DNA of 64,000 nucleotides from Maridesulfovibrio salexigens DSM 2638 (GTDB taxonomy: Bacteria; Desulfobacterota; Desulfovibrionia; Desulfovibrionales; Desulfovibrionaceae). Both the position numbers and the translations under genes were made by a program. This document shows, one piece after another, positions 1 to 64,000 of this stretch; position 1 is the stretch's first letter; each line of letters opens with the position of its first letter. A model generated the notes under the pieces. The model did no database searches, was not told the origin of the DNA, and was given only the letters and a program-made list of their open reading frames with translations. The stretch is taken from contig NC_012881.1 of NCBI RefSeq assembly GCF_000023445.1, positions 2,720,501 through 2,784,500 on the forward strand, in the 5' to 3' direction.

Positions 1-346
1 CCATAACTTTAACGACTTCACCATAGGCAACATTCTTATCCGCACGGAGAAAAAGCATCTTGTTCTGCTTTTTAACCAATTTTTCAAGATGGGCCTGCAG
101 TTCGTCAAAACCGACCTTGTATTCATCAAGGAAGATCTCGCCCTTATCACTGATAGAAAGCACGAGGTGTTCATTATCCTGCGGTAAAGAGCGCACGGTA
201 CGGGTCTGAGGCAAATCAACTTCAACCCCTTGCGTCATCAGTGGGGCTGTGACCATAAAAATGATCAACAGAACCAGCATGACATCAACAAAGGGGGTAA
301 CGTTGATCTCAGCCAACATTCCCCGGTTATTGGTGGAAAGTCCCAT
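1..346 (-). CDS. tolR: TolR/ExbD-type biopolymer transport protein (3' end cut by window edge)
   Basis: This is the start of an inner-membrane TolR/ExbD protein, the periplasmic partner of TolQ that uses the proton gradient to energise the cell envelope. The N-terminus is a short cytoplasmic stretch followed by one membrane helix at about residues 15-38. That helix carries the family motif NVTPFVDVMLVLLIIF, whose Asp is the proton-path residue of the family. The periplasmic part contains VDLPQT. The ATG at 346 lies 3 bases after the tolQ stop, so the two are cotranscribed. The reading frame runs off the window at base 1, so the C-terminus is unseen. Confidence 0.9.
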   Translation of the reverse strand, partial: MGLSTNNRGMLAEINVTPFVDVMLVLLIIFMVTAPLMTQGVEVDLPQTRTVRSLPQDNEHLVLSISDKGEIFLDEYKVGFDELQAHLEKLVKKQNKMLFLRADKNVAYGEVVKVM

Positions 347-349
347 ATA

Positions 350-1069
350 CTACTCCTCTGAGGCTGAACTTTTACCGGAGGGCTCAACCCATGACACTTC
401 GCGTTCCACACGGTTGAGGAAAGTACCTGCAAAGTTGACCAGCTCTGTCTCAATGCCGTTCAGCACGCCGAGGAAAAAGTTGTAAAAGATGGTTGCGGGA
501 ATTGCGACACCCAAACCGATAGCAGTTGCCACCAGTGCTTCAGAAATACCGGGAGCAACAGCTGCCAGTGCGGCTGATTTGGCGGAACCGATAGCATGGA
601 AGGAATTCATAATCCCCCAGACAGTACCGAACAGACCGATAAAAGGCGCACCATTCGCGCAGGTTGCCAGAAAAGAGAGTGAGGATGTCAGCTTTTTCAA
701 TTCAGAGCTGACCTTGCGGCGCAGAATTCTGCGCAAAGTATCTTTAATCAGGCGACGCTTATGGCTGGCACTGACCGCAGATTTTTCCAGCACACGGTAT
801 TCCTTCACCGCTGCGGTTCCGATACGGTTCAATGGAGAGCCTTCAGTCTTGCTTATTTCGGTCAGACCGGAAGAAAGGGAATCTGCTTCCTCCATGATCT
901 TATTACCCTTGAGGATCAAAGTTCTTGCCCTGCCGAGGGAGATCAATTTCCAGAAGATGATTGTCCAGCTCCAGAGGGACATGGCAGCAAGCAAGCCAAG
1001 CACACATTTGACCACAATGGTGGCCTGATCGAGCATCGCGAAAATTCCGCCCTGAGGTAAGAAATCCAT
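350..1069 (-). CDS. tolQ: TolQ/ExbB-type proton channel protein
   Basis: This 239-residue inner-membrane protein is the MotA/TolQ/ExbB proton channel subunit. It has an N-terminal membrane helix at about residues 15-40, a long cytoplasmic segment, and two C-terminal helices. The family signature GLFGTVWGIMNSF lies at about residues 144-156, and a second helix region has EALVATAIGLGVAIPA. The length is normal for the family. It is followed 3 bases later by tolR, as in Tol-Pal and ExbBD operons. Without tolA or pal in view, Tol and Exb cannot be separated with certainty. Confidence 0.92.
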   Translation of the reverse strand: MDFLPQGGIFAMLDQATIVVKCVLGLLAAMSLWSWTIIFWKLISLGRARTLILKGNKIMEEADSLSSGLTEISKTEGSPLNRIGTAAVKEYRVLEKSAVSASHKRRLIKDTLRRILRRKVSSELKKLTSSLSFLATCANGAPFIGLFGTVWGIMNSFHAIGSAKSAALAAVAPGISEALVATAIGLGVAIPATIFYNFFLGVLNGIETELVNFAGTFLNRVEREVSWVEPSGKSSASEE

Positions 1070-1099
1070 ACTTCACCGCACCTTTTAATATAATTTATT

Positions 1100-1846
1100 T
1101 CAGCTTAAGTTCTGCACAATTGCAGGCAGAACATCTTCCACCGCGCCTTGAATAAACACATCGCTGAACGAGGTGTAGGCGGACGGAGCCTTGTTTATCT
1201 CAATAATTAAGCCCCCGGCCTCCTGTATCCTCGGCGGGATCAGGCTGGCGGGAACAACTCCACCGGAAGTTCCGGCAACAATTACCAGATCGGACTGATC
1301 GGCAAGCTCAAAGGCCGCCTTATAAGCTTCAGACGGAATCTGTTCTCCGAAAAAAACCAGATCCGGCCTTATCACCCCGGAACATTGCGGACAACGTACC
1401 GGAAGCTCACTCCCGGACTCAATCCGCTCGGCAGGAAATGGAGCAAAGCACTCCATGCAATAAAATTCGCTGCAATTACCGTGAAATTCAATAACGTTCA
1501 CCGATCCGGCCCGCTGATGCAGCCCATCTATATTCTGGGTGATCACTCCCTGCAGGAACCCGTCTTTTTCCAACTGAGCCAAGCCCGTATGCCCTGCATT
1601 CGGTTCAGCACTCTTGAGCATGGAATCCGCTTCAAGCAAAAATTTCCATACCGTTACCGGATCAGACTGCAAGGCCCGGATTGAAGCCACTTTTTCAGGA
1701 TCGTGCTTCGACCACAGCCCTCCCGGACTGCGAAAATCGGGTATACCACTGGCAACAGACATCCCCGCACCGGTCAAAGCAATGGCGCAACGTGCCTTTT
1801 TAATCAGCCCTGCTGCCTGCTCAATTCCAGAGGTAAGGTTGCCCAT
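1100..1846 (-). CDS. cobB: NAD-dependent protein deacylase of the Sir2 family
   Basis: This 248-residue sirtuin would remove acyl groups from protein lysines using NAD. The NAD-binding GAGMSVASGIPDFR is at residues 26-39, QNID at 104-107 and the catalytic His at 122 (FHGN). A zinc site is formed by Cys130, Cys133, Cys152 and Cys155. GTSGGVVPA near residue 192 closes the NAD site. It sits between the PHP gene (9-base gap) and tolQ (30-base gap) and is probably part of the miaB-to-tolR operon. Its substrate range cannot be read from the sequence. Confidence 0.93.
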   Translation of the reverse strand: MGNLTSGIEQAAGLIKKARCAIALTGAGMSVASGIPDFRSPGGLWSKHDPEKVASIRALQSDPVTVWKFLLEADSMLKSAEPNAGHTGLAQLEKDGFLQGVITQNIDGLHQRAGSVNVIEFHGNCSEFYCMECFAPFPAERIESGSELPVRCPQCSGVIRPDLVFFGEQIPSEAYKAAFELADQSDLVIVAGTSGGVVPASLIPPRIQEAGGLIIEINKAPSAYTSFSDVFIQGAVEDVLPAIVQNLS

Positions 1847-1855
1847 GCTGCAGCC

Positions 1856-2512
1856 CTATGAACGTTTCATTATTTTCTGAACCAGCTCGCGGGAATTTTC
1901 CTCGGCCTGAGCATATTCTTCAAGGCTGAGCCCCGCGCCAAGAGCAATTTTACGACGCATTTCAAGTCCAACCAGATCACCGGGAGCGTGGGCATCGTTG
2001 TTGATGACCAACTTGGCCCCGTGCTTACGCGCCAGTGCCGCCACATGACCATTGGTCAGGCTGTGCCCCTTGCGGGTGGTAATTTCCAGACAGACTCCAT
2101 ACTCAGCAGCCAGCTTTACTTCCACATCGGTAATCAATCCGGGATGAGCCAGCACATCTACCTTAGCCTCAATTGCAGCGAGGTTTGTACCTTCCGCAAC
2201 AGGTTCCACAATGGTTTCACCATGCACAACCACAATCTGGGCACCGGATTTGCGGGCATGTTCAGCCATTTCACCGATCAGCCCCGGAGGGACATGAGTA
2301 AGCTCAACTCCGGCAAAAACATCAATATCAAAGTAGTGACCGTGTTTCTTTGCAAATCTGCGAATATTCTCAAGAATAATATCAATATTGCTGGAATCGG
2401 CATGATCGGTCATAGCCAAAGCACGGTACCCCGCAACCCTAGCACGCCTTGCCAATTCCGCAGGGATAAGCTCCCCATCACTGAAAACAGTATGAGTATG
2501 AAAATCTATCAT
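1856..2512 (-). CDS. PHP-domain phosphoesterase (histidinol-phosphatase-like)
   Basis: This 218-residue protein is a stand-alone PHP metal-dependent phosphoesterase. The metal-binding motif FHTHTVFSDG is at the N-terminus with His5 and His7, followed by MTDHAD at about residues 34-39. Later come VVVHGET and DVLAHPG, and NNDAHAP near the C-terminus supplies the last metal ligands. The family includes histidinol phosphatases and YcdX-type phosphatases. No histidine genes are nearby, so the substrate is unknown. The stop is 9 bases before the sirtuin start, which suggests cotranscription. Confidence 0.85.
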   Translation of the reverse strand: MIDFHTHTVFSDGELIPAELARRARVAGYRALAMTDHADSSNIDIILENIRRFAKKHGHYFDIDVFAGVELTHVPPGLIGEMAEHARKSGAQIVVVHGETIVEPVAEGTNLAAIEAKVDVLAHPGLITDVEVKLAAEYGVCLEITTRKGHSLTNGHVAALARKHGAKLVINNDAHAPGDLVGLEMRRKIALGAGLSLEEYAQAEENSRELVQKIMKRS

Positions 2513-2521
2513 CGGATTGCC

Positions 2522-3001
2522 CTACATTTTATATTTAAAGTCATCAGGGGAAAGTCCTTCGAGATCATCTTCCCAACCGGACTTTTCCTCAACTTTTTCT
2601 TCTATATCCCTCGTTCCGGCTACATCAAGAACCTTTTGGCTCACACGTACCGGACAGTCTGCACGGACAGCGATTGCCACAGCATCCGAAGGACGGGAAT
2701 CAATCGCTACCAATTCACCGTCCTTACGGACCATGATTTCGGCATAAAAAGTTCCCTTCTCGATATCAACAATATCAACGGAAACGAGTTCACCGCCAAA
2801 CGTGGCAATGGTGGATAAAAGCAGATCATGGGTCATAGGTCTGGGAAAAGAAACTTCATTAAGTACCATGGAAATTGCCATGGCCTCCATTGCTCCTATC
2901 CATATGGGCAGGACCACTCCCAGTTCTTCGCTTTTCAAAACCAGAACCGGGGTCTCAGTATCGTTTTCCACCGCCAGACCGTAAACCTGCATTTCTACCA
3001 T
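2522..3001 (-). CDS. bifunctional nuclease family protein (BFN, DUF151)
   Basis: This 159-residue protein matches the bifunctional nuclease/DUF151 family. Features seen are the N-terminal LVLKSEELGVVLPIWIG, the core MTHDLLLSTI, and DSRPSDAVAIAVR at about residues 121-133, the most conserved family motif. A charged C-terminal tail follows. Family members have been reported as DNase/RNase, but the function here is inferred. The ATG at 3001 lies inside the last codons of miaB (7-base overlap), so translation is probably coupled. Confidence 0.9.
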   Translation of the reverse strand: MVEMQVYGLAVENDTETPVLVLKSEELGVVLPIWIGAMEAMAISMVLNEVSFPRPMTHDLLLSTIATFGGELVSVDIVDIEKGTFYAEIMVRKDGELVAIDSRPSDAVAIAVRADCPVRVSQKVLDVAGTRDIEEKVEEKSGWEDDLEGLSPDDFKYKM

Positions 3002-4371
3002 GGTTCTCCCACCTTCGCCCCAACAAGGGAATGATTCTTGGCTTCGGTAATCTTCACCTTGACCAGTTTGCCTCCGAGCTTCTGCTCTTCACCATAACCC
3101 GCAAAGTGAACATTGACCACCCGGCCTCCCGGATCTTTACCGCGCCATGTCATTCCACCTTCTTCCTGTCGCTTGCTAAGGCGTTCCAGCAGGACCACGG
3201 TTTCATGGCCCTCTAAAGCTTCTAGACTTTTTCTAGTAATACGCTTTTGTCTTTCCTGCAAGCGGGCAAGGCGAGCCTGAGCAACATCTTCGGGAACTTT
3301 CGGCTTCATCTTAACTGCCGCAACGCCCGGACGGTCAGAATATTTAAAGGAAAAGCTGCTTTCATAGCGCACTCTTTCCAGCATATCCATGGTCTGCTCA
3401 AAGTCTTCGTCTGTCTCGCCGGGGAAGCCAACGATAAGATCTGTAGTCAGGGAAATATTAGGACAGGCTTCTTTAAGCCCTTCCACGATTCCCAGATAAC
3501 GTTCGCGATCATATTTGCGACCCATTTTCTTCAAGATGCGGTCTGAACCGGACTGCACAGGTAAATGCAGGCTGGGGCAAAGATTAGGTAGCTCACCAAA
3601 AGCCTTGATCACTTCAGGTGCAATGTCCTTAGGATGGGAAGTGGTGAAGCGGATGCGTTCCAGACCTTCAATAGCAGAAATCTTATAGAGCAACTGCGCG
3701 AAAGAAATGTCTTCACCCTTCTTGTCTATGCCGAAACTGTTCACGTTCTGCCCCAGCAAGGTAATCTCGCGAACACCGGATTTAACCAGATGTGCGCATT
3801 CCTTGATCACAGCTTCCGAAGAACGGGATTTCTGACGGCCACGGGTGTATGGCACGATGCAATAAGCACAGAAGTTATCGCAGCCCTGCATGATATTCAC
3901 GAAAGCCTGACCGGGAATAGTTCCGATTCCCGGAGGAATCAGGTCCGCATTGGGCTGCACTTCACCGCCCTCACGTTCCGGGTAGTCTCCAAGAAAATCG
4001 GTAAGGACCAGACGCTTTTCATGATTGGCTGCAAGGTCTACCAGAGCGTCCGGTGCCTGAGCAATACCGTCGCTGCCGAAAACAAGACGCACGTGTGGAA
4101 ACTTCTCAAGGAAGCCGTCACCGATCTGCTGGGCAACACAACCGCCCACAGCAACAAAGCTGCCCGGGTTCTTACACAGCGGAGCCAGTCGACCCAGCAC
4201 GCTATAGACTTTCTGTTCCGGTTTATCGCGCACAGAACAGGTGTTAATAATAAATATATCTGCTTCAGATTCTTCAACAGCTGTCCAGCCACGGCTCTCC
4301 ATGGCCCGGATCAGCCAGTCTGAATCGTGAACGTTCATCTGACATCCGAATGTTAGTACTGTAAATTTCAT
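2995..4371 (-). CDS. miaB: tRNA-2-methylthio-N6-dimethylallyladenosine synthase MiaB
   Basis: This 458-residue radical-SAM methylthiotransferase adds the 2-methylthio group to i6A37 of tRNAs. The N-terminal UPF0004 domain shows FGCQMN, INTCSVRDK and VGGCVAQQ, whose cysteines bind the auxiliary 4Fe-4S cluster. The radical-SAM motif is GCDNFCAYCIVPYTRGR (CxxxCxxC). A C-terminal TRAM domain ends in VKVKITEAKNHSLVGA. SHPKDI and LHLPVQSGSD are typical of MiaB rather than MtaB or RimO. It is the first gene of the miaB-BFN-PHP-cobB-tolQR run. Confidence 0.96.
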   Translation of the reverse strand: MKFTVLTFGCQMNVHDSDWLIRAMESRGWTAVEESEADIFIINTCSVRDKPEQKVYSVLGRLAPLCKNPGSFVAVGGCVAQQIGDGFLEKFPHVRLVFGSDGIAQAPDALVDLAANHEKRLVLTDFLGDYPEREGGEVQPNADLIPPGIGTIPGQAFVNIMQGCDNFCAYCIVPYTRGRQKSRSSEAVIKECAHLVKSGVREITLLGQNVNSFGIDKKGEDISFAQLLYKISAIEGLERIRFTTSHPKDIAPEVIKAFGELPNLCPSLHLPVQSGSDRILKKMGRKYDRERYLGIVEGLKEACPNISLTTDLIVGFPGETDEDFEQTMDMLERVRYESSFSFKYSDRPGVAAVKMKPKVPEDVAQARLARLQERQKRITRKSLEALEGHETVVLLERLSKRQEEGGMTWRGKDPGGRVVNVHFAGYGEEQKLGGKLVKVKITEAKNHSLVGAKVGEPW

Positions 4372-4471
4372 ACCCGGCTCATACGCTATATAAATATGAT
4401 GGTAAAGCTTGGGGAGGTGACTTTGGATGGGGGGGAATTTGAGATAAGGAACGGCTGTCGGAGATAAAGTA

Positions 4472-4501
4472 AGCCCCCGGACCGGGGGGGGGCCGGGGGC
4501 T
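4472..4501 (-). terminator. GC-rich intrinsic terminator closing the second Rhs-tip cassette
   Basis: AGCCCCCGG (4472-4480) pairs with CCGGGGGCT (4493-4501) around a run of nine G. On the minus strand a T-rich stretch follows. It ends the transcript of the 4515-4829 gene and shares its arms with the hairpin at 5405-5430. The space from 4372 to 4471 holds the upstream region of miaB, with no further gene. Confidence 0.75.
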
Positions 4502-4514
4502 AAAGGGCTGGGGT

Positions 4515-4829
4515 TTATTTGATAATATCTTCTTCAGTAAAAGGAATACCTTTCATGCAATGACGACAATAGAAGGTATCTTTATATAGAAACAAATAGA
4601 CATCACTAAGAATCAATAGACTATATCCCAAAATTTCTACAGGTTTGCCGTAATACAAATCATATGCAACCCAAGCAAGAATTAAGGCTAAACCGGACAT
4701 GCCCATTTCTCTATAAGTTACAGCCTTTGAAATATTATCACATTTTGGGCATTTAATTTTTTTTATATAAAAATAAAGTACCACAAAATCTATCACAAAA
4801 AAAACAACATTAAATTCGAAAAAACTCAT
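4515..4829 (-). CDS. small three-helix membrane protein with two CxxC knuckles; candidate immunity protein
   Basis: I do not recognise this 104-residue protein from a named family. It has hydrophobic helices at about residues 4-22, 44-60 and 66-82. CPKC at 27-30 sits just after helix 1 and CRHC at 88-91 just after helix 3, so the two pairs could form one zinc knuckle on one side of the membrane. The gene at 5438-5743 has the same plan, with CxxC pairs 60 residues apart rather than 61, but little sequence identity. It begins 11 bases after the orphan Rhs tip, the usual place of an immunity gene. The immunity role is inference. Confidence 0.6.
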   Translation of the reverse strand: MSFFEFNVVFFVIDFVVLYFYIKKIKCPKCDNISKAVTYREMGMSGLALILAWVAYDLYYGKPVEILGYSLLILSDVYLFLYKDTFYCRHCMKGIPFTEEDIIK

Positions 4830-4840
4830 ACAAATACATC

Positions 4841-5383
4841 TTATCGTTTTTTGTTCATATTATTTATACCTATAAGTGTTCCTGTTAGCATGCCCGCTGC
4901 TCCTGTTACAGGTGCTAACAACACCCCTACCGCATTATATTGCTTAGCTCCTTTTCTTGCTCCATTTATTGCTGCTTTTTTAGTATAATCCATCATAGTA
5001 TTATAAAAATCCTGCTTCTCAGGACTCACATAACTCCCAAATTTAATAGCATTATTCTCATCACCTTGAAGAGTATCAATTGTTTGGGAAACTGCCTTAC
5101 CTGCTGCTTCCCAAGCCTCGCCTAAGCCATCGGCAACGTCGGCAACTGTTGCAAAAAAGCCTTTATCTTTTTCTTCATCCTTATTCATAAGAGAAGCACG
5201 CCGCTGATTATCCAAATGTGCTTCATCCGCAGCCTTACGATCCGCCTTCGCCTGTAGGCTGGCATCAAATTGGGCCTGCTTTTGCGCCAACCCATGAGCC
5301 AGTGCGTCCGCTTTCTGCCCAGCCTGTACACCGGATTGATTCAGGTGATCTAAAGATTGCTGAGCACCTTTCTCAAAGGTCGC
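4841..5383 (-). pseudogene. orphan Rhs C-terminal tip (displaced toxin module without the Rhs core)
   Basis: The minus-strand frame from 5383 to the TAA at 4841 starts with the same residues (ATFEKGAQQSLDHLNQS) as residues 160-176 of the Rhs protein at 5743-6699, then diverges. There is no Rhs core upstream. The frame opens within a terminator and has no ATG; a TTG at 5290 would give 149 residues but has no clear ribosome site. The tip is rich in Ala, Gln and Lys and probably coiled, and ends in a Gly/Ala-rich hydrophobic stretch (NAVGVLLAPVTGAAGM) that could insert in a membrane. Orphan tips of this kind act as silent replacements for an active Rhs tip by recombination. Toxicity is unproven. 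Confidence 0.65.
5334..5383. repeat. direct repeat, copy 1 (junction of the orphan Rhs tip)
   Basis: These 50 bases match 6173-6222 at 49 of 50 positions. They encode the shared residues at the start of both Rhs tips and mark the point where the two tips diverge. The repeat is in the right place to let the orphan tip replace the resident one by homologous recombination. Confidence 0.9.
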
Positions 5384-5404
5384 AATGTATATCGTGATAA
5401 AAAT

Positions 5405-5430
5405 AGCCCCCGGACCAAGGTCCGGGGGCT
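5405..5430 (-). terminator. intrinsic terminator closing the first Rhs-tip cassette
   Basis: AGCCCCCGGACC (5405-5416) pairs perfectly with GGTCCGGGGGCT (5419-5430) around a 2-base loop, followed on the minus strand by ATTTTTA. It lies just after the stop of the 5438-5743 gene and 21 bases before the orphan tip homology begins. The arms are nearly the same as those of the hairpin at 4472-4501. Confidence 0.85.
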
Positions 5431-5437
5431 GCGAGAT

Positions 5438-5743
5438 TTATTTTGGTAGTTGGTTTATTGTATTGCAGTTGTAGCACTTATATCCTTCTTCTTTGAGTAG
5501 GTAATAAAGACCTGCAATAGCGAGAAGAATACTAAATATGAAGTCATCAAAATCAAAAAACGCGACTACTATTGCTAACCCCAACGCAAGCAATAAATAC
5601 ATATTCGCTAATGATCGTCTAGGAGTTGCCAAATATTTATGTCCGCAATTTGAGCAAATAATTTCTTTATTTGAGCGAACAGTATAAAAAAGTAATACAG
5701 CGACATAGCAAATAAGTACAATTGTTATTATTGCAAATTCCAT
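5438..5743 (-). CDS. small three-helix membrane protein with two CxxC knuckles; candidate immunity protein for the Rhs tip
   Basis: This 101-residue protein has hydrophobic helices at about residues 3-20, 47-62 and 68-83, CSNC at 30-33 and CYNC at 90-93. The plan is that of the 4515-4829 product. Its ATG overlaps the stop of the Rhs-tip gene (TAATG, one shared base), so the two are translationally coupled, as Rhs or CDI toxin and immunity genes are. The cysteine pairs would make a zinc ribbon bridging helices 1 and 3. I do not know the family; immunity is inferred from position only. Confidence 0.65.
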   Translation of the reverse strand: MEFAIITIVLICYVAVLLFYTVRSNKEIICSNCGHKYLATPRRSLANMYLLLALGLAIVVAFFDFDDFIFSILLAIAGLYYLLKEEGYKCYNCNTINQLPK

Positions 5744-6699
5744 TATTTAAAATCCTTTTTATGTACACTTGGTTTAGCACTTCCGAGTATACCGAAGGCA
5801 TCTTCCATATCCTTTCTGTCCACACCAAGTTTATCAGAGAGTGCTTTAGAACCGACAGCTTTAAGCCCACCCATTGCTGAGCCATAAAAACCACCCGCAA
5901 TAGCTCCTGCTAACGTACCAGCAGGTCCAAAAACACTTCCCCCAAGGGCTCCGAAAGCTGCTGCTCCGCTAACAGCTCCCCCTGCCATCCCTCCAGCTAA
6001 ATCCCAAAGCCCAAAATCATCTTTTTTGGCTTTCAGCCCCGCACGACGCCAATTATCCCGCATCTCTTGGTCAGAACGGGCCTTACGTTCCATTCTGGCC
6101 TTTTCTTCAGCCTGCTGCTTATCCGCTAGTTCCTTATAGGCTTTTTCCATTTCCCTAGCGGTTTGCACGCTTGATTGATTCAGGTGATCTAAAGATTGCT
6201 GAGCACCTTTTTCAAAGGTCGCGTTGTTTTTAGCATTTTGACTTCTGTTTTGCGCGTGTTGCGTGGAATTCCCTCCACTATTCCAACTATTGGCTAATCC
6301 AGAAAGAACACCTTTGCCTAGTCCGGTAAGACCACCGATTCCTTGAGCTGCACCACCTAAAGTTGAAGACTTCTCGCCCTTTGTCCCTTCATCTTCACTC
6401 TCATCCTGCAACCCGACCCGATCAATAAAATTAACCGGATCATCAGCACAATACCCATAAACATCAACATCGCCGCCAGCCAATCCCAGCGGATCAGGTG
6501 TTATAAACCGCCCGATGGAGGGGTCATATTCACGGAATCCGAAATGAACCAACCCGGTATCCTTGTCGAACAAACCGGCGGCAAAGCCGAGAGAGATGTC
6601 CATTCGCTTATTGGTATCGACAATCTGATTTCCAAACGAATCGCGTATAATCCGCTTTACCTCATTTCCTTCTGCGTTAGCAAATCCGACCAACGACAA
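5743..6699 (-). CDS. 5'-truncated Rhs-family protein: last Rhs core segment plus C-terminal tip
   Basis: The 318-residue product begins inside the end of an Rhs core: residues 30-97 hold the RHS-associated core, with GRFITPDPLGLAGGD and NFIDRVGL. Full Rhs proteins exceed 1000 residues, so the repeat shell is missing. The start is a TTG at 6699 preceded in frame by a stop at about 6706, and the homology runs into the neighbouring operon's terminator. The variable tip after residue 98 has a Ser/Asn-rich linker, a charged helical stretch (about 160-225) and a glycine-zipper-like segment (235-279: GGMAGGAVSGAAAFGALGG), suggesting membrane insertion. Expression and toxicity are unproven; it may be a decayed remnant. 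Confidence 0.75.
   Translation of the reverse strand: MSLVGFANAEGNEVKRIIRDSFGNQIVDTNKRMDISLGFAAGLFDKDTGLVHFGFREYDPSIGRFITPDPLGLAGGDVDVYGYCADDPVNFIDRVGLQDESEDEGTKGEKSSTLGGAAQGIGGLTGLGKGVLSGLANSWNSGGNSTQHAQNRSQNAKNNATFEKGAQQSLDHLNQSSVQTAREMEKAYKELADKQQAEEKARMERKARSDQEMRDNWRRAGLKAKKDDFGLWDLAGGMAGGAVSGAAAFGALGGSVFGPAGTLAGAIAGGFYGSAMGGLKAVGSKALSDKLGVDRKDMEDAFGILGSAKPSVHKKDFK
6173..6222. repeat. direct repeat, copy 2 (junction inside the Rhs tip)
   Basis: This copy of the 50-base repeat differs from 5334-5383 at one base. It lies inside the truncated Rhs gene, at the switch from linker to variable tip. Confidence 0.9.
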
Positions 6700-6729
6700 C
6701 CCAACTCAGGTCCGCAACAGACACAAAAA

Positions 6730-6759
6730 AAGAGCTCCCTGCTCGCGCAGAAAGCTCTT
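6730..6759 (-). terminator. terminator of the rsfS-gpmI operon
   Basis: AAGAGCT (6730-6736) pairs with AGCTCTT (6753-6759), with an inner CTGC/GCAG stem, and a T7 tract follows on the minus strand. It lies after the stop of the 6783-7025 gene and right before the truncated 5' end of the Rhs remnant, so the Rhs fragment is insulated from that operon. Confidence 0.75.
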
Positions 6760-6782
6760 CTCAATTCATATTTTACTACAAT

Positions 6783-7025
6783 CTAAAAGAAATCAGGATC
6801 GACAGCAGCCTTGCCGTTTTCAAGCATGGTCTTGTAAAACCTGATGATCTTTTCATCCACCGGAACTATCGGAAAATTCCGGCGGCAGGCATCGCAGGTC
6901 GCCATTGCTGGCTGAGTCGGTGCGATGTAAGGCACTTCCCGACCGCAGAACGGACAGGGAAACATAAAAATTATCTCCATCCCGCTGGGCTTGACCGGAG
7001 ATAAAGGTTTACGGGATTCAGACAT
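6783..7025 (-). CDS. small zinc-ribbon protein of unknown function
   Basis: This 80-residue protein contains two CxxC pairs (CPFCG and CDAC, about 18 residues apart), which should form one zinc ribbon. The rest has no recognised domain and the C-terminus is acidic. The ATG at 7025 is preferred over the adjacent TTG because AAGGA lies about 7 bases upstream, inside the end of gpmI. It is the last gene of the rsfS-gpmI operon. No specific function can be assigned. Confidence 0.75.
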   Translation of the reverse strand: MSESRKPLSPVKPSGMEIIFMFPCPFCGREVPYIAPTQPAMATCDACRRNFPIVPVDEKIIRFYKTMLENGKAAVDPDFF

Positions 7026-7028
7026 CAA

Positions 7029-8561
7029 TTATCCTTTTAAAAGATCTTTACCGGTCATTTCTTCGGGAACGGAAATGCCCATGTGATTCAAAATTGTGGG
7101 TGCGATGTCACAAAGTGCGCCTTCAGAAGGAGTCACACCTTCAAACGCTTTACCGATGAATACCAGCGGCACGTTGTTCAGGCTGTGCGCAGTCTGCGGG
7201 CCGCCGTTTGCGTCAATCATTTCTTCGGCATTACCGTGGTCGGCAGTCAGCATAATTACACCGCCCTGCGCTTTCACTGCTTCTACAATCCTGCCGACAC
7301 AAGCATCAACAGTCTCGCAGGCTTTTATCGCCGCCGGGATGATGCCGGAATGACCGACCATGTCGAGGTTGGCAAGGTTGCAGATGCATAGCGAATATTT
7401 CGGCAATGCTTCAATCAGCTTTTCAGTCACTTCCTCGGCGCTCATCTGCGGCTTGAGGTCGTAAGTTGCAACTTCGCGCGGGGAAGGCACGAGGATACGA
7501 TCCTCGCCTTCGAAAGGCTCTTCGCGACCGCCGTTCATGAAATAAGTTACGTGTGCATATTTCTCGGTTTCGGCAATACGCAGCTGCTTCAGCCCTTTAT
7601 CCGCAATAACTTCCCCGATGGGGTTGCTGATGTTCAACGGAGGAAAGGCGTTAGGGAAAGCAAAATCAGACTCATACTGAGTCATGGTCACAAACCCGCT
7701 GAACTCAGGCGCCTTGGGACGATCGAATTCGCTGAAATCTTTCATTGCAAGCACCCGGCAAAGCTGACGGGCACGGTCGGCGCGGAAGTTGAAGAAGAAC
7801 ACGCCGTCGCCGTCTTTCAAAGTTCCGTCTACACCGGAAACAAGGCGCGGCTTGATAAATTCATCAGTCTCTCCGGCAGCGTATGCTTCTTCAACACCTT
7901 TAACAGGGTCGGAAACTTCCTGTCCTTCACCGAGAACGAGCGCCTTGTAGGAAAGTTCATTGCGCTCGTAATGCTTATCACGGTCCATGGAATAATAACG
8001 ACCGGAAATAGAGGCCACTTTACCGGCCCCGATTTCAGCCATTTTATCCACCAACTGCTGCATGTAGACCTTACCGCTGGTGGGAGAAGTATCACGACCA
8101 TCCATGAAAGCATGGACGAATATTTCCTTGATACCGGCATCCTTAGCCACTTCAATCAATGAAAAAAGATGATTGATGTGAGAATGCACGCCGCCATCGG
8201 AAAGAAGCCCCATGTAATGCAGGCGACCGTCCGCAGCTTTGACATTATCCATGAGACCGCTGATAGCTGCATTTGTTGCCAGCTCCTGTTTCTCAATGGC
8301 AATGTCAATGCGGGTCATGTCCTGATAAACAACCCGGCCAGCTCCGATGTTGGTGTGACCTACCTCGGAGTTACCCATGAATCCGTCAGGAAGCCCCACC
8401 GCACGTCCAGCACATTTGAGCTGGGTCCGGGGACAGCTTTCCATCAGCCCGTCCAGAACGGGAGTGTTGGCAAGTTTGACTGCGTTGCCTTTACCTTCAG
8501 GGGCAATTCCCCAACCGTCCAGAATAAGCAGAACGGAAGGAGCACCGGTTTGTTGTGACAT
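7029..8561 (-). CDS. gpmI: 2,3-bisphosphoglycerate-independent phosphoglycerate mutase
   Basis: This 510-residue alkaline-phosphatase-superfamily enzyme interconverts 3- and 2-phosphoglycerate in glycolysis and gluconeogenesis with two Mn ions. The N-terminal metal motif LLILDGWGIAP is at residues 11-21, and the phospho-acceptor Ser65 lies in MGNSEVGHTNIGAG. Other landmarks are FVHAFMDGRDTSP, SGRYYSMDRDKHYER and the C-terminal LTADHGNAEEM. The length is normal. It sits between rsfS (20-base gap) and the small zinc-ribbon gene. Confidence 0.97.
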   Translation of the reverse strand: MSQQTGAPSVLLILDGWGIAPEGKGNAVKLANTPVLDGLMESCPRTQLKCAGRAVGLPDGFMGNSEVGHTNIGAGRVVYQDMTRIDIAIEKQELATNAAISGLMDNVKAADGRLHYMGLLSDGGVHSHINHLFSLIEVAKDAGIKEIFVHAFMDGRDTSPTSGKVYMQQLVDKMAEIGAGKVASISGRYYSMDRDKHYERNELSYKALVLGEGQEVSDPVKGVEEAYAAGETDEFIKPRLVSGVDGTLKDGDGVFFFNFRADRARQLCRVLAMKDFSEFDRPKAPEFSGFVTMTQYESDFAFPNAFPPLNISNPIGEVIADKGLKQLRIAETEKYAHVTYFMNGGREEPFEGEDRILVPSPREVATYDLKPQMSAEEVTEKLIEALPKYSLCICNLANLDMVGHSGIIPAAIKACETVDACVGRIVEAVKAQGGVIMLTADHGNAEEMIDANGGPQTAHSLNNVPLVFIGKAFEGVTPSEGALCDIAPTILNHMGISVPEEMTGKDLLKG

Positions 8562-8581
8562 GTTTCTATCCTTGCGCAGAA

Positions 8582-8968
8582 TTAATCCTGCGGCTTGAGA
8601 TTTAAATCCATTCTGGTGCCTTCGGACCAGAGACCTTCCACGTTGTAAAAACCGCGGTTATCTTCCTGAAAAATGTGTACGATAATATCGTTCAGATCGA
8701 GAAGGATCCAGTCTCCGGTTTTGTAGCCTTCCATACCGAGGTATTCGATATTTTCCTTGGAAAGCTGCTCCAGAACGAAATCAGCCAGAGCCTGTGCGTG
8801 ACGCACACCTTTTGCTCCTGCAACCATTACCACTTCGGCGATGGGGCAGATGCCCTGTACGTCTACAGCGGAAACATCACTGGCTTGTTTTTCATCCAAC
8901 CATTCAGCAACAAGCTGAACTTTATCCTTAGTATCGATCTGTTTAAATTTCTTTTCTTTAGTTTTCAT
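8582..8968 (-). CDS. rsfS: ribosomal silencing factor RsfS
   Basis: This 128-residue protein is RsfS (Iojap/YbeB), which binds uL14 on the 50S subunit and blocks subunit joining in poor growth conditions. Family motifs seen are VSAVDVQGICPIAEVVMVA, HAQALADFV, GDWILLDLNDIIVHIF and the C-terminal YNVEGLWSEG. It is the first gene of the operon with gpmI. In many bacteria rsfS lies by nadD; here it is joined to glycolysis instead. Confidence 0.95.
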   Translation of the reverse strand: MKTKEKKFKQIDTKDKVQLVAEWLDEKQASDVSAVDVQGICPIAEVVMVAGAKGVRHAQALADFVLEQLSKENIEYLGMEGYKTGDWILLDLNDIIVHIFQEDNRGFYNVEGLWSEGTRMDLNLKPQD

Positions 8969-9338
8969 TCTTTTGGTTTAATTAACCGGCGTCTTCCCCT
9001 TTCGGAAAACGCGCTTGAATTCGGAGCACAAACAGCAGGAATAAAGGGCTTAACACCCCTGCGTGCCGGAGGTCCGTTACTCCCGGCCAGACGCAGTTCT
9101 CACATTTCGTCCAAAGTACAATATGATTATATAGAGAATTTACGTCCGCTACGCAATCCATCTATAGCGGACTTTTAAATCATTTTCAATTGTGAAAATT
9201 ATTTTCGAATCTGAAAACATTTTCATATAAAACTTTACTTCTTAGTATATCAAAAAATATCCTTAAAGCATAACCCCTTTCCTAAGCTTCGTGATTAGCT
9301 GACAATTAACTTATGTTTATATGTTTTTGTAAACCATC
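8969..9338. other. intergenic region upstream of rsfS
   Basis: No gene is supported here. The part next to rsfS should contain its promoter, but I see no clear box pair. The stretch 9179-9260 is very AT-rich. Confidence 0.5.
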
Positions 9339-9342
9339 CCGC

Positions 9343-9371
9343 TTGACGGCGGGCAAACACTTATGCATTAT
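9343..9371 (+). promoter_or_regulatory. sigma-70-type promoter for the paaK leader
   Basis: TTGACG at 9343-9348 and CATTAT at 9366-9371 are 17 bases apart, facing paaK. A transcript from about 9378 would carry a leader of roughly 185 bases. The match is good for the -35 box and moderate for the -10 box. Confidence 0.5.
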
Positions 9372-9384
9372 ACACGACATGCTT

Positions 9385-9513
9385 AACCACGACCTTTTTT
9401 CCTTTTTCTTTTTTTTCTTTTTTAGGACTGAAATATAGTCATCCCGTGGTTATGGAAAAATACACTTACTGAGAGTTTACCGGGCCACGGGCGCAAACCC
9501 CGTGGCCTTTTTT
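9385..9513 (+). promoter_or_regulatory. probable transcription attenuator in the paaK leader
   Basis: Four complementary segments lie in order: A AACCACG (9385-9391), B CCCGTGGTT (9443-9451), C GGCCACGGG (9483-9491) and D CCCGTGGCC (9499-9507). C:D is a 9-bp hairpin followed by TTTTTTATTTT, a strong intrinsic terminator. B can pair with A, leaving C:D to form, or with C, which would prevent the terminator. A pyrimidine tract fills 9392-9423. A tiny frame at 9452-9472 reads MEKYTY then stop, with no clear ribosome site. It could also be a stand-alone small RNA that ends before paaK. Confidence 0.5.
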
Positions 9514-9564
9514 ATTTTGTAACTTAAACCCTGTACCGGGATCAGCCATATCAGGAGGCAAGAG

Positions 9565-10875
9565 ATGATCTTCGACGTAGACAAGGAAACAATGCCGAGG
9601 GAAGAGCTGGAAGAATTACAGCTCAGACGTCTTAAACAGCTTTGCGAGCGAGTTTATGCCAACGTTCCTTTTTACACCAACAAATTCAAGGAACTGGGTA
9701 TTGAGCCCAAGGACATCAACTCCCTATCCGACCTGACCAAGCTCCCGTTTACTGAAAAGCAGGACCTGCGCAACCACTACCCCTTCGGCCTTTTTGCTGT
9801 TTCCCGCGAAAACATCGTCCGCATCCACTCCTCTTCCGGCACCACCGGCAAGGCAACTGTTGTCGGCTACACCAAGCGCGACATCAAAAACTGGGCGGAC
9901 CTCATGGCCCGTTCCTTCGCCATTGCCGGAGCGACTCCTGAAGACAGCATTCACAACGCATACGGCTACGGCCTGTTCACCGGAGGCCTCGGCGCGCACT
10001 ACGGTGCGGAAGCACTGGGCGCAACCATCATTCCGGTATCCGGCGGCGGTACCAGACGCCAGATCATGCTGCTTAAAGATTTCGGCGCAGATGTAATCTG
10101 TTGTACCCCTTCCTATGCACTGTTCCTGCACGAGACAGGCAAGGAAATGGGCATCGACTTCAAAAAACTGCCCCTGCGCATCGGTATTTTCGGTGCCGAA
10201 CCTTGGACAGAGTCCATGCGCCGTGACATCGAACAAAAACTGAACATCAAGGCCCTCGACATCTACGGCCTTTCCGAAATCATGGGCCCGGGTGTTGCCA
10301 TGGAATGTGCCGAAGAGCAAAACGGTCTGCACATCATGGAAGACCATTTCCTGCCCGAGATCATCAACCCCGAAACAGGCGAACACGTTAAACCGGGCGA
10401 AGCTGGAGAGCTGGTAATCACCACCCTGACCAAGGAAGGTATTCCGCTTATCCGCTACCGCACCCGCGACCTGACCCGCCTGAACTACACTGCCTGCCGC
10501 TGCGGTCGCACTTTCGCCCGCATGCAGCGCATTATGGGACGCAGTGACGATATGCTTATCATCCGCGGCGTAAACGTATTCCCATCTCAGATCGAGTCTA
10601 TCCTCATCGAAACCGAAGGCCTTTCACCGCACTACCAGCTGGTAGTTGAGCGTGACGGAAACCTCGACATCCTGACCGTTAAAGTCGAAATTTCCGGAGC
10701 AGCATTCTCCGATGAAATTAAAAATTTACAGCGTCTCGAAAGAAAGATACAAAAAACTATTAAGGAATTCCTTGGCGTAACAGCCCGGGTTAAACTTGTG
10801 GAACCCAAATCCATTGAACGTTCCGTTGGTAAAGCCCAGAGAATTCTCGACCTGCGTAATCAGGACCAGCAATAG
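9565..10875 (+). CDS. paaK: phenylacetate-CoA ligase
   Basis: This 436-residue ANL-superfamily enzyme makes an aryl-acetyl-CoA from the acid, ATP and CoA. The nucleotide-binding motif SSSGTTGK is at residues 89-96, followed by [11 protein letters not shown] and [12 protein letters not shown]. The C-terminal part has [28 protein letters not shown] and a final domain with [14 protein letters not shown] 7 bases before the ATG fixes the start. In anaerobes a paaK paralogue with an ACT-domain gene downstream is common beside aromatic 2-oxoacid metabolism; no ior genes are in view. Confidence 0.93.
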
Positions 10876-10902
10876 AACCTAATTCAAATGCGAGGAAACA
10901 CC

Positions 10903-11334
10903 ATGAAATGTGACCAGCTATCCATATTCCTTGAGAACCGTGCCGGAAGACTCGCCGAGGTAACCCGTCTGCTTACCGAGAACAAAGTCAATATCCGCGC
11001 CCTCTCTCTTGCCGACACTTCCGATTTCGGTATCCTGCGACTCATCGTGTCCGACTTTGATACAGCACAGAAAGTACTCAAAGAAGCAGGATTCACTGTG
11101 GGCAAGACTTCTGTCGTAGCTGTCGTTGTAGACGACCAGCCCGGCGGTCTGCATAATCTGCTCGAAATGCTGCGCGGCTCCGGTATTAACGTAGAATACA
11201 TGTACGCTTTCGTACACCAGTCCGGCTCAAACGCCGTAATCATCTTCCGCTTCGACCGTACCGATCAGGCTATCGAACTGCTCGAATCCAAGAACATCAA
11301 GATGATCCCCAGCGAAGAGCTGTGTAAGTTATAA
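10903..11334 (+). CDS. ACT-domain protein
   Basis: This 143-residue protein has two ACT-like halves (about residues 2-65 and 70-140), the fold that binds amino acids as regulators. The N-terminal half reads QLSIFLENRAGRLAEVTRLL and the second DDQPGGLHNLLEMLRGSGI, both classic ACT openings. The ATG at 10903 is chosen because GAGG lies 7 bases upstream; an earlier ATG at 10888 has none. It follows paaK by 27 bases in one operon and may sense an aromatic amino acid, which is inference. Confidence 0.85.
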   Translation: MKCDQLSIFLENRAGRLAEVTRLLTENKVNIRALSLADTSDFGILRLIVSDFDTAQKVLKEAGFTVGKTSVVAVVVDDQPGGLHNLLEMLRGSGINVEYMYAFVHQSGSNAVIIFRFDRTDQAIELLESKNIKMIPSEELCKL

Positions 11335-11345
11335 GCCTCCGGCGG

Positions 11346-11387
11346 CTGGGAAAGGGATACTTTTTGTAAAAAGTATCCCTTTCCCAG
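11346..11387. terminator. perfect 20-bp inverted repeat after the paaK operon
   Basis: Twenty bases from CTGGGAAAGGG (11346) are repeated in inverse complement up to 11387 with only a 2-base loop. The inner arms are T5 and A5. It follows the stop of the ACT gene by 12 bases. The surrounding text (CCTCCGGCGG before, CCCATCCCTTCCAAAACTTTT after) resembles a terminator-like repeat I associate with Desulfovibrio genomes, so it may be both terminator and repeat. Confidence 0.7.
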
Positions 11388-11499
11388 ACCCCATCCCTTC
11401 CAAAACTTTTATTAAGCTTCGCATATAGCGCGTATAGACGGCGTAGACTTGATCGCAATATCTTGGTTGGTATTGCGTTTTTTTGTTATAAAGGGATTT

Positions 11500-12927
11500 A
11501 TGAATATAAAATTACTTAAGCAAGAATCACCCTGCCGCTGGCGTATGGAAAAATACGGCCCCATGCGTGTTGATGCGCTATTCTTTGGAAACAAGGATAT
11601 CATCCTCGAACTGGATGACACCACGGTTTCGCAGGTACGGGATGTGGCCTCTCTTCCGGGCGTGGTCGGCCAGGTCTGCGCCATGCCGGATGCCCATTCC
11701 GGTTATGGGTTCCCCATCGGCGGTGTTGGAGCTTTTGATGAGAAGCACGGGGTTATTTCAGCAGGTGGAGTTGGATTTGATATTTCCTGCGGAGTACGCA
11801 CTCTTACTACCGGATTGAAGAAACAGGATTTGATCACTTGTGATGCCAAGCTTGCGGATTTGCTTTTCAAACGCATTCCGTCCGGCGCTGGTGTTGGAGG
11901 TGATATTATCCTTGAAGGTGATCAGCTTGATGAAATGCTGCTTGGCGGTGCTTCATGGGCTGTAGGTCAAGGAGTCGGAAAACCGGAGGATCTCGGCAGG
12001 ATTGAGGGGAACGGCAGAAATAACTTTGCTGATCCGTGCAAAGTCCCTCTCAAAGCCAAGCAACGCATGCGTAACCAGATGGGATCACTGGGATCAGGCA
12101 ACCATTATCTGGAAGTACAGTATGTGGAAGAAATTTACGATAAAGCTAAAGCCGCGGCCTTCGGGATCGGAATTGACGATGTGGTGGTCAGCATCCATTG
12201 CGGATCACGAGGATTGGGGCACCAGATTGCCAAGGATTACCTGCCCATGATGGCCAAAGCCGCTCCCGGATTCGGTATCAAACTTCCTCACAAAGATATT
12301 GCCTGCGCGCCGATTAATTCCGAATTGGGCCGCGACTACCTTGGAGCCATGGGTGCGGGCATCAACTGCGCCCTTGCCAACCGTCAAGCCATCACCCACC
12401 TTGTGCGTGAATGTTTTACAGATACTTTGCCACAGGCTGATTTGCGGCTGCTTTACGATGTGAGCCATAACACCTGCCATCGTGAAGAATTCAAAATTAA
12501 CGGCAAAAAGAAAAATCTCTGGGTGCACCGTAAAGGCGCAACCCGCGCACTCGGCCCCGGACACCCTGAACTGCCAAGAGAATTCAAAAAACACGGCCAG
12601 CCTGTAATTATCGGCGGAAGCATGGGGACAGCGTCTTACATCCTTTCCGGAACAAAAGACTCAGCAGAAATATCTTTTTCATCCTGCTGTCACGGTGCTG
12701 GAAGGGTTATGAGCCGAGCCAAAGCGCGTAAGAATTTCAAAGGAAATAAAATCCAGAAAGAACTTGGCAGGCACGGAATTATAATCCGTACCGGATCTTT
12801 CAAGGGCATTGCCGAAGAAGCTCCCCTTGCCTACAAGGATGTGGACATGATCATCGAATCAACTCAAACTGCCGGAATAGCAGAAAAGGTTGCCCGCCTA
12901 CGACCCATTTTATGTATAAAAGGCTAA
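11500..12927 (+). CDS. rtcB: RNA-splicing ligase RtcB
   Basis: This 475-residue GTP/Mn-dependent ligase joins 2',3'-cyclic phosphate or 3'-phosphate and 5'-OH RNA ends. Seen are MPDAHSGYGFPIGGVGAF, the metal-binding GGVGFDISCGVR, HCGSRGLGHQ, GSMGTASYIL and the guanylylated-His motif SCCHGAGRVMSR. An ATG at 11500 with AAGGG upstream is preferred to an in-frame ATG at 11449, whose extra 17 residues are not family-like. No archease or RtcA gene is adjacent, so whether it heals tRNA or rRNA is open. Confidence 0.93.
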   Translation: MNIKLLKQESPCRWRMEKYGPMRVDALFFGNKDIILELDDTTVSQVRDVASLPGVVGQVCAMPDAHSGYGFPIGGVGAFDEKHGVISAGGVGFDISCGVRTLTTGLKKQDLITCDAKLADLLFKRIPSGAGVGGDIILEGDQLDEMLLGGASWAVGQGVGKPEDLGRIEGNGRNNFADPCKVPLKAKQRMRNQMGSLGSGNHYLEVQYVEEIYDKAKAAAFGIGIDDVVVSIHCGSRGLGHQIAKDYLPMMAKAAPGFGIKLPHKDIACAPINSELGRDYLGAMGAGINCALANRQAITHLVRECFTDTLPQADLRLLYDVSHNTCHREEFKINGKKKNLWVHRKGATRALGPGHPELPREFKKHGQPVIIGGSMGTASYILSGTKDSAEISFSSCCHGAGRVMSRAKARKNFKGNKIQKELGRHGIIIRTGSFKGIAEEAPLAYKDVDMIIESTQTAGIAEKVARLRPILCIKG

Positions 12928-12968
12928 AAATTGTGGAAATAGATTTTGATTTAGACTAAGTTACTCTA

Positions 12969-13313
12969 ATGGAAAATATTGAAGTAATTAACAAGGATTG
13001 GCTGGCTTCCATGGCCTCCACAAAAAAGGAATTCCTGACCAAGCTTTTTGCCGTTTTCCTGCGAGATGAACCCGCCCGGGTAATCAAAATAAGGGAAGCT
13101 TTTCAAGCCGGACAGATGGATGAACTTAAATACCTTGCCCACTCCCTTAAAGGCGCAGCTGCCACAATGGGAGCAGACAGGGTTCGTGAAGCCTGCCTGA
13201 GACTGGAATACAGTGCTCGTGACGGTGACAAGGAACTCTCTGAAAAAAACCTGCATATTTTGGAAGATGAGATGAAGCTTGTTTACGATTTCATGAGCGA
13301 TTTCATACAATAA
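12969..13313 (+). CDS. stand-alone histidine phosphotransfer (Hpt) protein
   Basis: This 114-residue protein is a single Hpt domain. The phospho-accepting His58 lies in YLAHSLKGAAATMGA. The rest is predicted four-helix bundle with no catalytic domain. Such proteins pass phosphate between a hybrid kinase and a response regulator. No kinase or regulator gene is next to it, so its partners are unknown. It is separated from rtcB by about 40 bases and ends before a two-way terminator. Confidence 0.85.
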   Translation: MENIEVINKDWLASMASTKKEFLTKLFAVFLRDEPARVIKIREAFQAGQMDELKYLAHSLKGAAATMGADRVREACLRLEYSARDGDKELSEKNLHILEDEMKLVYDFMSDFIQ

Positions 13314-13342
13314 CCCAAAAATCTGCACTGAATATTTCATAA

Positions 13343-13373
13343 AAAGACCGGGGAAATCTTTCCCCGGTCTTTT
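13343..13373. terminator. bidirectional terminator between the Hpt gene and kup
   Basis: AAAGACCGGGGAAA and TTTCCCCGGTCTTT form a long stem with a short loop, with A-run before and T-run after. It can end both the plus-strand Hpt transcript and the minus-strand kup transcript, whose stop codon lies at its edge. Confidence 0.85.
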
Positions 13374-15238
13374 TATATTTTAATGGCAGTTCCGATGGTA
13401 ATCACTTTGTCTGCGGGAATCCGTAAATAGTCTAAAGGATCTTCCGAGACGGAGCTGAGCATGATAAAAATTTTCCGTCTTAGCAGGTGTTCTTTGTTGT
13501 CCTTGTTAAAACGCAACAGCATTCGTCCTATATAAAAATAACTGTCCGCACTGCTAAGCCCCAACTGGTTCCATGATTGTACCAAAATCAGCGACAGATT
13601 CGGCTTTTCCATGAACCCGTAATTCACAGTCATCCAGTATATATTTTTTTCAACAGTTTTCAGGGAAATACGTTTGTGCGAGTCAAAGTAAGGTTCACTG
13701 GATGTGTTCACCCGCAGGAACACCAGCTTCTCGTGAACTACCCGATTATTGCGTAGGTGTTGTAAAAAAGCATGCGGTATGAATTCGGAAGCTGAAAGAA
13801 ATACAGCTTCTCCCGGAACCTTTGCCAGCATGTACTTTTCAATTTCGGATTCCAGATCAGAAACCTCAAGTCCGCGTGCCTGCAACCGCTCCTTAAGTAC
13901 GGATCTGCCCCATATCCAGACATACATGCCATAAGCAATTAAACCGGCCAGCAATATGGGGAACCAGCCGCCCCCTGCAATCTTGGTAAAGTTGACAATG
14001 AAAAAGCCAAGATCAAACAGGGCAAAGAACCCGGTCAATATTGCTGCAAATATCCACGGGTATTTGCGTATCCTGCGCAGATAAAACCAGAACAGATAAG
14101 TGGTGATAACCATAGTTCCTGTTATGGCTATTCCGTAGGCCCCGGCCAGATGTTCAGAGCCTTCAAAAACCAGCACCAGAAAAATGCACAAACCAGCCAT
14201 AACCCAGTTTACTGATCTCACATAAACCTGACCCGGATTTTCTTCCGAAGTCTGTAAAATTCGGATACGTGGAATAAAACCGAGATGGACAGCCTGAGCG
14301 GTAAGCGAAAAGGCACCGGAAATAATGGCCTGTGAAGCAATGATTGCCGCGAAAGTCGCCAGAGCGACCATAGGCAACATTAAAAATTTGGGGAAAAGGC
14401 TGAAAAACGGGTTGATTATCGATTCGGGATTCTCGATCAGTATAGCCCCCTGCCCCAGATAATTCAGCAGCAGACTGGGCAGGGCCACAAAATACCATGC
14501 AAGTGTAATCGGCCTACGTCCGAAATGTCCCATATCGGCAAAAAGAGCCTCCCCCCCGGTAACACAAAGGACAACCGCCCCAAGAACCATGGTTCCAGCC
14601 AGACCGTTTTCAGCAAAAAAATTCAATGCATAATATGGACTAAATGCCTGAAGTACGACCGGATTACCTATTGCTGAGAATAATCCGAAAACACCTATCA
14701 CCGTAAACCAGATCAGCATGACCGGGCCGAACAAACTACCGATTTTATCAGTGCCGCTGCTCTGAAAAGCAAACAGAGCCAGAAGAATTGTGCAAGCTAT
14801 ATACGGCGTGTATTGGTGTGCAGCCGTTGTAGCGATATCTAGCCCTTCAATGGCGGAAAGCACGGAAATTGCCGGAGTGATAACCCCGTCACCATACAGC
14901 AACGCCCCGCCGATCATTGCAGCGAAAAGCATAAATGAAGCTGATCTGCGCTGCCCTTCATGACTGACCAATTCGTAAAGCGCGAAAATACCGCCCTCGC
15001 CCTCGTTATCTGCTGCCATGACAAAAGTTACGTACTTAAGGCAGATCACAATCAAAAGAGCCCAGATAATCAGGGAAAGCACTCCAAGTACATTAGCCGG
15101 GTTAAGCGCAATGGCATGATGCCCGCTGAAACAGGCCTTCATTGCGTAGAGAGGACTGGTTCCGATGTCTCCGAAAACAACTCCCAATGCACCCAATGCT
15201 AACGCGGCCTGACGGCTTTTATCTTTCTGTTTTAGCAT
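13373..15238 (-). CDS. kup: Kup-type potassium uptake transporter
   Basis: This 621-residue inner-membrane protein is a KUP/HAK/KT K+ transporter that brings in potassium with protons. The N-terminal family motif ALGALGVVFGDIGTSPLYA is at about residues 15-33, followed by ADNEGEGGIFALY and GDGVITPAISVLSA. About twelve helices cover residues 15-440, and a cytoplasmic C-terminal domain fills the last 170 residues. The length is normal. It lies alone between two terminators. Confidence 0.95.
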   Translation of the reverse strand: MLKQKDKSRQAALALGALGVVFGDIGTSPLYAMKACFSGHHAIALNPANVLGVLSLIIWALLIVICLKYVTFVMAADNEGEGGIFALYELVSHEGQRRSASFMLFAAMIGGALLYGDGVITPAISVLSAIEGLDIATTAAHQYTPYIACTILLALFAFQSSGTDKIGSLFGPVMLIWFTVIGVFGLFSAIGNPVVLQAFSPYYALNFFAENGLAGTMVLGAVVLCVTGGEALFADMGHFGRRPITLAWYFVALPSLLLNYLGQGAILIENPESIINPFFSLFPKFLMLPMVALATFAAIIASQAIISGAFSLTAQAVHLGFIPRIRILQTSEENPGQVYVRSVNWVMAGLCIFLVLVFEGSEHLAGAYGIAITGTMVITTYLFWFYLRRIRKYPWIFAAILTGFFALFDLGFFIVNFTKIAGGGWFPILLAGLIAYGMYVWIWGRSVLKERLQARGLEVSDLESEIEKYMLAKVPGEAVFLSASEFIPHAFLQHLRNNRVVHEKLVFLRVNTSSEPYFDSHKRISLKTVEKNIYWMTVNYGFMEKPNLSLILVQSWNQLGLSSADSYFYIGRMLLRFNKDNKEHLLRRKIFIMLSSVSEDPLDYLRIPADKVITIGTAIKI

Positions 15239-15272
15239 AAGCTACCCGCGTAGGATTCAGCCGAACAAAAAA

Positions 15273-15306
15273 AGGGGAAAACTATCCGGCAAAATAGTTT
15301 TCCCCT
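15273..15306 (-). terminator. terminator of the 15328-15789 gene
   Basis: AGGGGAAAACTAT (15273-15285) pairs with ATAGTTTTCCCCT (15294-15306), and a T7 run follows on the minus strand. It separates this gene from kup and leaves only about 34 bases for the kup promoter region. Confidence 0.85.
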
Positions 15307-15327
15307 CCTGATGAAACATATTAAAAT

Positions 15328-15789
15328 TTACTCGCCCTTACGACCGTACGTTTCCTTCTCAATCAGCCACTTTCCATCTTTACGCAGAAACTCAAAAGAA
15401 GGATTAAATTTACCACGCCCATCGTTGCTCCGGTAATCCCACTGTACCCTTATGTTACATTTATTGCCTTCAACCGAGAATGAGGTAATCTTGAACAAAC
15501 GCAATTTGAAAGAACTCTCCAACCAATAAGAAGAACAACGAGCCAGACTTTCACTGAAATCTGAAAACAAATGTTCTTCAGTTGATTTGCACGGGAACGA
15601 CATTACAACCGCATTATCAGCATACAAGGAACGAATAGCATCGAAATCCCTGAGATTGTAGGCGTCCTTATAATCAAAAAGAACATCCTTGATTTCATCG
15701 CGGACCCCATCGTCAGCAGAAGCTCCAGCGGAAACAGCAGCACAGGCAACAACCAGCAAAATCAACATTGAGAATAAAATTTTCTTCAC
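15328..15789 (-). CDS. exported NTF2-like (SnoaL/DUF4440-type) protein
   Basis: This protein of about 153 residues has a signal peptide (hydrophobic ILFSMLILLVVACAAVSAG, likely cut after ASA) and one NTF2-like cone domain. The pattern YKDAYNLRDFDAIRSLYADNAV, a conserved middle strand and a C-terminal GKWLIEKETY is typical of SnoaL-like folds. The GTG at 15789 is preferred because AAGG lies 8 bases upstream and a compact signal peptide results; GTG 15798 is possible. The ligand is unknown. Confidence 0.75.
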   Translation of the reverse strand: MKKILFSMLILLVVACAAVSAGASADDGVRDEIKDVLFDYKDAYNLRDFDAIRSLYADNAVVMSFPCKSTEEHLFSDFSESLARCSSYWLESSFKLRLFKITSFSVEGNKCNIRVQWDYRSNDGRGKFNPSFEFLRKDGKWLIEKETYGRKGE

Positions 15790-15856
15790 AGCAAACACCT
15801 TATGATACGTTTATTTTATGCAACTTCATTTCTCTTAAAACAAATTGAAATAAAAA

Positions 15857-16465
15857 TCAGCAAATCCCGTTCATCTTACGCCACTTTTGCAGACAGGCCT
15901 GCACTTCCTCAAAAGTTTCGTCAGGATTTTTTCCAGCTGTATCCACAATACATTCGGCATTATTATCTTCCTGAAATTTAACATCCACCCCGATAACTTC
16001 GCCAAGGTCCTTGAATTCCTTTCCGGTACGCTGCCGCTCAAGAGCCTTTTCATACAAACCGGCCATAACCAGCCCCTGCTGCCGCCCGGATTCCCGTTTC
16101 ATGGCCATATTCACAGGGCAGCGCAAATATACTTCAGCAAAAAATTCTATTTTCTCACGGGCATCATTGCGCCAGCAAAGCTCGTGGGCGGAACCGTCCA
16201 GAATTACACATCGACCGGACTGCATGATTGAAAGAGCATCTTCCACAAATAAATTATAAGCACGCTGACGCTCGTCACAGGTATATTCAGGATTGGGGAT
16301 ATAAATTTTTCGCCGATCATCCATACAAAGAAGGACAACCTTAACTCCTTCTGCCCGCAACTTATCATACAATTTTCTAGCAATGGTACTCTTGCCGCAT
16401 GCAGGCAGGCCGGTAATCCAGATAGCCCAGTTTTTGTTAACGCATATACCTTTCGAATTGGACAT
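15857..16465 (-). CDS. adenylylsulfate-kinase-like P-loop kinase
   Basis: This protein of about 202 residues is an APS-kinase/gluconate-kinase-like P-loop enzyme. The Walker A motif GLPACGKST is at residues 19-27, followed by VLLCMDDRRKIY, a PEYTCDERQRAYN segment and ILDGSAHELCWRND. It lacks the exact DGDN motif of true CysC, so the phosphate acceptor may not be APS. The ATG at 16465 has GAGG about 9 bases upstream and lies inside the end of the kinase gene at 16437-17519 (29-base overlap), so the two are coupled. Confidence 0.7.
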   Translation of the reverse strand: MSNSKGICVNKNWAIWITGLPACGKSTIARKLYDKLRAEGVKVVLLCMDDRRKIYIPNPEYTCDERQRAYNLFVEDALSIMQSGRCVILDGSAHELCWRNDAREKIEFFAEVYLRCPVNMAMKRESGRQQGLVMAGLYEKALERQRTGKEFKDLGEVIGVDVKFQEDNNAECIVDTAGKNPDETFEEVQACLQKWRKMNGIC

Positions 16466-17519
16466 AATCGAAAACCTCATCCTCAAGGACATTTTCAATA
16501 AAACGCATCAACGCATCCCGCACTTCCTGCGGATGATCTGGATACCATACAGGCGAAGCAATGACCAACCCCCTGAACACGAAAAATGGGGCCATAACCT
16601 GTAGGACCTCCATATCTCCGGTCTTTTCAAGATAGGTTTCCATATAGGTCATGTATAGATTGCGCATCTTGCTGGAAAATTTACCATCAGAATAAAGGCC
16701 GAAAAGAATATAATTAGTTGCCATGCAACAAAGGTCCCCGGCAGGTTCGCCCCACTCACCCCGGCTGCGGTCGAGCACGCTGAAATCTTCCGGGCCGCCC
16801 ATGAGAACATTCCACGGATGAAAATCACCATGAACAGCACATAGACGGTGGGTATAATGAAAGAGCTTCCAGCGCCAATCAATCAACTTCTTCTCTAGAT
16901 TCACAAAACGGCTTTGAGAAAAAAACTCGCAAGGGTGTTTGAAAGCCTCATCAATCAATCCCATAATACATTCGCTAGACCCGATCAGATCGCGGATACG
17001 ACGCATGTACAAATGAGGATCATCTTTCTTTACTGAATGGATTTCCGCCAGCCACCCGGCTAGATCGGCAGCGCTTTGAACGTCCTGATCCGAGAAGTCC
17101 CCGTTACGGATGCGGTCAAGATCGTTAAAGTAATCATATCCCTGTAACTTCTCATTAAGGATAAAAAATTCCTGCGGTTCATTGAGGGGAAGCATCTCGC
17201 CACTACGACTGATATATCCGATTCCCATAGGTTTAACATGGCGCGGAAGACGTGCCGAGGTTTCATACTGAAACATGAGCACTGCCGCCCTGTCCCAATA
17301 GAACTGGTGCCCGTAATTATCCCCTTTCATGACTGAAATAACGGTTTCGCGCTCCTCGCCATCCACAGTGAAAAGCACCAGCAACGGTTTACCGTAGCCG
17401 AATTTCTTCATCCCCTGCTTATCGAGCGAACCGATATCCCCGTAATCCACAAGGACCGTGCCGGGGCCAAAAGCTTCTCTCAAGTAACCTTCAAGCATGG
17501 CAGCGGTTATTTCAATCAT
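16437..17519 (-). CDS. aminoglycoside-phosphotransferase-fold kinase of unknown substrate
   Basis: This 360-residue protein has the APH/choline-kinase fold in its second half. The catalytic loop VHGDFHPWNVL has His230, Asp232 and Asn237, and the metal Asp is Asp250 in VLDRSRGEW. Family members phosphorylate small hydroxyls such as sugars, choline or antibiotics; nothing points to drug resistance. It shares an overlapping two-gene operon with the APS-kinase-like gene, which suggests both act on one small molecule or surface sugar. The substrate is unknown. Confidence 0.75.
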   Translation of the reverse strand: MIEITAAMLEGYLREAFGPGTVLVDYGDIGSLDKQGMKKFGYGKPLLVLFTVDGEERETVISVMKGDNYGHQFYWDRAAVLMFQYETSARLPRHVKPMGIGYISRSGEMLPLNEPQEFFILNEKLQGYDYFNDLDRIRNGDFSDQDVQSAADLAGWLAEIHSVKKDDPHLYMRRIRDLIGSSECIMGLIDEAFKHPCEFFSQSRFVNLEKKLIDWRWKLFHYTHRLCAVHGDFHPWNVLMGGPEDFSVLDRSRGEWGEPAGDLCCMATNYILFGLYSDGKFSSKMRNLYMTYMETYLEKTGDMEVLQVMAPFFVFRGLVIASPVWYPDHPQEVRDALMRFIENVLEDEVFDYVQFERYMR

Positions 17520-17620
17520 GATGCATCCTCCGGGATTTTAATTCCTAGGATACAGGAACAGACAACTCACTTACAACTATTTTCGGCAAAAAAGAGGTCA
17601 AAGCACTTAGAATAAAAAAA

Positions 17621-17646
17621 CCGGAACCCTGCGAGCAGGATTCCGG
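17621..17646 (-). terminator. terminator of the PfkB kinase gene
   Basis: CCGGAACCCTGC pairs with GCAGGATTCCGG (one mismatch at the DNA level), followed on the minus strand by a T7 run. It lies just after the stop of the 17677-18609 gene. Confidence 0.8.
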
Positions 17647-17676
17647 CATAAGATCAGATTGCGTAAACTGGTAATT

Positions 17677-18609
17677 TTAAAGTTTACCGAAGTTATCTTC
17701 GTAACGTGCCCAGAACTCTTCTTCAGTATAAGAATGTTCCTGAGTACCGAGTTTCTCAACACAGTATACAGCACTGACAGCTCCTACATGGGCAGCTTCA
17801 ACAAGGTTTTTGCCCATAGCAAGGCCCTTGATCAGTCCGGCACGGAAAGCATCGCCTGCTCCGGTGGGATCTTCTACAACTTCAGCCTTAGCAGCGGGAA
17901 CTTTGGTTTCGCCGCCTTTTTCAACAACAAGACAACCCTGTTCGCCAAGAGTTACGATGATGGAATCACAAATTCCCATGAGTTCATCACGGGTCTTGCC
18001 TGTGGACTTCATGATCATTTCCAGTTCGTAGTCATTGGAAACAAGGATCTTGCAGCCGCTAATCATTTCCAGCAGCTGTTCACCGCTGAATGCGGGAATG
18101 TTCTGGCCCGGATCGTAGATGAAAGAGACACCTTTTTCACGGTAGACCTTGGGGAAATTCTGCATGTCATCAAGGTTGCCGGGAGAAACGATTGCCAGTG
18201 CATCCGCAGGATTCACAGCAGAAAAATCGTAATCGCAACCGTATTTCATAGCACCGGGGTTGAATCCGGTGATCTGGTTGTCGGATTTATCGGTAGTGAT
18301 ATAAGCTCCGGCGGTGAATTCGCTATCTATACGCTTAATGCCTTCACGGGTAATTTTGTTATCATCAAGCCATTTTTCATAGCCGTCAAAATCTTTACCG
18401 CCTGTACCGAGGATTACGGGTTTCTCATCGAGCATGGAGAGAGCGTAAGCTATGTTTCCGGCTGTTCCGCCGAAGCGTTCATCGAGGCCGTCCACAAGAA
18501 AGCACACATTAAGCATGTGAATTTTATCGGGCAGGATATGATCGGCAAAACTACCGGGAAAACTCATAATTCTGTCATAGGCCAAAGAACCGGAAACCAA
18601 TATCTGCAT
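17677..18609 (-). CDS. PfkB-family carbohydrate (adenosine-like) kinase
   Basis: This 310-residue ribokinase-family protein has the N-terminal FGGTAGNIAYALSML substrate motif at about residues 46-60. The C-terminal catalytic signature DPTGAGDAFRAGL near residues 253-265 carries the base Asp. VTLGEQGCLV precedes it. The sequence looks most like the adenosine/sugar kinase branch found in Desulfovibrio and archaea, but the substrate is not settled by sequence. AAGGAG about 8 bases upstream supports the ATG at 18609. It is monocistronic. Confidence 0.88.
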   Translation of the reverse strand: MQILVSGSLAYDRIMSFPGSFADHILPDKIHMLNVCFLVDGLDERFGGTAGNIAYALSMLDEKPVILGTGGKDFDGYEKWLDDNKITREGIKRIDSEFTAGAYITTDKSDNQITGFNPGAMKYGCDYDFSAVNPADALAIVSPGNLDDMQNFPKVYREKGVSFIYDPGQNIPAFSGEQLLEMISGCKILVSNDYELEMIMKSTGKTRDELMGICDSIIVTLGEQGCLVVEKGGETKVPAAKAEVVEDPTGAGDAFRAGLIKGLAMGKNLVEAAHVGAVSAVYCVEKLGTQEHSYTEEEFWARYEDNFGKL

Positions 18610-18650
18610 TTGTTTGAACTCCTTAAATGTGATTCGAGCAAGAAATAAAT

Positions 18651-18691
18651 AAGCATACTCCCACTCGCTTTGCGCGGATGAGAGTATGCTT
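18651..18691. terminator. hairpin between cutA and the PfkB gene
   Basis: AAGCATACTC pairs with GAGTATGCTT across a 21-base spacer that can form further structure. It follows the cutA stop on the minus strand and is the likely end of the cytochrome-cutA transcript. Confidence 0.65.
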
Positions 18692-18718
18692 TCTTTAATG
18701 GTAAAGTCAATAAACAGG

Positions 18719-19033
18719 CTAGCCGGTATGGCTTTTTACCCATTCAAAGAACTCTTCATTACCCTGCTTTGCCTCCATAGCAACAATTGCAGGACAATCA
18801 TAGCTATGGAGGTTCTTTACCGTCTGGATCAATTTCTCAACCAGTTCAGGTGTTGTCTTGGCGAGAAGGACTGTTTCCTCGGAATGCTCAAGCTTCCCCT
18901 CCCACCAATACATGGATTCCATCTTCTCAAAGATATTCACACATGCAGCCAGATGACGCATGACCAGCTCTCCACCGATCTCACGCGCCTCTTCAACGTC
19001 CCCAGTGGTTATATAAACCATCATTACGGACAT
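18719..19033 (-). CDS. cutA: divalent-cation tolerance protein CutA
   Basis: This 104-residue protein is a CutA1 homologue, a trimeric ferredoxin-like protein of the GlnB-like fold. Features seen are VYITTGDVEEAREIGGELV, CVNIFEKMESMYWWEGKLEH and ETVLLAKTT, with the C-terminal YDCPAIVAMEAKQGNEEFFEWV. Its role in metal tolerance is reported but its mechanism is unclear. It starts 9 bases after the small cytochrome gene stop, so they form one transcript. Confidence 0.93.
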   Translation of the reverse strand: MSVMMVYITTGDVEEAREIGGELVMRHLAACVNIFEKMESMYWWEGKLEHSEETVLLAKTTPELVEKLIQTVKNLHSYDCPAIVAMEAKQGNEEFFEWVKSHTG

Positions 19034-19042
19034 AAAGCCCTC

Positions 19043-19330
19043 CTACTTACAGACAGGACTCTCACCGGGCTTGGCGTTTGCAAGGTAATTACTGATTGCA
19101 TCCAGTTCATCGGCAGTAATAGTCATGCCCATATCAGCCATGCGCTGGTTGGTTTTTTCCCATGCAGCCAGATCTTTTTTACCCAAGCCGCGACAAACGC
19201 GCTTCAAGCTATGACAAGATGTACACTTGGTAAGAACAAGGCTGGAACCATCTGCAGCACCGGAAGTGGAAAGTCCTAAACCGGAGATGGTAAACAGAGC
19301 CGCAACTATCAAACTTAATGCTAATTTCAT
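19043..19330 (-). CDS. small periplasmic monohaem c-type cytochrome
   Basis: This 95-residue protein has a signal peptide (KLALSLIVAALFTISGLGL) and one haem-c site CTSCH at residues 36-40. A likely axial Met lies in MADMGMTI. The ATG at 19330 is chosen because GGAGG lies 8 bases upstream; a GTG at 19345 would overlap that site. It is a cytochrome c553-like electron carrier, with partner unknown, and is cotranscribed with cutA. Confidence 0.85.
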   Translation of the reverse strand: MKLALSLIVAALFTISGLGLSTSGAADGSSLVLTKCTSCHSLKRVCRGLGKKDLAAWEKTNQRMADMGMTITADELDAISNYLANAKPGESPVCK

Positions 19331-19463
19331 ATTCAATTCCTCCACTTTGGATTTGTATTAGATGATACATGAATTGACATGAACGGCAACATTTATCACC
19401 ATCATGGACATATATTCGATGATTGTAAGTTAGACCAAGAAATGATAGCCCACAGCAGACATT

Positions 19464-20126
19464 ATGAAAATGAAAAGCCCAGATAAAAAAACTCTGCAAA
19501 GAGCAACCATAATCTATGACCGTCTGATTAAAAGGTATCCGAACCCGGAGCCGGAATTAGATTGGAATAATGCATGGGAACTGATGGTTGCCACGGCCCT
19601 TGCCGCACAGTGTACGGATGTGAGGGTCAACAAGGTTACCCCGGAACTTTTCAAACGCTGGCCCGGTCCCGCCGAAATGATCAAGGCGGATATCGCGGAC
19701 ATCGAAGAAGTAATCCGCTCCACCGGACTTTTCCGCAATAAGGCGAAAAATCTGAAAGGTGCGGCGGAAGTTGTCATGAATGAGTTCGGCGGTGAAATGC
19801 CACGGACCATGAAAGATATGATCAAGCTTCCCGGAGTAGCCCGCAAAACCGCCAATATTGTGCTGTCCAACGCCATGGATATTCACGAAGGCGTGGCAGT
19901 TGATACCCATGTAAAAAGGCTTTCATTCAGGATGGGCTTAACCGAAAGCACCAACCCAAATGTAATTGAAAAAGACCTGATGCCGCTTTTCAAGCGCGAG
20001 AACTGGGGCGACGCCAACCATGTTCTTGTCCTTTATGGCCGTGAAATATGCTCGGCCAGAAGCCCTAAATGCGACATTTGCGAACTTAACGATATCTGTC
20101 CGAAAAACGGAATTGAGAAAAAATAA
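19464..20126 (+). CDS. nth: endonuclease III
   Basis: This 220-residue DNA glycosylase/AP-lyase removes oxidised pyrimidines in base-excision repair. The helix-hairpin-helix [16 protein letters not shown] holds the catalytic Lys, and [14 protein letters not shown] the catalytic Asp. The C-terminal 4Fe-4S cluster is the [17 protein letters not shown] set (C-x6-C-x2-C-x5-C). It overlaps tgt by one base (TAATG). Confidence 0.96.
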
Positions 20127-21262
20127 TGAGCGAAGAGAAAAAGAAACCCGGTACCTTTACCGTACATGCAACCGACGGCCACGCGCGCCGCGGAACCCTT
20201 GTCACCGCACACGGTGAAATCCAGACCCCGGTCTACATGCCCGTTGGCACCCAGGGTGCTGTTAAGGGTGTTTCCCCACGTGATCTGAAAGAAATCAACT
20301 CCCAGATCATCCTCGGAAACACCTACCACCTCTACCTGCGTCCCGGTGACGAGCTCGTTGCCCGCCGTGGCGGTCTGCACAAATTCGCCAACTGGGATAA
20401 ACCCATCCTCACCGATAGCGGAGGATTTCAGGTCTTCAGCCTTGAGTCCATCCGTAAGATCACCGAGCAGGGTGTAGAATTTCGTTCCTATCTTGACGGA
20501 TCAAAACATTTCTTTTCCCCGGAAAAAGTCATTTCCATCCAGAACAATATCGGCTCCGATATCATGATGGTGCTGGATGAATGTGTAGGTTACGGACATG
20601 ACCGCGACTACACAGCAAAATCCCTTGAAATGACCACCCGCTGGGCCAAACGTTGCCGTGATGCATACCCCGTAGGTTCCGGCGATCAGCTCATGTTCGG
20701 TATTGTTCAGGGCGGCTTCCACAAAGACCTGCGTGAAGTATCCCTTGAGCAGCTCCGCGAGATTCCCTTCGAAGGTTTCGCCATCGGCGGCCTGAGTGTA
20801 GGTGAACCCATCCCGGACATGTACGACATCCTGCAGCACATCGGCCCCAAACTGCCTGAAGAAAAACCCCGCTACCTCATGGGCGTGGGAACTCCGCTGG
20901 ACATCCTTGAAGGTATTGCCAACGGCGTGGACATGTTCGACTGCGTGCTGCCCACAAGAAACGCACGGAACGGAACCCTGTACACCAGCCTCGGCAAGGT
21001 CAACATCAAGCGTGCGCAGTATCGCGAAGATGACTCCCCTCTGGACCCGAACTGTGACTGCTACACCTGCCGCACATTCAGCAAGGCTTACCTGCGCCAC
21101 CTGTACACAGCCAAGGAACTGCTTTCCTACCAGCTGAACTCGATCCATAACCTGCGCTTCTTCCTCAAACTGACCGAAGAAGCACGGGATGCCATTGAAA
21201 AAGGCACTTTCGCTGACCTGCGCAAAAAATACGAAGCGGTTTACGAATCGCCAGTTAAATAA
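20126..21262 (+). CDS. tgt: tRNA-guanine transglycosylase
   Basis: This 378-residue enzyme swaps guanine-34 for preQ1 in tRNAs with GUN anticodons, including the tRNA-Asn genes in this window. Seen are [22 protein letters not shown] with the substrate-binding Asp, [14 protein letters not shown], and [11 protein letters not shown] with the catalytic Asp just before. The zinc site [17 protein letters not shown] is near residue 310. It overlaps both neighbours by one base, so nth-tgt-ydcF is a tight operon. Confidence 0.97.
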
Positions 21263-21906
21263 TGAAAATTATCAGACCATTATTAACGCTGATTGGAGCA
21301 CTGACCGTTGCCGGAATACTGGCGGCGGCAGTGCTTTTTTTCTTTGCCCCGGTTCTGCTTCAACAGGAGGATGAGCTTGAAAAAGCTGATGCCATCGTAG
21401 TTTTAGGAGGACATTACTACCGTCCGCTCTACGCTGCTGATCTCTATAATAAAGGCTATGCACCTCGTATTTTAGCCAGCAAACCGGTAATTACACCGGA
21501 AATTGAAGCTGTGCGCGATCTGGACATACATTTCCCCTACCAATGGGAAGTATTTAGGGATGTGCTGCTGAAAAAAGATGTGCCGGCAGAAAGAATTGAA
21601 TTTTTCGGCAAAGCTAACATCAGCACCCTTGATGAAGCGGAAAAACTGAGAGACAAACTCACTCCGCAAATAAAATCTATAATACTCGTGACCTCGCCCA
21701 TGCACACTCGGCGTGCCGGAATCATCTTCAGGGAGATTCTACCACCGAACGTAAAGATCATTGTGGTCGGCACTCCCTACGAAGTCACCCCAGAGAGGTG
21801 GTGGACCAATTTCCGGGCTGCACCATTTGTTGTTCTGGAAGTAGCCAAAACACTCTATTACGAATTTGGAGGAGCTTTCAGAAGCTCGGAATCAACTACC
21901 AATTAA
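21262..21906 (+). CDS. YdcF/ElyC-family DUF218 membrane protein
   Basis: This 214-residue protein has an N-terminal membrane helix (LLTLIGALTVAGILAAAVLFFFA) and a DUF218 domain. Motifs seen are KADAIVVLGGHYYRPLYAADLY and ILVTSPMHTRRAGIIFREI. Family members such as SanA and ElyC affect envelope integrity, with no agreed reaction. The ATG overlaps the tgt stop, and a terminator follows at once. Confidence 0.85.
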   Translation: MKIIRPLLTLIGALTVAGILAAAVLFFFAPVLLQQEDELEKADAIVVLGGHYYRPLYAADLYNKGYAPRILASKPVITPEIEAVRDLDIHFPYQWEVFRDVLLKKDVPAERIEFFGKANISTLDEAEKLRDKLTPQIKSIILVTSPMHTRRAGIIFREILPPNVKIIVVGTPYEVTPERWWTNFRAAPFVVLEVAKTLYYEFGGAFRSSESTTN

Positions 21907-21910
21907 AAAG

Positions 21911-21945
21911 AAAAAAGACCTTCCGGATACCGGAAGGTCTTTTTT
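21911..21945. terminator. bidirectional terminator between ydcF and cooC
   Basis: AAAAAAGACCTTCCGG and CCGGAAGGTCTTTTTT form a perfect 16-bp stem with a 3-base loop. It serves the plus-strand nth operon and the minus-strand coo operon, which converge here. Confidence 0.92.
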
Positions 21946-21949
21946 CTTT

Positions 21950-22744
21950 TTATGCTTTAGTCATTTTCTGCAATGTGCTGACTATCTTTTCCATTATCGC
22001 ATCAATCTCAACAGACTCCGGCAGATTGAGAACGTTACCATCTGACATCTGGCGTTCCACCAAACCGGGCAGTTGCGGCATGGTGAAACTATTCTGCGGC
22101 AGATGATCCAGCTTGGGAGGCTCTCCGCCCAAATAGCGATTGATAACCAGCACCTGATTATCCAGCCCCAACTCCGAAGCCATACGGCCCACCTCTGAAG
22201 CTGTCTGAAAACTGCGTATGGAAGGCTCACTGACAACCACTAATCCGTCAACGTGCATGGCTGTCCCCCTGCCGAGATGCTCTACCCCGGCTTCAAGATC
22301 AACCAGAACGCAATCATCACTGTCCATCACGATATGGGCCAGCAGTGCTTTGAGCAGGGCATTAGCATCACAGGCACAACCGCCCCCGGCGTTGGAAAGT
22401 CCGCCCATTACCAGCAGCCTTTTCTTACCCGGATCAACACCGGGGAAAGGCTCTTCATGAAGCGGAAGTTCCACCGCAAGCTCTTCCGGCAGATCACCTA
22501 CTTCCGGGTTTAGGTTGAGAAAACCTTCCTCATGTATCCGATCTCTGACCAGGTCAGTTCTTGAAGACACAGAAACTGGAAGTACCCCGGCATCCAAGCC
22601 GGAAGACTGCCCAAGCGACAGGGCCGTGTCTGCATCGATCATCCAGACGTTCTGTCCACTTCGGGCCATCCAGTCTGCCATCCACGAGGTGATGGAAGTC
22701 TTGCCTACACCGCCCTTGCCTGCAAATGCCAGCTTCATACTCAA
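21950..22744 (-). CDS. cooC: CODH nickel-insertion ATPase CooC
   Basis: This 264-residue MinD/SIMIBI ATPase helps load nickel into CooS. The deviant Walker A GKGGVGKTS is at residues 9-17. A C-x-C pair (Cys123, Cys125 in GGGCACD) matches the metal-binding dimer motif of CooC. VLVDLEAGVEHLGRG is the Walker B region. It starts 5 bases after cooS stops, in one operon. Confidence 0.93.
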   Translation of the reverse strand: MSMKLAFAGKGGVGKTSITSWMADWMARSGQNVWMIDADTALSLGQSSGLDAGVLPVSVSSRTDLVRDRIHEEGFLNLNPEVGDLPEELAVELPLHEEPFPGVDPGKKRLLVMGGLSNAGGGCACDANALLKALLAHIVMDSDDCVLVDLEAGVEHLGRGTAMHVDGLVVVSEPSIRSFQTASEVGRMASELGLDNQVLVINRYLGGEPPKLDHLPQNSFTMPQLPGLVERQMSDGNVLNLPESVEIDAIMEKIVSTLQKMTKA

Positions 22745-22749
22745 CTCCC

Positions 22750-24627
22750 CTACTCGCTTAGACCAAGACCTATACGTTTAGCCTTGATCCTTTCATCGAA
22801 GAGTTCGGCAGCCTTAACCGGATCAGGTTCAATAACAAATGAAGCACCGACCAGATCTTCAAGTCCGGAAACAGCTATGTTGGTCACAGTTTCGGAACCA
22901 AGAATATTCGGCGGATGTCCGAGGTGGGTGTAAATCCCACTGGCTACGGCATAAAGGCCGATTGCTGCGGCTTTTTCCGAATACCACTCAGGAGAGGATG
23001 CTCCAACCGGCAAGTCACTGATGTCTACATTCAAAGCATCAGCCAGTGCTGCACAAAGTTGCAGGATGCGGGCATTATCCACACAGGACCCGTAATGCAG
23101 AACAGGCGGAATTCCCAAAGCGCCGCAGACCTTCTTGATTCCCGGTCCGGCCATTTCAATGGCATCGGGAACCAGCAGTCCGGCTTTACCTGCTGCGGTA
23201 GTTACGCATCCGGTAACCAGAACAAGAATATCTTTCTTGATCAATTCCTTGGCGAGCCCCACATTCATGGAATCCTGCTGGAACTTAGGGTTGTTACAAC
23301 CGACAATTCCAACAGCACCACGAATATCCCCGGCAGCAATAGCCTGAACCAGCGGATCAAGGGAACCGCCCAGTGCGGAGATAACGGCCTCGTTGGAAAA
23401 TCCGGTCATGATTTCCACAGGCTCACAAGGAATATCCACACGGGAAGCATCACGTTCAGAATATGCTTTAACAGCCAGACGCACTATTTCAGTCGCCTGC
23501 TCGTAAGCATTATGCGGATGAATATCAAAATGAGTGGCCCCGGTAAAACGGGCCTTAGCTGCGGTGTCGATAAATCTGGTGTGGTAGCAGCTGGAAATCT
23601 GCACAAGACTGGGCATGATGCACTGATAATCAACTACCACAGCCTCAACCGCTCCGGTCAGGATTGCCAGCTCGGTCATAAGGTGGTTCCCCGCCATGGG
23701 AATGCCTTTACGCATGAGCAATTCGTTACCGGTACAACAAAGACCTGCGATGTTGATTCCGGCTGCTCCGGCGGCCTTTGCTTCGGCAACAATTTCAGGA
23801 TCACGGGAAGCGGCCAGAATCATCTCGGAAACAACGGGATTGTGTCCGTGTACAAGAATATTAACTTTGTCTTCTTTGATAACGCCAAGGTTGGCCTGCG
23901 ACATGGAAGGGGTCGGGGTTCCGAAAATAACATCTGAAAGCTCGGTACCGATCATGGAGCCGCCCCAGCCGTCAGCAAGTGAAGTCCGGGCTGCATGGAG
24001 AAGGGTGTTAGGCGCGTCATTATCACAGCCCATATGGGTACGATGCATCATTTCGGCAATTTCACGGTCAACACCGCGCGGGACCATACCCAGCTTGGTC
24101 CAGATGTCCTTACGCTTCTGGGGAACGCGGGAAAGAAAAGAAACTTCTTTTTTGCGACTGCCGAAATCACCAAAGAAACATTCCATTGCATCGCGGGCAA
24201 TGTCCTTGATATCGCGCCCTTCAGTTTCAATACCTACTTCAGCGGAAATACGGCGCAGTTTATCTTCGTCAGTAATTTTATAATCTTTGGTTTCACCCTC
24301 GACAATCGCTTCAAGCACCTCAATCAAATCGCGTCCATGATCAGAATGGCCTGCTGCACCGCCAGCCACAAAACGACCGAAGTTCCTTGCAACCACAACA
24401 TCCGCATCAGCGCCGCATACACCGCGCGGAGATTTGGGGGTAATTTTACACGGCCCCATGGTACAGATACGGCAACTGGTACCAAGTTCGCAAAATTTGC
24501 AATGCGGAGTCTGCTTTTGCAGCCTCTCATGCACTGTTTCAATACCCTCTGCACGCGCTTTGTTAATCATCGCACGGGCATCTTCCCAAATTGTCAGTTC
24601 TTCAGCCGGACGGGGGTCTTTCGCCAT
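22750..24627 (-). CDS. cooS: anaerobic Ni,Fe carbon-monoxide dehydrogenase, catalytic subunit
   Basis: This 625-residue enzyme oxidises CO to CO2 at a NiFeS cluster. The N-terminal cluster cysteines are Cys43, Cys46, Cys52, Cys55 and Cys60 (CKFCELGTSCRICTMGPC), with Cys71 next. C-cluster ligands are expected in GLCCTGNELLMRKG, IVGCNNPKFQQD, VTGCVTTAAGKAG and HYGSCVDNARI. The length suits the bacterial CooS type rather than the acetyl-CoA-synthase partner. No CODH-linked hydrogenase or ferredoxin gene is adjacent. Confidence 0.97.
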   Translation of the reverse strand: MAKDPRPAEELTIWEDARAMINKARAEGIETVHERLQKQTPHCKFCELGTSCRICTMGPCKITPKSPRGVCGADADVVVARNFGRFVAGGAAGHSDHGRDLIEVLEAIVEGETKDYKITDEDKLRRISAEVGIETEGRDIKDIARDAMECFFGDFGSRKKEVSFLSRVPQKRKDIWTKLGMVPRGVDREIAEMMHRTHMGCDNDAPNTLLHAARTSLADGWGGSMIGTELSDVIFGTPTPSMSQANLGVIKEDKVNILVHGHNPVVSEMILAASRDPEIVAEAKAAGAAGINIAGLCCTGNELLMRKGIPMAGNHLMTELAILTGAVEAVVVDYQCIMPSLVQISSCYHTRFIDTAAKARFTGATHFDIHPHNAYEQATEIVRLAVKAYSERDASRVDIPCEPVEIMTGFSNEAVISALGGSLDPLVQAIAAGDIRGAVGIVGCNNPKFQQDSMNVGLAKELIKKDILVLVTGCVTTAAGKAGLLVPDAIEMAGPGIKKVCGALGIPPVLHYGSCVDNARILQLCAALADALNVDISDLPVGASSPEWYSEKAAAIGLYAVASGIYTHLGHPPNILGSETVTNIAVSGLEDLVGASFVIEPDPVKAAELFDERIKAKRIGLGLSE

Positions 24628-24716
24628 TAACCTATCCTCCCTGTTTTTCCGAAATCATAAAAGATAACTTCCGGTTCATTCCTATTACTCTAACGTAACA
24701 AGTCGGACGCAATATG

Positions 24717-24736
24717 TTTGTCGGGTACCCGACAAA
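24717..24736. promoter_or_regulatory. probable CooA operator upstream of cooS
   Basis: A perfect 20-base palindrome with core TGTCGGGTACCCGACA lies in the 198-base gap between cooA and cooS, about 90 bases before the cooS ATG. It keeps the TGTC/GACA ends of CRP-family CooA sites. The position and the adjacent cooA support it; binding is unproven. Confidence 0.75.
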
Positions 24737-24825
24737 AGAAGTATATTTTTGATATTCGATAAACTTCACTGCCTGCAATCAGTATATCCCCCTGAGAATC
24801 GCATACTTTTTAATATAGAAACAGG

Positions 24826-25476
24826 TTAATTTTCAGCGAAGGACTTCAGTTGCTCAAGATCGGAAACAAGCCAGTCAGAACGGTCAATTCGAACAAGAAT
24901 TCCTTCGCGTATAAGGTTGTTCAGCAGGGTGGATACAGTTTGGCGGGTAGCGCCCAGAAGAGTAGAAAGTTGCTCGGTAGTCAGGTTGAGATTTATCTCT
25001 ATTCCGCCATCAACGGGTTTCCCGTATTGATCTGCTTCTTTGTACAGATAGGCGCAGAGACGTGAATTGATATCTTTGAAAACCAATCCATCAATTACGG
25101 AAAAAGAATTCTGAAGAATCTTACCCAAAACGCGGACCATAGTGCGGTTAAAAATAGGAATATCGGCCATACAGCGCTTAACGGACTGAACATCGGTGGT
25201 CAGCAACATGCCGTCTTCATAAGCCTGAACAAAACATCCGGCATGGGTGGAATAAAGATCTCCGGGTCCAAGTATCCCAAGAGTAAATTCCTTGGATTCG
25301 TAAGCAAGGTAAATACGCACCCTGCCTTTTGCGACAATAAAGACGAGATCATCCTCAGTATCGGGAGCAAAAATAACCGCCCCTTTCTTAAACTTGCGTT
25401 CACTGAAAACATTACGGATATCTTCAAAATCAGCACGTTCTAGCTCATCCAGAAGATTGATACCGGAAAATTTCAT
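24826..25476 (-). CDS. cooA: CooA-type CRP/FNR-family CO sensor
   Basis: This 216-residue regulator has a cyclic-nucleotide-binding-like sensor domain (about 10-125), a long dimer helix and a C-terminal helix-turn-helix with LSTLLGATRQTVSTLLNNL (170-188). LGPGDLYSTHAGCFV aligns with the haem pocket of Rhodospirillum CooA: His78 matches the haem ligand His77, while Ser76 replaces Cys75, the ligand of the oxidised form. It sits directly upstream of cooS with a palindrome between, so it likely activates cooSC in CO. A different haem redox switch is expected. Confidence 0.85.
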   Translation of the reverse strand: MKFSGINLLDELERADFEDIRNVFSERKFKKGAVIFAPDTEDDLVFIVAKGRVRIYLAYESKEFTLGILGPGDLYSTHAGCFVQAYEDGMLLTTDVQSVKRCMADIPIFNRTMVRVLGKILQNSFSVIDGLVFKDINSRLCAYLYKEADQYGKPVDGGIEINLNLTTEQLSTLLGATRQTVSTLLNNLIREGILVRIDRSDWLVSDLEQLKSFAEN

Positions 25477-25478
25477 GC

Positions 25479-26849
25479 TTAACCGTCCTCAGGTGCAGCG
25501 GGGAGTTTTTTCAAAAATTTGTCCATATTTTCAGCACATTCAGACAAAGACGTATCACATCCGCTTTCTCGGATTACAATTTTAATATCATCGAACATCT
25601 TGGCAACAAAAAGCATTCCCGGATTTTCAACCACAGTGCTGGCTCCCTTACCTGACCCGGAAAGAATTCCCATAACCTGTAACATGGTCAGATTCCGGGG
25701 GGAAACGGCAAAAGAATATAACTCATTCCCTTCTTCTGACCCTTTGATCAGAATTCCGCTTTCCACAAATCTATCCAGCAGCGGAGAGATAAACCGCACA
25801 GGAACACCTATCTCCCCTGCAAGTTCTTCCAGATCATAAGGATGCTCAGAATTCTCAAAGCGCATAGTCATAAGGCTCAGTGCCAGCAAGGAAAACTTCT
25901 GCATATCCTCCACTCCGGCATCGGGCATAAACTTCTGCTGCCGATAAAGCATCACATTCTGGACAGCGTAACTAATCTCCGAGCCGAGCAGGACTATCAC
26001 CCAACTGGCATAAAGCCAAACCAAAAAAAGCGGCAACTGAGCAAAACTGCCGTAAATTGCATTGTACTTGGTAACCCCAATCTGCCAGTTGATGTAGGCC
26101 CACTGTGCCATCTGCCAGACAGTCCCAGCCACCACCCCGCCAGCCAGAGCACTGGTAATCCGTACTTTAGTATTAGGCATAAAGGCATATATAAAAGTGA
26201 AAGACAACCAGATAAGAACCAAGGGAGCCAGACTGATCAAAAAACTTTCCAGCTCCGTAATTCCATAAATACTTCCAAACTGTTGCAAAACAGCCTGCTT
26301 CTTGATGGATACGCTGACACTTGTGGCTACAATAACCGCCACCGGACAAATGAAAATTACCGAGAAAAAATCTGTAAATTTACGCCAGAAAGTGCGTCCG
26401 TGGCTGACTTTCCAAATTATGTTGAAAGCTTTTTCAACAGTTCCCACAGTAGAAAGAACAGTAAAAAGCAAGGTAGCAACACCTATCCAGCCGAGAGTCT
26501 GAACATTGGTATTATCCACATACTCAAGAATCTTCCCGACAACTTCTTCCCTTCCGGCAGAAACTTTAAGCAGCATCTCTTGGATATAACTTGAATCCTG
26601 AAAGCCCATTCCCTTCATCAAAGAAAAGGCCACCGCAAGAAACGGAACAATGGAAAGCATTGTAGTAAATGTGAGTGCGGACGCACGAATAATGCATTGA
26701 TCTCTAAGAAACCCTATTGTGACGAGATAGCCCACACGGGCCATGGTATGCAGAATCTTTATGGGACCGCTGACATGGGAAGCGCTCCAATCCCAAATAT
26801 CATTCAGGAAAAACTCGGAAATCCGTCTTCCAACTTTTCCACCGGTCAT
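25479..26849 (-). CDS. YihY/virulence factor BrkB family membrane protein with C-terminal winged-helix-like domain
   Basis: This 456-residue protein has six hydrophobic segments over about residues 35-320, with the YihY signatures ASALTFTTMLSIVPFLAV and YAIYGSFAQLPLFLVWLY-like text (NAIYGSFAQLPLFLVWLYA). The last 110 residues are soluble and read like a winged helix (PYDLEELAGEIGVPVRFIS), as in some family members. The old name ribonuclease BN is not supported. The stop lies 3 bases before the cooA ATG, so cooA may be partly transcribed with it. Confidence 0.85.
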   Translation of the reverse strand: MTGGKVGRRISEFFLNDIWDWSASHVSGPIKILHTMARVGYLVTIGFLRDQCIIRASALTFTTMLSIVPFLAVAFSLMKGMGFQDSSYIQEMLLKVSAGREEVVGKILEYVDNTNVQTLGWIGVATLLFTVLSTVGTVEKAFNIIWKVSHGRTFWRKFTDFFSVIFICPVAVIVATSVSVSIKKQAVLQQFGSIYGITELESFLISLAPLVLIWLSFTFIYAFMPNTKVRITSALAGGVVAGTVWQMAQWAYINWQIGVTKYNAIYGSFAQLPLFLVWLYASWVIVLLGSEISYAVQNVMLYRQQKFMPDAGVEDMQKFSLLALSLMTMRFENSEHPYDLEELAGEIGVPVRFISPLLDRFVESGILIKGSEEGNELYSFAVSPRNLTMLQVMGILSGSGKGASTVVENPGMLFVAKMFDDIKIVIRESGCDTSLSECAENMDKFLKKLPAAPEDG

Positions 26850-26923
26850 CGCGTGCCCCCTGCTGAATTATGAATAGGTAACTGAAAGCATTGCTATACA
26901 AATATCAATTTTGTTGAACCATA

Positions 26924-29900
26924 TCAGAATATAAGCTTCCTGAAAAACATAAAAGACTGCTCCGGAAGACCGAGCACATCATTAAGCACATCGCTCCAAC
27001 GCTCAAGCCCCTTTACCTCGACTTTAGGATCGCTGAGCTTTCCTGTTACAGCGACATTGACCCCGGTCATGGCATCAAGAAAAGCATTTACCAGCTTCAG
27101 GTAAAGGTTTGGCAGCTTGATAATATCAGCATTGACCTGCACGTTGATGGAATCCTCAGGAAAACTGAATCCACCCTTGGCTGTTGCGGTCAGGTAGTCT
27201 GTTTTCAAAAGGTAGTTCCCAACCTTGAATCGACCATCCTTACCGTTAACAACACCGGACATGACCGAAAAACGGGTCGGACTGGGAGATTTCTCTTTTT
27301 TAGTGTCATTTTCAGCGGCAGTAACAAAAAGGTACGAACCATCTACAATTTTAAAGGCCAATCCTCCGGTCATGGTATTTACGAAATCTATATTGGCGGT
27401 AGAATTTCCGCTTAACTTAAGGGAAGCATCAGTCTTACCCTTCACGCAATCACGACCAACGTAATCAGCAAAAAACAACCCGGCCTCAAATTGGCGAACT
27501 TCAATATCAGTATCCAGTGAAACTGTTCCGTTTTTAAGACCAAGGTCGAGCTTTCCTGCCAGGTTACCTTCATGAAACTTACCCTGCATATTATTAATGC
27601 CGATAACCTGATCTTTCATATCCACGTCCGCACTGAGACTGCTGCCCGCAAAATCAAAAATACGAAAGTAATTACACTCTACCTTTCCGCTGGCATTAAT
27701 AGCCCCAAGCAGTGCATCGGGGAACTGCCATTCCGAAAATTTAAAATTCTGGACTTCCTTAAACCCGTTTTCTTTACCTTTATCTTCAGTACTGGAGGCA
27801 AAAACATCAGGCGGCAGAAAACGGTCTACATCCACCCTGTCGCCTTTAATGACAAAGTTCAAAAACGGTTTTTTAAAATCAGTGACCTGAAAAGTCGCCT
27901 CTGCCTCAGCTTCATCAAGGCTGGCCTTATTTACCCTGAAGGTTAGGTTCTCACCGTTAAGCTGAAAAGAGGAATCCAGAGAAACAGACTCAAATGCATC
28001 GGGATCCTGAGTTTCAGGTTTTCCAACTCCGAAGAGATCAAAAAATTCTGCACAAGCTACCTTAGGCAGCTTAAGCTCTCCATTTGCTGAGGCGGTTTCG
28101 CTGCCAAGCCTGCGAGCATCCACAGAGCCGGATAAATTAATTTTACCACTCTTCAAGGAAAAATTATCCAACTTCAAATCACCGGACTTAACTGCTCCGC
28201 TGCCGGAAACAACAAGCGAAACATCTTTCTTGATAAACGGAACTCCTTTGCCGCCAATAGAAAAGTCCAGCTTACCATCCCTGATATCAACATTTGCCGG
28301 ATCAAATCTGCTGGTCAAAACCCCGCCGTTGAACCTGCCCTTAAAAGAGCCCTCCGGCTCCAGAAAAGAACCGGACAGTTTCAAATCAACCTTGCGGCCG
28401 ACTAATCCCTGAGGAGTCTTCCCCGCCAAGGGTTCAAAATTAAGCGATAATCCGGCTCGTTTCACCCGCAGCTTTTTCAACTCATCAGGAACGTTCTTGA
28501 AGCCCAAATCAGCGACAACGTCATTGCCCTCAAAACTGGAATCCAGCTTGAGGTTACGGACAAGTTCACCGGGAGTGCGCCCATTGGAACGCAGGTAGTT
28601 CAGCTTAAATGCAGCCCTGCCAGCATGGAATTTTAAACTATCCACCTTAAGCGGGATGCGCGCCAAAGAAAACGGAGAGACAGAGCCTTGGCCGTTCAGG
28701 TAAAGAACATCCTTTTCACGACGCTTATCAAAGGCCAAATCAACGGACAGGCCGAAATCGCCATCTAAATAAGACCCTTTGCCAATGCTTAAACTGGCGA
28801 CCTTCGGTCCCGGAGAGACGGCAAGCTTCACATTCTCCAGATTGATACCGTCATAAACAAAACGATCCAGCTGCAATTTACCATTACATGGAATCTTCTT
28901 CACCAGATCGGCAATGACCATATCGCGCAACGGATTTTTCATCGACTCAGGTTTTGCTTTGCCAGCAGTGCCGTTACCGTTAATCTTTTTCTCTAAATCG
29001 AAAAGCTTCGCATAGGGATCAAAAATCACGGAATCAGCATGCACATCAAACTCAAGCCAAGGGCTGCGGTAATCCTTGAGTGAGAAATCTCCTCTGATGA
29101 CTGTCTTATCCACCGCCAGAACCATGTGCGAAAGCTCGGTCTTTTCCAAGGTGGAATGGAAATCCATTTCAAAGGAAGCTACATTTAAAATATCTTTAAA
29201 CTCAGCCGGGATGGGAATAGGCGTAAATCTTGAAAAAACTTTCTTGGGATCAAAACGGGTAGACTTAAGAGAACCTTTAAAATCAGGCGCATGATAAATA
29301 TCAGTACAATTTGCCGAGCCGCTTAAACGTACTCCTGCCCCTTGCAGTACCAGCCCCTTAACATCAATCATTCCCTCAACAAGATTGAAATCAAGCGAAG
29401 CTATACCTTCCACTACCTCACCTTTACCAAGCAGCTCATCGCTTTCAACCTTCACTGATAGAGAAGTCTCGGAAAGGGACACCTGTTTCTCCTGCACAGA
29501 AAAATCCAACAGTCCCTTAAGATTTGCCTGAGCTTTGAGATTGAACAGGGCTGCATCAAGCATTGCGCTAAGATCAAATGCTAATGGGGTTCCCTTACGC
29601 AGCAGACCGGTACGAACATTAACTCCGGACACCGTAAATGAATTACCGCTACCCTTATCACTATATGAGCAGGTTGCATTCAAAACGCTGAGTCCCCGGA
29701 CGCTGATGCTATCGAAATATTTTATTCCGACATCATCATTTTCCGCACCGTCATCAGATCCTAGAAGGGGAAGATTTAAAGAACCGTCTTTGAGGCGATC
29801 CACATGAAGAGAAGGCGAATCCACAATGATTGTATCAACTTCTAAATCCCCGCTGAGCAATGGAATTAAACGAACCTTGAAGTCGATACCTTGAACGGTA

Positions 29901-30169
29901 AGTTGATGAGGATAGGCTGAATCTACTGGAGCTGAAACGGTCAAGGGACCGGTCTCCACCCCCAGCCAAGGATAAAATATCAGATCTAAATTTTCGTCGA
30001 AACGAACTTCGCGTTCGAGCTTTTCGCTGAGAATATTTTCCAAAGCAATGCGTGGTTCATCCGACTCAAGATAAAACACACCTCCAACCACCGCAGCCAA
30101 AATACAGAGGTCAAAAAGGATAAACAGAATCCAAAAAAGTTTTTTTACCCGCAAAAGCACTGCCAGCAC
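26924..30169 (-). CDS. large AsmA-family envelope protein
   Basis: This 1081-residue protein has one N-terminal membrane anchor (LFWILFILFDLCILAAVVGGVFY) and a long periplasmic beta-rich body. The N-terminal AsmA domain includes LNLPLLGS and repeated short strands, and AsmA_2-like repeats with alternating polar/hydrophobic residues follow. The C-terminal region (about 960-1060) has FKVGNYLLKTDYLTATAKGG and ends in GKLSDPKVEV. Large AsmA-like proteins such as TamB and YhdP are thought to carry lipids to the outer membrane. The start is a GTG with no clear ribosome site, so the exact N-terminus is uncertain. Confidence 0.85.
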   Translation of the reverse strand: MLAVLLRVKKLFWILFILFDLCILAAVVGGVFYLESDEPRIALENILSEKLEREVRFDENLDLIFYPWLGVETGPLTVSAPVDSAYPHQLTVQGIDFKVRLIPLLSGDLEVDTIIVDSPSLHVDRLKDGSLNLPLLGSDDGAENDDVGIKYFDSISVRGLSVLNATCSYSDKGSGNSFTVSGVNVRTGLLRKGTPLAFDLSAMLDAALFNLKAQANLKGLLDFSVQEKQVSLSETSLSVKVESDELLGKGEVVEGIASLDFNLVEGMIDVKGLVLQGAGVRLSGSANCTDIYHAPDFKGSLKSTRFDPKKVFSRFTPIPIPAEFKDILNVASFEMDFHSTLEKTELSHMVLAVDKTVIRGDFSLKDYRSPWLEFDVHADSVIFDPYAKLFDLEKKINGNGTAGKAKPESMKNPLRDMVIADLVKKIPCNGKLQLDRFVYDGINLENVKLAVSPGPKVASLSIGKGSYLDGDFGLSVDLAFDKRREKDVLYLNGQGSVSPFSLARIPLKVDSLKFHAGRAAFKLNYLRSNGRTPGELVRNLKLDSSFEGNDVVADLGFKNVPDELKKLRVKRAGLSLNFEPLAGKTPQGLVGRKVDLKLSGSFLEPEGSFKGRFNGGVLTSRFDPANVDIRDGKLDFSIGGKGVPFIKKDVSLVVSGSGAVKSGDLKLDNFSLKSGKINLSGSVDARRLGSETASANGELKLPKVACAEFFDLFGVGKPETQDPDAFESVSLDSSFQLNGENLTFRVNKASLDEAEAEATFQVTDFKKPFLNFVIKGDRVDVDRFLPPDVFASSTEDKGKENGFKEVQNFKFSEWQFPDALLGAINASGKVECNYFRIFDFAGSSLSADVDMKDQVIGINNMQGKFHEGNLAGKLDLGLKNGTVSLDTDIEVRQFEAGLFFADYVGRDCVKGKTDASLKLSGNSTANIDFVNTMTGGLAFKIVDGSYLFVTAAENDTKKEKSPSPTRFSVMSGVVNGKDGRFKVGNYLLKTDYLTATAKGGFSFPEDSINVQVNADIIKLPNLYLKLVNAFLDAMTGVNVAVTGKLSDPKVEVKGLERWSDVLNDVLGLPEQSFMFFRKLIF

Positions 30170-30262
30170 CCATATATAAAAATTTACCCCGCCCCAAAAC
30201 TATTACTTTATTAACCGGGAAAAGGTAAGGGAATTCCAACGGAACAGATAACCCTACTGAAA

Positions 30263-31114
30263 TTACTTTTCCTGACAGAACAATGAAGTCTTCATGGGAT
30301 GCCCGGTCACATCAGCCACAACCGGACACTTTACTTTAAAAGCATAGTAGACATCCGGTCTGACACCCCAAAGGGATTCAAAATTGCCCTGACCTTTACT
30401 GAGCACTACAGGGGACTCATCAAGGCGAGCAAGAAATTCAGGACTGCAACGGTTAAGCACCGTACCGGGTGTATCAACACCGGAAGTAACAACTTCACAC
30501 AAATCAGTCATGCCGACAACTTTTGCATCTACCACTGTGGCATCATTGAGAATATTTTTACCGCGCACAGCATAGGTTACATCAATACCCTCATCACGCA
30601 ATAGTCCGGTCAAGATTGTATCCAGTCCGATTTCCCCGGCATTATCACCAAGTACCAGCAAAGACTTATGCTCGCGCACTTCATGGATAAATTTACTGAA
30701 AGCAGCATGATCCAGACCATGCTCAAGATTTTCAAGTTCAGCTTCCCAGTCATATTCGCCCATAACTGCGCAATCCATATAGTTGCCGATAATGGAAACT
30801 CCCATAGCCGCCAGCAACGGCTCATCACTGGCCTGTACCTTGTTCTTAACTTCCGGCAAAAGCTCTAACACGCGTTTGTTGGCTTCTTCTTTCTGGGTTT
30901 TAAAAATATCAATCTCGCCAACATACTCTGCGACTTCTCTAAAAAGACGTCCGGCCAGGGAAGGAGGAGATTCACTCAGATCAGCAGATGCAAAACCGGC
31001 CGCCCAGTGCTTTACAACTTTTTCATGAATATCTTCCTGACCGGGACAGGTTTCCCTAATCCCAGCAAGAGCCATCTTCAAAAAACATGGCAGGCAATCC
31101 AAATGAGTTCTCAT
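30263..31114 (-). CDS. DUF89/ARMT1-like damage-control phosphatase family protein
   Basis: This 283-residue protein belongs to the DUF89 family of metal-dependent phosphatases thought to remove harmful sugar or cofactor phosphates. Seen are N-terminal CLPC (Cys7, Cys10), LLVLGDNAGEIGLDT (Asp157, Asn158, Glu161 as likely metal site), VRGKNILNDAT and LSKGQGNFESL. The CxxC and the length suit the bacterial/archaeal subgroup. The substrate is unknown. It is divergent from the sigma-54 operon at 31313. Confidence 0.88.
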   Translation of the reverse strand: MRTHLDCLPCFLKMALAGIRETCPGQEDIHEKVVKHWAAGFASADLSESPPSLAGRLFREVAEYVGEIDIFKTQKEEANKRVLELLPEVKNKVQASDEPLLAAMGVSIIGNYMDCAVMGEYDWEAELENLEHGLDHAAFSKFIHEVREHKSLLVLGDNAGEIGLDTILTGLLRDEGIDVTYAVRGKNILNDATVVDAKVVGMTDLCEVVTSGVDTPGTVLNRCSPEFLARLDESPVVLSKGQGNFESLWGVRPDVYYAFKVKCPVVADVTGHPMKTSLFCQEK

Positions 31115-31256
31115 AACTATACCTTTCCCACTCTAAAAAGAGCTGGGCTAATTTTGATTCCATAAGCGAGAAAAAAGGGCATATTTTTAGCCCAAACATC
31201 AACATGAAAACATTTACGCCGCGCAATAAAACACTGAATTTATGACATTTACTACC

Positions 31257-31273
31257 AAGGCACGGCTGTTGCT
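31257..31273 (+). promoter_or_regulatory. sigma-54 (RpoN) promoter
   Basis: AAGGCACGGCTGTTGCT matches the -24/-12 consensus closely: GG at 31259-31260 and GC at 31271-31272 are 12 bases apart. It lies 40 bases before the ATG at 31313 and faces the ATPase operon. An enhancer-binding activator is required but none is encoded in the window. Confidence 0.85.
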
Positions 31274-31312
31274 TATCTAAAAGTGACAATAACTAAAACA
31301 GAGGAGTAAACA

Positions 31313-31618
31313 ATGCCATTTACCAACAGAAATAACAATAGCTCCCAAAGGGCTGGTCGGGGACAGGGTCCTTGCGGAGCCGGAATGTCCAGAGGAAGAG
31401 GCGCGGGCTTCAGGCAAAACGACAACATGGGGCCCGGAATAGGGCGTGGAATGGGTGCCGGACGTGGACAGGGGCTCGGCTTAAGACGCCGGGACGGTTC
31501 CTGCCAGCGCATGCAGAATCAGGATTTCGGAAGTGATCGGTACGCAAACGATCTTGAAAGACGCATTGCCGACCTTGAATCTGAAAACCAGAGACTTAGA
31601 GCCGAAATGAATAAATAA
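31313..31618 (+). CDS. Gly/Arg-rich DUF5320-like protein
   Basis: This 101-residue protein has a Gly-, Arg- and Gln-rich first two thirds with repeated GRGxG text and a C-terminal coiled coil (LERRIADLESENQRLRAEM). The pattern fits DUF5320-type proteins found beside Mrp/MinD-type Fe-S ATPases and NifX/NafY-like proteins. GAGGAG lies 8 bases before the ATG. It is the first gene after the sigma-54 promoter. A role in metal or Fe-S handling is inferred from neighbours. Confidence 0.7.
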   Translation: MPFTNRNNNSSQRAGRGQGPCGAGMSRGRGAGFRQNDNMGPGIGRGMGAGRGQGLGLRRRDGSCQRMQNQDFGSDRYANDLERRIADLESENQRLRAEMNK

Positions 31619-31622
31619 TTAA

Positions 31623-31655
31623 ATGGTTCCGGGACTTGATCCCGGGACCATTTTT
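31623..31655 (+). terminator. hairpin between the DUF5320-like gene and the ATPase genes
   Basis: ATGGTTCCGGGA pairs with TCCCGGGACCAT followed by T5. As it lies inside the operon, it probably reduces rather than stops transcription, giving more of the first gene than of the ATPases. The first ATPase starts 12 bases later. Confidence 0.7.
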
Positions 31656-31666
31656 AAGGACCTGAT

Positions 31667-32527
31667 ATGAAGATAGCAATTGCCAGCGGCAAGGGCGGTA
31701 CCGGAAAAACCACAGTTGCCGTTAACTTCGCCGCCTACCTTGACTCCTTGGGCAAAAGTGTAAGTTTTACTGACTGCGATGTGGAAGAGCCCAATGCCCA
31801 CTTTTTTCTGAATCCTGATCTCAGTGAAGAAAAAGACGAATTCCTGCCTGTTCCGGCTATTGATGAAGAAAAATGCCTCGGCGAATCGTGCAGAAAATGT
31901 ATTGAACTCTGCCGTTTTAAATCACTCATCTGGATGGTCGATTCCGTACTCAGCTTTTCGGAACTATGCCACGGTTGCGGGCTCTGCGAACTGGCCTGCC
32001 CTGCCGATGCCATCAGCGAAGGCAAACGCCTTATCGGAACAACTTCCACAGGCAAAGCAGGTAATATTGATTTTACACGGGGATTACTGAGAATAGGTGA
32101 AGCTATGTCCCCTCCGCTGATCAAGGCAGTTAAAAATATTTCCCCCCGGGCAGAAATAAACATTCTGGATTGTCCCCCCGGAACATCCTGTCCGGTGGTG
32201 GAATCCATTGATGACACAGATTTCGTAGTGCTTGTAACCGAACCCACCCCCTTTGGACTGCACGACCTTAATTTGGCAGTACAACTGATGCAGACCCTGA
32301 ACATGCCTTGCGGTGTGGTTATCAACCGTGCCGGTATGGGTGATGACAGAGTGGAAAAATATCTTGCAGAAAAAAAAGTCCCCCTGCTCGGCTCCCTGCC
32401 GCACAGCCGTGAAGCCGCTTCCAGTTATTCAAAGGGCGATTTGCTCTATGAAAACATCCCCGGATTCAAAGATGAATTCGCAAGGATCTGGTCTTCCATC
32501 CAAGAACACGTGAGCGGAGCACAATAG
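31667..32527 (+). CDS. MinD-superfamily P-loop ATPase with inserted 2[4Fe-4S] ferredoxin domain (first copy)
   Basis: This 286-residue SIMIBI ATPase has the deviant Walker A ASGKGGTGKTT (residues 6-16). Two 4Fe-4S sites are inserted at 70-111: Cys70, Cys75, Cys78, Cys82, then Cys101, Cys104, Cys107, Cys111. LDCPPGTSCPVV is the following switch region. Pairs like this belong to the Desulfovibrio ORP (orange protein) cluster, studied in D. vulgaris and linked to cell division and sigma-54 control. The next gene is a paralogue 1 base away. Confidence 0.88.
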   Translation: MKIAIASGKGGTGKTTVAVNFAAYLDSLGKSVSFTDCDVEEPNAHFFLNPDLSEEKDEFLPVPAIDEEKCLGESCRKCIELCRFKSLIWMVDSVLSFSELCHGCGLCELACPADAISEGKRLIGTTSTGKAGNIDFTRGLLRIGEAMSPPLIKAVKNISPRAEINILDCPPGTSCPVVESIDDTDFVVLVTEPTPFGLHDLNLAVQLMQTLNMPCGVVINRAGMGDDRVEKYLAEKKVPLLGSLPHSREAASSYSKGDLLYENIPGFKDEFARIWSSIQEHVSGAQ

Positions 32528-32528
32528 A

Positions 32529-33386
32529 ATGAAACAATTAGTAGTTATCAGCGGAAAAGGCGGTACCGGAAAAACCAGCGTAGTATCCGGCCTTGCTTCA
32601 CTCGGTCCCAAGAAAGTCCTCGCCGACTGTGATGTTGATGCAGCTGACCTGCATTTGATCCTGCACCCTGAAATCAGGGATACACACGACTTTTTCAGCG
32701 GAGAACGTCCGGAGATTAATCCCGAACTCTGTACTCAATGTGGTCTTTGTGCCGAACATTGTAAATTCGACGCCATATCCAAAGACTTCGCCGTAATGCC
32801 TGAAAAATGCGAAGGCTGTGGAGTATGTTCATATGTGTGTCCGGTTGAAGCGGTTTCAACTGCTCCCAGACTCTGCGGCCAGTGGTTTCGCTCTGAAACA
32901 CGCTTCGGACAGATGGTCCACGCAGAACTTGGTATAGGTGAGGAAAATTCCGGCAAGCTGGTTACCACTGTCCGCAACGCTTCCGCAGAAGTTGGGGAAG
33001 AGCTTGGCGCCGAGCTGGTACTGGTTGACGGTTCTCCCGGTGTTGGCTGTCCGGTAATCGCTTCCCTGACCAATGCAGATTTAGCTGTATTTGTGGCTGA
33101 ACCGACCATTTCCGCAGTGCATGATCTGAAAAGGGTTCACAAGCTGACTGAGCACTTCAAAATCCCCTCTATGGCCATCATCAATAAATGCGGAATCAAC
33201 GCCGAGCAGGAAAACGAAATAAAATCGTTCTGTACTGAAAAAGAAATTCTTCTGGCTGGCGAGCTGCCCTACGACACCATTTTTTCAAAGGCGCAGTTGG
33301 CCGGACAATCTGCTGTTGAATATGATCCGGACGGTATGGGGAAAAAGATAGAAGCCATCTGGAATAAAATGGAAGCAAACCTTTAA
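32529..33386 (+). CDS. MinD-superfamily P-loop ATPase with inserted 2[4Fe-4S] ferredoxin domain (second copy)
   Basis: This 285-residue paralogue of the preceding protein has GKGGTGKTS at 9-17 and Fe-S cysteines Cys68, Cys71, Cys74, Cys78 and Cys94, Cys97, Cys100, Cys104. VLVDGSPGVGCPVIAS is the switch region. The two probably work as a heterodimer, which is inference. GSPGVG and the shorter first cluster spacing differ from the first copy, so this is an old duplication. Confidence 0.88.
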   Translation: MKQLVVISGKGGTGKTSVVSGLASLGPKKVLADCDVDAADLHLILHPEIRDTHDFFSGERPEINPELCTQCGLCAEHCKFDAISKDFAVMPEKCEGCGVCSYVCPVEAVSTAPRLCGQWFRSETRFGQMVHAELGIGEENSGKLVTTVRNASAEVGEELGAELVLVDGSPGVGCPVIASLTNADLAVFVAEPTISAVHDLKRVHKLTEHFKIPSMAIINKCGINAEQENEIKSFCTEKEILLAGELPYDTIFSKAQLAGQSAVEYDPDGMGKKIEAIWNKMEANL

Positions 33387-33398
33387 AGGAGAGTAAGC

Positions 33399-33770
33399 AT
33401 GGGTAAGGAAAAGATTCTCATTCTTGGATGCAGTCAGGCAATGGATGACGTTTGCACTGGTTGCTCGCGCTGCATGGTCGGCTTTAACCGTCGTGACGGT
33501 GAATTTGCAAATTGCGCAGATGATGCCGAGCTTACCGCAATTGTCGGCTGTGGCGGTTGTCCGGGGTCTGGGATAGTGACAAGAATGGCTAACATCAAAC
33601 TATGGAACGCTCCTATGGGAGAGGTTCCGAACAAGGTTTTTGTTGCCCCTTGCATAACCATGCACTGTCCCCACAAGGACATACTGCTCAAAAAGATTAA
33701 TGCTAAAGCCGGATGTGAAGTCATTGAAGGCACACATCCCTACATTCCCGAAAACATTTTCGCCGAATAA
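33399..33770 (+). CDS. CGGC-domain metal-binding protein
   Basis: This 123-residue protein has the CGGC motif at residues 51-54 in AIVGCGGCPGSGIV, further cysteines at 85 and 90 (APCITMHC), Cys106 and His113 in the C-terminal THPYIPENIF. This is the pattern of the CGGC domain, thought to bind zinc or an Fe-S cluster. AGGAG lies 7-8 bases upstream. It continues the sigma-54 operon, 12 bases after the second ATPase. Confidence 0.85.
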   Translation: MGKEKILILGCSQAMDDVCTGCSRCMVGFNRRDGEFANCADDAELTAIVGCGGCPGSGIVTRMANIKLWNAPMGEVPNKVFVAPCITMHCPHKDILLKKINAKAGCEVIEGTHPYIPENIFAE

Positions 33771-33779
33771 ATTCAAAAT

Positions 33780-34025
33780 ATGCCTATTTACGAATACAAA
33801 TGCCGTGAATGCGGTGCCGTTTATGAAGAGATTGCCAGTGCCGGAAGTGCTCCAGCCCCCTGCCCTTCATGTGGTAAGGATGCCGGAGAGAAACTTATGT
33901 CTTCAACATCATCCCTTACGGGAAAGGATACCCCGAACATACCTGATTCTGCGGGGACCGGATGCTGCGGAGCCAACCCATCCTCTAAAGGATGCGTCCC
34001 CGGATCCTGTTGCGGCAAAGCTTAA
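33780..34025 (+). CDS. FmdB-family zinc-ribbon protein
   Basis: This 81-residue protein opens with the FmdB signature MPIYEYKCRECGAVYEE and a second pair CPSCG, giving one zinc ribbon in the first 40 residues. The tail is Ser-rich and ends with Cys pairs (GCCGAN, SCCGKA), which may bind another metal. It is the last gene of the operon, 9 bases after the CGGC gene. The function is unknown. Confidence 0.85.
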   Translation: MPIYEYKCRECGAVYEEIASAGSAPAPCPSCGKDAGEKLMSSTSSLTGKDTPNIPDSAGTGCCGANPSSKGCVPGSCCGKA

Positions 34026-34030
34026 TAATA

Positions 34031-34066
34031 AAAAAGCACCGTCTACGATAAGACGGTGCTTTTTTT
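34031..34066. terminator. bidirectional terminator after the sigma-54 operon
   Basis: AAAAAGCACCGTCT and AGACGGTGCTTTTTTT form a 12-bp-plus stem with a 6-base loop. It ends the plus-strand operon and the minus-strand gene 34065-34937. Confidence 0.9.
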
Positions 34067-34937
34067 AATTTTTAGTCAGGGCATCTTCAAACCCGGCCTT
34101 GTAATCCCGCTCAAAGAATGCGTTGAACTGCTTCGGAGTCCATCGCTGCAATATTTTTCTGTGCTCACCGGACCGGATAACACTCTCTAAAACAGAATCT
34201 ATTTCAGCTATGACCTTACGCCCCCACTCTGTCTTAGGGACGGCATAGTATCCATAAATAGGTTTAACCGGTATTTCCAGACAAGGAACGATATCGATCT
34301 GTTCTGCAAGATTGGAATCACTCAAGATAAAATCGGCTATAAGCGGCCCGGCAAAAAAGAAATCAATTCTCTCTAAGGCCAGCAATTCCATCAACTTGTC
34401 AAAGTCGTTCGAAGAGAAAGCCCGACCTTTGCTGTGAATATGGTCGAAAACCAGAGATTCTAAATCGCCGTAGTCAATTCCTTTCACGTAGCCAAATCGG
34501 TATCCGGAATCACTTAATGCAGCTTTTGCTCTAAATTGACCGTTTGAATTTAGATATTTACCGTCTCCTTTTCGGATGACAGCCAATATAGTCCATGTCA
34601 TCCGGCAGGGTAGCTTAGTGTAATAAAGATTTTCTTCGCGTGAAGGAGTTTTGAGAACTCCGCTAAGAATCCAGTTACGTCCTTCCCGGACAGACTGAAA
34701 TATCTTAAGTGGTGAAGCGGCAATTGTCTGGTGTCCATAGTCAGGCATCTGCGATTGCAACAAGACACCGAGCTCTGGACCTATTCCTGTAAAATGACCG
34801 TCTTCATGGGATATGCTAAGGGGAGGGATATTAAAGTAAGGCCAGTATACATCACTTTTAGCCTGAACTTTTGCGGCAAGTCCGAATACATATAAAAACA
34901 ATGAAATAATGATTGATAAACGCTTATCAGACAACAT
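34065..34937 (-). CDS. solo periplasmic solute-binding protein (SBP_bac_3-like)
   Basis: This protein of about 290 residues has a signal peptide (LSIIISLFLYVFGLAAKVQA) and a type-II periplasmic-binding fold. Motifs seen are PPLSISHEDGHFTGIGPEL, YGYVKGIDYGD-like text and a C-terminal helix with HRKILQRWTP. No permease or ATPase gene is adjacent, so it may be a solo sensor-type protein or work with a distant transporter. GGAGG lies 11 bases before the ATG at 34937; a TTG at 34943 is an alternative start. Confidence 0.8.
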   Translation of the reverse strand: MLSDKRLSIIISLFLYVFGLAAKVQAKSDVYWPYFNIPPLSISHEDGHFTGIGPELGVLLQSQMPDYGHQTIAASPLKIFQSVREGRNWILSGVLKTPSREENLYYTKLPCRMTWTILAVIRKGDGKYLNSNGQFRAKAALSDSGYRFGYVKGIDYGDLESLVFDHIHSKGRAFSSNDFDKLMELLALERIDFFFAGPLIADFILSDSNLAEQIDIVPCLEIPVKPIYGYYAVPKTEWGRKVIAEIDSVLESVIRSGEHRKILQRWTPKQFNAFFERDYKAGFEDALTKN

Positions 34938-35010
34938 AACCAAAAACTCCTCCCAAAATCCACCTTATCCATGCAGATAATAATAGATAAAAAGAGGAGT
35001 TCAATGATTC

Positions 35011-35850
35011 TTAAGATAATTCTTTATCAATCAATTCCTGATTCAACCCTACAATGGTTATTCCGTACTTATCAGCAAACTGAACAGATTCATCAAGATC
35101 GAAAAAGAGGCTTTTACCTGCCTCAACGCCTAAACAAGTAGCGCCAAGTTCTTTCATCCCTTGAATGGTTTTGAGGCCGATTGAGGGCATATCCACCCTT
35201 TTCTCTTGTCCGGGCTTGAATACCTTAACTATACAGCATCCTTTGCCACCAAGCTCGCAGCCACGCTTAACTGCGGCATCAGTTCCTTCTATAGCCTCTA
35301 CAGCAGTAACTATCCCTTCACGAACGACCACACACTGACCGATATCAAGCCGACCTAGCTCGCGGGCTATCTTCCATCCGAAGGCAAGATCACCGCTTTC
35401 GACATCATTGGGCTTACGCTTAGTCAAAAAGCCTGATGGAGTGAGCAAATCAGGCGCGTATTCATGAGGACCGACCACTTCCATACCTTCAACTTCAAAC
35501 TCACTGGCAATGGCCCTGAGCAGGACATCATCACCTTTGGTAGCCAGCTTGAAAAGCAGCTTGGCTGCACGGAAGTCCGGGCGGATATCAAGAGCCTTCG
35601 GCTTATTGATAGTCCCGGCCATAACGACCTTGCTGACACCATTATTCTTGAAAAAAGAAATCAGCTTGTTCAGTTGTCCAAGCTTAAGCTCTACAGAAGC
35701 ATCAGTATATTCACTGACTTCAAAATTTGAATGACCTTTAAAAAAAACAGCCACAACACGATTTCCCTGTGCTGCGGCTCCTTTTGCAACCAGGAGGGGG
35801 AATTGTCCCCCTCCGGCAATAAGACCAATTGTCTCAGTATTATTTGTCAT
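35011..35850 (-). CDS. lpxI: UDP-2,3-diacylglucosamine pyrophosphatase LpxI
   Basis: This 279-residue enzyme cleaves UDP-2,3-diacylglucosamine to lipid X in lipid A synthesis and is the LpxI type that replaces LpxH. The N-terminal IGLIAGGGQFPLLVAKGA, the middle VMAGTINKP, and the C-terminal IKVFKPGQ-like VKVFKPGQEKRVDMPSIG, GVEAGKSLFFD fit. It is the last gene of the envelope operon, 1 base after lpxA stops. Confidence 0.93.
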   Translation of the reverse strand: MTNNTETIGLIAGGGQFPLLVAKGAAAQGNRVVAVFFKGHSNFEVSEYTDASVELKLGQLNKLISFFKNNGVSKVVMAGTINKPKALDIRPDFRAAKLLFKLATKGDDVLLRAIASEFEVEGMEVVGPHEYAPDLLTPSGFLTKRKPNDVESGDLAFGWKIARELGRLDIGQCVVVREGIVTAVEAIEGTDAAVKRGCELGGKGCCIVKVFKPGQEKRVDMPSIGLKTIQGMKELGATCLGVEAGKSLFFDLDESVQFADKYGITIVGLNQELIDKELS

Positions 35851-35851
35851 A

Positions 35852-36655
35852 CTATTTAGAACCGTGTCCGGCAGAGGTTACCCCCCTTTTGCTGGAACGG
35901 ATAAATTCAATGAGGTTCAATACTTCAGGAATTTCTGCAAACTGCTCTTCAGCTGCAACCAAGGCATCCTTACGGGGCATTTCAGAACGGAAAATAAGCT
36001 TGTACGCCTTTTTAAGGGCATTACAGGTCTTGGCAGTAAAACCGTTTCTTCTCAACCCGATTGAGTTCGGGCCCTGCAATGCACCGCGAACACCGGTTGC
36101 AATCATATATGGGGGAACATCCTGCCCAAAACCGGACATGGCCCCCACGAAAGCATAATCACCGATACGCACAAACTGATGAATCCCGGACATACCGCCG
36201 ATAGTAACGTAGTTACCAACATCAATGTGTCCGGCAAGGTTGGCAGAGCTGGCCATGATTACATGGTCGCCCAGCACGCAGTCATGAGCAACGTGGGTGT
36301 ATGCCATGAGCATGCAGTTACTACCGATAACAGTACTTTCGCGACCGATATTAACACCGGTTGCGCGATGGACTGTAGCATACTCACGGAAGATATTGTT
36401 ATCGCCGATTTCTACCCAAGTCTCCTCGCCGGTAAAGCCGAGGTGCTGGGGCAGACCACCGAGAACAACACCGCTATCAAGGGTATTCCCATTTCCCATA
36501 CGGGTGAATGACTTAATCTGAACATTCGCGTCAAGACTGCAGTTATCACCGATAATGGTGTTCCCTTCAATAATGCAGAAAGGACCGATCTTAACATTTT
36601 CTCCCAGCTGCGCACCGGAATCAACGATAGCGGTGGGATGAATTTCAGTAGCCAC
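35852..36655 (-). CDS. lpxA: UDP-N-acetylglucosamine acyltransferase LpxA
   Basis: This 267-residue left-handed beta-helix enzyme puts the first acyl chain on UDP-GlcNAc. Hexapeptide repeats run from residue 7 to about 185. HPTAIVDSGAQLGENVKIGPF and ANLAGHIDVGNYVTIGGMSGIHQFVRIGD-type repeats are seen, with the catalytic His in YTHVAHDCVLGDH. A helical C-terminal domain follows. It overlaps fabZ by one base. Confidence 0.96.
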   Translation of the reverse strand: MATEIHPTAIVDSGAQLGENVKIGPFCIIEGNTIIGDNCSLDANVQIKSFTRMGNGNTLDSGVVLGGLPQHLGFTGEETWVEIGDNNIFREYATVHRATGVNIGRESTVIGSNCMLMAYTHVAHDCVLGDHVIMASSANLAGHIDVGNYVTIGGMSGIHQFVRIGDYAFVGAMSGFGQDVPPYMIATGVRGALQGPNSIGLRRNGFTAKTCNALKKAYKLIFRSEMPRKDALVAAEEQFAEIPEVLNLIEFIRSSKRGVTSAGHGSK

Positions 36656-37119
36656 TACATGGACTCCTTGTCTACAATTGCTGCGGAGACTTCACCCTGA
36701 GCGGCGACTTCACCATCAACAGTTGCAACACATTTCATTTTCCAAATGTGCATTTTACGTTTTACATCGCTGATTTCGAGCACAAGTTTGTCTCCGGGCA
36801 CAACAGGCCTGCGGAATTTCACCTTGTTGATTCCGGTAAACAGGAAAACCTTGTCTTCGGTATCAACTTCATCTGTGCTGAGAACAATGATTCCGCCAGC
36901 CTGAGCCAGAGCTTCCACAATGAGCACTCCGGGCATAACCGGAAGACCGGGAAAATGACCCTGAAAAAAAGGCTCGTTCATGGTTACGTTTTTATATGCC
37001 CTGATGGACTCGCCGGGAGTGATTTCTTCCACACGGTCAACGAGCAAAAAAGGATAGCGGTGGGGAAGCATCCCCATAATCTTTTTAATATCGATAATAT
37101 CAGGAGTTGAATTACTCAC
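36655..37119 (-). CDS. fabZ: 3-hydroxyacyl-ACP dehydratase FabZ
   Basis: This 154-residue hot-dog enzyme removes water from 3-hydroxyacyl-ACP. The catalytic His is in LPHRYPFLLVDRV and the Glu in GHFPGLPVMPGVLIVEALAQ. The length is normal. It lies between lpxD (1-base gap) and lpxA (1-base overlap) in the canonical lpxD-fabZ-lpxA order, where it competes with LpxA for 3-hydroxyacyl-ACP. Confidence 0.97.
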   Translation of the reverse strand: MSNSTPDIIDIKKIMGMLPHRYPFLLVDRVEEITPGESIRAYKNVTMNEPFFQGHFPGLPVMPGVLIVEALAQAGGIIVLSTDEVDTEDKVFLFTGINKVKFRRPVVPGDKLVLEISDVKRKMHIWKMKCVATVDGEVAAQGEVSAAIVDKESM

Positions 37120-37120
37120 T

Positions 37121-38149
37121 TTAATCTTCCTTGCTTAATTCTGCTTCCAATGCCTTGATACGCTTTTCCAAAGCAGACATTTTTTTAGCCATATCAGGCA
37201 GTTTACGATGGTAAATAGAAGATCTCAAAAAATTGCCCTTCTCAAGAAGCGGAGAACCGGCACCCATGAATCCGGCCGGGACATCATTTGTAACTCCAGC
37301 CTGAGCTCCGATAACCGCACCGTCACCGATCTTGATGTTATCCACAAGGCCAGCCTGAGCAGCAAGGACAACGCCTTTACCAAGCTTGGTGCTGCCGGCA
37401 ACACCGGACTGCGAAATAACAAGGCAATCTTCGCCGGTCGTTACGTTATGTGCGATCTGGACAAGGTTATCAATCTTGGAACCTGCTCCGATTCTGGTGA
37501 CATCTAAAGCCGCCCTGTCAACACAGGCATTAGCTCCGATTTCAACCTGATCCTGAAGCTCTACAGTTCCAATCTGGGGAATTTTCATATGCTTCCCGGA
37601 AACCTGGGCATATCCGAAACCATCGCCACCGATGACTGCTCCGGGCTGAACAATACACCCGGTACCAATAACGGTACCGGCCATGATAGAGCAATTGGGA
37701 TAAATTATACATCCCGGTCCCAGTACAACATCTTCGCCGATATAAGCACCGGCGAAAACTTTGCAATTGGGACCTATTTTGGCTCCCTTGCCTATGAAGG
37801 CAAACGGATAAACCGTTGCGCTGTCATCGACATCCGCTTCATGGTGAATAAAGGCTAACTCATGGATTCCTTCCAGACACCCCTGAGGACGTGCAAAAAC
37901 GTGCATAGCCTTGGCCAAATCCATGTAAGGATTCTCGCTGATAAGCGCGGACTCAACCTGATCGGCGTACTTTTCCTCAAGTACAATCGCTCCGGCCTTG
38001 GTAACCGCAAGCGCAGATTCATACTTTGCATTAGCCAGAAAAGACAGCTCAGTAGGACCAGCCAATTCCAAGGTGTTCAAACCTGAAATTTCCTTATCCT
38101 TCCCAGCCATCTTAAGGCCGATTAGACCAGCAAGTTCTGAAAGTAGCAT
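37121..38149 (-). CDS. lpxD: UDP-3-O-acylglucosamine N-acyltransferase LpxD
   Basis: This 342-residue enzyme adds the second acyl chain in lipid A synthesis. It has an N-terminal uridine-binding domain (1-100) and hexapeptide repeats (100-300), with GGDGFGYA and the catalytic His region [12 protein letters not shown]-terminal coiled helix ([19 protein letters not shown]) is typical. It follows skp by 6 bases. Confidence 0.96.
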
Positions 38150-38155
38150 AAGGTC

Positions 38156-38683
38156 CTACTTTTTGCCTGCTCTGTAGGCACGGTTCATTTCAAGCATAAG
38201 CTGATTGGTAATATCGATGGTTTCATCAACGTAGAGAAAACCGGAAGATTTCTTATCGTAAATTGCGGTATAACCGTTCTTTTTACCGTATTCATTTACG
38301 ACCTTCTGGAGAAGTTCGAGAACGGGAGTTCCTACCTTTTTCTGTTCCATCTGCATCTTACGCTGGGTAGCCTGAGTCATATCCTGAAAATCTCTTACCT
38401 TACGCTTGAACTCAAGCTCTTTATCCTGCTTGGCTTCAAGGGAGAGAACAAGACTCTGCTTCTGGAGGGCCTGCTTGAGGCTTTCCAGTTCCTTCTGCTT
38501 GGTTTCAAGCTGTTTTTTTGCAGACTCAAATTTCTTTTCCATTTTTTTCTGAGCGTCCTGACCAATTTCGGAATCTTTGATCAGTTTAGCCATGGAAGTA
38601 ACTGCAATCTTCTGGGGAGCGGCAAACGCCGGAGTCTGAAAAGCAAAAACCAGAACCAAAACTGCAAAAAGAATTCTACGCAT
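38156..38683 (-). CDS. Skp/OmpH-type periplasmic chaperone
   Basis: This 175-residue protein has a signal peptide (ILFAVLVLVFAFQTPAFA) and the OmpH pattern: IAVTSMAKLIKDSEIG near the N-terminus of the mature chain, a long charged coiled coil (KKMEKKFESAKKQLETKQ) and a C-terminal YTAIYDKKSSGFLYVD. Skp holds outer-membrane proteins for BamA, whose gene is just upstream. A hairpin at 38728-38750 lies between them. Confidence 0.92.
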   Translation of the reverse strand: MRRILFAVLVLVFAFQTPAFAAPQKIAVTSMAKLIKDSEIGQDAQKKMEKKFESAKKQLETKQKELESLKQALQKQSLVLSLEAKQDKELEFKRKVRDFQDMTQATQRKMQMEQKKVGTPVLELLQKVVNEYGKKNGYTAIYDKKSSGFLYVDETIDITNQLMLEMNRAYRAGKK

Positions 38684-38727
38684 TTAAAATTACTCCTTAT
38701 AATTCCTATCTAATAATCAGGCGAAAA

Positions 38728-38750
38728 GGCATGCCGAAAACCGGCATGCC
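38728..38750 (-). terminator. hairpin between bamA and skp
   Basis: GGCATGCCG (38728-38736) pairs with CGGCATGCC (38742-38750), followed on the minus strand by CTTTTCG. It is a weak terminator or processing site inside the envelope operon and could lower expression of skp-lpxI relative to bamA. Confidence 0.6.
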
Positions 38751-38779
38751 CTTCGTTTACATTAATATGTTTAATTCTG

Positions 38780-41494
38780 CTAGAAGAACTGTCCCATAGA
38801 GAATTCAATCTTATGTCTTGAGCTGTCTTCGAGCTTATCAAGTCCGTAACCGTACTCTACCCTGATCGGTCCCATGGGGGAGAACCAGCGAATTCCGGCA
38901 CCGATACTCTTATACATACCGAGGAAGAGTTCTTTTCCATCTTCCTGCTTGGTATCATGGAAGAAGCTCTGTCCATCATCCCAAGAGTTACCTATATCGA
39001 AGAAACCAACACCGACGAGGCCAAGCTCTTCATTAATGGGGAACAGAAGTTCAAAGTTCATGTAGAACATCTTGTTACCACCGATTCGGTCATTGGAGTC
39101 TTTGTCACGGGGTGAGATTTCACGGCTGTCATAACCACGTACGTTGTTAATACCACCAAGGTAAAAACGTTCGAAGACAGGCATCTCGCCACCGCCGAAG
39201 TTATCGTGGATAAAACCGGCACTACCTTTCCAGTGGAAGACCAGATCCCAGAACACCGGAGTAAAGTAGTTGGAGTCGAAGGTATACTTAACGAAAGAGT
39301 CATCACCCAGAAGGACACCCCCCCCCATCTCAACAACCAAGTTGTTAACAGTACCAGTAGAAGGGTTGAACGCTTTATTGGTAGTATCGCGTTTAACACC
39401 TGCGGTAATTACACTTGACCAGTTGTCGCCTTCAATATCTTTGATTGACTGCGCCGCGGTATCTGCAACTTCTGAAATAGTATAGAAGTCCAAGCGGTAG
39501 TTGGTATAGAAATTAGTGTATTCACCGAGCGGATAACCGGCAGAAACAACGCCACCGATAGTCTGTTTGTCATAATCGGTATAGTCGTCGTTACGCCAAT
39601 AGGTGTTAAAACCACCGCCCCAGAGAGTGTCATTGATGCGAGGATCGTAGAAACTCAAACCATAACTGATTGTCTTGGAGCTCCAACCACCGTTAAGAGA
39701 GAATTCCATACCGCGACCGAAAAGGTTGCGCTCGGTAATCTTGGCAGAAACAAAGACACTGTCGGAAGTGGAGTAACCAATACCACCACTGACCATACCG
39801 GTGTTTTTATCCTTAACCTTGACCTTGAGGTCCATCTCACCGGGGTCACCGGTAGGAATAGGTTCGATATCAACTTCACTGAAGTAGTCCAGCTTATTCA
39901 AACGGACGATAGAACGCTGCAGTTTGGAACCACTGAACTGGTCGCCGTCCGCAAGACGCATTTCGCGCAGAATAACGTTATTTCGGGTCTTGGCGTTGCC
40001 TTCGATAATAACTCTGCGGATATGAACCTTCTGGCGCTTAGAAACGATGAAGGTGATATCCACGGCCTTTTCATCAGTGTGCTGATCGAACTTGATGTTG
40101 GCATCAGCATATGCATAACCGTAGTTGGAATAAAAATCTGCAATCGCTTTCATATCCTCACGCAGGAGGGAACGATCCAGGTATTCACCGCCGTCAGACA
40201 TATCGTCAGCAGTGACAAGTTCACGAAGGCGGGATTTTTTAACAATCAGGTCACCCTGAAAACTAACTTTACCGACTTTATAGCGGTCACCTTCTTCTAC
40301 TTTAAAAGTAACGTAAATGCCGTCTTCCTGAATATCCAGTTCGGGCTCGCCGACCTTGGCATCAATGAAGCCACGGTTACCGTAATAAGCAAGGATAGCA
40401 GCAGCGTCACGTTCTAAAAGCTCTTCTTTAAGAACACCGGTTTTGGTGAACCAGGAAAGCCAGCCCCTCTCAGTCAGGGCCAACTGGTCTTTAACTTCAT
40501 CAGGATCAAGCTGTTTTGCTCCCTCGATCTTAATACCTTCAATGTAAAGCTTCTTGCCTTCATTAATATTAAGATTCAAGCGGGCCTGTGCGCCTTCACC
40601 CTCGATATTGTAATCGATTTTGGCATTGTAATACCCTTCCTTGCGGTACATTTCACGCAGGGTGTTCAAGTCATCGGAAAGAACCTTCGGGTTCATGACC
40701 GCGCCTTTTTTGGTATTTACAGCAGCCAGAATATCTTCGGCATCAATAGCATCTTCACCCTTAACAGAAATAGCCTGAATGCGCGGCCTTTCCTTAACGT
40801 CAAAGATAATCTGCTTACCACCGGGCACATCGGTAACCTTGACTTTTACATCGTCAAAGTAGCCGAGAGCATAAATATTTTTGAGGTCTGAGTTGATTTT
40901 GGAGGGAGTGTAGATATCACCGGTCTTGATATTAGTACGCATCAGAATAACGTCTTTATCAAGAACACGACAGCCACGAACTACAATGTCAGCAATCTTA
41001 TCCTGACTGAGCAATTCCAGCTTCATCTTGGAAACAAGCTCATCAACGGCAGGCAGAAGGTTGATCAACCCTTTTTTAGTAACAAAAAGAGGAACCGCCG
41101 GCTTCATGCCGAACGCTTCAACGAGGCGGACATCAAGGCTCAAGTCTTCTCCGATCTGGCTGAAACTGCCGTATACGGAATACCCCGCACCGGACAGAAG
41201 GGCCATATCTTTAGCAGCCTGAATGTTTAAAAATTCGTATCCCTGCTCATCGACAAGCCCCATGACCTTTTTCTGATCAACCACGCGGAATCCTGCTTCG
41301 CGCAATCTGTCTGAAAGAAGAGTGGGTAAACTGTCTTTGAGATATTGTGTATCAGCGTCAGCATTAACTTCAAAAGGAAGTACGGCAATAATAATACCTG
41401 AAGCATCTTCAGCATGAGCCTTGCTTGCTCCGAAATTAATCAGAAAAGCAAAAGTTGCCGCAATCAGTAAAAGCAGAATTCTAGTTCTGGGCAT
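38780..41494 (-). CDS. bamA: outer-membrane assembly protein BamA with extra N-terminal domain
   Basis: This protein of about 904 residues inserts beta-barrel proteins in the outer membrane. A signal peptide is followed by a domain of about 120 residues (IIIAVLPFEVNADADT, LSDRLREAGFRVVDQ) that resembles TolB-N/FlgO-like domains and is absent from E. coli BamA. Five POTRA domains fill about residues 155-545 and a 16-strand barrel the rest, ending in FSMGQFF with the terminal Phe. The barrel has the GRGMEFSLNGG opening and the RGYDSREISPRD loop. The ATG at 41494 has GGAG 8 bases upstream and overlaps lolD by 14 bases. Confidence 0.93.
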   Translation of the reverse strand: MPRTRILLLLIAATFAFLINFGASKAHAEDASGIIIAVLPFEVNADADTQYLKDSLPTLLSDRLREAGFRVVDQKKVMGLVDEQGYEFLNIQAAKDMALLSGAGYSVYGSFSQIGEDLSLDVRLVEAFGMKPAVPLFVTKKGLINLLPAVDELVSKMKLELLSQDKIADIVVRGCRVLDKDVILMRTNIKTGDIYTPSKINSDLKNIYALGYFDDVKVKVTDVPGGKQIIFDVKERPRIQAISVKGEDAIDAEDILAAVNTKKGAVMNPKVLSDDLNTLREMYRKEGYYNAKIDYNIEGEGAQARLNLNINEGKKLYIEGIKIEGAKQLDPDEVKDQLALTERGWLSWFTKTGVLKEELLERDAAAILAYYGNRGFIDAKVGEPELDIQEDGIYVTFKVEEGDRYKVGKVSFQGDLIVKKSRLRELVTADDMSDGGEYLDRSLLREDMKAIADFYSNYGYAYADANIKFDQHTDEKAVDITFIVSKRQKVHIRRVIIEGNAKTRNNVILREMRLADGDQFSGSKLQRSIVRLNKLDYFSEVDIEPIPTGDPGEMDLKVKVKDKNTGMVSGGIGYSTSDSVFVSAKITERNLFGRGMEFSLNGGWSSKTISYGLSFYDPRINDTLWGGGFNTYWRNDDYTDYDKQTIGGVVSAGYPLGEYTNFYTNYRLDFYTISEVADTAAQSIKDIEGDNWSSVITAGVKRDTTNKAFNPSTGTVNNLVVEMGGGVLLGDDSFVKYTFDSNYFTPVFWDLVFHWKGSAGFIHDNFGGGEMPVFERFYLGGINNVRGYDSREISPRDKDSNDRIGGNKMFYMNFELLFPINEELGLVGVGFFDIGNSWDDGQSFFHDTKQEDGKELFLGMYKSIGAGIRWFSPMGPIRVEYGYGLDKLEDSSRHKIEFSMGQFF

Positions 41495-42164
41495 ACAGTT
41501 CTCCGGAACGCAACTCAAGCCGGCGTTTCATAACCCCGGCCAAATCCATATTGTGTGTCACAACGATGAGCGTCATTCCAAGCTCTTCATTAAGGGAAGC
41601 CAGCATTTCTCCGACCATCTTCCCTGTCTTCTCATCCAAGTTACCGGTAGGCTCATCAGCAAGCAGGACCTTAGGTTTAAGGAGGATAGCACGCGCTATG
41701 GCAGCACGCTGCCTCTCGCCTCCGGACAGAGTCGTCACCCTGTGATCAATCCTGTTTTGCAACCCTACCAGCCCAAGGGCTTCACGGGCCATATCAGAGG
41801 CTTCCCCCTGACCTATGCCTGCCATCATGGCAGGAAGAGCAACATTTTCCAGAGTGGTAAACTCCGGAAGAAGGTGATGAAACTGAAAAACAAAACCGAT
41901 TCCCCTGTTCCTCACTTCGGCCCGTTTCTCAGGTGTCATATCATTAATATTCATTCCCGCAAAATGGATATTTCCACCGGAAGCGGTATCCAAGGTGCCG
42001 AGAATATGAAGCAACGTAGTTTTGCCGGACCCTGATGCCCCGAGAATAGCAAGGGACTCGCCGGAATCAACCGTGAGGTTGATATGATCCAGAATCCGCA
42101 CAGTCTCAGTCGGTCCTTCGTATTCTTTTACGACATCGGTAAGTTCGTAAAGCAAATTACTCAT
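41481..42164 (-). CDS. lolD: lipoprotein-releasing ABC ATPase LolD
   Basis: This 227-residue ATPase powers release of lipoproteins from the inner membrane. The Walker A is GASGSGKTTLLH, the Q-loop FVFQFHHLLPEFTTLENV (typical of LolD), the signature LSGGERQRAAIARA and the Walker B VLLADEPTGNLDE. It overlaps lolC by 8 bases. Confidence 0.96.
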   Translation of the reverse strand: MSNLLYELTDVVKEYEGPTETVRILDHINLTVDSGESLAILGASGSGKTTLLHILGTLDTASGGNIHFAGMNINDMTPEKRAEVRNRGIGFVFQFHHLLPEFTTLENVALPAMMAGIGQGEASDMAREALGLVGLQNRIDHRVTTLSGGERQRAAIARAILLKPKVLLADEPTGNLDEKTGKMVGEMLASLNEELGMTLIVVTHNMDLAGVMKRRLELRSGELYAQN

Positions 42165-43386
42165 ACCTTAAAGCCTGCGCCGGTTCCAGAGCAGCTGCCT
42201 GTTTTGCAGGATACAAAGTAGCCAGAAAACAAAGCGAAAACGCTGCAACACCGATAATTGTCAAATCCATCCAATCCATCCTGATGGGCAGATAGTCCAC
42301 CGGATAAACATTACTGGGCAGCTTGATGAACTGATACTTTTTAAGCAAAAGCGCCACCGGTATACCTATCAGATACCCGATGGTTGTTCCGATCAATCCG
42401 ATCAAAGTTCCCTGCAACATAAAAATTCTTCTAATACTCCCGGAAGTCGCTCCCATAGACATCAAAACAGCAATATCCTTGGTTTTCTGCATGACCAGCA
42501 TAACCAAGGTAGTGATAATGCTGAATGAACCGACCATGACAATCATTGCCAGAATGATGAACATGGCTGTCTTTTCAAGCTTGAGAGCAGCAAACAGGTT
42601 GGAATTCATTTCCTGCCAATTCCTGATTTGCACCGGATAACCGGCAAGCTCTCTATCCAGAAGTTTACCTATGTTATCAACTGCATATACGTCTGCGAGA
42701 CGAATTTCAAGGCCGGAAACAAAATCCCGCTTAAATCCAAGCAGTTTCTGGGCAGAAGTATTGCTGATGTAAGCCAGTGAAGAATCATACTCATACATTC
42801 CTGTACGGAAGATTCCACCAACCTTAAATACCCTGACTTTCGGGGTAAACCCAGCAGCTGTGCGTGTACCGGAAGGAGATAACAAGTTCACTGTATCGCC
42901 AAGAACAAGTCCGAGGCGACGTGCCAGCTGATTTCCTATTACAATTTCCGGGAGTTTGCCATCTTTAGACAGACTGTCAACACTTCCGGAAAGCATATCA
43001 CCGGGAAGACTGAGTACGCCTTTAGCGGTTTCAGCATCGACACCTCTAAGGACAACTCCTTTTACACCGCCGCTACTGGAAAGCATGACCTCAGAATAGA
43101 TAAAGGGCGTTACACCTGTAACGCCCGGAATCTTTTCAATTCTATCGGTCATGTGATGGTAGTTTTCAAGCGTGCCGTCATATGCGGTCACGATTACGTG
43201 GGCATTAACTCCGAGAATTTTATCGCGGAGATCGGTTGAAAAACCGTTCATAACCCCTATCACCACAATCAGGGCTGCTACGCCCAAAGCAACGCCGCAC
43301 ACGGCAAAAAGAGATATAACTGAGATGAAGTTATTCTTTCTCAGTGTAAAGAGGTATCTCAGTGCGACGAAGAGTTCAAACTTCAT
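42157..43386 (-). CDS. lolC: lipoprotein-releasing permease LolC/LolE
   Basis: This 409-residue permease is the membrane partner of LolD. The N-terminal FELFVALRYLFTLRKNNFIS and SLFAVCGVALGVAALIVVIGVMNGF are family hallmarks. A periplasmic domain (about 45-260) is followed by three helices (MFIILAMIVMVGSFSIITTLV). Only one permease is present, so it likely works as a homodimer. It overlaps lysS by 4 bases. Confidence 0.94.
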   Translation of the reverse strand: MKFELFVALRYLFTLRKNNFISVISLFAVCGVALGVAALIVVIGVMNGFSTDLRDKILGVNAHVIVTAYDGTLENYHHMTDRIEKIPGVTGVTPFIYSEVMLSSSGGVKGVVLRGVDAETAKGVLSLPGDMLSGSVDSLSKDGKLPEIVIGNQLARRLGLVLGDTVNLLSPSGTRTAAGFTPKVRVFKVGGIFRTGMYEYDSSLAYISNTSAQKLLGFKRDFVSGLEIRLADVYAVDNIGKLLDRELAGYPVQIRNWQEMNSNLFAALKLEKTAMFIILAMIVMVGSFSIITTLVMLVMQKTKDIAVLMSMGATSGSIRRIFMLQGTLIGLIGTTIGYLIGIPVALLLKKYQFIKLPSNVYPVDYLPIRMDWMDLTIIGVAAFSLCFLATLYPAKQAAALEPAQALRYE

Positions 43387-44978
43387 GAGCCACCATTGCC
43401 GGAAGCACCTTCGGTTCTAAGCAGCGGGAACAGGATAACTTCCCTGATGGAAGCACTGTCGGTCAAAAGCATGACCAGACGGTCAATCCCGATACCCTGA
43501 CCTGCAGCCGGAGGCATACCGTATTCAAGAGCGCGGACATAGTCCTCGTCCATGTTGTGGGCTTCATCATCACCGGCATCCTTCTCCGCAACCTGCTCCA
43601 TAAAACGGCAGCGCTGATCAACGGGGTCGTTGAGTTCGGAAAAGGCGTTCGCCAGTTCACGACCGTAAATAAACAGTTCAAAACGGTCGGTAATATCCGG
43701 GTTCTCCTCGTTCCTTCTGGAAAGAGGGGAAATATCTGTAGGATAGTGATAAATGAAGTGCGGCTGAATCAGCTTAGGTTCAACCAGAGCATCAAAGAGC
43801 TTGGCCTGCAATTTACCGAGCTTTTCGCCTTCAACTGCTTTTTCGCCGAGCTTTTTAACAAGCTCCTTACATTTATCGTAGTCATTGTAGACTTCAGGAG
43901 AAACACCACCGACTTTCTCAAGGGATTCGTGGAAAGCCATACGGTGCCACGCTCCGGGAGTCAGATCGATCCTTTCATCCTGATAATCAATGACAGTATC
44001 GCCGTTAACTTCCTTACAAACAGAAGAAATCATTTCTTCGGTCAGATCCATAAGGTTTTCGAAGTTGGCATATGCCCAGTAGAATTCAAGCATAGTGAAT
44101 TCAGGGTTATGCCTTACAGAAATACCTTCGTTACGGAAGTTACGGTTGATTTCGTAAACCTTCTCAAATCCGCCGACCAGCAGACGCTTGAGGTAAAGCT
44201 CAGGCGCAATACGCATGTAGAGCTGCATATCAAGTGCATTGTGGTGGGTGGTGAAAGGACGGGCTGCCGCACCACCTGCAATGGGGTGCATCATGGGAGT
44301 TTCAACTTCCATAAAGCCCTTGGAATCCAGATAATTACGAATAGCCCTAACAATAAGGGTACGCTTCTGGAAAATTTCGCGTGCGCGAGGGGTTACGATG
44401 AGGTCGACGTAACGCTGGCGGTATCTGGTCTCCACATCCTTGAGTCCGTGGTACTTTTCAGGAAGCGGGCGCATGGATTTGGTAATCAGATCTACCTTAT
44501 CTGCCTTGACGGTCAGCTCATCAGTTTTGGTTCTGAAGAGTGTTCCTTCAACGCCGACAATATCGCCGATATCGAATTTCTTAAAAATTTTGTACAGGTC
44601 TGCGCCGAGATCATCTCTAGCTGCGTATACCTGAATCCTGCCGGTAGGATCCTGAAGATGAAAGAATGCGACCTTACCGAAAGATCTATGAGTGATAACC
44701 CTGCCGGCAAGTTTAAACTTCTTGCCCAGAGCCTCCAGCTCTTCTCCTCCGAGATTGTCATAATTGCCCCAGATATCTGAGACTTCTGTATCTTTACTGA
44801 AGTCGTTGGGATAAAGCGGTACACCTTCGTCGAGAAGGCCACAGGCTTTTTCCACACGATTCTTCAGAACCTGATTGAGTTCGTTCTGAGCTTGCAGAGC
44901 CTCAAGCATGGGCATAAATGATTGCACATGCTCTGATTTGGTTGCCAGCTTGATTTGCTTTTTCTTCTTGCCGCTCAA
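43383..44978 (-). CDS. lysS: lysyl-tRNA synthetase, class II
   Basis: This 531-residue class II synthetase charges tRNA-Lys. The N-terminal OB-fold has VITHRSFGKVAFFHLQDPTGRIQVY. Class II motif 2 appears as YEINRNFRNEGISVRHNPEF and motif 3 as QGIGIDRLVMLL. It is the first gene of the envelope operon lysS-lolCD-bamA-skp-lpxD-fabZ-lpxA-lpxI. Confidence 0.97.
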   Translation of the reverse strand: MSGKKKKQIKLATKSEHVQSFMPMLEALQAQNELNQVLKNRVEKACGLLDEGVPLYPNDFSKDTEVSDIWGNYDNLGGEELEALGKKFKLAGRVITHRSFGKVAFFHLQDPTGRIQVYAARDDLGADLYKIFKKFDIGDIVGVEGTLFRTKTDELTVKADKVDLITKSMRPLPEKYHGLKDVETRYRQRYVDLIVTPRAREIFQKRTLIVRAIRNYLDSKGFMEVETPMMHPIAGGAAARPFTTHHNALDMQLYMRIAPELYLKRLLVGGFEKVYEINRNFRNEGISVRHNPEFTMLEFYWAYANFENLMDLTEEMISSVCKEVNGDTVIDYQDERIDLTPGAWHRMAFHESLEKVGGVSPEVYNDYDKCKELVKKLGEKAVEGEKLGKLQAKLFDALVEPKLIQPHFIYHYPTDISPLSRRNEENPDITDRFELFIYGRELANAFSELNDPVDQRCRFMEQVAEKDAGDDEAHNMDEDYVRALEYGMPPAAGQGIGIDRLVMLLTDSASIREVILFPLLRTEGASGNGGS

Positions 44979-45118
44979 GTTATTAATTCTCCGTAACCGA
45001 ATAAATTCTAGATAAATACAAGATCCGTTGATTGCCTAAGCTAATTACCCTTTGTCGTCAAGAAAGTACATCTTTAAATAGTTCACTTTCGCGCACTAAA
45101 TTTTTTTTAAAAAAGTGT

Positions 45119-45147
45119 TTGACAAGTGCGCGGCAAATCCGTAGAAC
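45119..45147 (+). promoter_or_regulatory. promoter of tRNA-Asn copy 1
   Basis: TTGACA (45119-45124), 17-base spacer, TAGAAC (45142-45147). A leader hairpin GTTGCAGCG/CGCCGCAAC follows before the tRNA. Confidence 0.8.
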
Positions 45148-45188
45148 CCATCTTCGTTGCAGCGGGAAACGCCGCAACAACAAAATAT

Positions 45189-45264
45189 TCCTCGGTGGCT
45201 CAATCGGCAGAGCGGGTGACTGTTAATCACTAGGTTGGGGGTTCAAGTCCCTCCCGGGGAGCCA
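45189..45264 (+). tRNA. tRNA-Asn(GTT), copy 1
   Basis: The 76-base gene includes the 3' CCA. The acceptor stem TCCTCGG pairs with CCGGGGA, the anticodon loop is CTGTTAATC with GTT, and the T-loop GGTTCAAGTCC is standard. The GTT anticodon makes it a queuosine target of the Tgt encoded in this window. Confidence 0.97.
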
Positions 45265-45276
45265 GATAGCTCAAAA

Positions 45277-45306
45277 GGCTGCTTTCGAAAGAAGGCAGCC
45301 TTTTTC
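45277..45306 (+). terminator. terminator of tRNA-Asn copy 1
   Basis: AGGCTGCTTTC pairs with GAAGGCAGCCT in the stem, then T5CT4. Confidence 0.85.
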
Positions 45307-45530
45307 TTTTTGTCTCAAACGACTGCCAAGTATCACAACTACTTTTACCCAGAAAAAAATCTCTCCCCTACATTTAAATATATATACCCGTAGATCGACT
45401 CTACCGTGATTTCAGAAGAAGCCCCTATGAAAAACCACTATCTCAACGCGGCAAAAACCGGCTTCCTCCGCCCAAAATCAATCCCTGAAAGAAAGTCTAA
45501 AGAAAATTTAAATTAAATTAAAGATAATAT
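45307..45530. other. spacer between tRNA-Asn copies 1 and 2
   Basis: No gene is supported in this 224-base stretch. A frame starting at 45427 (MKNHYLNAAKTGFLRPKS) is short and not gene-like. The last 15 bases (TTAAAGATAATATTTGACA-like) match the start of the copy-3 unit at about 46665, so the repeated unit begins here. Confidence 0.5.
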
Positions 45531-45559
45531 TTGACATGCTCGCAACAAATCCGTAGAAC
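45531..45559 (+). promoter_or_regulatory. promoter of tRNA-Asn copy 2
   Basis: TTGACA (45531-45536), 17-base spacer, TAGAAC (45554-45559). The leader hairpin is GTTGAAG/CTTCAAC, a changed but still paired version of the copy-1 stem. Confidence 0.8.
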
Positions 45560-45599
45560 CCATCTTCGTTGAAGGGGAAAACTCTTCAACAACAAATAT

Positions 45600-45675
45600 T
45601 CCTCGGTGGCTCAATCGGCAGAGCGGGTGACTGTTAATCACTAGGTTGGGGGTTCAAGTCCCTCCCGGGGAGCCA
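45600..45675 (+). tRNA. tRNA-Asn(GTT), copy 2
   Basis: The 76 bases are identical to copy 1, CCA included. Confidence 0.97.
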
Positions 45676-45685
45676 GATAGCTCAA

Positions 45686-45718
45686 AGGCTGCTTTCATTT
45701 GAAAGCAGCCTTTTTTTC
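45686..45718. terminator. terminator of tRNA-Asn copy 2 and of the convergent gene
   Basis: AGGCTGCTTTC pairs with GAAAGCAGCCT, followed by T7. It also lies after the stop of the minus-strand gene 45724-46545. Confidence 0.85.
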
Positions 45719-45723
45719 TTGCC

Positions 45724-46545
45724 CTACTTTTTCACAACGGCCCTCAGATTTTTCGGTATAATATCTTCAGGAACAATACCGTTCACATGATATCTTTTTA
45801 GAATTGAATAATATGTTCCATCTCGGGCAATTTTCTCCAATCCTTTTATAAACGTTCTTTTCAACTTCCTGTTTCTCTTTTGAAATATAACTGAAAGCTT
45901 CATCTGCTCAATAGCCTTAGTCGTAAAACTGAACTCCGGAGCTTTTTCGGGAAACAACTCCCAGATTAAGTATTCTCCGGTAACACGGAAAGCTACGGCA
46001 AAATCAAACCGCCCTGCATTCAATTTTAAAAAATTGATTCTGATATCAGAGGCCAGATCAGTCTCTAATCCAGCCTCGTCCAAAACTCTCTGACTACTGC
46101 TTCCACGGACATTGCCGAAAGAATACTTATTAAGCTCCGCAAGCCGATTAAACGCAACCCCTTCAGGAAATCGCTTAACTTGATAAAAACCCACAAAATT
46201 TAGCTGGATATTATCTACAGCTTCAACCTTATCTTCGAGTCCACTCTGCCTGAACCATTCCATGGACCCCAAACAGCAATCTTGCACCCTTTTTACAATC
46301 GACCAGACATTTCTAGACATAGGCAGGAGGTCATACTGAGCAGAAAGCCCTTCAGCCGCAAAAGCCTCAGTGACAATATCCCTGAGCATTCCTTTTCCAA
46401 ACTTTGGCTCTGCATCCTCAAAAACTAAAGGAGGATACAATACAGTTGCCACATTGACAGTTTCGTTGGCAGAAGCAGGCAAAAGCGCAGAGAACAGCAA
46501 GCCCAGACTTACGGCCAAACTGACAATCATTTTATTAATTTCCAT
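45724..46545 (-). CDS. solo periplasmic solute-binding protein between tRNA-Asn copies
   Basis: This 273-residue protein has a signal peptide (MIVSLAVSLGLLFSALLPASA) and a type-II periplasmic-binding fold like amino-acid-binding proteins: VNVATVLYPPLVFED near the mature start, a CCLGSMEWF loop, and a C-terminal DGTYYSILKRYHVNG. GGGAG lies before the ATG. No ABC genes are adjacent. It is antisense to the tRNA-Asn units on both sides and may have arrived within the duplication. The ligand is unknown. Confidence 0.8.
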   Translation of the reverse strand: MEINKMIVSLAVSLGLLFSALLPASANETVNVATVLYPPLVFEDAEPKFGKGMLRDIVTEAFAAEGLSAQYDLLPMSRNVWSIVKRVQDCCLGSMEWFRQSGLEDKVEAVDNIQLNFVGFYQVKRFPEGVAFNRLAELNKYSFGNVRGSSSQRVLDEAGLETDLASDIRINFLKLNAGRFDFAVAFRVTGEYLIWELFPEKAPEFSFTTKAIEQMKLSVIFQKRNRKLKRTFIKGLEKIARDGTYYSILKRYHVNGIVPEDIIPKNLRAVVKK

Positions 46546-46680
46546 ACAACTCCCTCACCAACAAAATTCAATCAACCTGAGACCATACTACCCTACCAGA
46601 GATTTCAACTGCTGTTCAACCTGCAAAAACACGGGATTCCTGCTTAAATAAAAAAAATTGAATTAATTTAAAGATAATGT

Positions 46681-46709
46681 TTGACAACTTTAAGACAAAT
46701 CCTTAGAAA
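46681..46709 (+). promoter_or_regulatory. promoter of tRNA-Asn copy 3
   Basis: TTGACA (46681-46686), 17-base spacer, TAGAAA (46704-46709). The leader hairpin is weaker (GTTGCAGG against CCTCAAC). Confidence 0.75.
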
Positions 46710-46750
46710 CTATCTTCGTTGCAGGGGGAAACTCCTCAACAACAAAATAT

Positions 46751-46826
46751 TCCTCGGTGGCTCAATCGGCAGAGCGGGTGACTGTTAATCACTAGGTTGG
46801 GGGTTCAAGTCCCTCCCGGGGAGCCA
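46751..46826 (+). tRNA. tRNA-Asn(GTT), copy 3
   Basis: The 76 bases are identical to copies 1 and 2. Confidence 0.97.
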
Positions 46827-46836
46827 GATAGCTCAA

Positions 46837-46866
46837 AGGCTGCTTTCATTTGAAAGCAGCCTTTTT
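46837..46866 (+). terminator. terminator of tRNA-Asn copy 3
   Basis: AGGCTGCTTTC pairs with GAAAGCAGCCT, followed by T4CT3, as after copy 2. Confidence 0.85.
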
Positions 46867-46884
46867 CTTTATCTATTCTTTTCT

Positions 46885-46913
46885 TTGCTCTTACCTGACC
46901 GACAGGCTATAAT
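46885..46913 (+). promoter_or_regulatory. sigma-70 promoter of the CULT gene, close to the start codon
   Basis: TTGCTC (46885-46890), 17-base spacer and a perfect TATAAT (46908-46913). The expected transcription start, about 7 bases after the -10 box, falls on the ATG at 46920, and no ribosome site is seen, which suggests a leaderless message. Confidence 0.65.
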
Positions 46914-46919
46914 TGGATT

Positions 46920-47330
46920 ATGCAAATAATCGACATTCCCAGCCCCTGCTCTTTTCTGAAATCAACTCCTCCCGGCACAAATTCCGGCATCGAGGTTGAT
47001 GATAAAGACGAACTGCATGAATCTGAAAAGAAAACCATCACCTGCCGTGAATGCGGGGCAAGAATCACAGACAGTTCATTTTCAACCAAGATCAACGACA
47101 ACCATGAGCATTCTTTTTTCAATCCTCATGGATATGTATTTCAAATACGGTGCTTTTCTGCTGCTACGGGCTGCGCCACATCCGGACCACCATCCGATGA
47201 TTTTACTTGGTTCGCAGGGTATACGTGGCAGATAAGCGCATGCTCTAAATGCAGGGTACACCTTGGCTGGCGCTTTCAATCGAACACAAACTCATTTTAC
47301 GGCCTGATTAAAGATAAAATTAAAGAATAA
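46920..47330 (+). CDS. CULT-domain (cereblon thalidomide-binding-like) protein
   Basis: This 136-residue protein carries all the landmarks of a CULT domain, the ligand-binding domain of eukaryotic cereblon that also occurs as a single domain in bacteria. Zinc cysteines are Cys42/Cys45 (CREC) and Cys108/Cys111 (CSKC). The tri-Trp cage is Trp97, Trp103 and Trp117, with spacings 6 and 14, the same as Trp380, Trp386 and Trp400 of human cereblon. NPHGYV, FAGYTW and HLGWRF match the family. There is no signal peptide. The first 40 residues are not conserved. In bacteria the natural ligand may be a cyclic imide or uracil-like compound; this is unknown. Confidence 0.85.
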   Translation: MQIIDIPSPCSFLKSTPPGTNSGIEVDDKDELHESEKKTITCRECGARITDSSFSTKINDNHEHSFFNPHGYVFQIRCFSAATGCATSGPPSDDFTWFAGYTWQISACSKCRVHLGWRFQSNTNSFYGLIKDKIKE

Positions 47331-47366
47331 AAAAGCTCCCGACACCTTTCGGTATCGAGAGCTTTT
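47331..47366. terminator. bidirectional terminator between the CULT gene and pyk
   Basis: AAAAGCTC (47331-47338) pairs with GAGCTTTT (47359-47366), with an inner CGACACC/GGTATCG stem. Both converging genes can use it. Confidence 0.75.
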
Positions 47367-47388
47367 AAATTAGTACAATTAGTTAATC

Positions 47389-48816
47389 TTACTTGTAGTA
47401 AAGCTTAACTTCGTTGGTCTTGGGCATGGTCTGCCCCGGAGTTGGCTGACCGGAAACAAGAATGTATCCCTCGCCTTTTTCAAACTTATCATTGGCTTCA
47501 AGAAATTCCACAAGACGGTCTCTGTGGTTGGTGAGTTTGGATTCAGTAATAATAGGAGAAATACCCCAGAAAAAGTTGAGATATGCGGGAACGCTTTTGT
47601 CGGGGGTCAGGCAGTACACAGGCTGAGCAGGTCTGCGGCTACAAACAATCCTTGCGGAAGAGCCGCTTGAGGAGTGGCAGATGATAGCAGGACTGTCGAT
47701 ATCCTGAGCAAGCAGACAAGCTGAATAGCTCAAATATTTAACAGGATTGGAAACAAGCTCATCAGCAGGCTTATAGGGTCCCTTGATACGCTCGAGGTAA
47801 TATGGTTCAGTACCTTCTGCGATCTCTTTAATGTAACCGACAGCTTCAGCAGGATACGCGCCGATTGCAGTCTCTTCGGAAAGCATACAGCAGTCAGCAC
47901 CGTCCATAATTGCGTTGGCTACATCGTTTGCTTCCGCACGGGTGGGGATCGGGTTCTTAACCATTGAAAGCATCATCTGGGTTGCAACGATAACAGGCTT
48001 CTGAGCATGACGTGCTGCGCGGATAAGCTTTTTCTGGATAACAGGAACAGTGGAGAGTTTACACTCAAGGCCGAGGTCACCGCGGGCAACCATGATACCG
48101 CTGGCAAGCTCGAGAATGGATTCAATATTTTCAACAGCGTTCTGGCGTTCAATCTTAGCGATAATGGGAAGCACCACACCATGCTTATTCATCGCATCCA
48201 GGACATCTTGAACGTCCTGCGCTGTCTGGACAAAAGACATGGCAATTGCATCAACACCAATTTCGATACAACCGGCCAGGTCAACTTTATCTTTTTCAGT
48301 AAAAGCGGGAAGTGCGATATGCTTACCGGGGAAAGTGATACCCTTTTTGGATGCAAGCAGACCGGCATTCTGAGCCTGAAGTTTGTACAGCCTATCTTTC
48401 TCAAGAGTTTCGGTTACGAAAAACTGAAGCATTCCGTCACTGAGCGAAACTTCCATTCCGTCTTCGAGACCCTGGAGCAATTCGGGCTGATCGAGAGGAA
48501 TAAAAGGCAAATCTTTTGCCTTGTCAGCGACATCCGGAAGCCCCAGATAGACGTAAGCACGGGAGTCAATATCAAGGGGTGCATTCTCAATAACACCCAC
48601 CCTGATCTTGGGTCCACAAAGATCCCCCATAATAGTAAGAGGAATGGAAAGCTCCTTTTCAACCTGACGAATCATAGCAATAACGGGCTTAAAGCTCTCT
48701 GCGTCAGAATGAGAAAAGTTCAAACGGAGGATTCTGACACCGTTCTGGACCATTTTGGTAATGGTTTCCACATTACTTGATCCCGGGCCGAGAGTGGCAA
48801 CAACTTTGGTTCTCAT
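47389..48816 (-). CDS. pyk: pyruvate kinase
   Basis: This 475-residue enzyme makes pyruvate and ATP from phosphoenolpyruvate and ADP. Seen are the N-terminal KVVATLGPGSSN and LRLNFSHSD, the signature PIIAKIERQNAVENIESIL with catalytic Lys, GIMVARGDLGLE, and MDGADCCMLSEETAIGAYP. The C-terminal regulatory domain ends at residue 475, a normal length. It stands alone with its own promoter region at 48817-49000. Confidence 0.97.
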   Translation of the reverse strand: MRTKVVATLGPGSSNVETITKMVQNGVRILRLNFSHSDAESFKPVIAMIRQVEKELSIPLTIMGDLCGPKIRVGVIENAPLDIDSRAYVYLGLPDVADKAKDLPFIPLDQPELLQGLEDGMEVSLSDGMLQFFVTETLEKDRLYKLQAQNAGLLASKKGITFPGKHIALPAFTEKDKVDLAGCIEIGVDAIAMSFVQTAQDVQDVLDAMNKHGVVLPIIAKIERQNAVENIESILELASGIMVARGDLGLECKLSTVPVIQKKLIRAARHAQKPVIVATQMMLSMVKNPIPTRAEANDVANAIMDGADCCMLSEETAIGAYPAEAVGYIKEIAEGTEPYYLERIKGPYKPADELVSNPVKYLSYSACLLAQDIDSPAIICHSSSGSSARIVCSRRPAQPVYCLTPDKSVPAYLNFFWGISPIITESKLTNHRDRLVEFLEANDKFEKGEGYILVSGQPTPGQTMPKTNEVKLYYK

Positions 48817-49063
48817 GATCTTGTCCTCAATATTTTATTTGGGTAAAATTTTACTATCCCCAATTGATTGGAAAAATTCGGATCCACCTCTGTCCGATGT
48901 TCACTTTCGAAAATATTACTAGCATAATTTTCGGAAATGTACAAAATTTTAATTTCAATGCTTTCTAATTTGCTTCAAATGATTTTTTTATTTTACATGA
49001 CACCCTTCCGAGTTTATACCGAATAACTCTAAATGAAAATATTTTTAACTAACGGAGTATTAA

Positions 49064-49540
49064 ATGTTTAAGAACATGCTGAAATTAGCTTTGATCATTG
49101 CCATGGCAGCATTTATTGCCGGATGTCAGCAACAGGCATCTTCCGGCGGAAAAGTCGGATTTGTCGACACCAATAAGGTTTTCAAAGAATGTAAAGCCGG
49201 TACTGAGGGCATGGAATACCTCAAAAAATCAAGCGAAGAATTTCAGGCAAAATTTACTGAAATGCAGAAAACTCTCGCCGGGAACCAGACCGAAGAAAAC
49301 ACCCGCAAGTTCCAGGAAGCTCTTGGCGAATACCAGAACAAAATGGGCGCAGAGCAGAATCGCATTGTAGAAGCCCTGCAGAACGGATTCACCAAAGCTG
49401 TTGACGACTACCGTCAGGCTAACGGCTATTCCGCAATTCTCTCTACCGAATCTGCTATCAGCTACGACAAGTCCGCTGACATCAGCGACAAGATCATCGA
49501 ATCAATGAACAAAATGGACATTAAAATCAAGCCCGAATAA
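49064..49540 (+). CDS. OmpH/Skp-like lipoprotein
   Basis: This 158-residue protein has a lipoprotein signal with lipobox FIAGC (Cys21), then the OmpH pattern: KVGFVDTNKVFKECKAG, a coiled coil (about 50-115) and the C-terminal NGYSAILSTESAISYDKSAD. It resembles the Skp at 38156-38683 but is lipid-anchored rather than soluble. GGAG lies 8 bases before the ATG. A terminator follows, so it is monocistronic. Confidence 0.85.
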   Translation: MFKNMLKLALIIAMAAFIAGCQQQASSGGKVGFVDTNKVFKECKAGTEGMEYLKKSSEEFQAKFTEMQKTLAGNQTEENTRKFQEALGEYQNKMGAEQNRIVEALQNGFTKAVDDYRQANGYSAILSTESAISYDKSADISDKIIESMNKMDIKIKPE

Positions 49541-49569
49541 TTCCGGCTGATTCCATTAGATCCTAAAAG

Positions 49570-49603
49570 TCCTCCTGAAACTTCGGTTTCGGGAGGATTT
49601 TTT
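49570..49603 (+). terminator. terminator of the OmpH-like lipoprotein gene
   Basis: TCCTCCTGAAAC pairs with GTTTCGGGAGGA around a TTCG loop, followed by T6. Confidence 0.92.
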
Positions 49604-49698
49604 GTTACAAAACAACGCAACAATGCTTTATAGGCATCAAAATATATGGTACGCGCAATAAAACACCGTGAAATTCACAAGTAGCTAGGAAATCGATA

Positions 49699-50556
49699 AT
49701 GTCTGAAATTAGCTTCCACTATACTGGCGAGATAACTGAGAACCACGAACTTCCATTACACGCTCTAGCTAAAACCTTAACCAGCTTAAATTCGGCAATT
49801 AACAGAGCATATTTAGGAGCAAAATATGGAAGCGGAATTAAAAACAGACGAATAACCCAAAAGGAATTAGACGACGCAAAATTTTGGGCAGGAAAAGCTA
49901 AAGATGGCGGACATATTTTAGATTTGATTTGCAAAACAGAATATGGTCAACAAATTGTAGACAACATATCTGATGCCCTAGCCCGTGCATTAGACAACCT
50001 ACAAATATTTGACCCATACACTGAAGAGCTTACACTTGAACAACAAGCTGAACAATTAAGAGACAAGCTAAACACCCACTCTGAAACCATTCTTTTTAAT
50101 GTGTTTTCTAAATCAATTGAAGAGGATCACCAAAATAAATATATCGACAAATCAATTCTCAAAGAATTAATCCCTGTAACCTCAATGCTCCAGGGAGGTC
50201 TTTACGGTGAAAGCCAGTTAGAAATGGAGTTCACATCGACGACTCCACGAAAAATAGAATTTAACAAACACAATGTGCATAATTTTTCAAAAATGCTTAC
50301 CCAAACTCACCTTGGGCCACTTGTGATTTACGATGGCGATATTTTTTCTACACACAAATACAGCAAAAACGGAAAATTTAAAAACATCGCAAATAAACAA
50401 ACGGCACGTTTAAAGACAGGAACTGAGACAGCTTTTTTTGAAATGCACGAAGCACAAAAGTCACCAAGAATTCAATTTATCGGTACTCCTGTATTTGAAT
50501 ATAATACGACAGATGCTGAATCCGGTGATATTTTCTTTCTAAAGAGGATCGGCTAG
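49699..50556 (+). CDS. unknown 285-residue protein, first gene of an AT-rich pair
   Basis: I do not recognise this protein. It starts with a beta-like segment (ISFHYTGEI), then a helix region with ALAKTLTSLNSAINRAYL, and has no signal peptide or membrane helix. The middle (about 105-160) is helical and the C-terminal half (about 165-285) beta-rich. Codon use is AT-rich (many AAA, TTA, ATT) against the GC-richer neighbours, suggesting transfer. AGGA lies about 8 bases before the ATG. It overlaps the next gene by one base and probably forms a cytosolic partner of that membrane protein. Confidence 0.7.
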   Translation: MSEISFHYTGEITENHELPLHALAKTLTSLNSAINRAYLGAKYGSGIKNRRITQKELDDAKFWAGKAKDGGHILDLICKTEYGQQIVDNISDALARALDNLQIFDPYTEELTLEQQAEQLRDKLNTHSETILFNVFSKSIEEDHQNKYIDKSILKELIPVTSMLQGGLYGESQLEMEFTSTTPRKIEFNKHNVHNFSKMLTQTHLGPLVIYDGDIFSTHKYSKNGKFKNIANKQTARLKTGTETAFFEMHEAQKSPRIQFIGTPVFEYNTTDAESGDIFFLKRIG

Positions 50557-51149
50557 TGAGTTTTAAAGATTTTTCTGAACTAGTTGGACTTCGCAATTGC
50601 TTAGTTTTTTTATTTTGGATATTCATTATACATGCATTTAAACTTGACCCTAACGCCAACTCAATAACGAACTCATCAATATTCTATCAAATAAACGACT
50701 TGCCTATTTTCCAACACATGGCAAACGTTGCCCAAAAAATCACTTTTTACACCGCAGCCCAAGCATTAGTATTAACATGCATGTCTATATCCATGCCAAC
50801 TTTAATCATAAATTCTTTTTTTGACCTCTTAGAAAAATCACTAGACACTCCATCTCAGATCCGTCACTCTGAGAACAACAAAAAAGTAACCTACGCTGAA
50901 AAAAAATGTACTTCTTTAAAAAAACACTATTTTTTTTCAACTCTCATACTTATTTTTTCATCCTCACTGATCATAATTTACCCTAACGAGATCATCCATC
51001 TATCAATTCTAACCTTCACATCTGCAACATATTCAATCATTACCCTACTCGCCTCGCTGTACTACTACAAAAACTACCTATATCCCTTTCTTTCTAAAGA
51101 TATTACCTCTGACTCTTCCTACCTAAAAGACCATTTCCGTTTACTCTAA
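50556..51149 (+). CDS. unknown four-helix membrane protein, second gene of an AT-rich pair
   Basis: This 197-residue protein is not recognised. It has membrane helices at about residues 12-28, 62-88, 124-142 and 146-171, with a charged cytoplasmic loop (about 90-122, rich in Lys and Ser). The start is GTG in a TAGTG overlap with the preceding stop, with GAGG about 10 bases before, so translation is coupled. It is AT-rich like its partner. The layout, soluble protein plus small membrane protein, is seen in defence and toxin-type pairs, but no catalytic motif supports a specific role. Confidence 0.7.
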   Translation: MSFKDFSELVGLRNCLVFLFWIFIIHAFKLDPNANSITNSSIFYQINDLPIFQHMANVAQKITFYTAAQALVLTCMSISMPTLIINSFFDLLEKSLDTPSQIRHSENNKKVTYAEKKCTSLKKHYFFSTLILIFSSSLIIIYPNEIIHLSILTFTSATYSIITLLASLYYYKNYLYPFLSKDITSDSSYLKDHFRLL

Positions 51150-51246
51150 GGCATCAACAACCTTTCGCTTGATTTTTCCCACCACACAGGAGAGTATCAT
51201 ATTTTATTTTATCTCTTAATTTCAACAATCTAGTGAATTATCTGAT

Positions 51247-52905
51247 ATGAGTTTAGCATTATTTGGAAATCTGTTCGGCGGACTTGGTCTTTTTTTAATC
51301 GGAATGCGGTTGATGACCACTGGCTTGAAACAAGCTGCGGGCAAATCGTTACGAAAAATTCTTGGACAGTGGACCAAAAGTCCGGGAAGGGGATTATTTT
51401 CCGGATTCATGATTACTGCACTGGTGCAATCTTCCAGCGCAGTGACTGTTGCCGTCATAGGCTTTGTGAATGCTGGACTCATCACTCTTTCACAATCCAT
51501 CGGGGTAATTTACGGTAGTAATATTGGAACTACAGTCACCGGCTGGATTGTTGCTGCTGTCGGATTCAGCGTCAACCTGAAAGCCTTTGCCCTGCCTGTT
51601 ATCGCCCTCGGTGCAATTCTACGTTTAACAGGCCCTACATCACGACGCGCTTTTTTCGGAGACGCATTTGCGGGATTCGGCCTGTTCCTCATGGGAATTT
51701 CCACCCTGCAAATGGCCTTCAAAGGCATTGAATCATCCATCGACCTTTCAGTATTTGCCTCCATGGGAGCTCTCTCCATCCCGATATTTATCGGCATAGG
51801 CTTAATGCTTACATTACTCATGCAGAGCTCCAGCGCGGCAATGGCCCTTGTACTCACAGCCACAGTAAGTGGACTGATGGATCTCAATCAGGGAGCCGCC
51901 GCTGTTATCGGTACCAACATAGGTACGACTTCCACTGCCGCCCTTTCTGTTATCGGTGCTACCATCAATGCGAAAAAAGTAGCTACCGGGCATATCATCT
52001 TTAATATAATTACTGCCCTTGCAGCTCTTATCATGCTCCCGGTACTCATAAAATCCATCCTCTTCTGCATGGATATTATGAACTTATCGCACGAACCGGC
52101 TGTTGTTCTGGCCCTGTTCCATACTGCGTTCAACTTTTTGGGAGTCCTGATTCTCTGGCCTTTCACGGACAAGCTTGTTTCATTTATTGAAAAAAGGTTC
52201 GCTTCTCTGGAAGACGACCGGGGACGCCCCAAATATCTGGACAACAACGTTATCGGTACCCCTGCCCTGGCCCTTGATGCCCTGACCCTTGAAATGGAAA
52301 GAATAGGTCAGCTTACCCGCAGAATTGTGCGTAAAGGACTAAACTCCGATTTTGGATACGGTGCACTCCCTACAGATAAAGCTGCACAGGACAGCCTTAT
52401 TGAGGCCGCCCGCTCTTTCTGCGCCAAACTGCAATCCCGTCCCCTTACTGAACAACAGGGGCAACAAGTAGCAACAGCACTGCGAGTACTGCAATATTTC
52501 CGCACTGCCGGAGCTCTTTGCGCCTCTTTGGAAAAGAAAAGACTCAAGCCTGCCCTTGAATTACTCGGCCCGGATGCTGACATGGTTACGGTCTTCCGCA
52601 ACTCCTGCATCGGCGTCTTAAATGTTGCAGAAAATCCATGTTCTGAAGAATTTTGTAAAATCGACAACATGATACATGACATGTTATCAGCATACCACGA
52701 CCTGAAAGCAAAGCTGCTTTCTGCCGGTGGAACAGGCAATATCCCGGTCCCCGAAATGGTTGAACAGCTTGAACTTTTCTCAAAAGTACGACGCATAGCA
52801 AGGCAGGCAGCCAAAGGCGCAGTATACCTTGCAGCCATGAGGCCAGACTCCGGCGTATGCTGCCAGACCAATACAGTTAAATTTGCATGGAACCGCCATT
52901 GGTAA
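51247..52905 (+). CDS. Na/Pi cotransporter family protein with PhoU-like tail
   Basis: This 552-residue protein has two Na/Pi-cotransporter repeats. Each carries the QSSS motif (QSSSAVTVAV at 61-70 and QSSSAAMALVL at about 197-207), and a string of helices covers residues 1-310. The last 200 residues are soluble and helical, like PhoU. GLFLIGMRLM near the N-terminus is typical of the NptA/YjbB group. It may export or import phosphate. Confidence 0.9.
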   Translation: MSLALFGNLFGGLGLFLIGMRLMTTGLKQAAGKSLRKILGQWTKSPGRGLFSGFMITALVQSSSAVTVAVIGFVNAGLITLSQSIGVIYGSNIGTTVTGWIVAAVGFSVNLKAFALPVIALGAILRLTGPTSRRAFFGDAFAGFGLFLMGISTLQMAFKGIESSIDLSVFASMGALSIPIFIGIGLMLTLLMQSSSAAMALVLTATVSGLMDLNQGAAAVIGTNIGTTSTAALSVIGATINAKKVATGHIIFNIITALAALIMLPVLIKSILFCMDIMNLSHEPAVVLALFHTAFNFLGVLILWPFTDKLVSFIEKRFASLEDDRGRPKYLDNNVIGTPALALDALTLEMERIGQLTRRIVRKGLNSDFGYGALPTDKAAQDSLIEAARSFCAKLQSRPLTEQQGQQVATALRVLQYFRTAGALCASLEKKRLKPALELLGPDADMVTVFRNSCIGVLNVAENPCSEEFCKIDNMIHDMLSAYHDLKAKLLSAGGTGNIPVPEMVEQLELFSKVRRIARQAAKGAVYLAAMRPDSGVCCQTNTVKFAWNRHW

Positions 52906-52921
52906 ACTAACTGGAGCCACA

Positions 52922-54070
52922 ATGAAGAAATTCAAAATTCCCGCAATTATATTTGCCGTTGTTTTTGTTGCTTCTGCAACAGCACTTTATCTCTATGTAC
53001 AGAAAGATCTGGGAGAAAAAACCGGCGTAAAAGTAGACGCTCCCGAATGGGTAAACAAAAATGGGTCCAGCGGAAAACTCGCTGTATCCGACAAAGTGGC
53101 AAAATCAGGCGATTCAATAAAAATAGGGAAGAAAAACGCAACTGAACCCGCCTCCCAAAAAGACGATATTAAGATTGCTGAAAATAAGACAGCAGCTTCC
53201 ACCGCAAATAAAACCGGGCAATCTCCAGTTGAAAAAGTGGTGGATAAAATAAAGGATACAATCATCACTGAGGTCTTCCTTGATAACCTCGCGCAATATA
53301 TCGCAGACAACTATCACCCTGCAGGTTCGCTGCCTTATAAAGCCCAAAAAGGTTTCAGCTCAGCTTCGTTCAAAGGTATCAACATGCATTTCGGACTGAA
53401 TCTGCGAGGGCTTATGCCTAATGCTGAAAACCTTATAAATGCCCGAGAATCCATCTGGTCCTACCTGCTAACTCCGGGCAAACTTGCAGCTCTTTCAAAA
53501 TCCGAAACAGGACAGTTGCTCGACCTCATTGAGGAAAAAGGTATTCTGGCGGAAAGGAAATTCGCGGAAGGTGACAGCTTCACACTTCGCGAACTTAGCA
53601 GAGAGCAGCGGGCAGAGATGTTCCGCTCAAGCAGCCAGCCGCTTCGACATGTTGCAGCTGTACTCAAGGCGGTAGCAGACAACCCCGACCTTCTTCAGGC
53701 TTTGGACAGTTATATCAAGGCCGAAAAACGAGTAGATTCTGCAAATGGTATTTTTCAGCTTGATCTGGACAATTCCCGCAAGATTAAATCTGAATCAGCA
53801 AAAAGCAAAGCTGCCCATTCCGGTAAGATTCTTAAAGACGCCATTACCATCAGGGAAAAAATCAAGACCGGGATTACCCAGAAAATCAAGTCATATTGTG
53901 CTGGGGAATGCGACAAACCGGATGATTCTTTCTACATAGCGCAGTGGATTTTCAGAAGAGTTCATACCGATGAGAAAAGACTCAAAGCCATCACAGCCGG
54001 AAGCGAAGCCTTAAATCACATTGCAGACGAAATGGTTGAAAGAGCTGAAGCAATTGAGAAATCAATGTAA
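52922..54070 (+). CDS. membrane-anchored periplasmic protein of unknown function
   Basis: This protein of about 382 residues has one N-terminal membrane helix (IPAIIFAVVFVASATALYLYV), a low-complexity Lys/Ser/Ala stretch (about 45-110) and a helical domain (about 115-380). Segments such as YHPAGSLP, LNLRGLMPNAENL and LTPGKLAALSKSE are not known to me. The ATG at 52922 has GGAG 7-8 bases upstream. It starts 17 bases after the Na/Pi gene and is likely cotranscribed, which may tie it to phosphate handling. It ends before the convergent kinase gene. Confidence 0.65.
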   Translation: MKKFKIPAIIFAVVFVASATALYLYVQKDLGEKTGVKVDAPEWVNKNGSSGKLAVSDKVAKSGDSIKIGKKNATEPASQKDDIKIAENKTAASTANKTGQSPVEKVVDKIKDTIITEVFLDNLAQYIADNYHPAGSLPYKAQKGFSSASFKGINMHFGLNLRGLMPNAENLINARESIWSYLLTPGKLAALSKSETGQLLDLIEEKGILAERKFAEGDSFTLRELSREQRAEMFRSSSQPLRHVAAVLKAVADNPDLLQALDSYIKAEKRVDSANGIFQLDLDNSRKIKSESAKSKAAHSGKILKDAITIREKIKTGITQKIKSYCAGECDKPDDSFYIAQWIFRRVHTDEKRLKAITAGSEALNHIADEMVERAEAIEKSM

Positions 54071-54076
54071 TTGAGC

Positions 54077-55723
54077 CTAACACTCTGCGGGAACTCTGAT
54101 AATGATCTTCATCCCTTCACCCGGGCTGGTTTCAATTTCAAAAGTCCCGCTATGTTTCTGCGTAATGATGAAGTAGGAAACAAAGAGCCCCAAACCTGTC
54201 CCTTCACCGACCGGTTTGGTGGTGAAAAAAGGCTCCAAGGCCTTCTTGCGTGTTTCAGGACTCATTCCGGGACCATTGTCTTCAATTTCAAGACGAATGA
54301 AGCCGGGCTCTTTTCTTAACCGTATAGTAATACGGGCGATATCATCTGCTCCCCTGCCCTGATCAGCAAGAATAGCCTGCACGGAATTCTTGAGCAGATT
54401 AATAAGGACCTGCTCTATCTCAGACGGAGAACATAAAAGTTGAGGTAAGGAGTTATCGAATTCCTTGACTATTTCCAAACCTCCCCCACCGGACTTGCTG
54501 TAAAAGTCATAGCCGCTGAAAGAAAGCTCTATTGCTGTTTCAACGATCTGTTCAATATCGGAACAAACCCTTTCGCCGCCTGACTGTCGGCTGAATTGGA
54601 GCATATTGGAAACAATACGGGCAGAACGTTCGCCCATCTCCCTGACTGATTCAAGCTTGGCAAGAATCCCTCTTTTCTCGCAATAGTCGTGAATAGCCTT
54701 AAAAGGAATCCCCAACTCATCTGCCGTAGCATGATTTTTGGGAAGATGGCCTGAAATCCTGCGCTGAATATTCTGAATTCCCTGAAGAATGCCACCGAGC
54801 GGATTATTGATCTCATGAGCCATGCCAGCCGCAAGCCCGCCAACAGTCATCATCTTCTCGGTTTGCACCATGACCTCTTCCATACGGGTCCGGGCAGTTA
54901 TATCATCAACACGGATAACAACCCCGGCTTCATCTCCTTTGAACGGAAAAACAACTATTTCATGAAAAACATTACATCCGTCCCTATCCATATGAAAAAT
55001 TTCAGTACCACCGTCGACTTCTCCTCGGATGGTTGCCGAAATCAAATGCTCAAACCGTCTTAATTCCGGCATCATTTCATAAACAAAATTTCCTTCCGCG
55101 TCCTCGGCAGCCCGACCGGTTTCCTTGTGTGCATAGTCATTCCAAAGCACTACATTTGAATTTTCATCCACTCCAACCAGTATGGAATGCATAGAATCGA
55201 TAACATTACCAAGATAATTTCGGGTCCGCTGCAATTCCCTTTGATCAGCCAGTCTACGCCGTACGTCACGGGCGACCATAACGATATACAGCCTGCCGCC
55301 CACAAAATGCACCCGAAGCGTCATCTCAACCGGAATACGTGTTCCTCCCCTACCCAGCAGATCTGTCATGGAGACATCTTCCTTGTCCCATGAAGAATAG
55401 ATGTCATCATCAATCAGAACTTCATGCAGCAGGAAGCAGGTATCCTCGGGGAAGACTAACTCCGGCGGGCTGTCCAACAATTCATCCCTATCGTAACCGG
55501 TTTTCTTTAAAGCGGTTTTATTTACGTCAGCAAAACTCCACGAAAATGCATCAAGCACGAACAGGGCATCATTGGCATTTTCCACCAAAGCCCTGAAACG
55601 CTCCAGCTCATTAATCCTTTCCCGAAGTTCCGGATAATAGCTTTTGCGCATTGATGTTTCGCCAAGCCCGATGAGCTTGTTGCGAACATTTTCGTTGGAG
55701 TTCGGTTTAGAGCGCCGCTTCAT
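54077..55723 (-). CDS. PAS-domain sensor histidine kinase
   Basis: This 548-residue cytoplasmic kinase has two PAS domains (about 40-150 and 165-280). The His303 dimerisation motif is in GLAAGMAHEINNPLGGI, the N-box has LINLLKNSVQAI, and the G-boxes are EDNGPGMS and GEGTGLGLFVSY. No membrane helix or receiver domain is present, so it probably senses a soluble or redox signal. No response regulator lies nearby. The start lies inside the end of the alcohol dehydrogenase gene (17-base overlap), which couples the two. Confidence 0.92.
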   Translation of the reverse strand: MKRRSKPNSNENVRNKLIGLGETSMRKSYYPELRERINELERFRALVENANDALFVLDAFSWSFADVNKTALKKTGYDRDELLDSPPELVFPEDTCFLLHEVLIDDDIYSSWDKEDVSMTDLLGRGGTRIPVEMTLRVHFVGGRLYIVMVARDVRRRLADQRELQRTRNYLGNVIDSMHSILVGVDENSNVVLWNDYAHKETGRAAEDAEGNFVYEMMPELRRFEHLISATIRGEVDGGTEIFHMDRDGCNVFHEIVVFPFKGDEAGVVIRVDDITARTRMEEVMVQTEKMMTVGGLAAGMAHEINNPLGGILQGIQNIQRRISGHLPKNHATADELGIPFKAIHDYCEKRGILAKLESVREMGERSARIVSNMLQFSRQSGGERVCSDIEQIVETAIELSFSGYDFYSKSGGGGLEIVKEFDNSLPQLLCSPSEIEQVLINLLKNSVQAILADQGRGADDIARITIRLRKEPGFIRLEIEDNGPGMSPETRKKALEPFFTTKPVGEGTGLGLFVSYFIITQKHSGTFEIETSPGEGMKIIIRVPAEC

Positions 55724-56867
55724 AAATTTTCTCTACATCTTCCTGACTAAGTTCAATCGGATTAGTGACCATACAAGCATCTTTCAGCGCCATTTCAGCC
55801 AATTTAGGAATCTCTTCACGGGTAAGTCCCAAATCACCAAGAGACATATCTATGCCCGCAGCCTTGCTTAAGGCCATAATTGCCTTCTCAAGTTCATTAC
55901 AAATTTGCTCATCTGTTTTACCGGCAACAGATACGCCCATTTTTTCCGCAATACGGGAGTATCTTTCAACAACATACGGGAAATTAACCCTGATCACATA
56001 AGGAAGTAAAATAGAGTTGCACTCACCGTGCGGCAAATCTAAATGCCCGCCAAGACTATGAGCCATAGCGTGCACAGCACCAAGAATTGCATTGGAAAAA
56101 GCAAGCCCGGCTTCCATACTGCCAAGCATTACCTTGCCCCGCAATTCAAGGTTACCGGGATCTTTTATAACGGCAGCAAGATTATTCGAAACCTGCTCAA
56201 TTGCATCAAGAGCCAGCAGATCGGTTAAAGCCGAATTAGCATTCGAAACATAGGCTTCTATGGCGTGGGTCAATGCATCCATGCCCGTAGCCGCAGTCAA
56301 CTGTGCATCCATTGTTGATGTAAGTTCAGGATCAATCAGGGCTGCATCCGGGACCATGGCTTTACTTACTATGCTGATTTTAACATCACGTTCAGTATCG
56401 GTAATAATAGCGAATTGGGAAACATCAGCAGAACTTCCGGCAGTAGAAGGGATGCAGATAAGAGGAGGGCCGGGAACATCAACCATGTCCACACCCTCAA
56501 AATTCAAAATATGCGAATTATTTGTGGTAACAATTCCAATGCCTTTAGCACAATCCATCGGACTGCCACCGCCTACGGCAATAATGCAGTCACATCTGTT
56601 TTCAAGATAAAATTCAGCTCCGCGCATGACTTCAACATCACGGGGATTTTCAGAAACATCACTGAAGATAAATGTCTCTATTCCGGCATCGTTTAAACTC
56701 TTTTCTACAGTTCGAACCCAGCTGCATTTAACAATCCCGTTATCAGTAACTATCAAAGCCCTGGAGACTCCGAAATTTTCAGCATATTGTCCGGCAAGTT
56801 TGGAAGATCCCACACCAAAAACAAGTTCAGGAGCAACAAATTTTCTCATCGCCAAGACTTCTTTCAC
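55707..56867 (-). CDS. iron-containing alcohol dehydrogenase
   Basis: This protein of about 386 residues is a type III, Fe-dependent alcohol dehydrogenase. Seen are FVAPELVFGVGSSKLAG, the NAD motif GGGSPMDCAKGIG, and the metal-binding HAMAHSLGGHLDLPHGE. A GTG start at 56867 is chosen because GGAGG lies 5 bases upstream and the product begins like its relatives; an ATG at 56849 has no ribosome site. It is followed by an overlapping PAS kinase, so the kinase may respond to alcohol or redox state. Confidence 0.9.
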   Translation of the reverse strand: MKEVLAMRKFVAPELVFGVGSSKLAGQYAENFGVSRALIVTDNGIVKCSWVRTVEKSLNDAGIETFIFSDVSENPRDVEVMRGAEFYLENRCDCIIAVGGGSPMDCAKGIGIVTTNNSHILNFEGVDMVDVPGPPLICIPSTAGSSADVSQFAIITDTERDVKISIVSKAMVPDAALIDPELTSTMDAQLTAATGMDALTHAIEAYVSNANSALTDLLALDAIEQVSNNLAAVIKDPGNLELRGKVMLGSMEAGLAFSNAILGAVHAMAHSLGGHLDLPHGECNSILLPYVIRVNFPYVVERYSRIAEKMGVSVAGKTDEQICNELEKAIMALSKAAGIDMSLGDLGLTREEIPKLAEMALKDACMVTNPIELSQEDVEKIYEAAL

Positions 56868-57053
56868 GCCGACCTCCACCACTTGAAAATAAAATTTATG
56901 CCCATAGGTGCTCAAAAGTATCAATTTTCACACTCATTCACATAAGTAACATATAAGCTTATATTTCCGCAACAATGGAGCACAAAAAGGCATGTTCGGA
57001 AAAGAACATTCCCAATGATATATTTAATCTTATATCAGTCGTATGTATCAAAA

Positions 57054-57087
57054 AATCCGCCTCTGTATTATAATACAGAGGCGGATT
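57054..57087. terminator. perfect 34-base palindrome, probable bidirectional terminator
   Basis: AATCCGCCTCTGTATTA is followed by its exact complement to 57087 with no spacer. T-rich tracts lie on both sides. It is downstream of the DUF4301 stop on the minus strand, and the region 56925-57053 has no gene. Confidence 0.8.
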
Positions 57088-57115
57088 CATTTTTAATTAT
57101 ATTATACCTTATCGT

Positions 57116-58651
57116 TTAACTACGATGCTCTTCCTTTAAAAGGTCGTTTACAGTCTTGACCGGAGAAAAAGTACTCAACGGGACTTCCACAAATACGGTA
57201 ATCCAATCTGCCATAGAGCCGTTCCAAAGCCCGGGAAGTTCCATTGCCTTGAGCCTGCGGCCATCCTTGGACTTGTGTGAGATGAATCCGGTTTCGGGAT
57301 CAGTAAAATTCTTCAAGGCATACCACTCACCGCGATGACTTCTCATACCGCAAACCAGATCAACAGGGTTAAAATGAGTTGCAGTCTGCACAATCGCCGC
57401 CTGTTCGGGGTCATCCATATCCACCTGACTCTTCTCAACAATCTGCGGAGAAATAAAGCCGTCAGGACCGTCTACCCAGAAAGGTCCGCCGCCCGGTTCG
57501 CCTTCATTCTTAACCATCCCGCAGACACGTACAGGCTTGGATAAACGAACCCGCAGCATGGTAATCTTATCTTCAAGACTCATCTGACCGAAATTATCCG
57601 GCAACTGCATGGAAAGGTGGGAAACAGCAAATATCGCTACCGCTGCGACTTCAAATTCACTGCAGTTATGATTCTCAAGCATATTCAGGCATTCAAAAAT
57701 CTGGTCCTGCAACTTTACCAGCAACCCGCCGATTATCTTCTTATACTCAAGGGTATCACCCTTCATGCTGTCAGGGACGACATTATCGATATTCTTCAGA
57801 TAGACGAGGTCGCCGCGCAGCTTGTGGAGGTTATCCAATAAGGCTCCATGCCCGGCAGGACGGAATAAAATCTTTCCATCATCAGTGCGGAACACCTCAT
57901 TATCCATATCTACAGCAACAGTATCGCTCTTCCGGCACTGCTGAGAAAAGTTAATATCAAAACGGCAATCAGGATAATTTTCGACAGCCTTGGCAACATG
58001 ATCACGAATGGTCTGTTCATGGATCGGTGAAACAGTAAAATGCAGCTTAGCCTTACCACGACGATCTTTAATATGGGCAGCAGCCTCAGCAATATGTTCT
58101 TCAAAAGGAGTACGGTAGCCGCCTTCGTAATTATGGAAAGGAATCAATCCTTTAGGCATAGCCGCGTAGTTCAAGCCCTTTTCAGTGAGCAGGTATTCAA
58201 GAATCTGTGCATAATCCTGATTCGCATATGCATCTTCAAGATTTGCGTTATCTTCCATCATGACCTTCTGCAAATCAGAATAAAACGGAAGCACGGGAAG
58301 CAGGTCCATAAAATCCTGAACCATATCTGCATCTTTATCGGAAAGCTCTTCATCATTCAGCTTTGCCAACAAATGCTTAAACATGCGGGTTGCCGCTCCT
58401 GAAGCCGGAACAAACTTGGTAAACCTGCCTTCATCGGCAGCTTCTTCGAAACAATCCAATAATTCTTCTTTTTCTTCGGGCTTAATCCGATAAATTCCAT
58501 CGTTTAAAGTACAGGCCCGTTCGAGTTTTGTCGGCGCAAACCCCGTCTTGAATCGTTCAATCTGCTCAGCCAGTGCGGATGCGGAAATTCCTTCACCAAT
58601 AATATCAATTAAACCATTCTCAATTTCGCGGAGATCATTTTCAGTTACCAT
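57116..58651 (-). CDS. DUF4301 family protein
   Basis: This 511-residue protein fits the DUF4301 family of unknown function. Seen are FTKFVPASGAATRMFKHL (about 78-95), which resembles a nucleotide- or phosphate-binding loop of sugar nucleotidyltransferase type, and CGMVKNEGEPGGGPFWV and GLWNGSMADW. No signal peptide or membrane helix is present. It is monocistronic. A nucleotidyltransferase-like fold is inference. Confidence 0.82.
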   Translation of the reverse strand: MVTENDLREIENGLIDIIGEGISASALAEQIERFKTGFAPTKLERACTLNDGIYRIKPEEKEELLDCFEEAADEGRFTKFVPASGAATRMFKHLLAKLNDEELSDKDADMVQDFMDLLPVLPFYSDLQKVMMEDNANLEDAYANQDYAQILEYLLTEKGLNYAAMPKGLIPFHNYEGGYRTPFEEHIAEAAAHIKDRRGKAKLHFTVSPIHEQTIRDHVAKAVENYPDCRFDINFSQQCRKSDTVAVDMDNEVFRTDDGKILFRPAGHGALLDNLHKLRGDLVYLKNIDNVVPDSMKGDTLEYKKIIGGLLVKLQDQIFECLNMLENHNCSEFEVAAVAIFAVSHLSMQLPDNFGQMSLEDKITMLRVRLSKPVRVCGMVKNEGEPGGGPFWVDGPDGFISPQIVEKSQVDMDDPEQAAIVQTATHFNPVDLVCGMRSHRGEWYALKNFTDPETGFISHKSKDGRRLKAMELPGLWNGSMADWITVFVEVPLSTFSPVKTVNDLLKEEHRS

Positions 58652-58996
58652 AACGTACCTTCCCGTGCTTTAAATTGAAAAACAGTGTAAAATCATAGAT
58701 TTAAGTCGGCCTATACACCATTTCTATACGCAATCGACACTGATAGATACTTACCCCTTAACACAGATTTTCAGCCGTGTTTAGTGGCAAAATAAATATA
58801 TTTGAAACTTTTTTGCTTTTTCCTGATAACTCAAAAACTTACCATAAAAGCTTAATATTAAAAGACATTTTATCTAGACATTTTTTAAGCAATCAAATTA
58901 ATGGTAATTGTGTCGCAAAATTGAAACACAGAAGACAAATAGATGGCGAAAATATTTCCCAGTCGGCATAGAAATGCAAAAGTGAGGCCTAAAAAA
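58652..58996. other. intergenic region, no gene
   Basis: AT-rich upstream region of DUF4301 and downstream region of the tRNA-fMet genes. A 64-codon frame at 58777 has no ribosome site or family and is not supported. Confidence 0.5.
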
Positions 58997-59030
58997 AGTC
59001 CCCATCATCGCATGAACCGCGATGATGGGG
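58997..59030 (-). terminator. second terminator after the tRNA-fMet genes
   Basis: GTCCCCATCATCGC pairs with GCGATGATGGGGAC, followed by T7 on the minus strand. It stands behind a first terminator at 59041-59064. Confidence 0.85.
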
Positions 59031-59040
59031 ACAAAAAAAA

Positions 59041-59064
59041 AGACCCAACCTGATGGTTGAGTCT
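59041..59064 (-). terminator. first terminator after the tRNA-fMet genes
   Basis: AGACCCAACC (one mismatch) pairs with GGTTGAGTCT around a TGAT loop, followed by T9 on the minus strand. Confidence 0.85.
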
Positions 59065-59080
59065 TTTTGATGAAGCATGG

Positions 59081-59157
<77 letters not shown>

Positions 59158-59171
59158 TCACTGTGAGAGCA

Positions 59172-59200
59172 TGTCTACATGCTCTGTAATCTGCTGTCAA
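59172..59200 (-). promoter_or_regulatory. promoter of tRNA-fMet copy 1
   Basis: Read on the minus strand: TTGACA (59200-59195), 17-base spacer, TAGACA (59177-59172). The same box and spacing are used by the tRNA-Asn genes. Confidence 0.75.
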
Positions 59201-59345
59201 CAATTAGTTGAACATTTTGCAAATTATTTTTCAAATATTTTCAGGAGTTATGATCAATTTGAACATCCACCCTGAACTCAGTCAAAAGAGCAAAACTTAT
59301 TCCGCATTTTGCCACGAACATTTCCGCCATGACCGGAAATATCGG

Positions 59346-59422
<77 letters not shown>

Positions 59423-59437
59423 TCACTGAGAAGAGAA

Positions 59438-59466
59438 GAACTACAGCTACGCCCTACAGAAGTCAA
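59438..59466 (-). promoter_or_regulatory. promoter of tRNA-fMet copy 2
   Basis: Read on the minus strand: TTGACT (59466-59461), 17-base spacer, TAGTTC (59443-59438). The -10 box is weak. Confidence 0.5.
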
Positions 59467-59522
59467 CTTAAAATTTAAAATAAAATGATTTAATTATGAG
59501 ATTACCGCAATAACCCATAATT

Positions 59523-60407
59523 TTAGACATTTTTATTGAAATATCCAACCAGTTCCCGTCGCAGACCTTCAAGCAACTTAGTTTCAACATTCCAAGAATG
59601 CCAATAAAGCGAAACAGGCACCCTGCCCTGTGGGGCAACCTCGATCAATTGCCCTGATTTCAATTCTTCTTCCACTTGAAACTCCGGAACCATACCGTAT
59701 GCAAGCTCACGGCAGATAATATCAACAAAAGATTCTGTGGAAGGGATGTAAAAAATCGGATGTGCCACCGAATCTCCCGGAAAGAGTTTTTCCAGCATCT
59801 GCGATTGCGTTTCATCTTTACGGTTAAATACTGCTGCCGGAGCCTTTGCAACCGACTCACGATTAAATCCGTCTTTAAACCAACGTTTGTAAAAATCCGG
59901 TGTGCTCAGACACAAATAATCGAAAGTTGCCAGATAATCGCTGCGGCATCCTTTAACAGGTTTGGAAACAGTTCCAATACAACCTACAACTTCCCCCCGA
60001 GCAAGCATCTCATGAGTCCGGTTTTCATCATCTACATATAAATCCAGCAACACATTGTGCTCTTTTAAAAAACCATCAAGTGCATCCAGAAACCACGTTG
60101 CAAGACTGTCCGCGTTAACCCCCACGGGTAATGTCACGAATTCTCCGCTGGGATTAAGGCCCATGGAATCATTCAAATCATGTTCCATAAGCCGGATGGT
60201 GTGCAGATGCTTAATGAGCTTGCGACCATCCTCTGTTGGTTCAGGAGGCGTGGCCCTGACCACCAAGACCCTGCCCAATTGTTCCTCAAAATTTCGTATG
60301 CGCTGCGAAACGGCTGATTGAGAAATATTCAGCTTCAATGCAGCCTTATCAAATCCACCCTCTTCGATTACCGCAGCCAGTGCTTCGAGAAAAATATTAT
60401 CAAGCAT
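59523..60407 (-). CDS. LysR-type regulator of the ArgP/LysG family
   Basis: This 294-residue LysR-type regulator has the helix-turn-helix FDKAALKLNISQSAVSQRIRNFEEQLG at the N-terminus and a type-II effector domain. AVSQRIRN and the ATPPEPTEDG text are typical of ArgP/LysG. It is divergent from the LysE-type exporter gene, the usual arrangement in which ArgP/LysG activates the exporter when lysine or arginine is abundant. The intergenic region 60408-60505 should carry its site. Confidence 0.88.
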   Translation of the reverse strand: MLDNIFLEALAAVIEEGGFDKAALKLNISQSAVSQRIRNFEEQLGRVLVVRATPPEPTEDGRKLIKHLHTIRLMEHDLNDSMGLNPSGEFVTLPVGVNADSLATWFLDALDGFLKEHNVLLDLYVDDENRTHEMLARGEVVGCIGTVSKPVKGCRSDYLATFDYLCLSTPDFYKRWFKDGFNRESVAKAPAAVFNRKDETQSQMLEKLFPGDSVAHPIFYIPSTESFVDIICRELAYGMVPEFQVEEELKSGQLIEVAPQGRVPVSLYWHSWNVETKLLEGLRRELVGYFNKNV

Positions 60408-60505
60408 GTCCTCATTATAAGCTGAACTTATTAGAAATGAAAATATTTAATTGTACTAATTTTTACCTTCACCCTATATTCCTGAAAAAACAAACGGAGC
60501 AAACA

Positions 60506-61126
60506 ATGTCATCACTTCTTCCATATATGCAGGGTTTCGGGACAGGGGCAGGATTAATCATCGCCATCGGTGCGCAAAATGCTTTTGTACTTACCCAAAG
60601 CATCAGAAAAAACCATCATATGACCGTATGCCTTGTCTGCGCTATCTGTGATACGCTGCTGATCACGCTGGGGATACTGGGAACAGGTGAGTTGATAGCT
60701 TCCAATCCTATGCTGCTTAAGCCTGCTGCATGGGGAGGTGCAGCATTTCTGGCATGGTACGGATTCGGATCTTTCCGCTCTGCCATCAAAGGCGGACAGC
60801 TGGAAACCGGGGAGGTGGCCAAGACAGGATTGAAATCAATTATCCTGCTAACCCTTTCCATCACCCTGCTTAACCCGCATGTCTATCTGGATACGGTAGT
60901 CATGCTCGGCTCAATCAGTGGACAATATGACGGTCTGGATCGTTACATGTTCGGATTTGGAGCAATGACCGCATCTTTTGTATGGTTCTATACTCTTGGA
61001 TTCGGAGGACGAGCTCTCGCACCGCTTTTCAAGAAGCCCGTAACATGGAGGGTGCTGGACAGCGCTGTCTGCCTGACCATGTGGTTTATCGCATGGAATC
61101 TGGCTGAAAAGGCCATGAGCGTTTAG
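60506..61126 (+). CDS. LysE/ArgO-type amino-acid exporter
   Basis: This 206-residue membrane protein exports basic amino acids. Six helices are seen, with the family opening GFGTGAGLIIAIGAQNAFVLTQ and a later LTLSITLLNPHVYLDTVVMLG. The ATG at 60506 has GGAG 7 bases upstream; an earlier in-frame ATG at 60338 would lie inside the divergent regulator gene. The stop overlaps that of azlD by 3 bases. Confidence 0.92.
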   Translation: MSSLLPYMQGFGTGAGLIIAIGAQNAFVLTQSIRKNHHMTVCLVCAICDTLLITLGILGTGELIASNPMLLKPAAWGGAAFLAWYGFGSFRSAIKGGQLETGEVAKTGLKSIILLTLSITLLNPHVYLDTVVMLGSISGQYDGLDRYMFGFGAMTASFVWFYTLGFGGRALAPLFKKPVTWRVLDSAVCLTMWFIAWNLAEKAMSV

Positions 61127-61431
61127 TAAAAATGCCTGCCCAGTGCCACCACCAGCATTCCCGCGAGCATGGCCAGAAAAACATTTTTGGTTTTGAAAGT
61201 GATAGCCACGGTGATTAGACCGCCCGCGAGCCCGATTAAACCTTCATTGAAGAATCCGGGGGCGGCAAGGGAGATGAGAATAGTACCGGGAAGAGCTTTC
61301 AATGCTCTGCCGAAACGTCCGCCAGTGGGGAGATAGCCAGCCAGCAACAGACCGCCTACGCGCATAAAGTAAGTTGCAAGCGCAGCAAGAGCGATAACCA
61401 GAACCGCATTTTCAGGACTGTAAAGATTCAT
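61123..61431 (-). CDS. azlD: AzlD-family branched-chain amino-acid export subunit
   Basis: This 102-residue protein is the small partner of AzlC. It has four hydrophobic segments and the family pattern YFMRVGGLLLAGYLP. The ATG at 61431 overlaps the azlC stop (TAATG). Together with the LysE-type gene opposite, this is a small cluster of amino-acid exporters. Confidence 0.88.
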   Translation of the reverse strand: MNLYSPENAVLVIALAALATYFMRVGGLLLAGYLPTGGRFGRALKALPGTILISLAAPGFFNEGLIGLAGGLITVAITFKTKNVFLAMLAGMLVVALGRHFY

Positions 61432-62135
61432 TATGGCACGTCCTCCACTTCTGCTTCCGGTTCGACTGCGGGAACAAATGCCGCACAAATTGCACCGAGA
61501 ATTCCGCCGACCAAAATATACCACTTTCCTGGGACAAAATGCTCTGTAAGCACCGACGCACTGATGGCTACCAGCCATGGCAACACGTCCTGTCGGCCCT
61601 GCCACAGGGAGACTGCCAGCGCTGTAAAAACTGCGGTAAAGGCAAAATCAAGGGCCAGTATTTTTGGATCAGGTATCAATCCGCCGAAGTACATTCCCCC
61701 CATGGTTCCGGAGCTCCAAAAAAGCATGAGCAGCAACCCGCCGCCAAGCAGGTGGAACACATCACCCTCACCCTTGCGGGCCGCAACCATGGTCATGGCC
61801 CAGTTCTCGTCAGCCACAAAATGCATTATTCCCAAGCGTTTCAGCACTCCCTGTCCGGCAAATAAATCTTTAAGAGAAGCACCGATAAGAACGTAACGCA
61901 GATTCACAACAACCACCGCAAGAGCCATTTCAAGTACAGGAAGCGGAGCATTCCACATATCCACCAACACAAATTGCGCCGACCCCGCAAACATGAACAC
62001 GTTCAAAGCCATCATATCGGTCCAGCTTATGGACTTCTGTGCAGCCAGAACACCCAGCACCCCCGCATAAGCAACTACACTGGGTAAAAGCGGGACGTTA
62101 GCTTTAACGCCGCGCATAAAACCGCTCATATACAA
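61431..62135 (-). CDS. azlC: AzlC-family branched-chain amino-acid export permease
   Basis: This 234-residue membrane protein is the large subunit of an AzlCD exporter. Several helices are seen, with FMRGVKANVPLLPSVVAYA and MFAGSAQFVLVDMWN, the family hallmark. It may export valine or other branched-chain amino acids. It is followed by azlD with a one-base overlap. Confidence 0.92.
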   Translation of the reverse strand: MYMSGFMRGVKANVPLLPSVVAYAGVLGVLAAQKSISWTDMMALNVFMFAGSAQFVLVDMWNAPLPVLEMALAVVVVNLRYVLIGASLKDLFAGQGVLKRLGIMHFVADENWAMTMVAARKGEGDVFHLLGGGLLLMLFWSSGTMGGMYFGGLIPDPKILALDFAFTAVFTALAVSLWQGRQDVLPWLVAISASVLTEHFVPGKWYILVGGILGAICAAFVPAVEPEAEVEDVP

Positions 62136-62256
62136 ACCTCCAGCATGAGGAAAATTACTTGAAAAGGAAAAACCAAGAATAGGACAGAACTGCTATTTAG
62201 CCGAAATATGAAAAGGTTAAAAGATACAGATTAATCAAAAATCGACAGCACAAAAG

Positions 62257-62286
62257 AAAAGGCCCGTCCGAAAGAACGGGCCTTTA
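62257..62286 (-). terminator. terminator of ptsI
   Basis: AAAAGGCCCGT pairs with ACGGGCCTTTT around a CCGAAAGA loop, with a T-rich stretch on the minus strand. Confidence 0.85.
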
Positions 62287-62309
62287 AAATTATCGAATAC
62301 AATTAAAAA

Positions 62310-64000
62310 CTATTTCAATAAATCGCGAACCTCATCGCCGGATTTTGCAGCTAAAGCTTTCTCAGCCAAAGCACAACAATCATCCATTGATACAGCGCGA
62401 ATGGCTTCCTTCACTTCAGGTATGGAAGGCCCGCTCATGCTCAGCTCATCAAGACCGAGTCCAAGCAGCAATGCTGATGCCTTAGGGTTACCTGCCAGCT
62501 CACCACACATACCGACCTCAATTCCGGTGGTCTTTGCAGCATCGCAAGTCATTTTGACCATGCGCAGCACAGCAGGATTGAGGCTGTCGCAAATCTTGGC
62601 AACAGACTTGTTACCTCGGTCCGCAGCCATAACGTACTGGGTAAGATCATTGGTACCGATACTGAAGAAATCGCAGATTGCACCAAGCTTTTCAGCTTCT
62701 GCAACAGCGGACGGAACTTCAATCATAATTCCGGTCTTAATCTTATCGGCGATCTTTACGCCTTCAGAAAGAAGACCTTCGCGAACCTCGGCCTGAAATG
62801 CGAGGACGCCTTCAAGCTCTTCCACCCCGGAAATCATGGGGAACATGATCCAGATATTTTCCTCACTGGCAGCACGCAGTAAAGCGCGCAACTGGGTGCG
62901 GAAAAGCTCAGGACGAGCCATGCAGAAACGTACTCCGCGTTCGCCGAGGAACGGATTCTCTTCAACCGGAGTATCGAGATATTTAACCGGCTTATCGCCG
63001 CCGATATCAAGGGTGCGGATAATTACAGGATTGCCATTCATGGCCTTGGCAGCTTCTACATATGCTTCGAACTGCTCCTGCTCATCCGGTTCCTGATCAC
63101 GGTCCTGAAAAAGGAATTCGGTACGGAAAAGCCCTACGCCCTCTGCTCCATATTCGAGCACACGAGGCGCATCGGCAGGAGTACCGATATTACCCATGAC
63201 CATAATTTCAGTGCCGTCCACAGTCTTGGCCGGGGCAGCACCTTTAGCCTTGGCTTCTTCACGATCAGCCAGCCACTGATCACGCTTGGCCGAAATTTCA
63301 TCCAGCTTGGCCTGATCCGGTGCGGTCCAAACCACGCCTTCAAAACCGTCAAGGGCAATCATCTTGCCATCGGAAACCTGCTGGAAGCATTCCCCTGTGC
63401 CGATAACCGCAGGGATACCCATAGAACGGGACAAAATTGCGGCGTGGGAGGTTGCCCCGCCAATCTCGGTAACAATCCCCAGCACTTTTTCAGGGTCCAT
63501 TCCGGCAACATCAGACGGGGTAAGATCATGAGCTACGATGATAGATTCACGTTCAAGCCTTATAGCCTGTTCACCTTCTCCGGTCAGCACACGCAATACA
63601 CGCCCTCCGCAATCCATAACGTCTGCGGCACGGGCTTGCATGTAGGCGTCATCGAGTCCCCGGTAATCAGAAGCCATCTTGTCCATGACCTGAAACCATG
63701 CGAACTCGGCATTAACCTTCTCTGCGGAAATAAGGTCCGCAGCGTTATCACGCATGTCCTTATCGCCTAAGATCAAGCCGTGCACTTCAAAAATTGCGGC
63801 GTTGGCTTTGCCTGCGGTCTTTTCAGTTTCACGCTGTAAAGCCTGAATATCTGCAAGAGCCGTTGCGATTGCCTGATCAAGACGCTCAGCTTCGGCATCA
63901 GTATCGGAAACGTCAATACGCTCTACTTCGGGCAAGGTTGCCAGATGAGCATAAACCGGACCAACTGCATAACCTGTGGATGCCGGAGCACCGGAAACAA
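62310..64000 (-). CDS. ptsI: PTS phosphoenolpyruvate-protein phosphotransferase (enzyme I), N-terminus cut by window edge
   Basis: This partial gene of at least 562 codons encodes enzyme I, which passes phosphate from PEP to HPr. The phosphohistidine motif GGATSHAAILSRSMGIPAV is seen, then TLDIGGDKPVKYL, GERGVRFCMARPE, MFPMISGVEELE and GTNDLTQYVMAADRGN, with CGELAGNPKA near the end. The frame stays open to base 64000, where SGAPASTGYAVGPVY suggests that only a few N-terminal residues are missing. It is followed by a terminator, so it is the last gene of its operon. Confidence 0.95.
   Translation of the reverse strand, partial: VSGAPASTGYAVGPVYAHLATLPEVERIDVSDTDAEAERLDQAIATALADIQALQRETEKTAGKANAAIFEVHGLILGDKDMRDNAADLISAEKVNAEFAWFQVMDKMASDYRGLDDAYMQARAADVMDCGGRVLRVLTGEGEQAIRLERESIIVAHDLTPSDVAGMDPEKVLGIVTEIGGATSHAAILSRSMGIPAVIGTGECFQQVSDGKMIALDGFEGVVWTAPDQAKLDEISAKRDQWLADREEAKAKGAAPAKTVDGTEIMVMGNIGTPADAPRVLEYGAEGVGLFRTEFLFQDRDQEPDEQEQFEAYVEAAKAMNGNPVIIRTLDIGGDKPVKYLDTPVEENPFLGERGVRFCMARPELFRTQLRALLRAASEENIWIMFPMISGVEELEGVLAFQAEVREGLLSEGVKIADKIKTGIMIEVPSAVAEAEKLGAICDFFSIGTNDLTQYVMAADRGNKSVAKICDSLNPAVLRMVKMTCDAAKTTGIEVGMCGELAGNPKASALLLGLGLDELSMSGPSIPEVKEAIRAVSMDDCCALAEKALAAKSGDEVRDLLK

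What the first reader, a model, noticed from the sequence alone, without database searches (positions are those of the whole stretch)
4472..6699. Two stacked Rhs-tip cassettes: a truncated Rhs gene plus an orphan C-terminal tip, each with its own small membrane gene and terminator
Both units have the same order on the minus strand: Rhs tip, three-helix CxxC membrane gene, GC-rich hairpin. The first tip still has the end of the Rhs core; the second is orphaned and has no start of its own. Stored orphan tips with immunity genes are known for Rhs and CDI loci (established). Here the tips end in Gly/Ala-rich hydrophobic segments, which suggests pore-forming or membrane toxins I cannot match to a named family. 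The truncated Rhs means the locus may be a reservoir or a relic.
Basis: partly seen in the sequence, partly recalled or inferred. Interest (0 to 1): 0.8.

Follow-up and report, generated by a model that had tools for sequence, protein, structure and literature searches.

The report
Stacked orphan toxin and immunity genes
This marine bacterium keeps two leftover tips of a toxin probably used against other bacteria, each still paired with a small membrane protein that probably protects the cell, and related bacteria keep such pairs in long rows, which shows how these weapons are stored and exchanged.

Summary
Two Rhs-tip / small-membrane-gene / GC-hairpin units lie on the minus strand. Unit 1 keeps the last ~97 residues of an Rhs core; unit 2 has no core and no start. 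Small proteins A and B are paralogues: TM1-CxxC-TM2-TM3-CxxC.

Relatives show what this is. In 13 genomes of the genus I inventoried 79 such small genes (three families, not exhaustive): 13 follow a tip on a long Rhs, 53 follow orphan tips or pieces, 13 follow no recognised tip. All 55 recognised tips have one downstream. Tip and small-gene divergence correlate.

Best reading: retired Rhs toxin/immunity cassettes, with membrane-acting tips and membrane immunity proteins carrying a cytoplasmic zinc ribbon. The window's Rhs has lost its start; at the same locus two relatives keep a longer Rhs and one is decayed.

Orphan Rhs arrays are known; my searches found no description of this immunity architecture. 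In one family the ribbon end is homogenised within genomes while the membrane half differs. The Rhs bodies are very short and persist in five genomes without detectable T6SS sheath genes. Toxicity, immunity and metal binding are inferred, not shown. New variant of a known kind.

The parts
5743..6699 (-). Truncated Rhs: last ~97 residues of the Rhs core (about 6409-6699), linker, and toxin-like tip 1 (alpha type)
   Evidence: TIGR03696 70.1 bits, residues 21-97; in-frame stops just upstream of 6705; tip relatives in 13 of 199 family genomes, strong only in the genus
5746..6075 (-). Tip 1 head, last 110 residues, Gly/Ala-rich, 9 GxxxG
   Evidence: aligned with 16 other alpha tips
6164..6227 (-). 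Linker repeat, copy 1 (possible crossover arm)
   Evidence: 89% to copy 2 over 64 nt; 98% over 50 nt
5438..5743 (-). Gene A, putative immunity protein, 101 aa, TM1-CxxC-TM2-TM3-CxxC (alpha family)
   Evidence: alignment A1, four Cys invariant in 18; AlphaFold2 pLDDT 89; dN/dS 0.10 to G186
5405..5430 (-). GC-rich hairpin with T-rich tail, terminator-like, closing unit 1
4841..5437 (-). Orphan tip 2 (beta type) with linker, no core, no start codon before an internal TTG at 5290
   Evidence: beta tip HMM 112 bits (this tip was among the sequences that built the HMM)
5325..5388 (-). Linker repeat, copy 2
4515..4829 (-). Gene B, putative immunity protein, 104 aa, same plan as gene A (beta family)
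   Evidence: alignment A2; A1 against A2 hhalign probability 97.6, E 4.5e-12
4473..4501 (-). GC-rich hairpin, terminator-like, closing unit 2 (imperfect)
6727..6762 (-). Terminator-like hairpin of the gene upstream (6783-7028), marking the outer border of the Rhs remnant
   Evidence: the same border is seen in G186 and G193

Best explanation
The locus is a retired Rhs polymorphic-toxin locus: two toxin/immunity cassettes stacked behind each other. Each tip is the toxic end of an Rhs protein that would act on the membrane of a competing bacterium (inferred). The small gene behind it is its immunity protein: three membrane helices whose two cytoplasmic CxxC halves together form one zinc ribbon (predicted). 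At this locus the Rhs body has been deleted, so tip 1 is probably no longer delivered and tip 2 has no start; the immunity genes are what selection still keeps. The pairs also form a stock for recombination: cassettes of one genome share the linker upstream and, in the gamma family, the ribbon end of the immunity gene downstream, around unlike toxin heads and membrane halves. Shown: gene order, homology, pairing, conservation, decay pattern, mosaic structure. Inferred: toxicity, membrane action, immunity, zinc binding, exchange in the living cell.
For: Rhs core end. Same locus between the gpmI-like and miaB-like genes in G186, G193 and G129; in G186 and G193 the Rhs has a GGAGG and ATG, in the window the start and about 250 codons are gone, in G129 the Rhs and tip are broken up. 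Inventory of 79 immunity-like genes in 13 genomes: 13 behind a tip on at least 300 residues of Rhs, 20 behind a tip with core end, 21 tip with linker only, 12 short tip pieces, 13 no recognised tip; 74 of 79 immunity-like genes full length. Reverse check: 55 of 55 tip ORFs have one downstream. Mantel tip against immunity: alpha r 0.76 (n 17), beta 0.78 (n 9), gamma 0.61 (n 12), p 0.0001 each. In G186 the orphan beta tip is frameshifted while its gene B is open. Gene A dN/dS 0.104, tip head 0.314, core 0.099 against G186. AlphaFold2 model of gene A: helices 2-23, 42-63, 68-83, with short strands around both CxxC, pLDDT 89. Loop charges: first ribbon +2.8, TM2-TM3 loop -1.0, second ribbon +2.9 (alpha); +3.6, -0.7, +2.5 (beta). 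An independent case in another genus, G061: Rhs tip with a CxxC-2TM-CxxC gene, then an orphan tip with another.
Against: No toxicity, protection or metal was measured. Most of the loci were fetched because they hold an immunity-like gene, and the tip HMMs were built from tips beside them, so 55 of 55 and the asymmetry are partly by construction (four loci, L070-L073, were found through the tip alone). The Mantel tests do not remove shared ancestry; nearest neighbours agree in 13 of 17 alpha, 5 of 9 beta and only 2 of 12 gamma. Gene A orthologues of G074 and G007 have dN/dS 1.03 while their tips have 0.29, against strong constraint everywhere; gene B to G186 is 0.49 at dS 1.18. The gamma tip tested shows no excess of GxxxG (2, p 0.92), so a glycine zipper does not cover all families. 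The promoter scan found fewer sites than shuffles (2 against 5.4), so how genes A and B are expressed in the window is open. No solved fold resembles gene A (best E 1.4).
Confidence: 0.75

Rival explanations
1. The small genes are not immunity proteins but partners of the tip, for example membrane chaperones or a second pore subunit needed for insertion or export.
For: They are always downstream of tips (55 of 55), have membrane helices and co-vary with the tips. A soluble pair and a membrane pair serve one glycine-zipper toxin, EsxX, so more than immunity can sit beside such toxins (passages of PMC12744356).
Against: 13 of 79 stand without a recognised tip and 12 behind short pieces, 74 of 79 still full length; a partner of the toxin should not outlive it.
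Confidence: 0.12
2. The locus is a plain relic: both cassettes are drifting, and the open frames survive by chance or because the decay is young.
For: The Rhs start is gone, tip 2 has no start, no promoter excess. G129 is decayed at the same place. dN/dS of 1.03 for the gene A pair of G074 and G007.
Against: Gene A, tip head and core fragment to G186 have dN/dS 0.10, 0.31 and 0.10; 74 of 79 immunity-like genes full length. But the G186 copy sits on a longer Rhs, so part of that constraint may predate the deletion in the window.
Confidence: 0.2
3. The tips are enzymes or adhesion domains that only look hydrophobic, and the membrane genes have another role, such as sensing metal or redox state.
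For: No family names either protein. One gamma gene (L004) just passes Pfam HMBD, heavy metal binding (23.8 against 23.6 bits).
Against: 25 of 40 residues G or A and a GxxxG excess in tip 1; three helices in every alpha and beta gene and pairing with the tips.
Confidence: 0.1

Closest known systems
Orphan Rhs-CT/RhsI modules of Salmonella and E. coli (PMC3967940, PMC3150448)
   Same: Displaced Rhs tips with their immunity genes behind a main Rhs, sharing near-identical sequence with it (522 bp at 95% in Salmonella, passage of PMC3967940).
   Different: Here the body is short, the shared arm in the window is a 50-64 nt linker repeat, and the immunity genes are membrane zinc-ribbon proteins. PMC3150448 was seen only in a search listing.
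Immunity gene arrays of Vibrio cholerae T6SS clusters (PMC5361080)
   Same: Old immunity genes kept after their effectors are displaced; mosaic arrays (abstract and passages).
   Different: V. cholerae arrays lie in T6SS clusters; here no Rhs was seen beside T6SS genes and five array-bearing genomes lack TssB and TssC matches.
Tse5/Tsi5 of Pseudomonas aeruginosa (PMC9637101)
   Same: Rhs protein with a membrane-depolarising tip; immunity protein is membrane-bound, two predicted TM helices (passages).
   Different: No CxxC or zinc was named in the passages I saw; Tse5 has a full shell and a T6SS partner; these Rhs have about a quarter of a shell.
CDI ionophore toxins with polymorphic CdiI (PMC11630599)
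   Same: Variable helical ionophores with a glycine-zipper motif and highly polymorphic cognate immunity (abstract and passages).
   Different: CdiA carrier, no zinc mentioned (0 occurrences of 'zinc').
EsxX/ExiCD and TelE (PMC12744356)
   Same: Glycine-zipper, membrane-depolarising toxin neutralised by polytopic membrane proteins; orphan immunity genes in other genomes (passages).
   Different: Type VII LXG toxins; 'zinc' and 'cysteine' do not occur in the text.
TIGR04104 cxxc_20_cxxc
   Same: Weak match to gene A, 23 bits.
   Different: Cut-off is 45 bits; not met.

Membership tests
Rhs polymorphic toxin cassettes (orphan Rhs-CT with RhsI) | Rhs-associated core end before the variable tip | tested here: met
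   TIGR03696 70.1 bits for unit 1. Unit 2 has none; it is tied to unit 1 only by the shared linker.
Rhs polymorphic toxin cassettes (orphan Rhs-CT with RhsI) | Same tip type on a complete Rhs elsewhere | tested here: met
   Alpha: G007 L062, core with N-terminal domain and alpha tip. Beta: 0 of 11 in the genus sit on a long Rhs; a beta-like gene follows a long Rhs in another genus, G061.
Rhs polymorphic toxin cassettes (orphan Rhs-CT with RhsI) | Cognate immunity gene directly downstream, co-varying with the tip | tested here: met
   55 of 55, Mantel 0.61-0.78; circularity noted
Rhs polymorphic toxin cassettes (orphan Rhs-CT with RhsI) | Tip is toxic and the gene behind it protects | not testable with these tools
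   needs expression
T6SS effector | Occurs with a T6SS and a VgrG, PAAR or adaptor neighbour | tested here: not met
   Gamma immunity and TssB over 17 genomes: 8 both, 5 gamma only, 3 TssB only, 1 neither; TssC absent in the 6 TssB-negative genomes and found in G000; no recurrent upstream neighbour in 3 or more of 13 loci. VgrG and PAAR themselves were not searched.
Glycine-zipper membrane toxins | Repeated GxxxG in a hydrophobic tip | tested here: inconclusive
   tip 1 yes (p 0.006), tip 2 weak (p 0.15), one gamma tip no (p 0.92)
Zinc ribbon proteins | Two CxxC on strand hairpins that can share one metal | tested here: inconclusive
   four Cys invariant in A1, n 18, found by sequence search; also in A2 (10) and A3 (15), whose first members were picked with a CxxC pattern. 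Predicted strands at both CxxC. Distance between the halves and metal not measured.
TIGR04104 cxxc_20_cxxc | Score over the curated cut-off | tested here: not met
   23 bits against 45

The most novel reading that the evidence does not exclude
The immunity genes are built like variable-constant genes. A constant zinc-ribbon end and the terminator-like hairpin form a downstream recombination arm, the Rhs core end and linker form the upstream arm, and crossovers inside the immunity gene exchange toxin head plus membrane half together. The very short Rhs bodies are exported by a route other than T6SS.
Probability: 0.3. Interest if true: 0.75.

Novelty: new variant of a known kind. Interest (0 to 1): 0.55.

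Why it matters
If right, it adds a new architecture of immunity protein, a membrane protein closed by a split cytoplasmic zinc ribbon, to the Rhs field, and suggests an exchange mechanism in which the immunity gene itself has a constant and a variable part. It also poses a direct question: how do Rhs proteins with about a quarter of a shell leave cells that have no detectable T6SS sheath? Sulfate reducers of this kind have hardly been studied for competition between bacteria as far as my searches show.

Tried and rejected
Housekeeping origin of the tips: rejected, no family over its cut-off; the DUF3482 match of tip 1 (23.6 against 29.2 bits) was taken as composition. T6SS effector: not supported by co-occurrence. 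Mobile-element or phage origin: no relative of gene A in plasmids or viral contigs. A genome-wide terminator motif: rejected for the own genome; in 447 kb of fetched loci 35 of 51 CCCCG hairpins lie within 75 nt behind an immunity-like gene. Specificity lying only in the membrane half: not separable; tip correlates with membrane part 0.61 and ribbon 0.54 (partial 0.46 and 0.32), and within genomes 0.48 and 0.51 (41 pairs, of which four upstream ORFs look by eye not to be tips). Recurrent upstream partner gene of long Rhs: none in 13 loci. Wide spread of gene A: only 1 of 395 phylum genomes, 9 of 199 family genomes, all in the genus, and two loci of one MAG in the named collection (a pattern-limited scan).

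A core dN/dS was computed in a wrong frame and is discarded; the right one is.
Full report
Setting. The window is bases 2,720,501-2,784,500 of a one-contig genome of 4,289,847 bases. The size and the neighbours suggest Maridesulfovibrio salexigens, a marine sulfate reducer; that name is recalled, and only confirms that the taxon exists.

Observation. Minus strand: Rhs remnant with tip 1 (6699..5743), gene A (5743..5438), hairpin (5430..5405), orphan tip 2 (open 5437..4841), gene B (4829..4515), hairpin (4501..4473). The core end is certain: TIGR03696, 70.1 bits. The two tips share a linker of 64 nt at 89%, 98% over 50 nt. Neither tip head nor gene A or B reaches a Pfam or NCBIfam cut-off.

Other Rhs in the genome. 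Two more Rhs core ends exist. L004 holds an 865-aa Rhs whose tip is followed by a small membrane CxxC gene of another family (gamma); L005 holds a 663-aa Rhs with an unlike tip.

Relatives. A search with gene A found it in 9 of 199 genomes of the family, all of the same genus; the tip was found in 13 of 199, with E below 1e-4 only in the genus. The fetched loci show the same order again and again. Three families of small gene emerge: alpha like gene A (alignment A1), beta like gene B (A2), gamma (A3). Alpha and beta are homologous (hhalign 97.6, E 4.5e-12). Gamma is not clearly so (67, over 29 columns); it has two helices and then the ribbon.

Inventory. HMMs of the three alignments over 48 loci gave 79 distinct genes in 13 genomes: 19 alpha, 11 beta, 49 gamma. 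This is not exhaustive: only gamma was searched over all 17 genus genomes (13 of 17 hit), alpha over 16 of them with one protein, beta only in fetched loci and in the phylum sample. By what precedes them (loose threshold, some tip hits are weak): 13 a tip with at least 300 residues of Rhs, 20 a tip with core end, 21 a tip with linker only, 12 short pieces, 13 nothing recognised; 74 of 79 genes full length. In reverse, 55 of 55 tip ORFs (at least 25 bits, reaching 70% of the model) have such a gene downstream. Loci were mostly chosen for these genes, and the tip models were built from tips beside them, so both numbers lean towards pairing. The largest array, in G048 (L056), has 14 such genes within 3.3-16.9 kb.

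Pairing. Identity matrices of tips and small genes correlate: alpha 0.76 (17), beta 0.78 (9), gamma 0.61 (12), p 0.0001 in 9,999 permutations. Nearest neighbours agree in 13 of 17, 5 of 9 and 2 of 12. Shared ancestry is not removed.

The locus in relatives. G186, G193 and G129 have the same site between the gpmI-like gene with its small neighbour and the miaB-like gene. In G186 and G193 an Rhs of 662 and 638 codons of open frame starts at an ATG behind GGAGG; it lacks the N-terminal ~147 residues of the longer Rhs but is open. In the window the start and about 250 codons are missing. In G129 the Rhs and tip lie in pieces while the gene A homologue is open. In G186 the orphan beta tip is frameshifted while its gene B is open. 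Selection to G186: gene A dN/dS 0.104, tip head 0.314, gene B 0.485 at dS 1.18; neighbours miaB 0.049, gpmI 0.053; core 0.099. Against this, the gene A pair of G074 and G007 has 1.03, its tips 0.29.

The small protein. AlphaFold2 on A1 gives helices 2-23, 42-63, 68-83 with short strands around both CxxC, pLDDT 89, pTM 0.73. No PDB fold at E 0.001 or better, best 1.4. Charges put both ribbon halves on the cytoplasmic side in alpha and beta; for gamma my crude windows do not decide (+4.8, +1.2, -0.3). Conservation in alpha: ribbons 0.44 and 0.63, helices 0.25, 0.24 and 0.39, periplasmic loop 0.11. The four cysteines are invariant in all three alignments; for alpha, found by sequence, this is a real result, for beta and gamma partly by selection.

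Mosaic. For 44 gamma genes, 897 of 946 pairs have membrane parts less than 40% identical. Among these the ribbon part is 0.546 identical within genomes and 0.476 between (p 0.0002); the membrane part also differs slightly, 0.244 and 0.224 (p 0.006). Three genes of G129 have membrane parts 26-32% identical and ribbon parts 92-96%. At DNA level two G129 cassettes share 741 nt at 94% upstream and 172 nt at 98% ending at the stop. The hairpin is cassette-bound: 65 of 79 with a loose criterion, 35 of 51 strict CCCCG hairpins in 446,629 bases within 75 nt behind such a gene.

Rhs body. The YD shell of these Rhs covers positions about 607-866 of 909 of the Pfam shell. The model of 480 residues (pLDDT 78, pTM 0.59) fits about 280 columns of teneurin-type shells at 2.2 A. 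Such a body can hardly enclose a tip (inference). The family is in 16 of 17 genus genomes. TssB is in 11 of 17; TssC is missing in the six TssB-negative genomes and present in G000. Five of those six (G048, G074, G157, G172, G186) hold uninterrupted long Rhs. No upstream gene recurs in three or more of 13 loci.

Reach. Alpha in 1 of 395 phylum genomes, beta in 2 of 395, gamma in 11 of 395, six of these weak partial matches. In G061, of another genus, a long Rhs with tip and an 89-aa CxxC-2TM-CxxC gene is followed by an orphan tip with an 84-aa one. In G252 and G255 gamma genes follow Rhs tips; in G572 and G275 no Rhs core pattern was flagged beside them.

Literature. Searches gave no paper describing zinc-ribbon membrane immunity proteins of Rhs, nor Rhs competition in Desulfovibrio relatives. 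Passages read: PMC3482391, PMC11630599, PMC12744356, PMC5361080, PMC3967940, PMC9637101. The rest were seen as listings.

Verdict. A real, ordinary-in-kind orphan Rhs array with an unusual immunity architecture.

Noticed in passing
L056 (G048) 881-16828: Array of 14 immunity-like genes of all three families behind one long Rhs, in a one-contig genome without TssB or TssC match.
   Followed up: partly
L005 7836-9827 (own genome, G000:C1 3,489,836-3,491,827): A second complete short Rhs whose tip is rich in Cys and His (MuF-like by recall), followed by a gene that looks like a lipoprotein.
   Followed up: no
L137, L138, L140, L141: A gamma gene conserved in four genomes (G157, G172, G007, G074) without a recognised tip before it; in L137 and L138 the ORF before it looks by eye like an acyl-CoA synthetase. 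Possibly an immunity gene kept alone.
   Followed up: no
G000:C1:1147862-1148353: Fragment of the N-terminal domain of the short Rhs in a 295-codon open frame.
   Followed up: no
G000:C1 about 451-470 kb (L128, L129): T6SS sheath genes of the own genome, including a second, diverged sheath-like ORF of about 499 aa.
   Followed up: no
L060 and L062 (G074, G007): Gene A orthologues with dN/dS 1.03 beside tips with 0.29: possible diversifying selection on the immunity gene.
   Followed up: no
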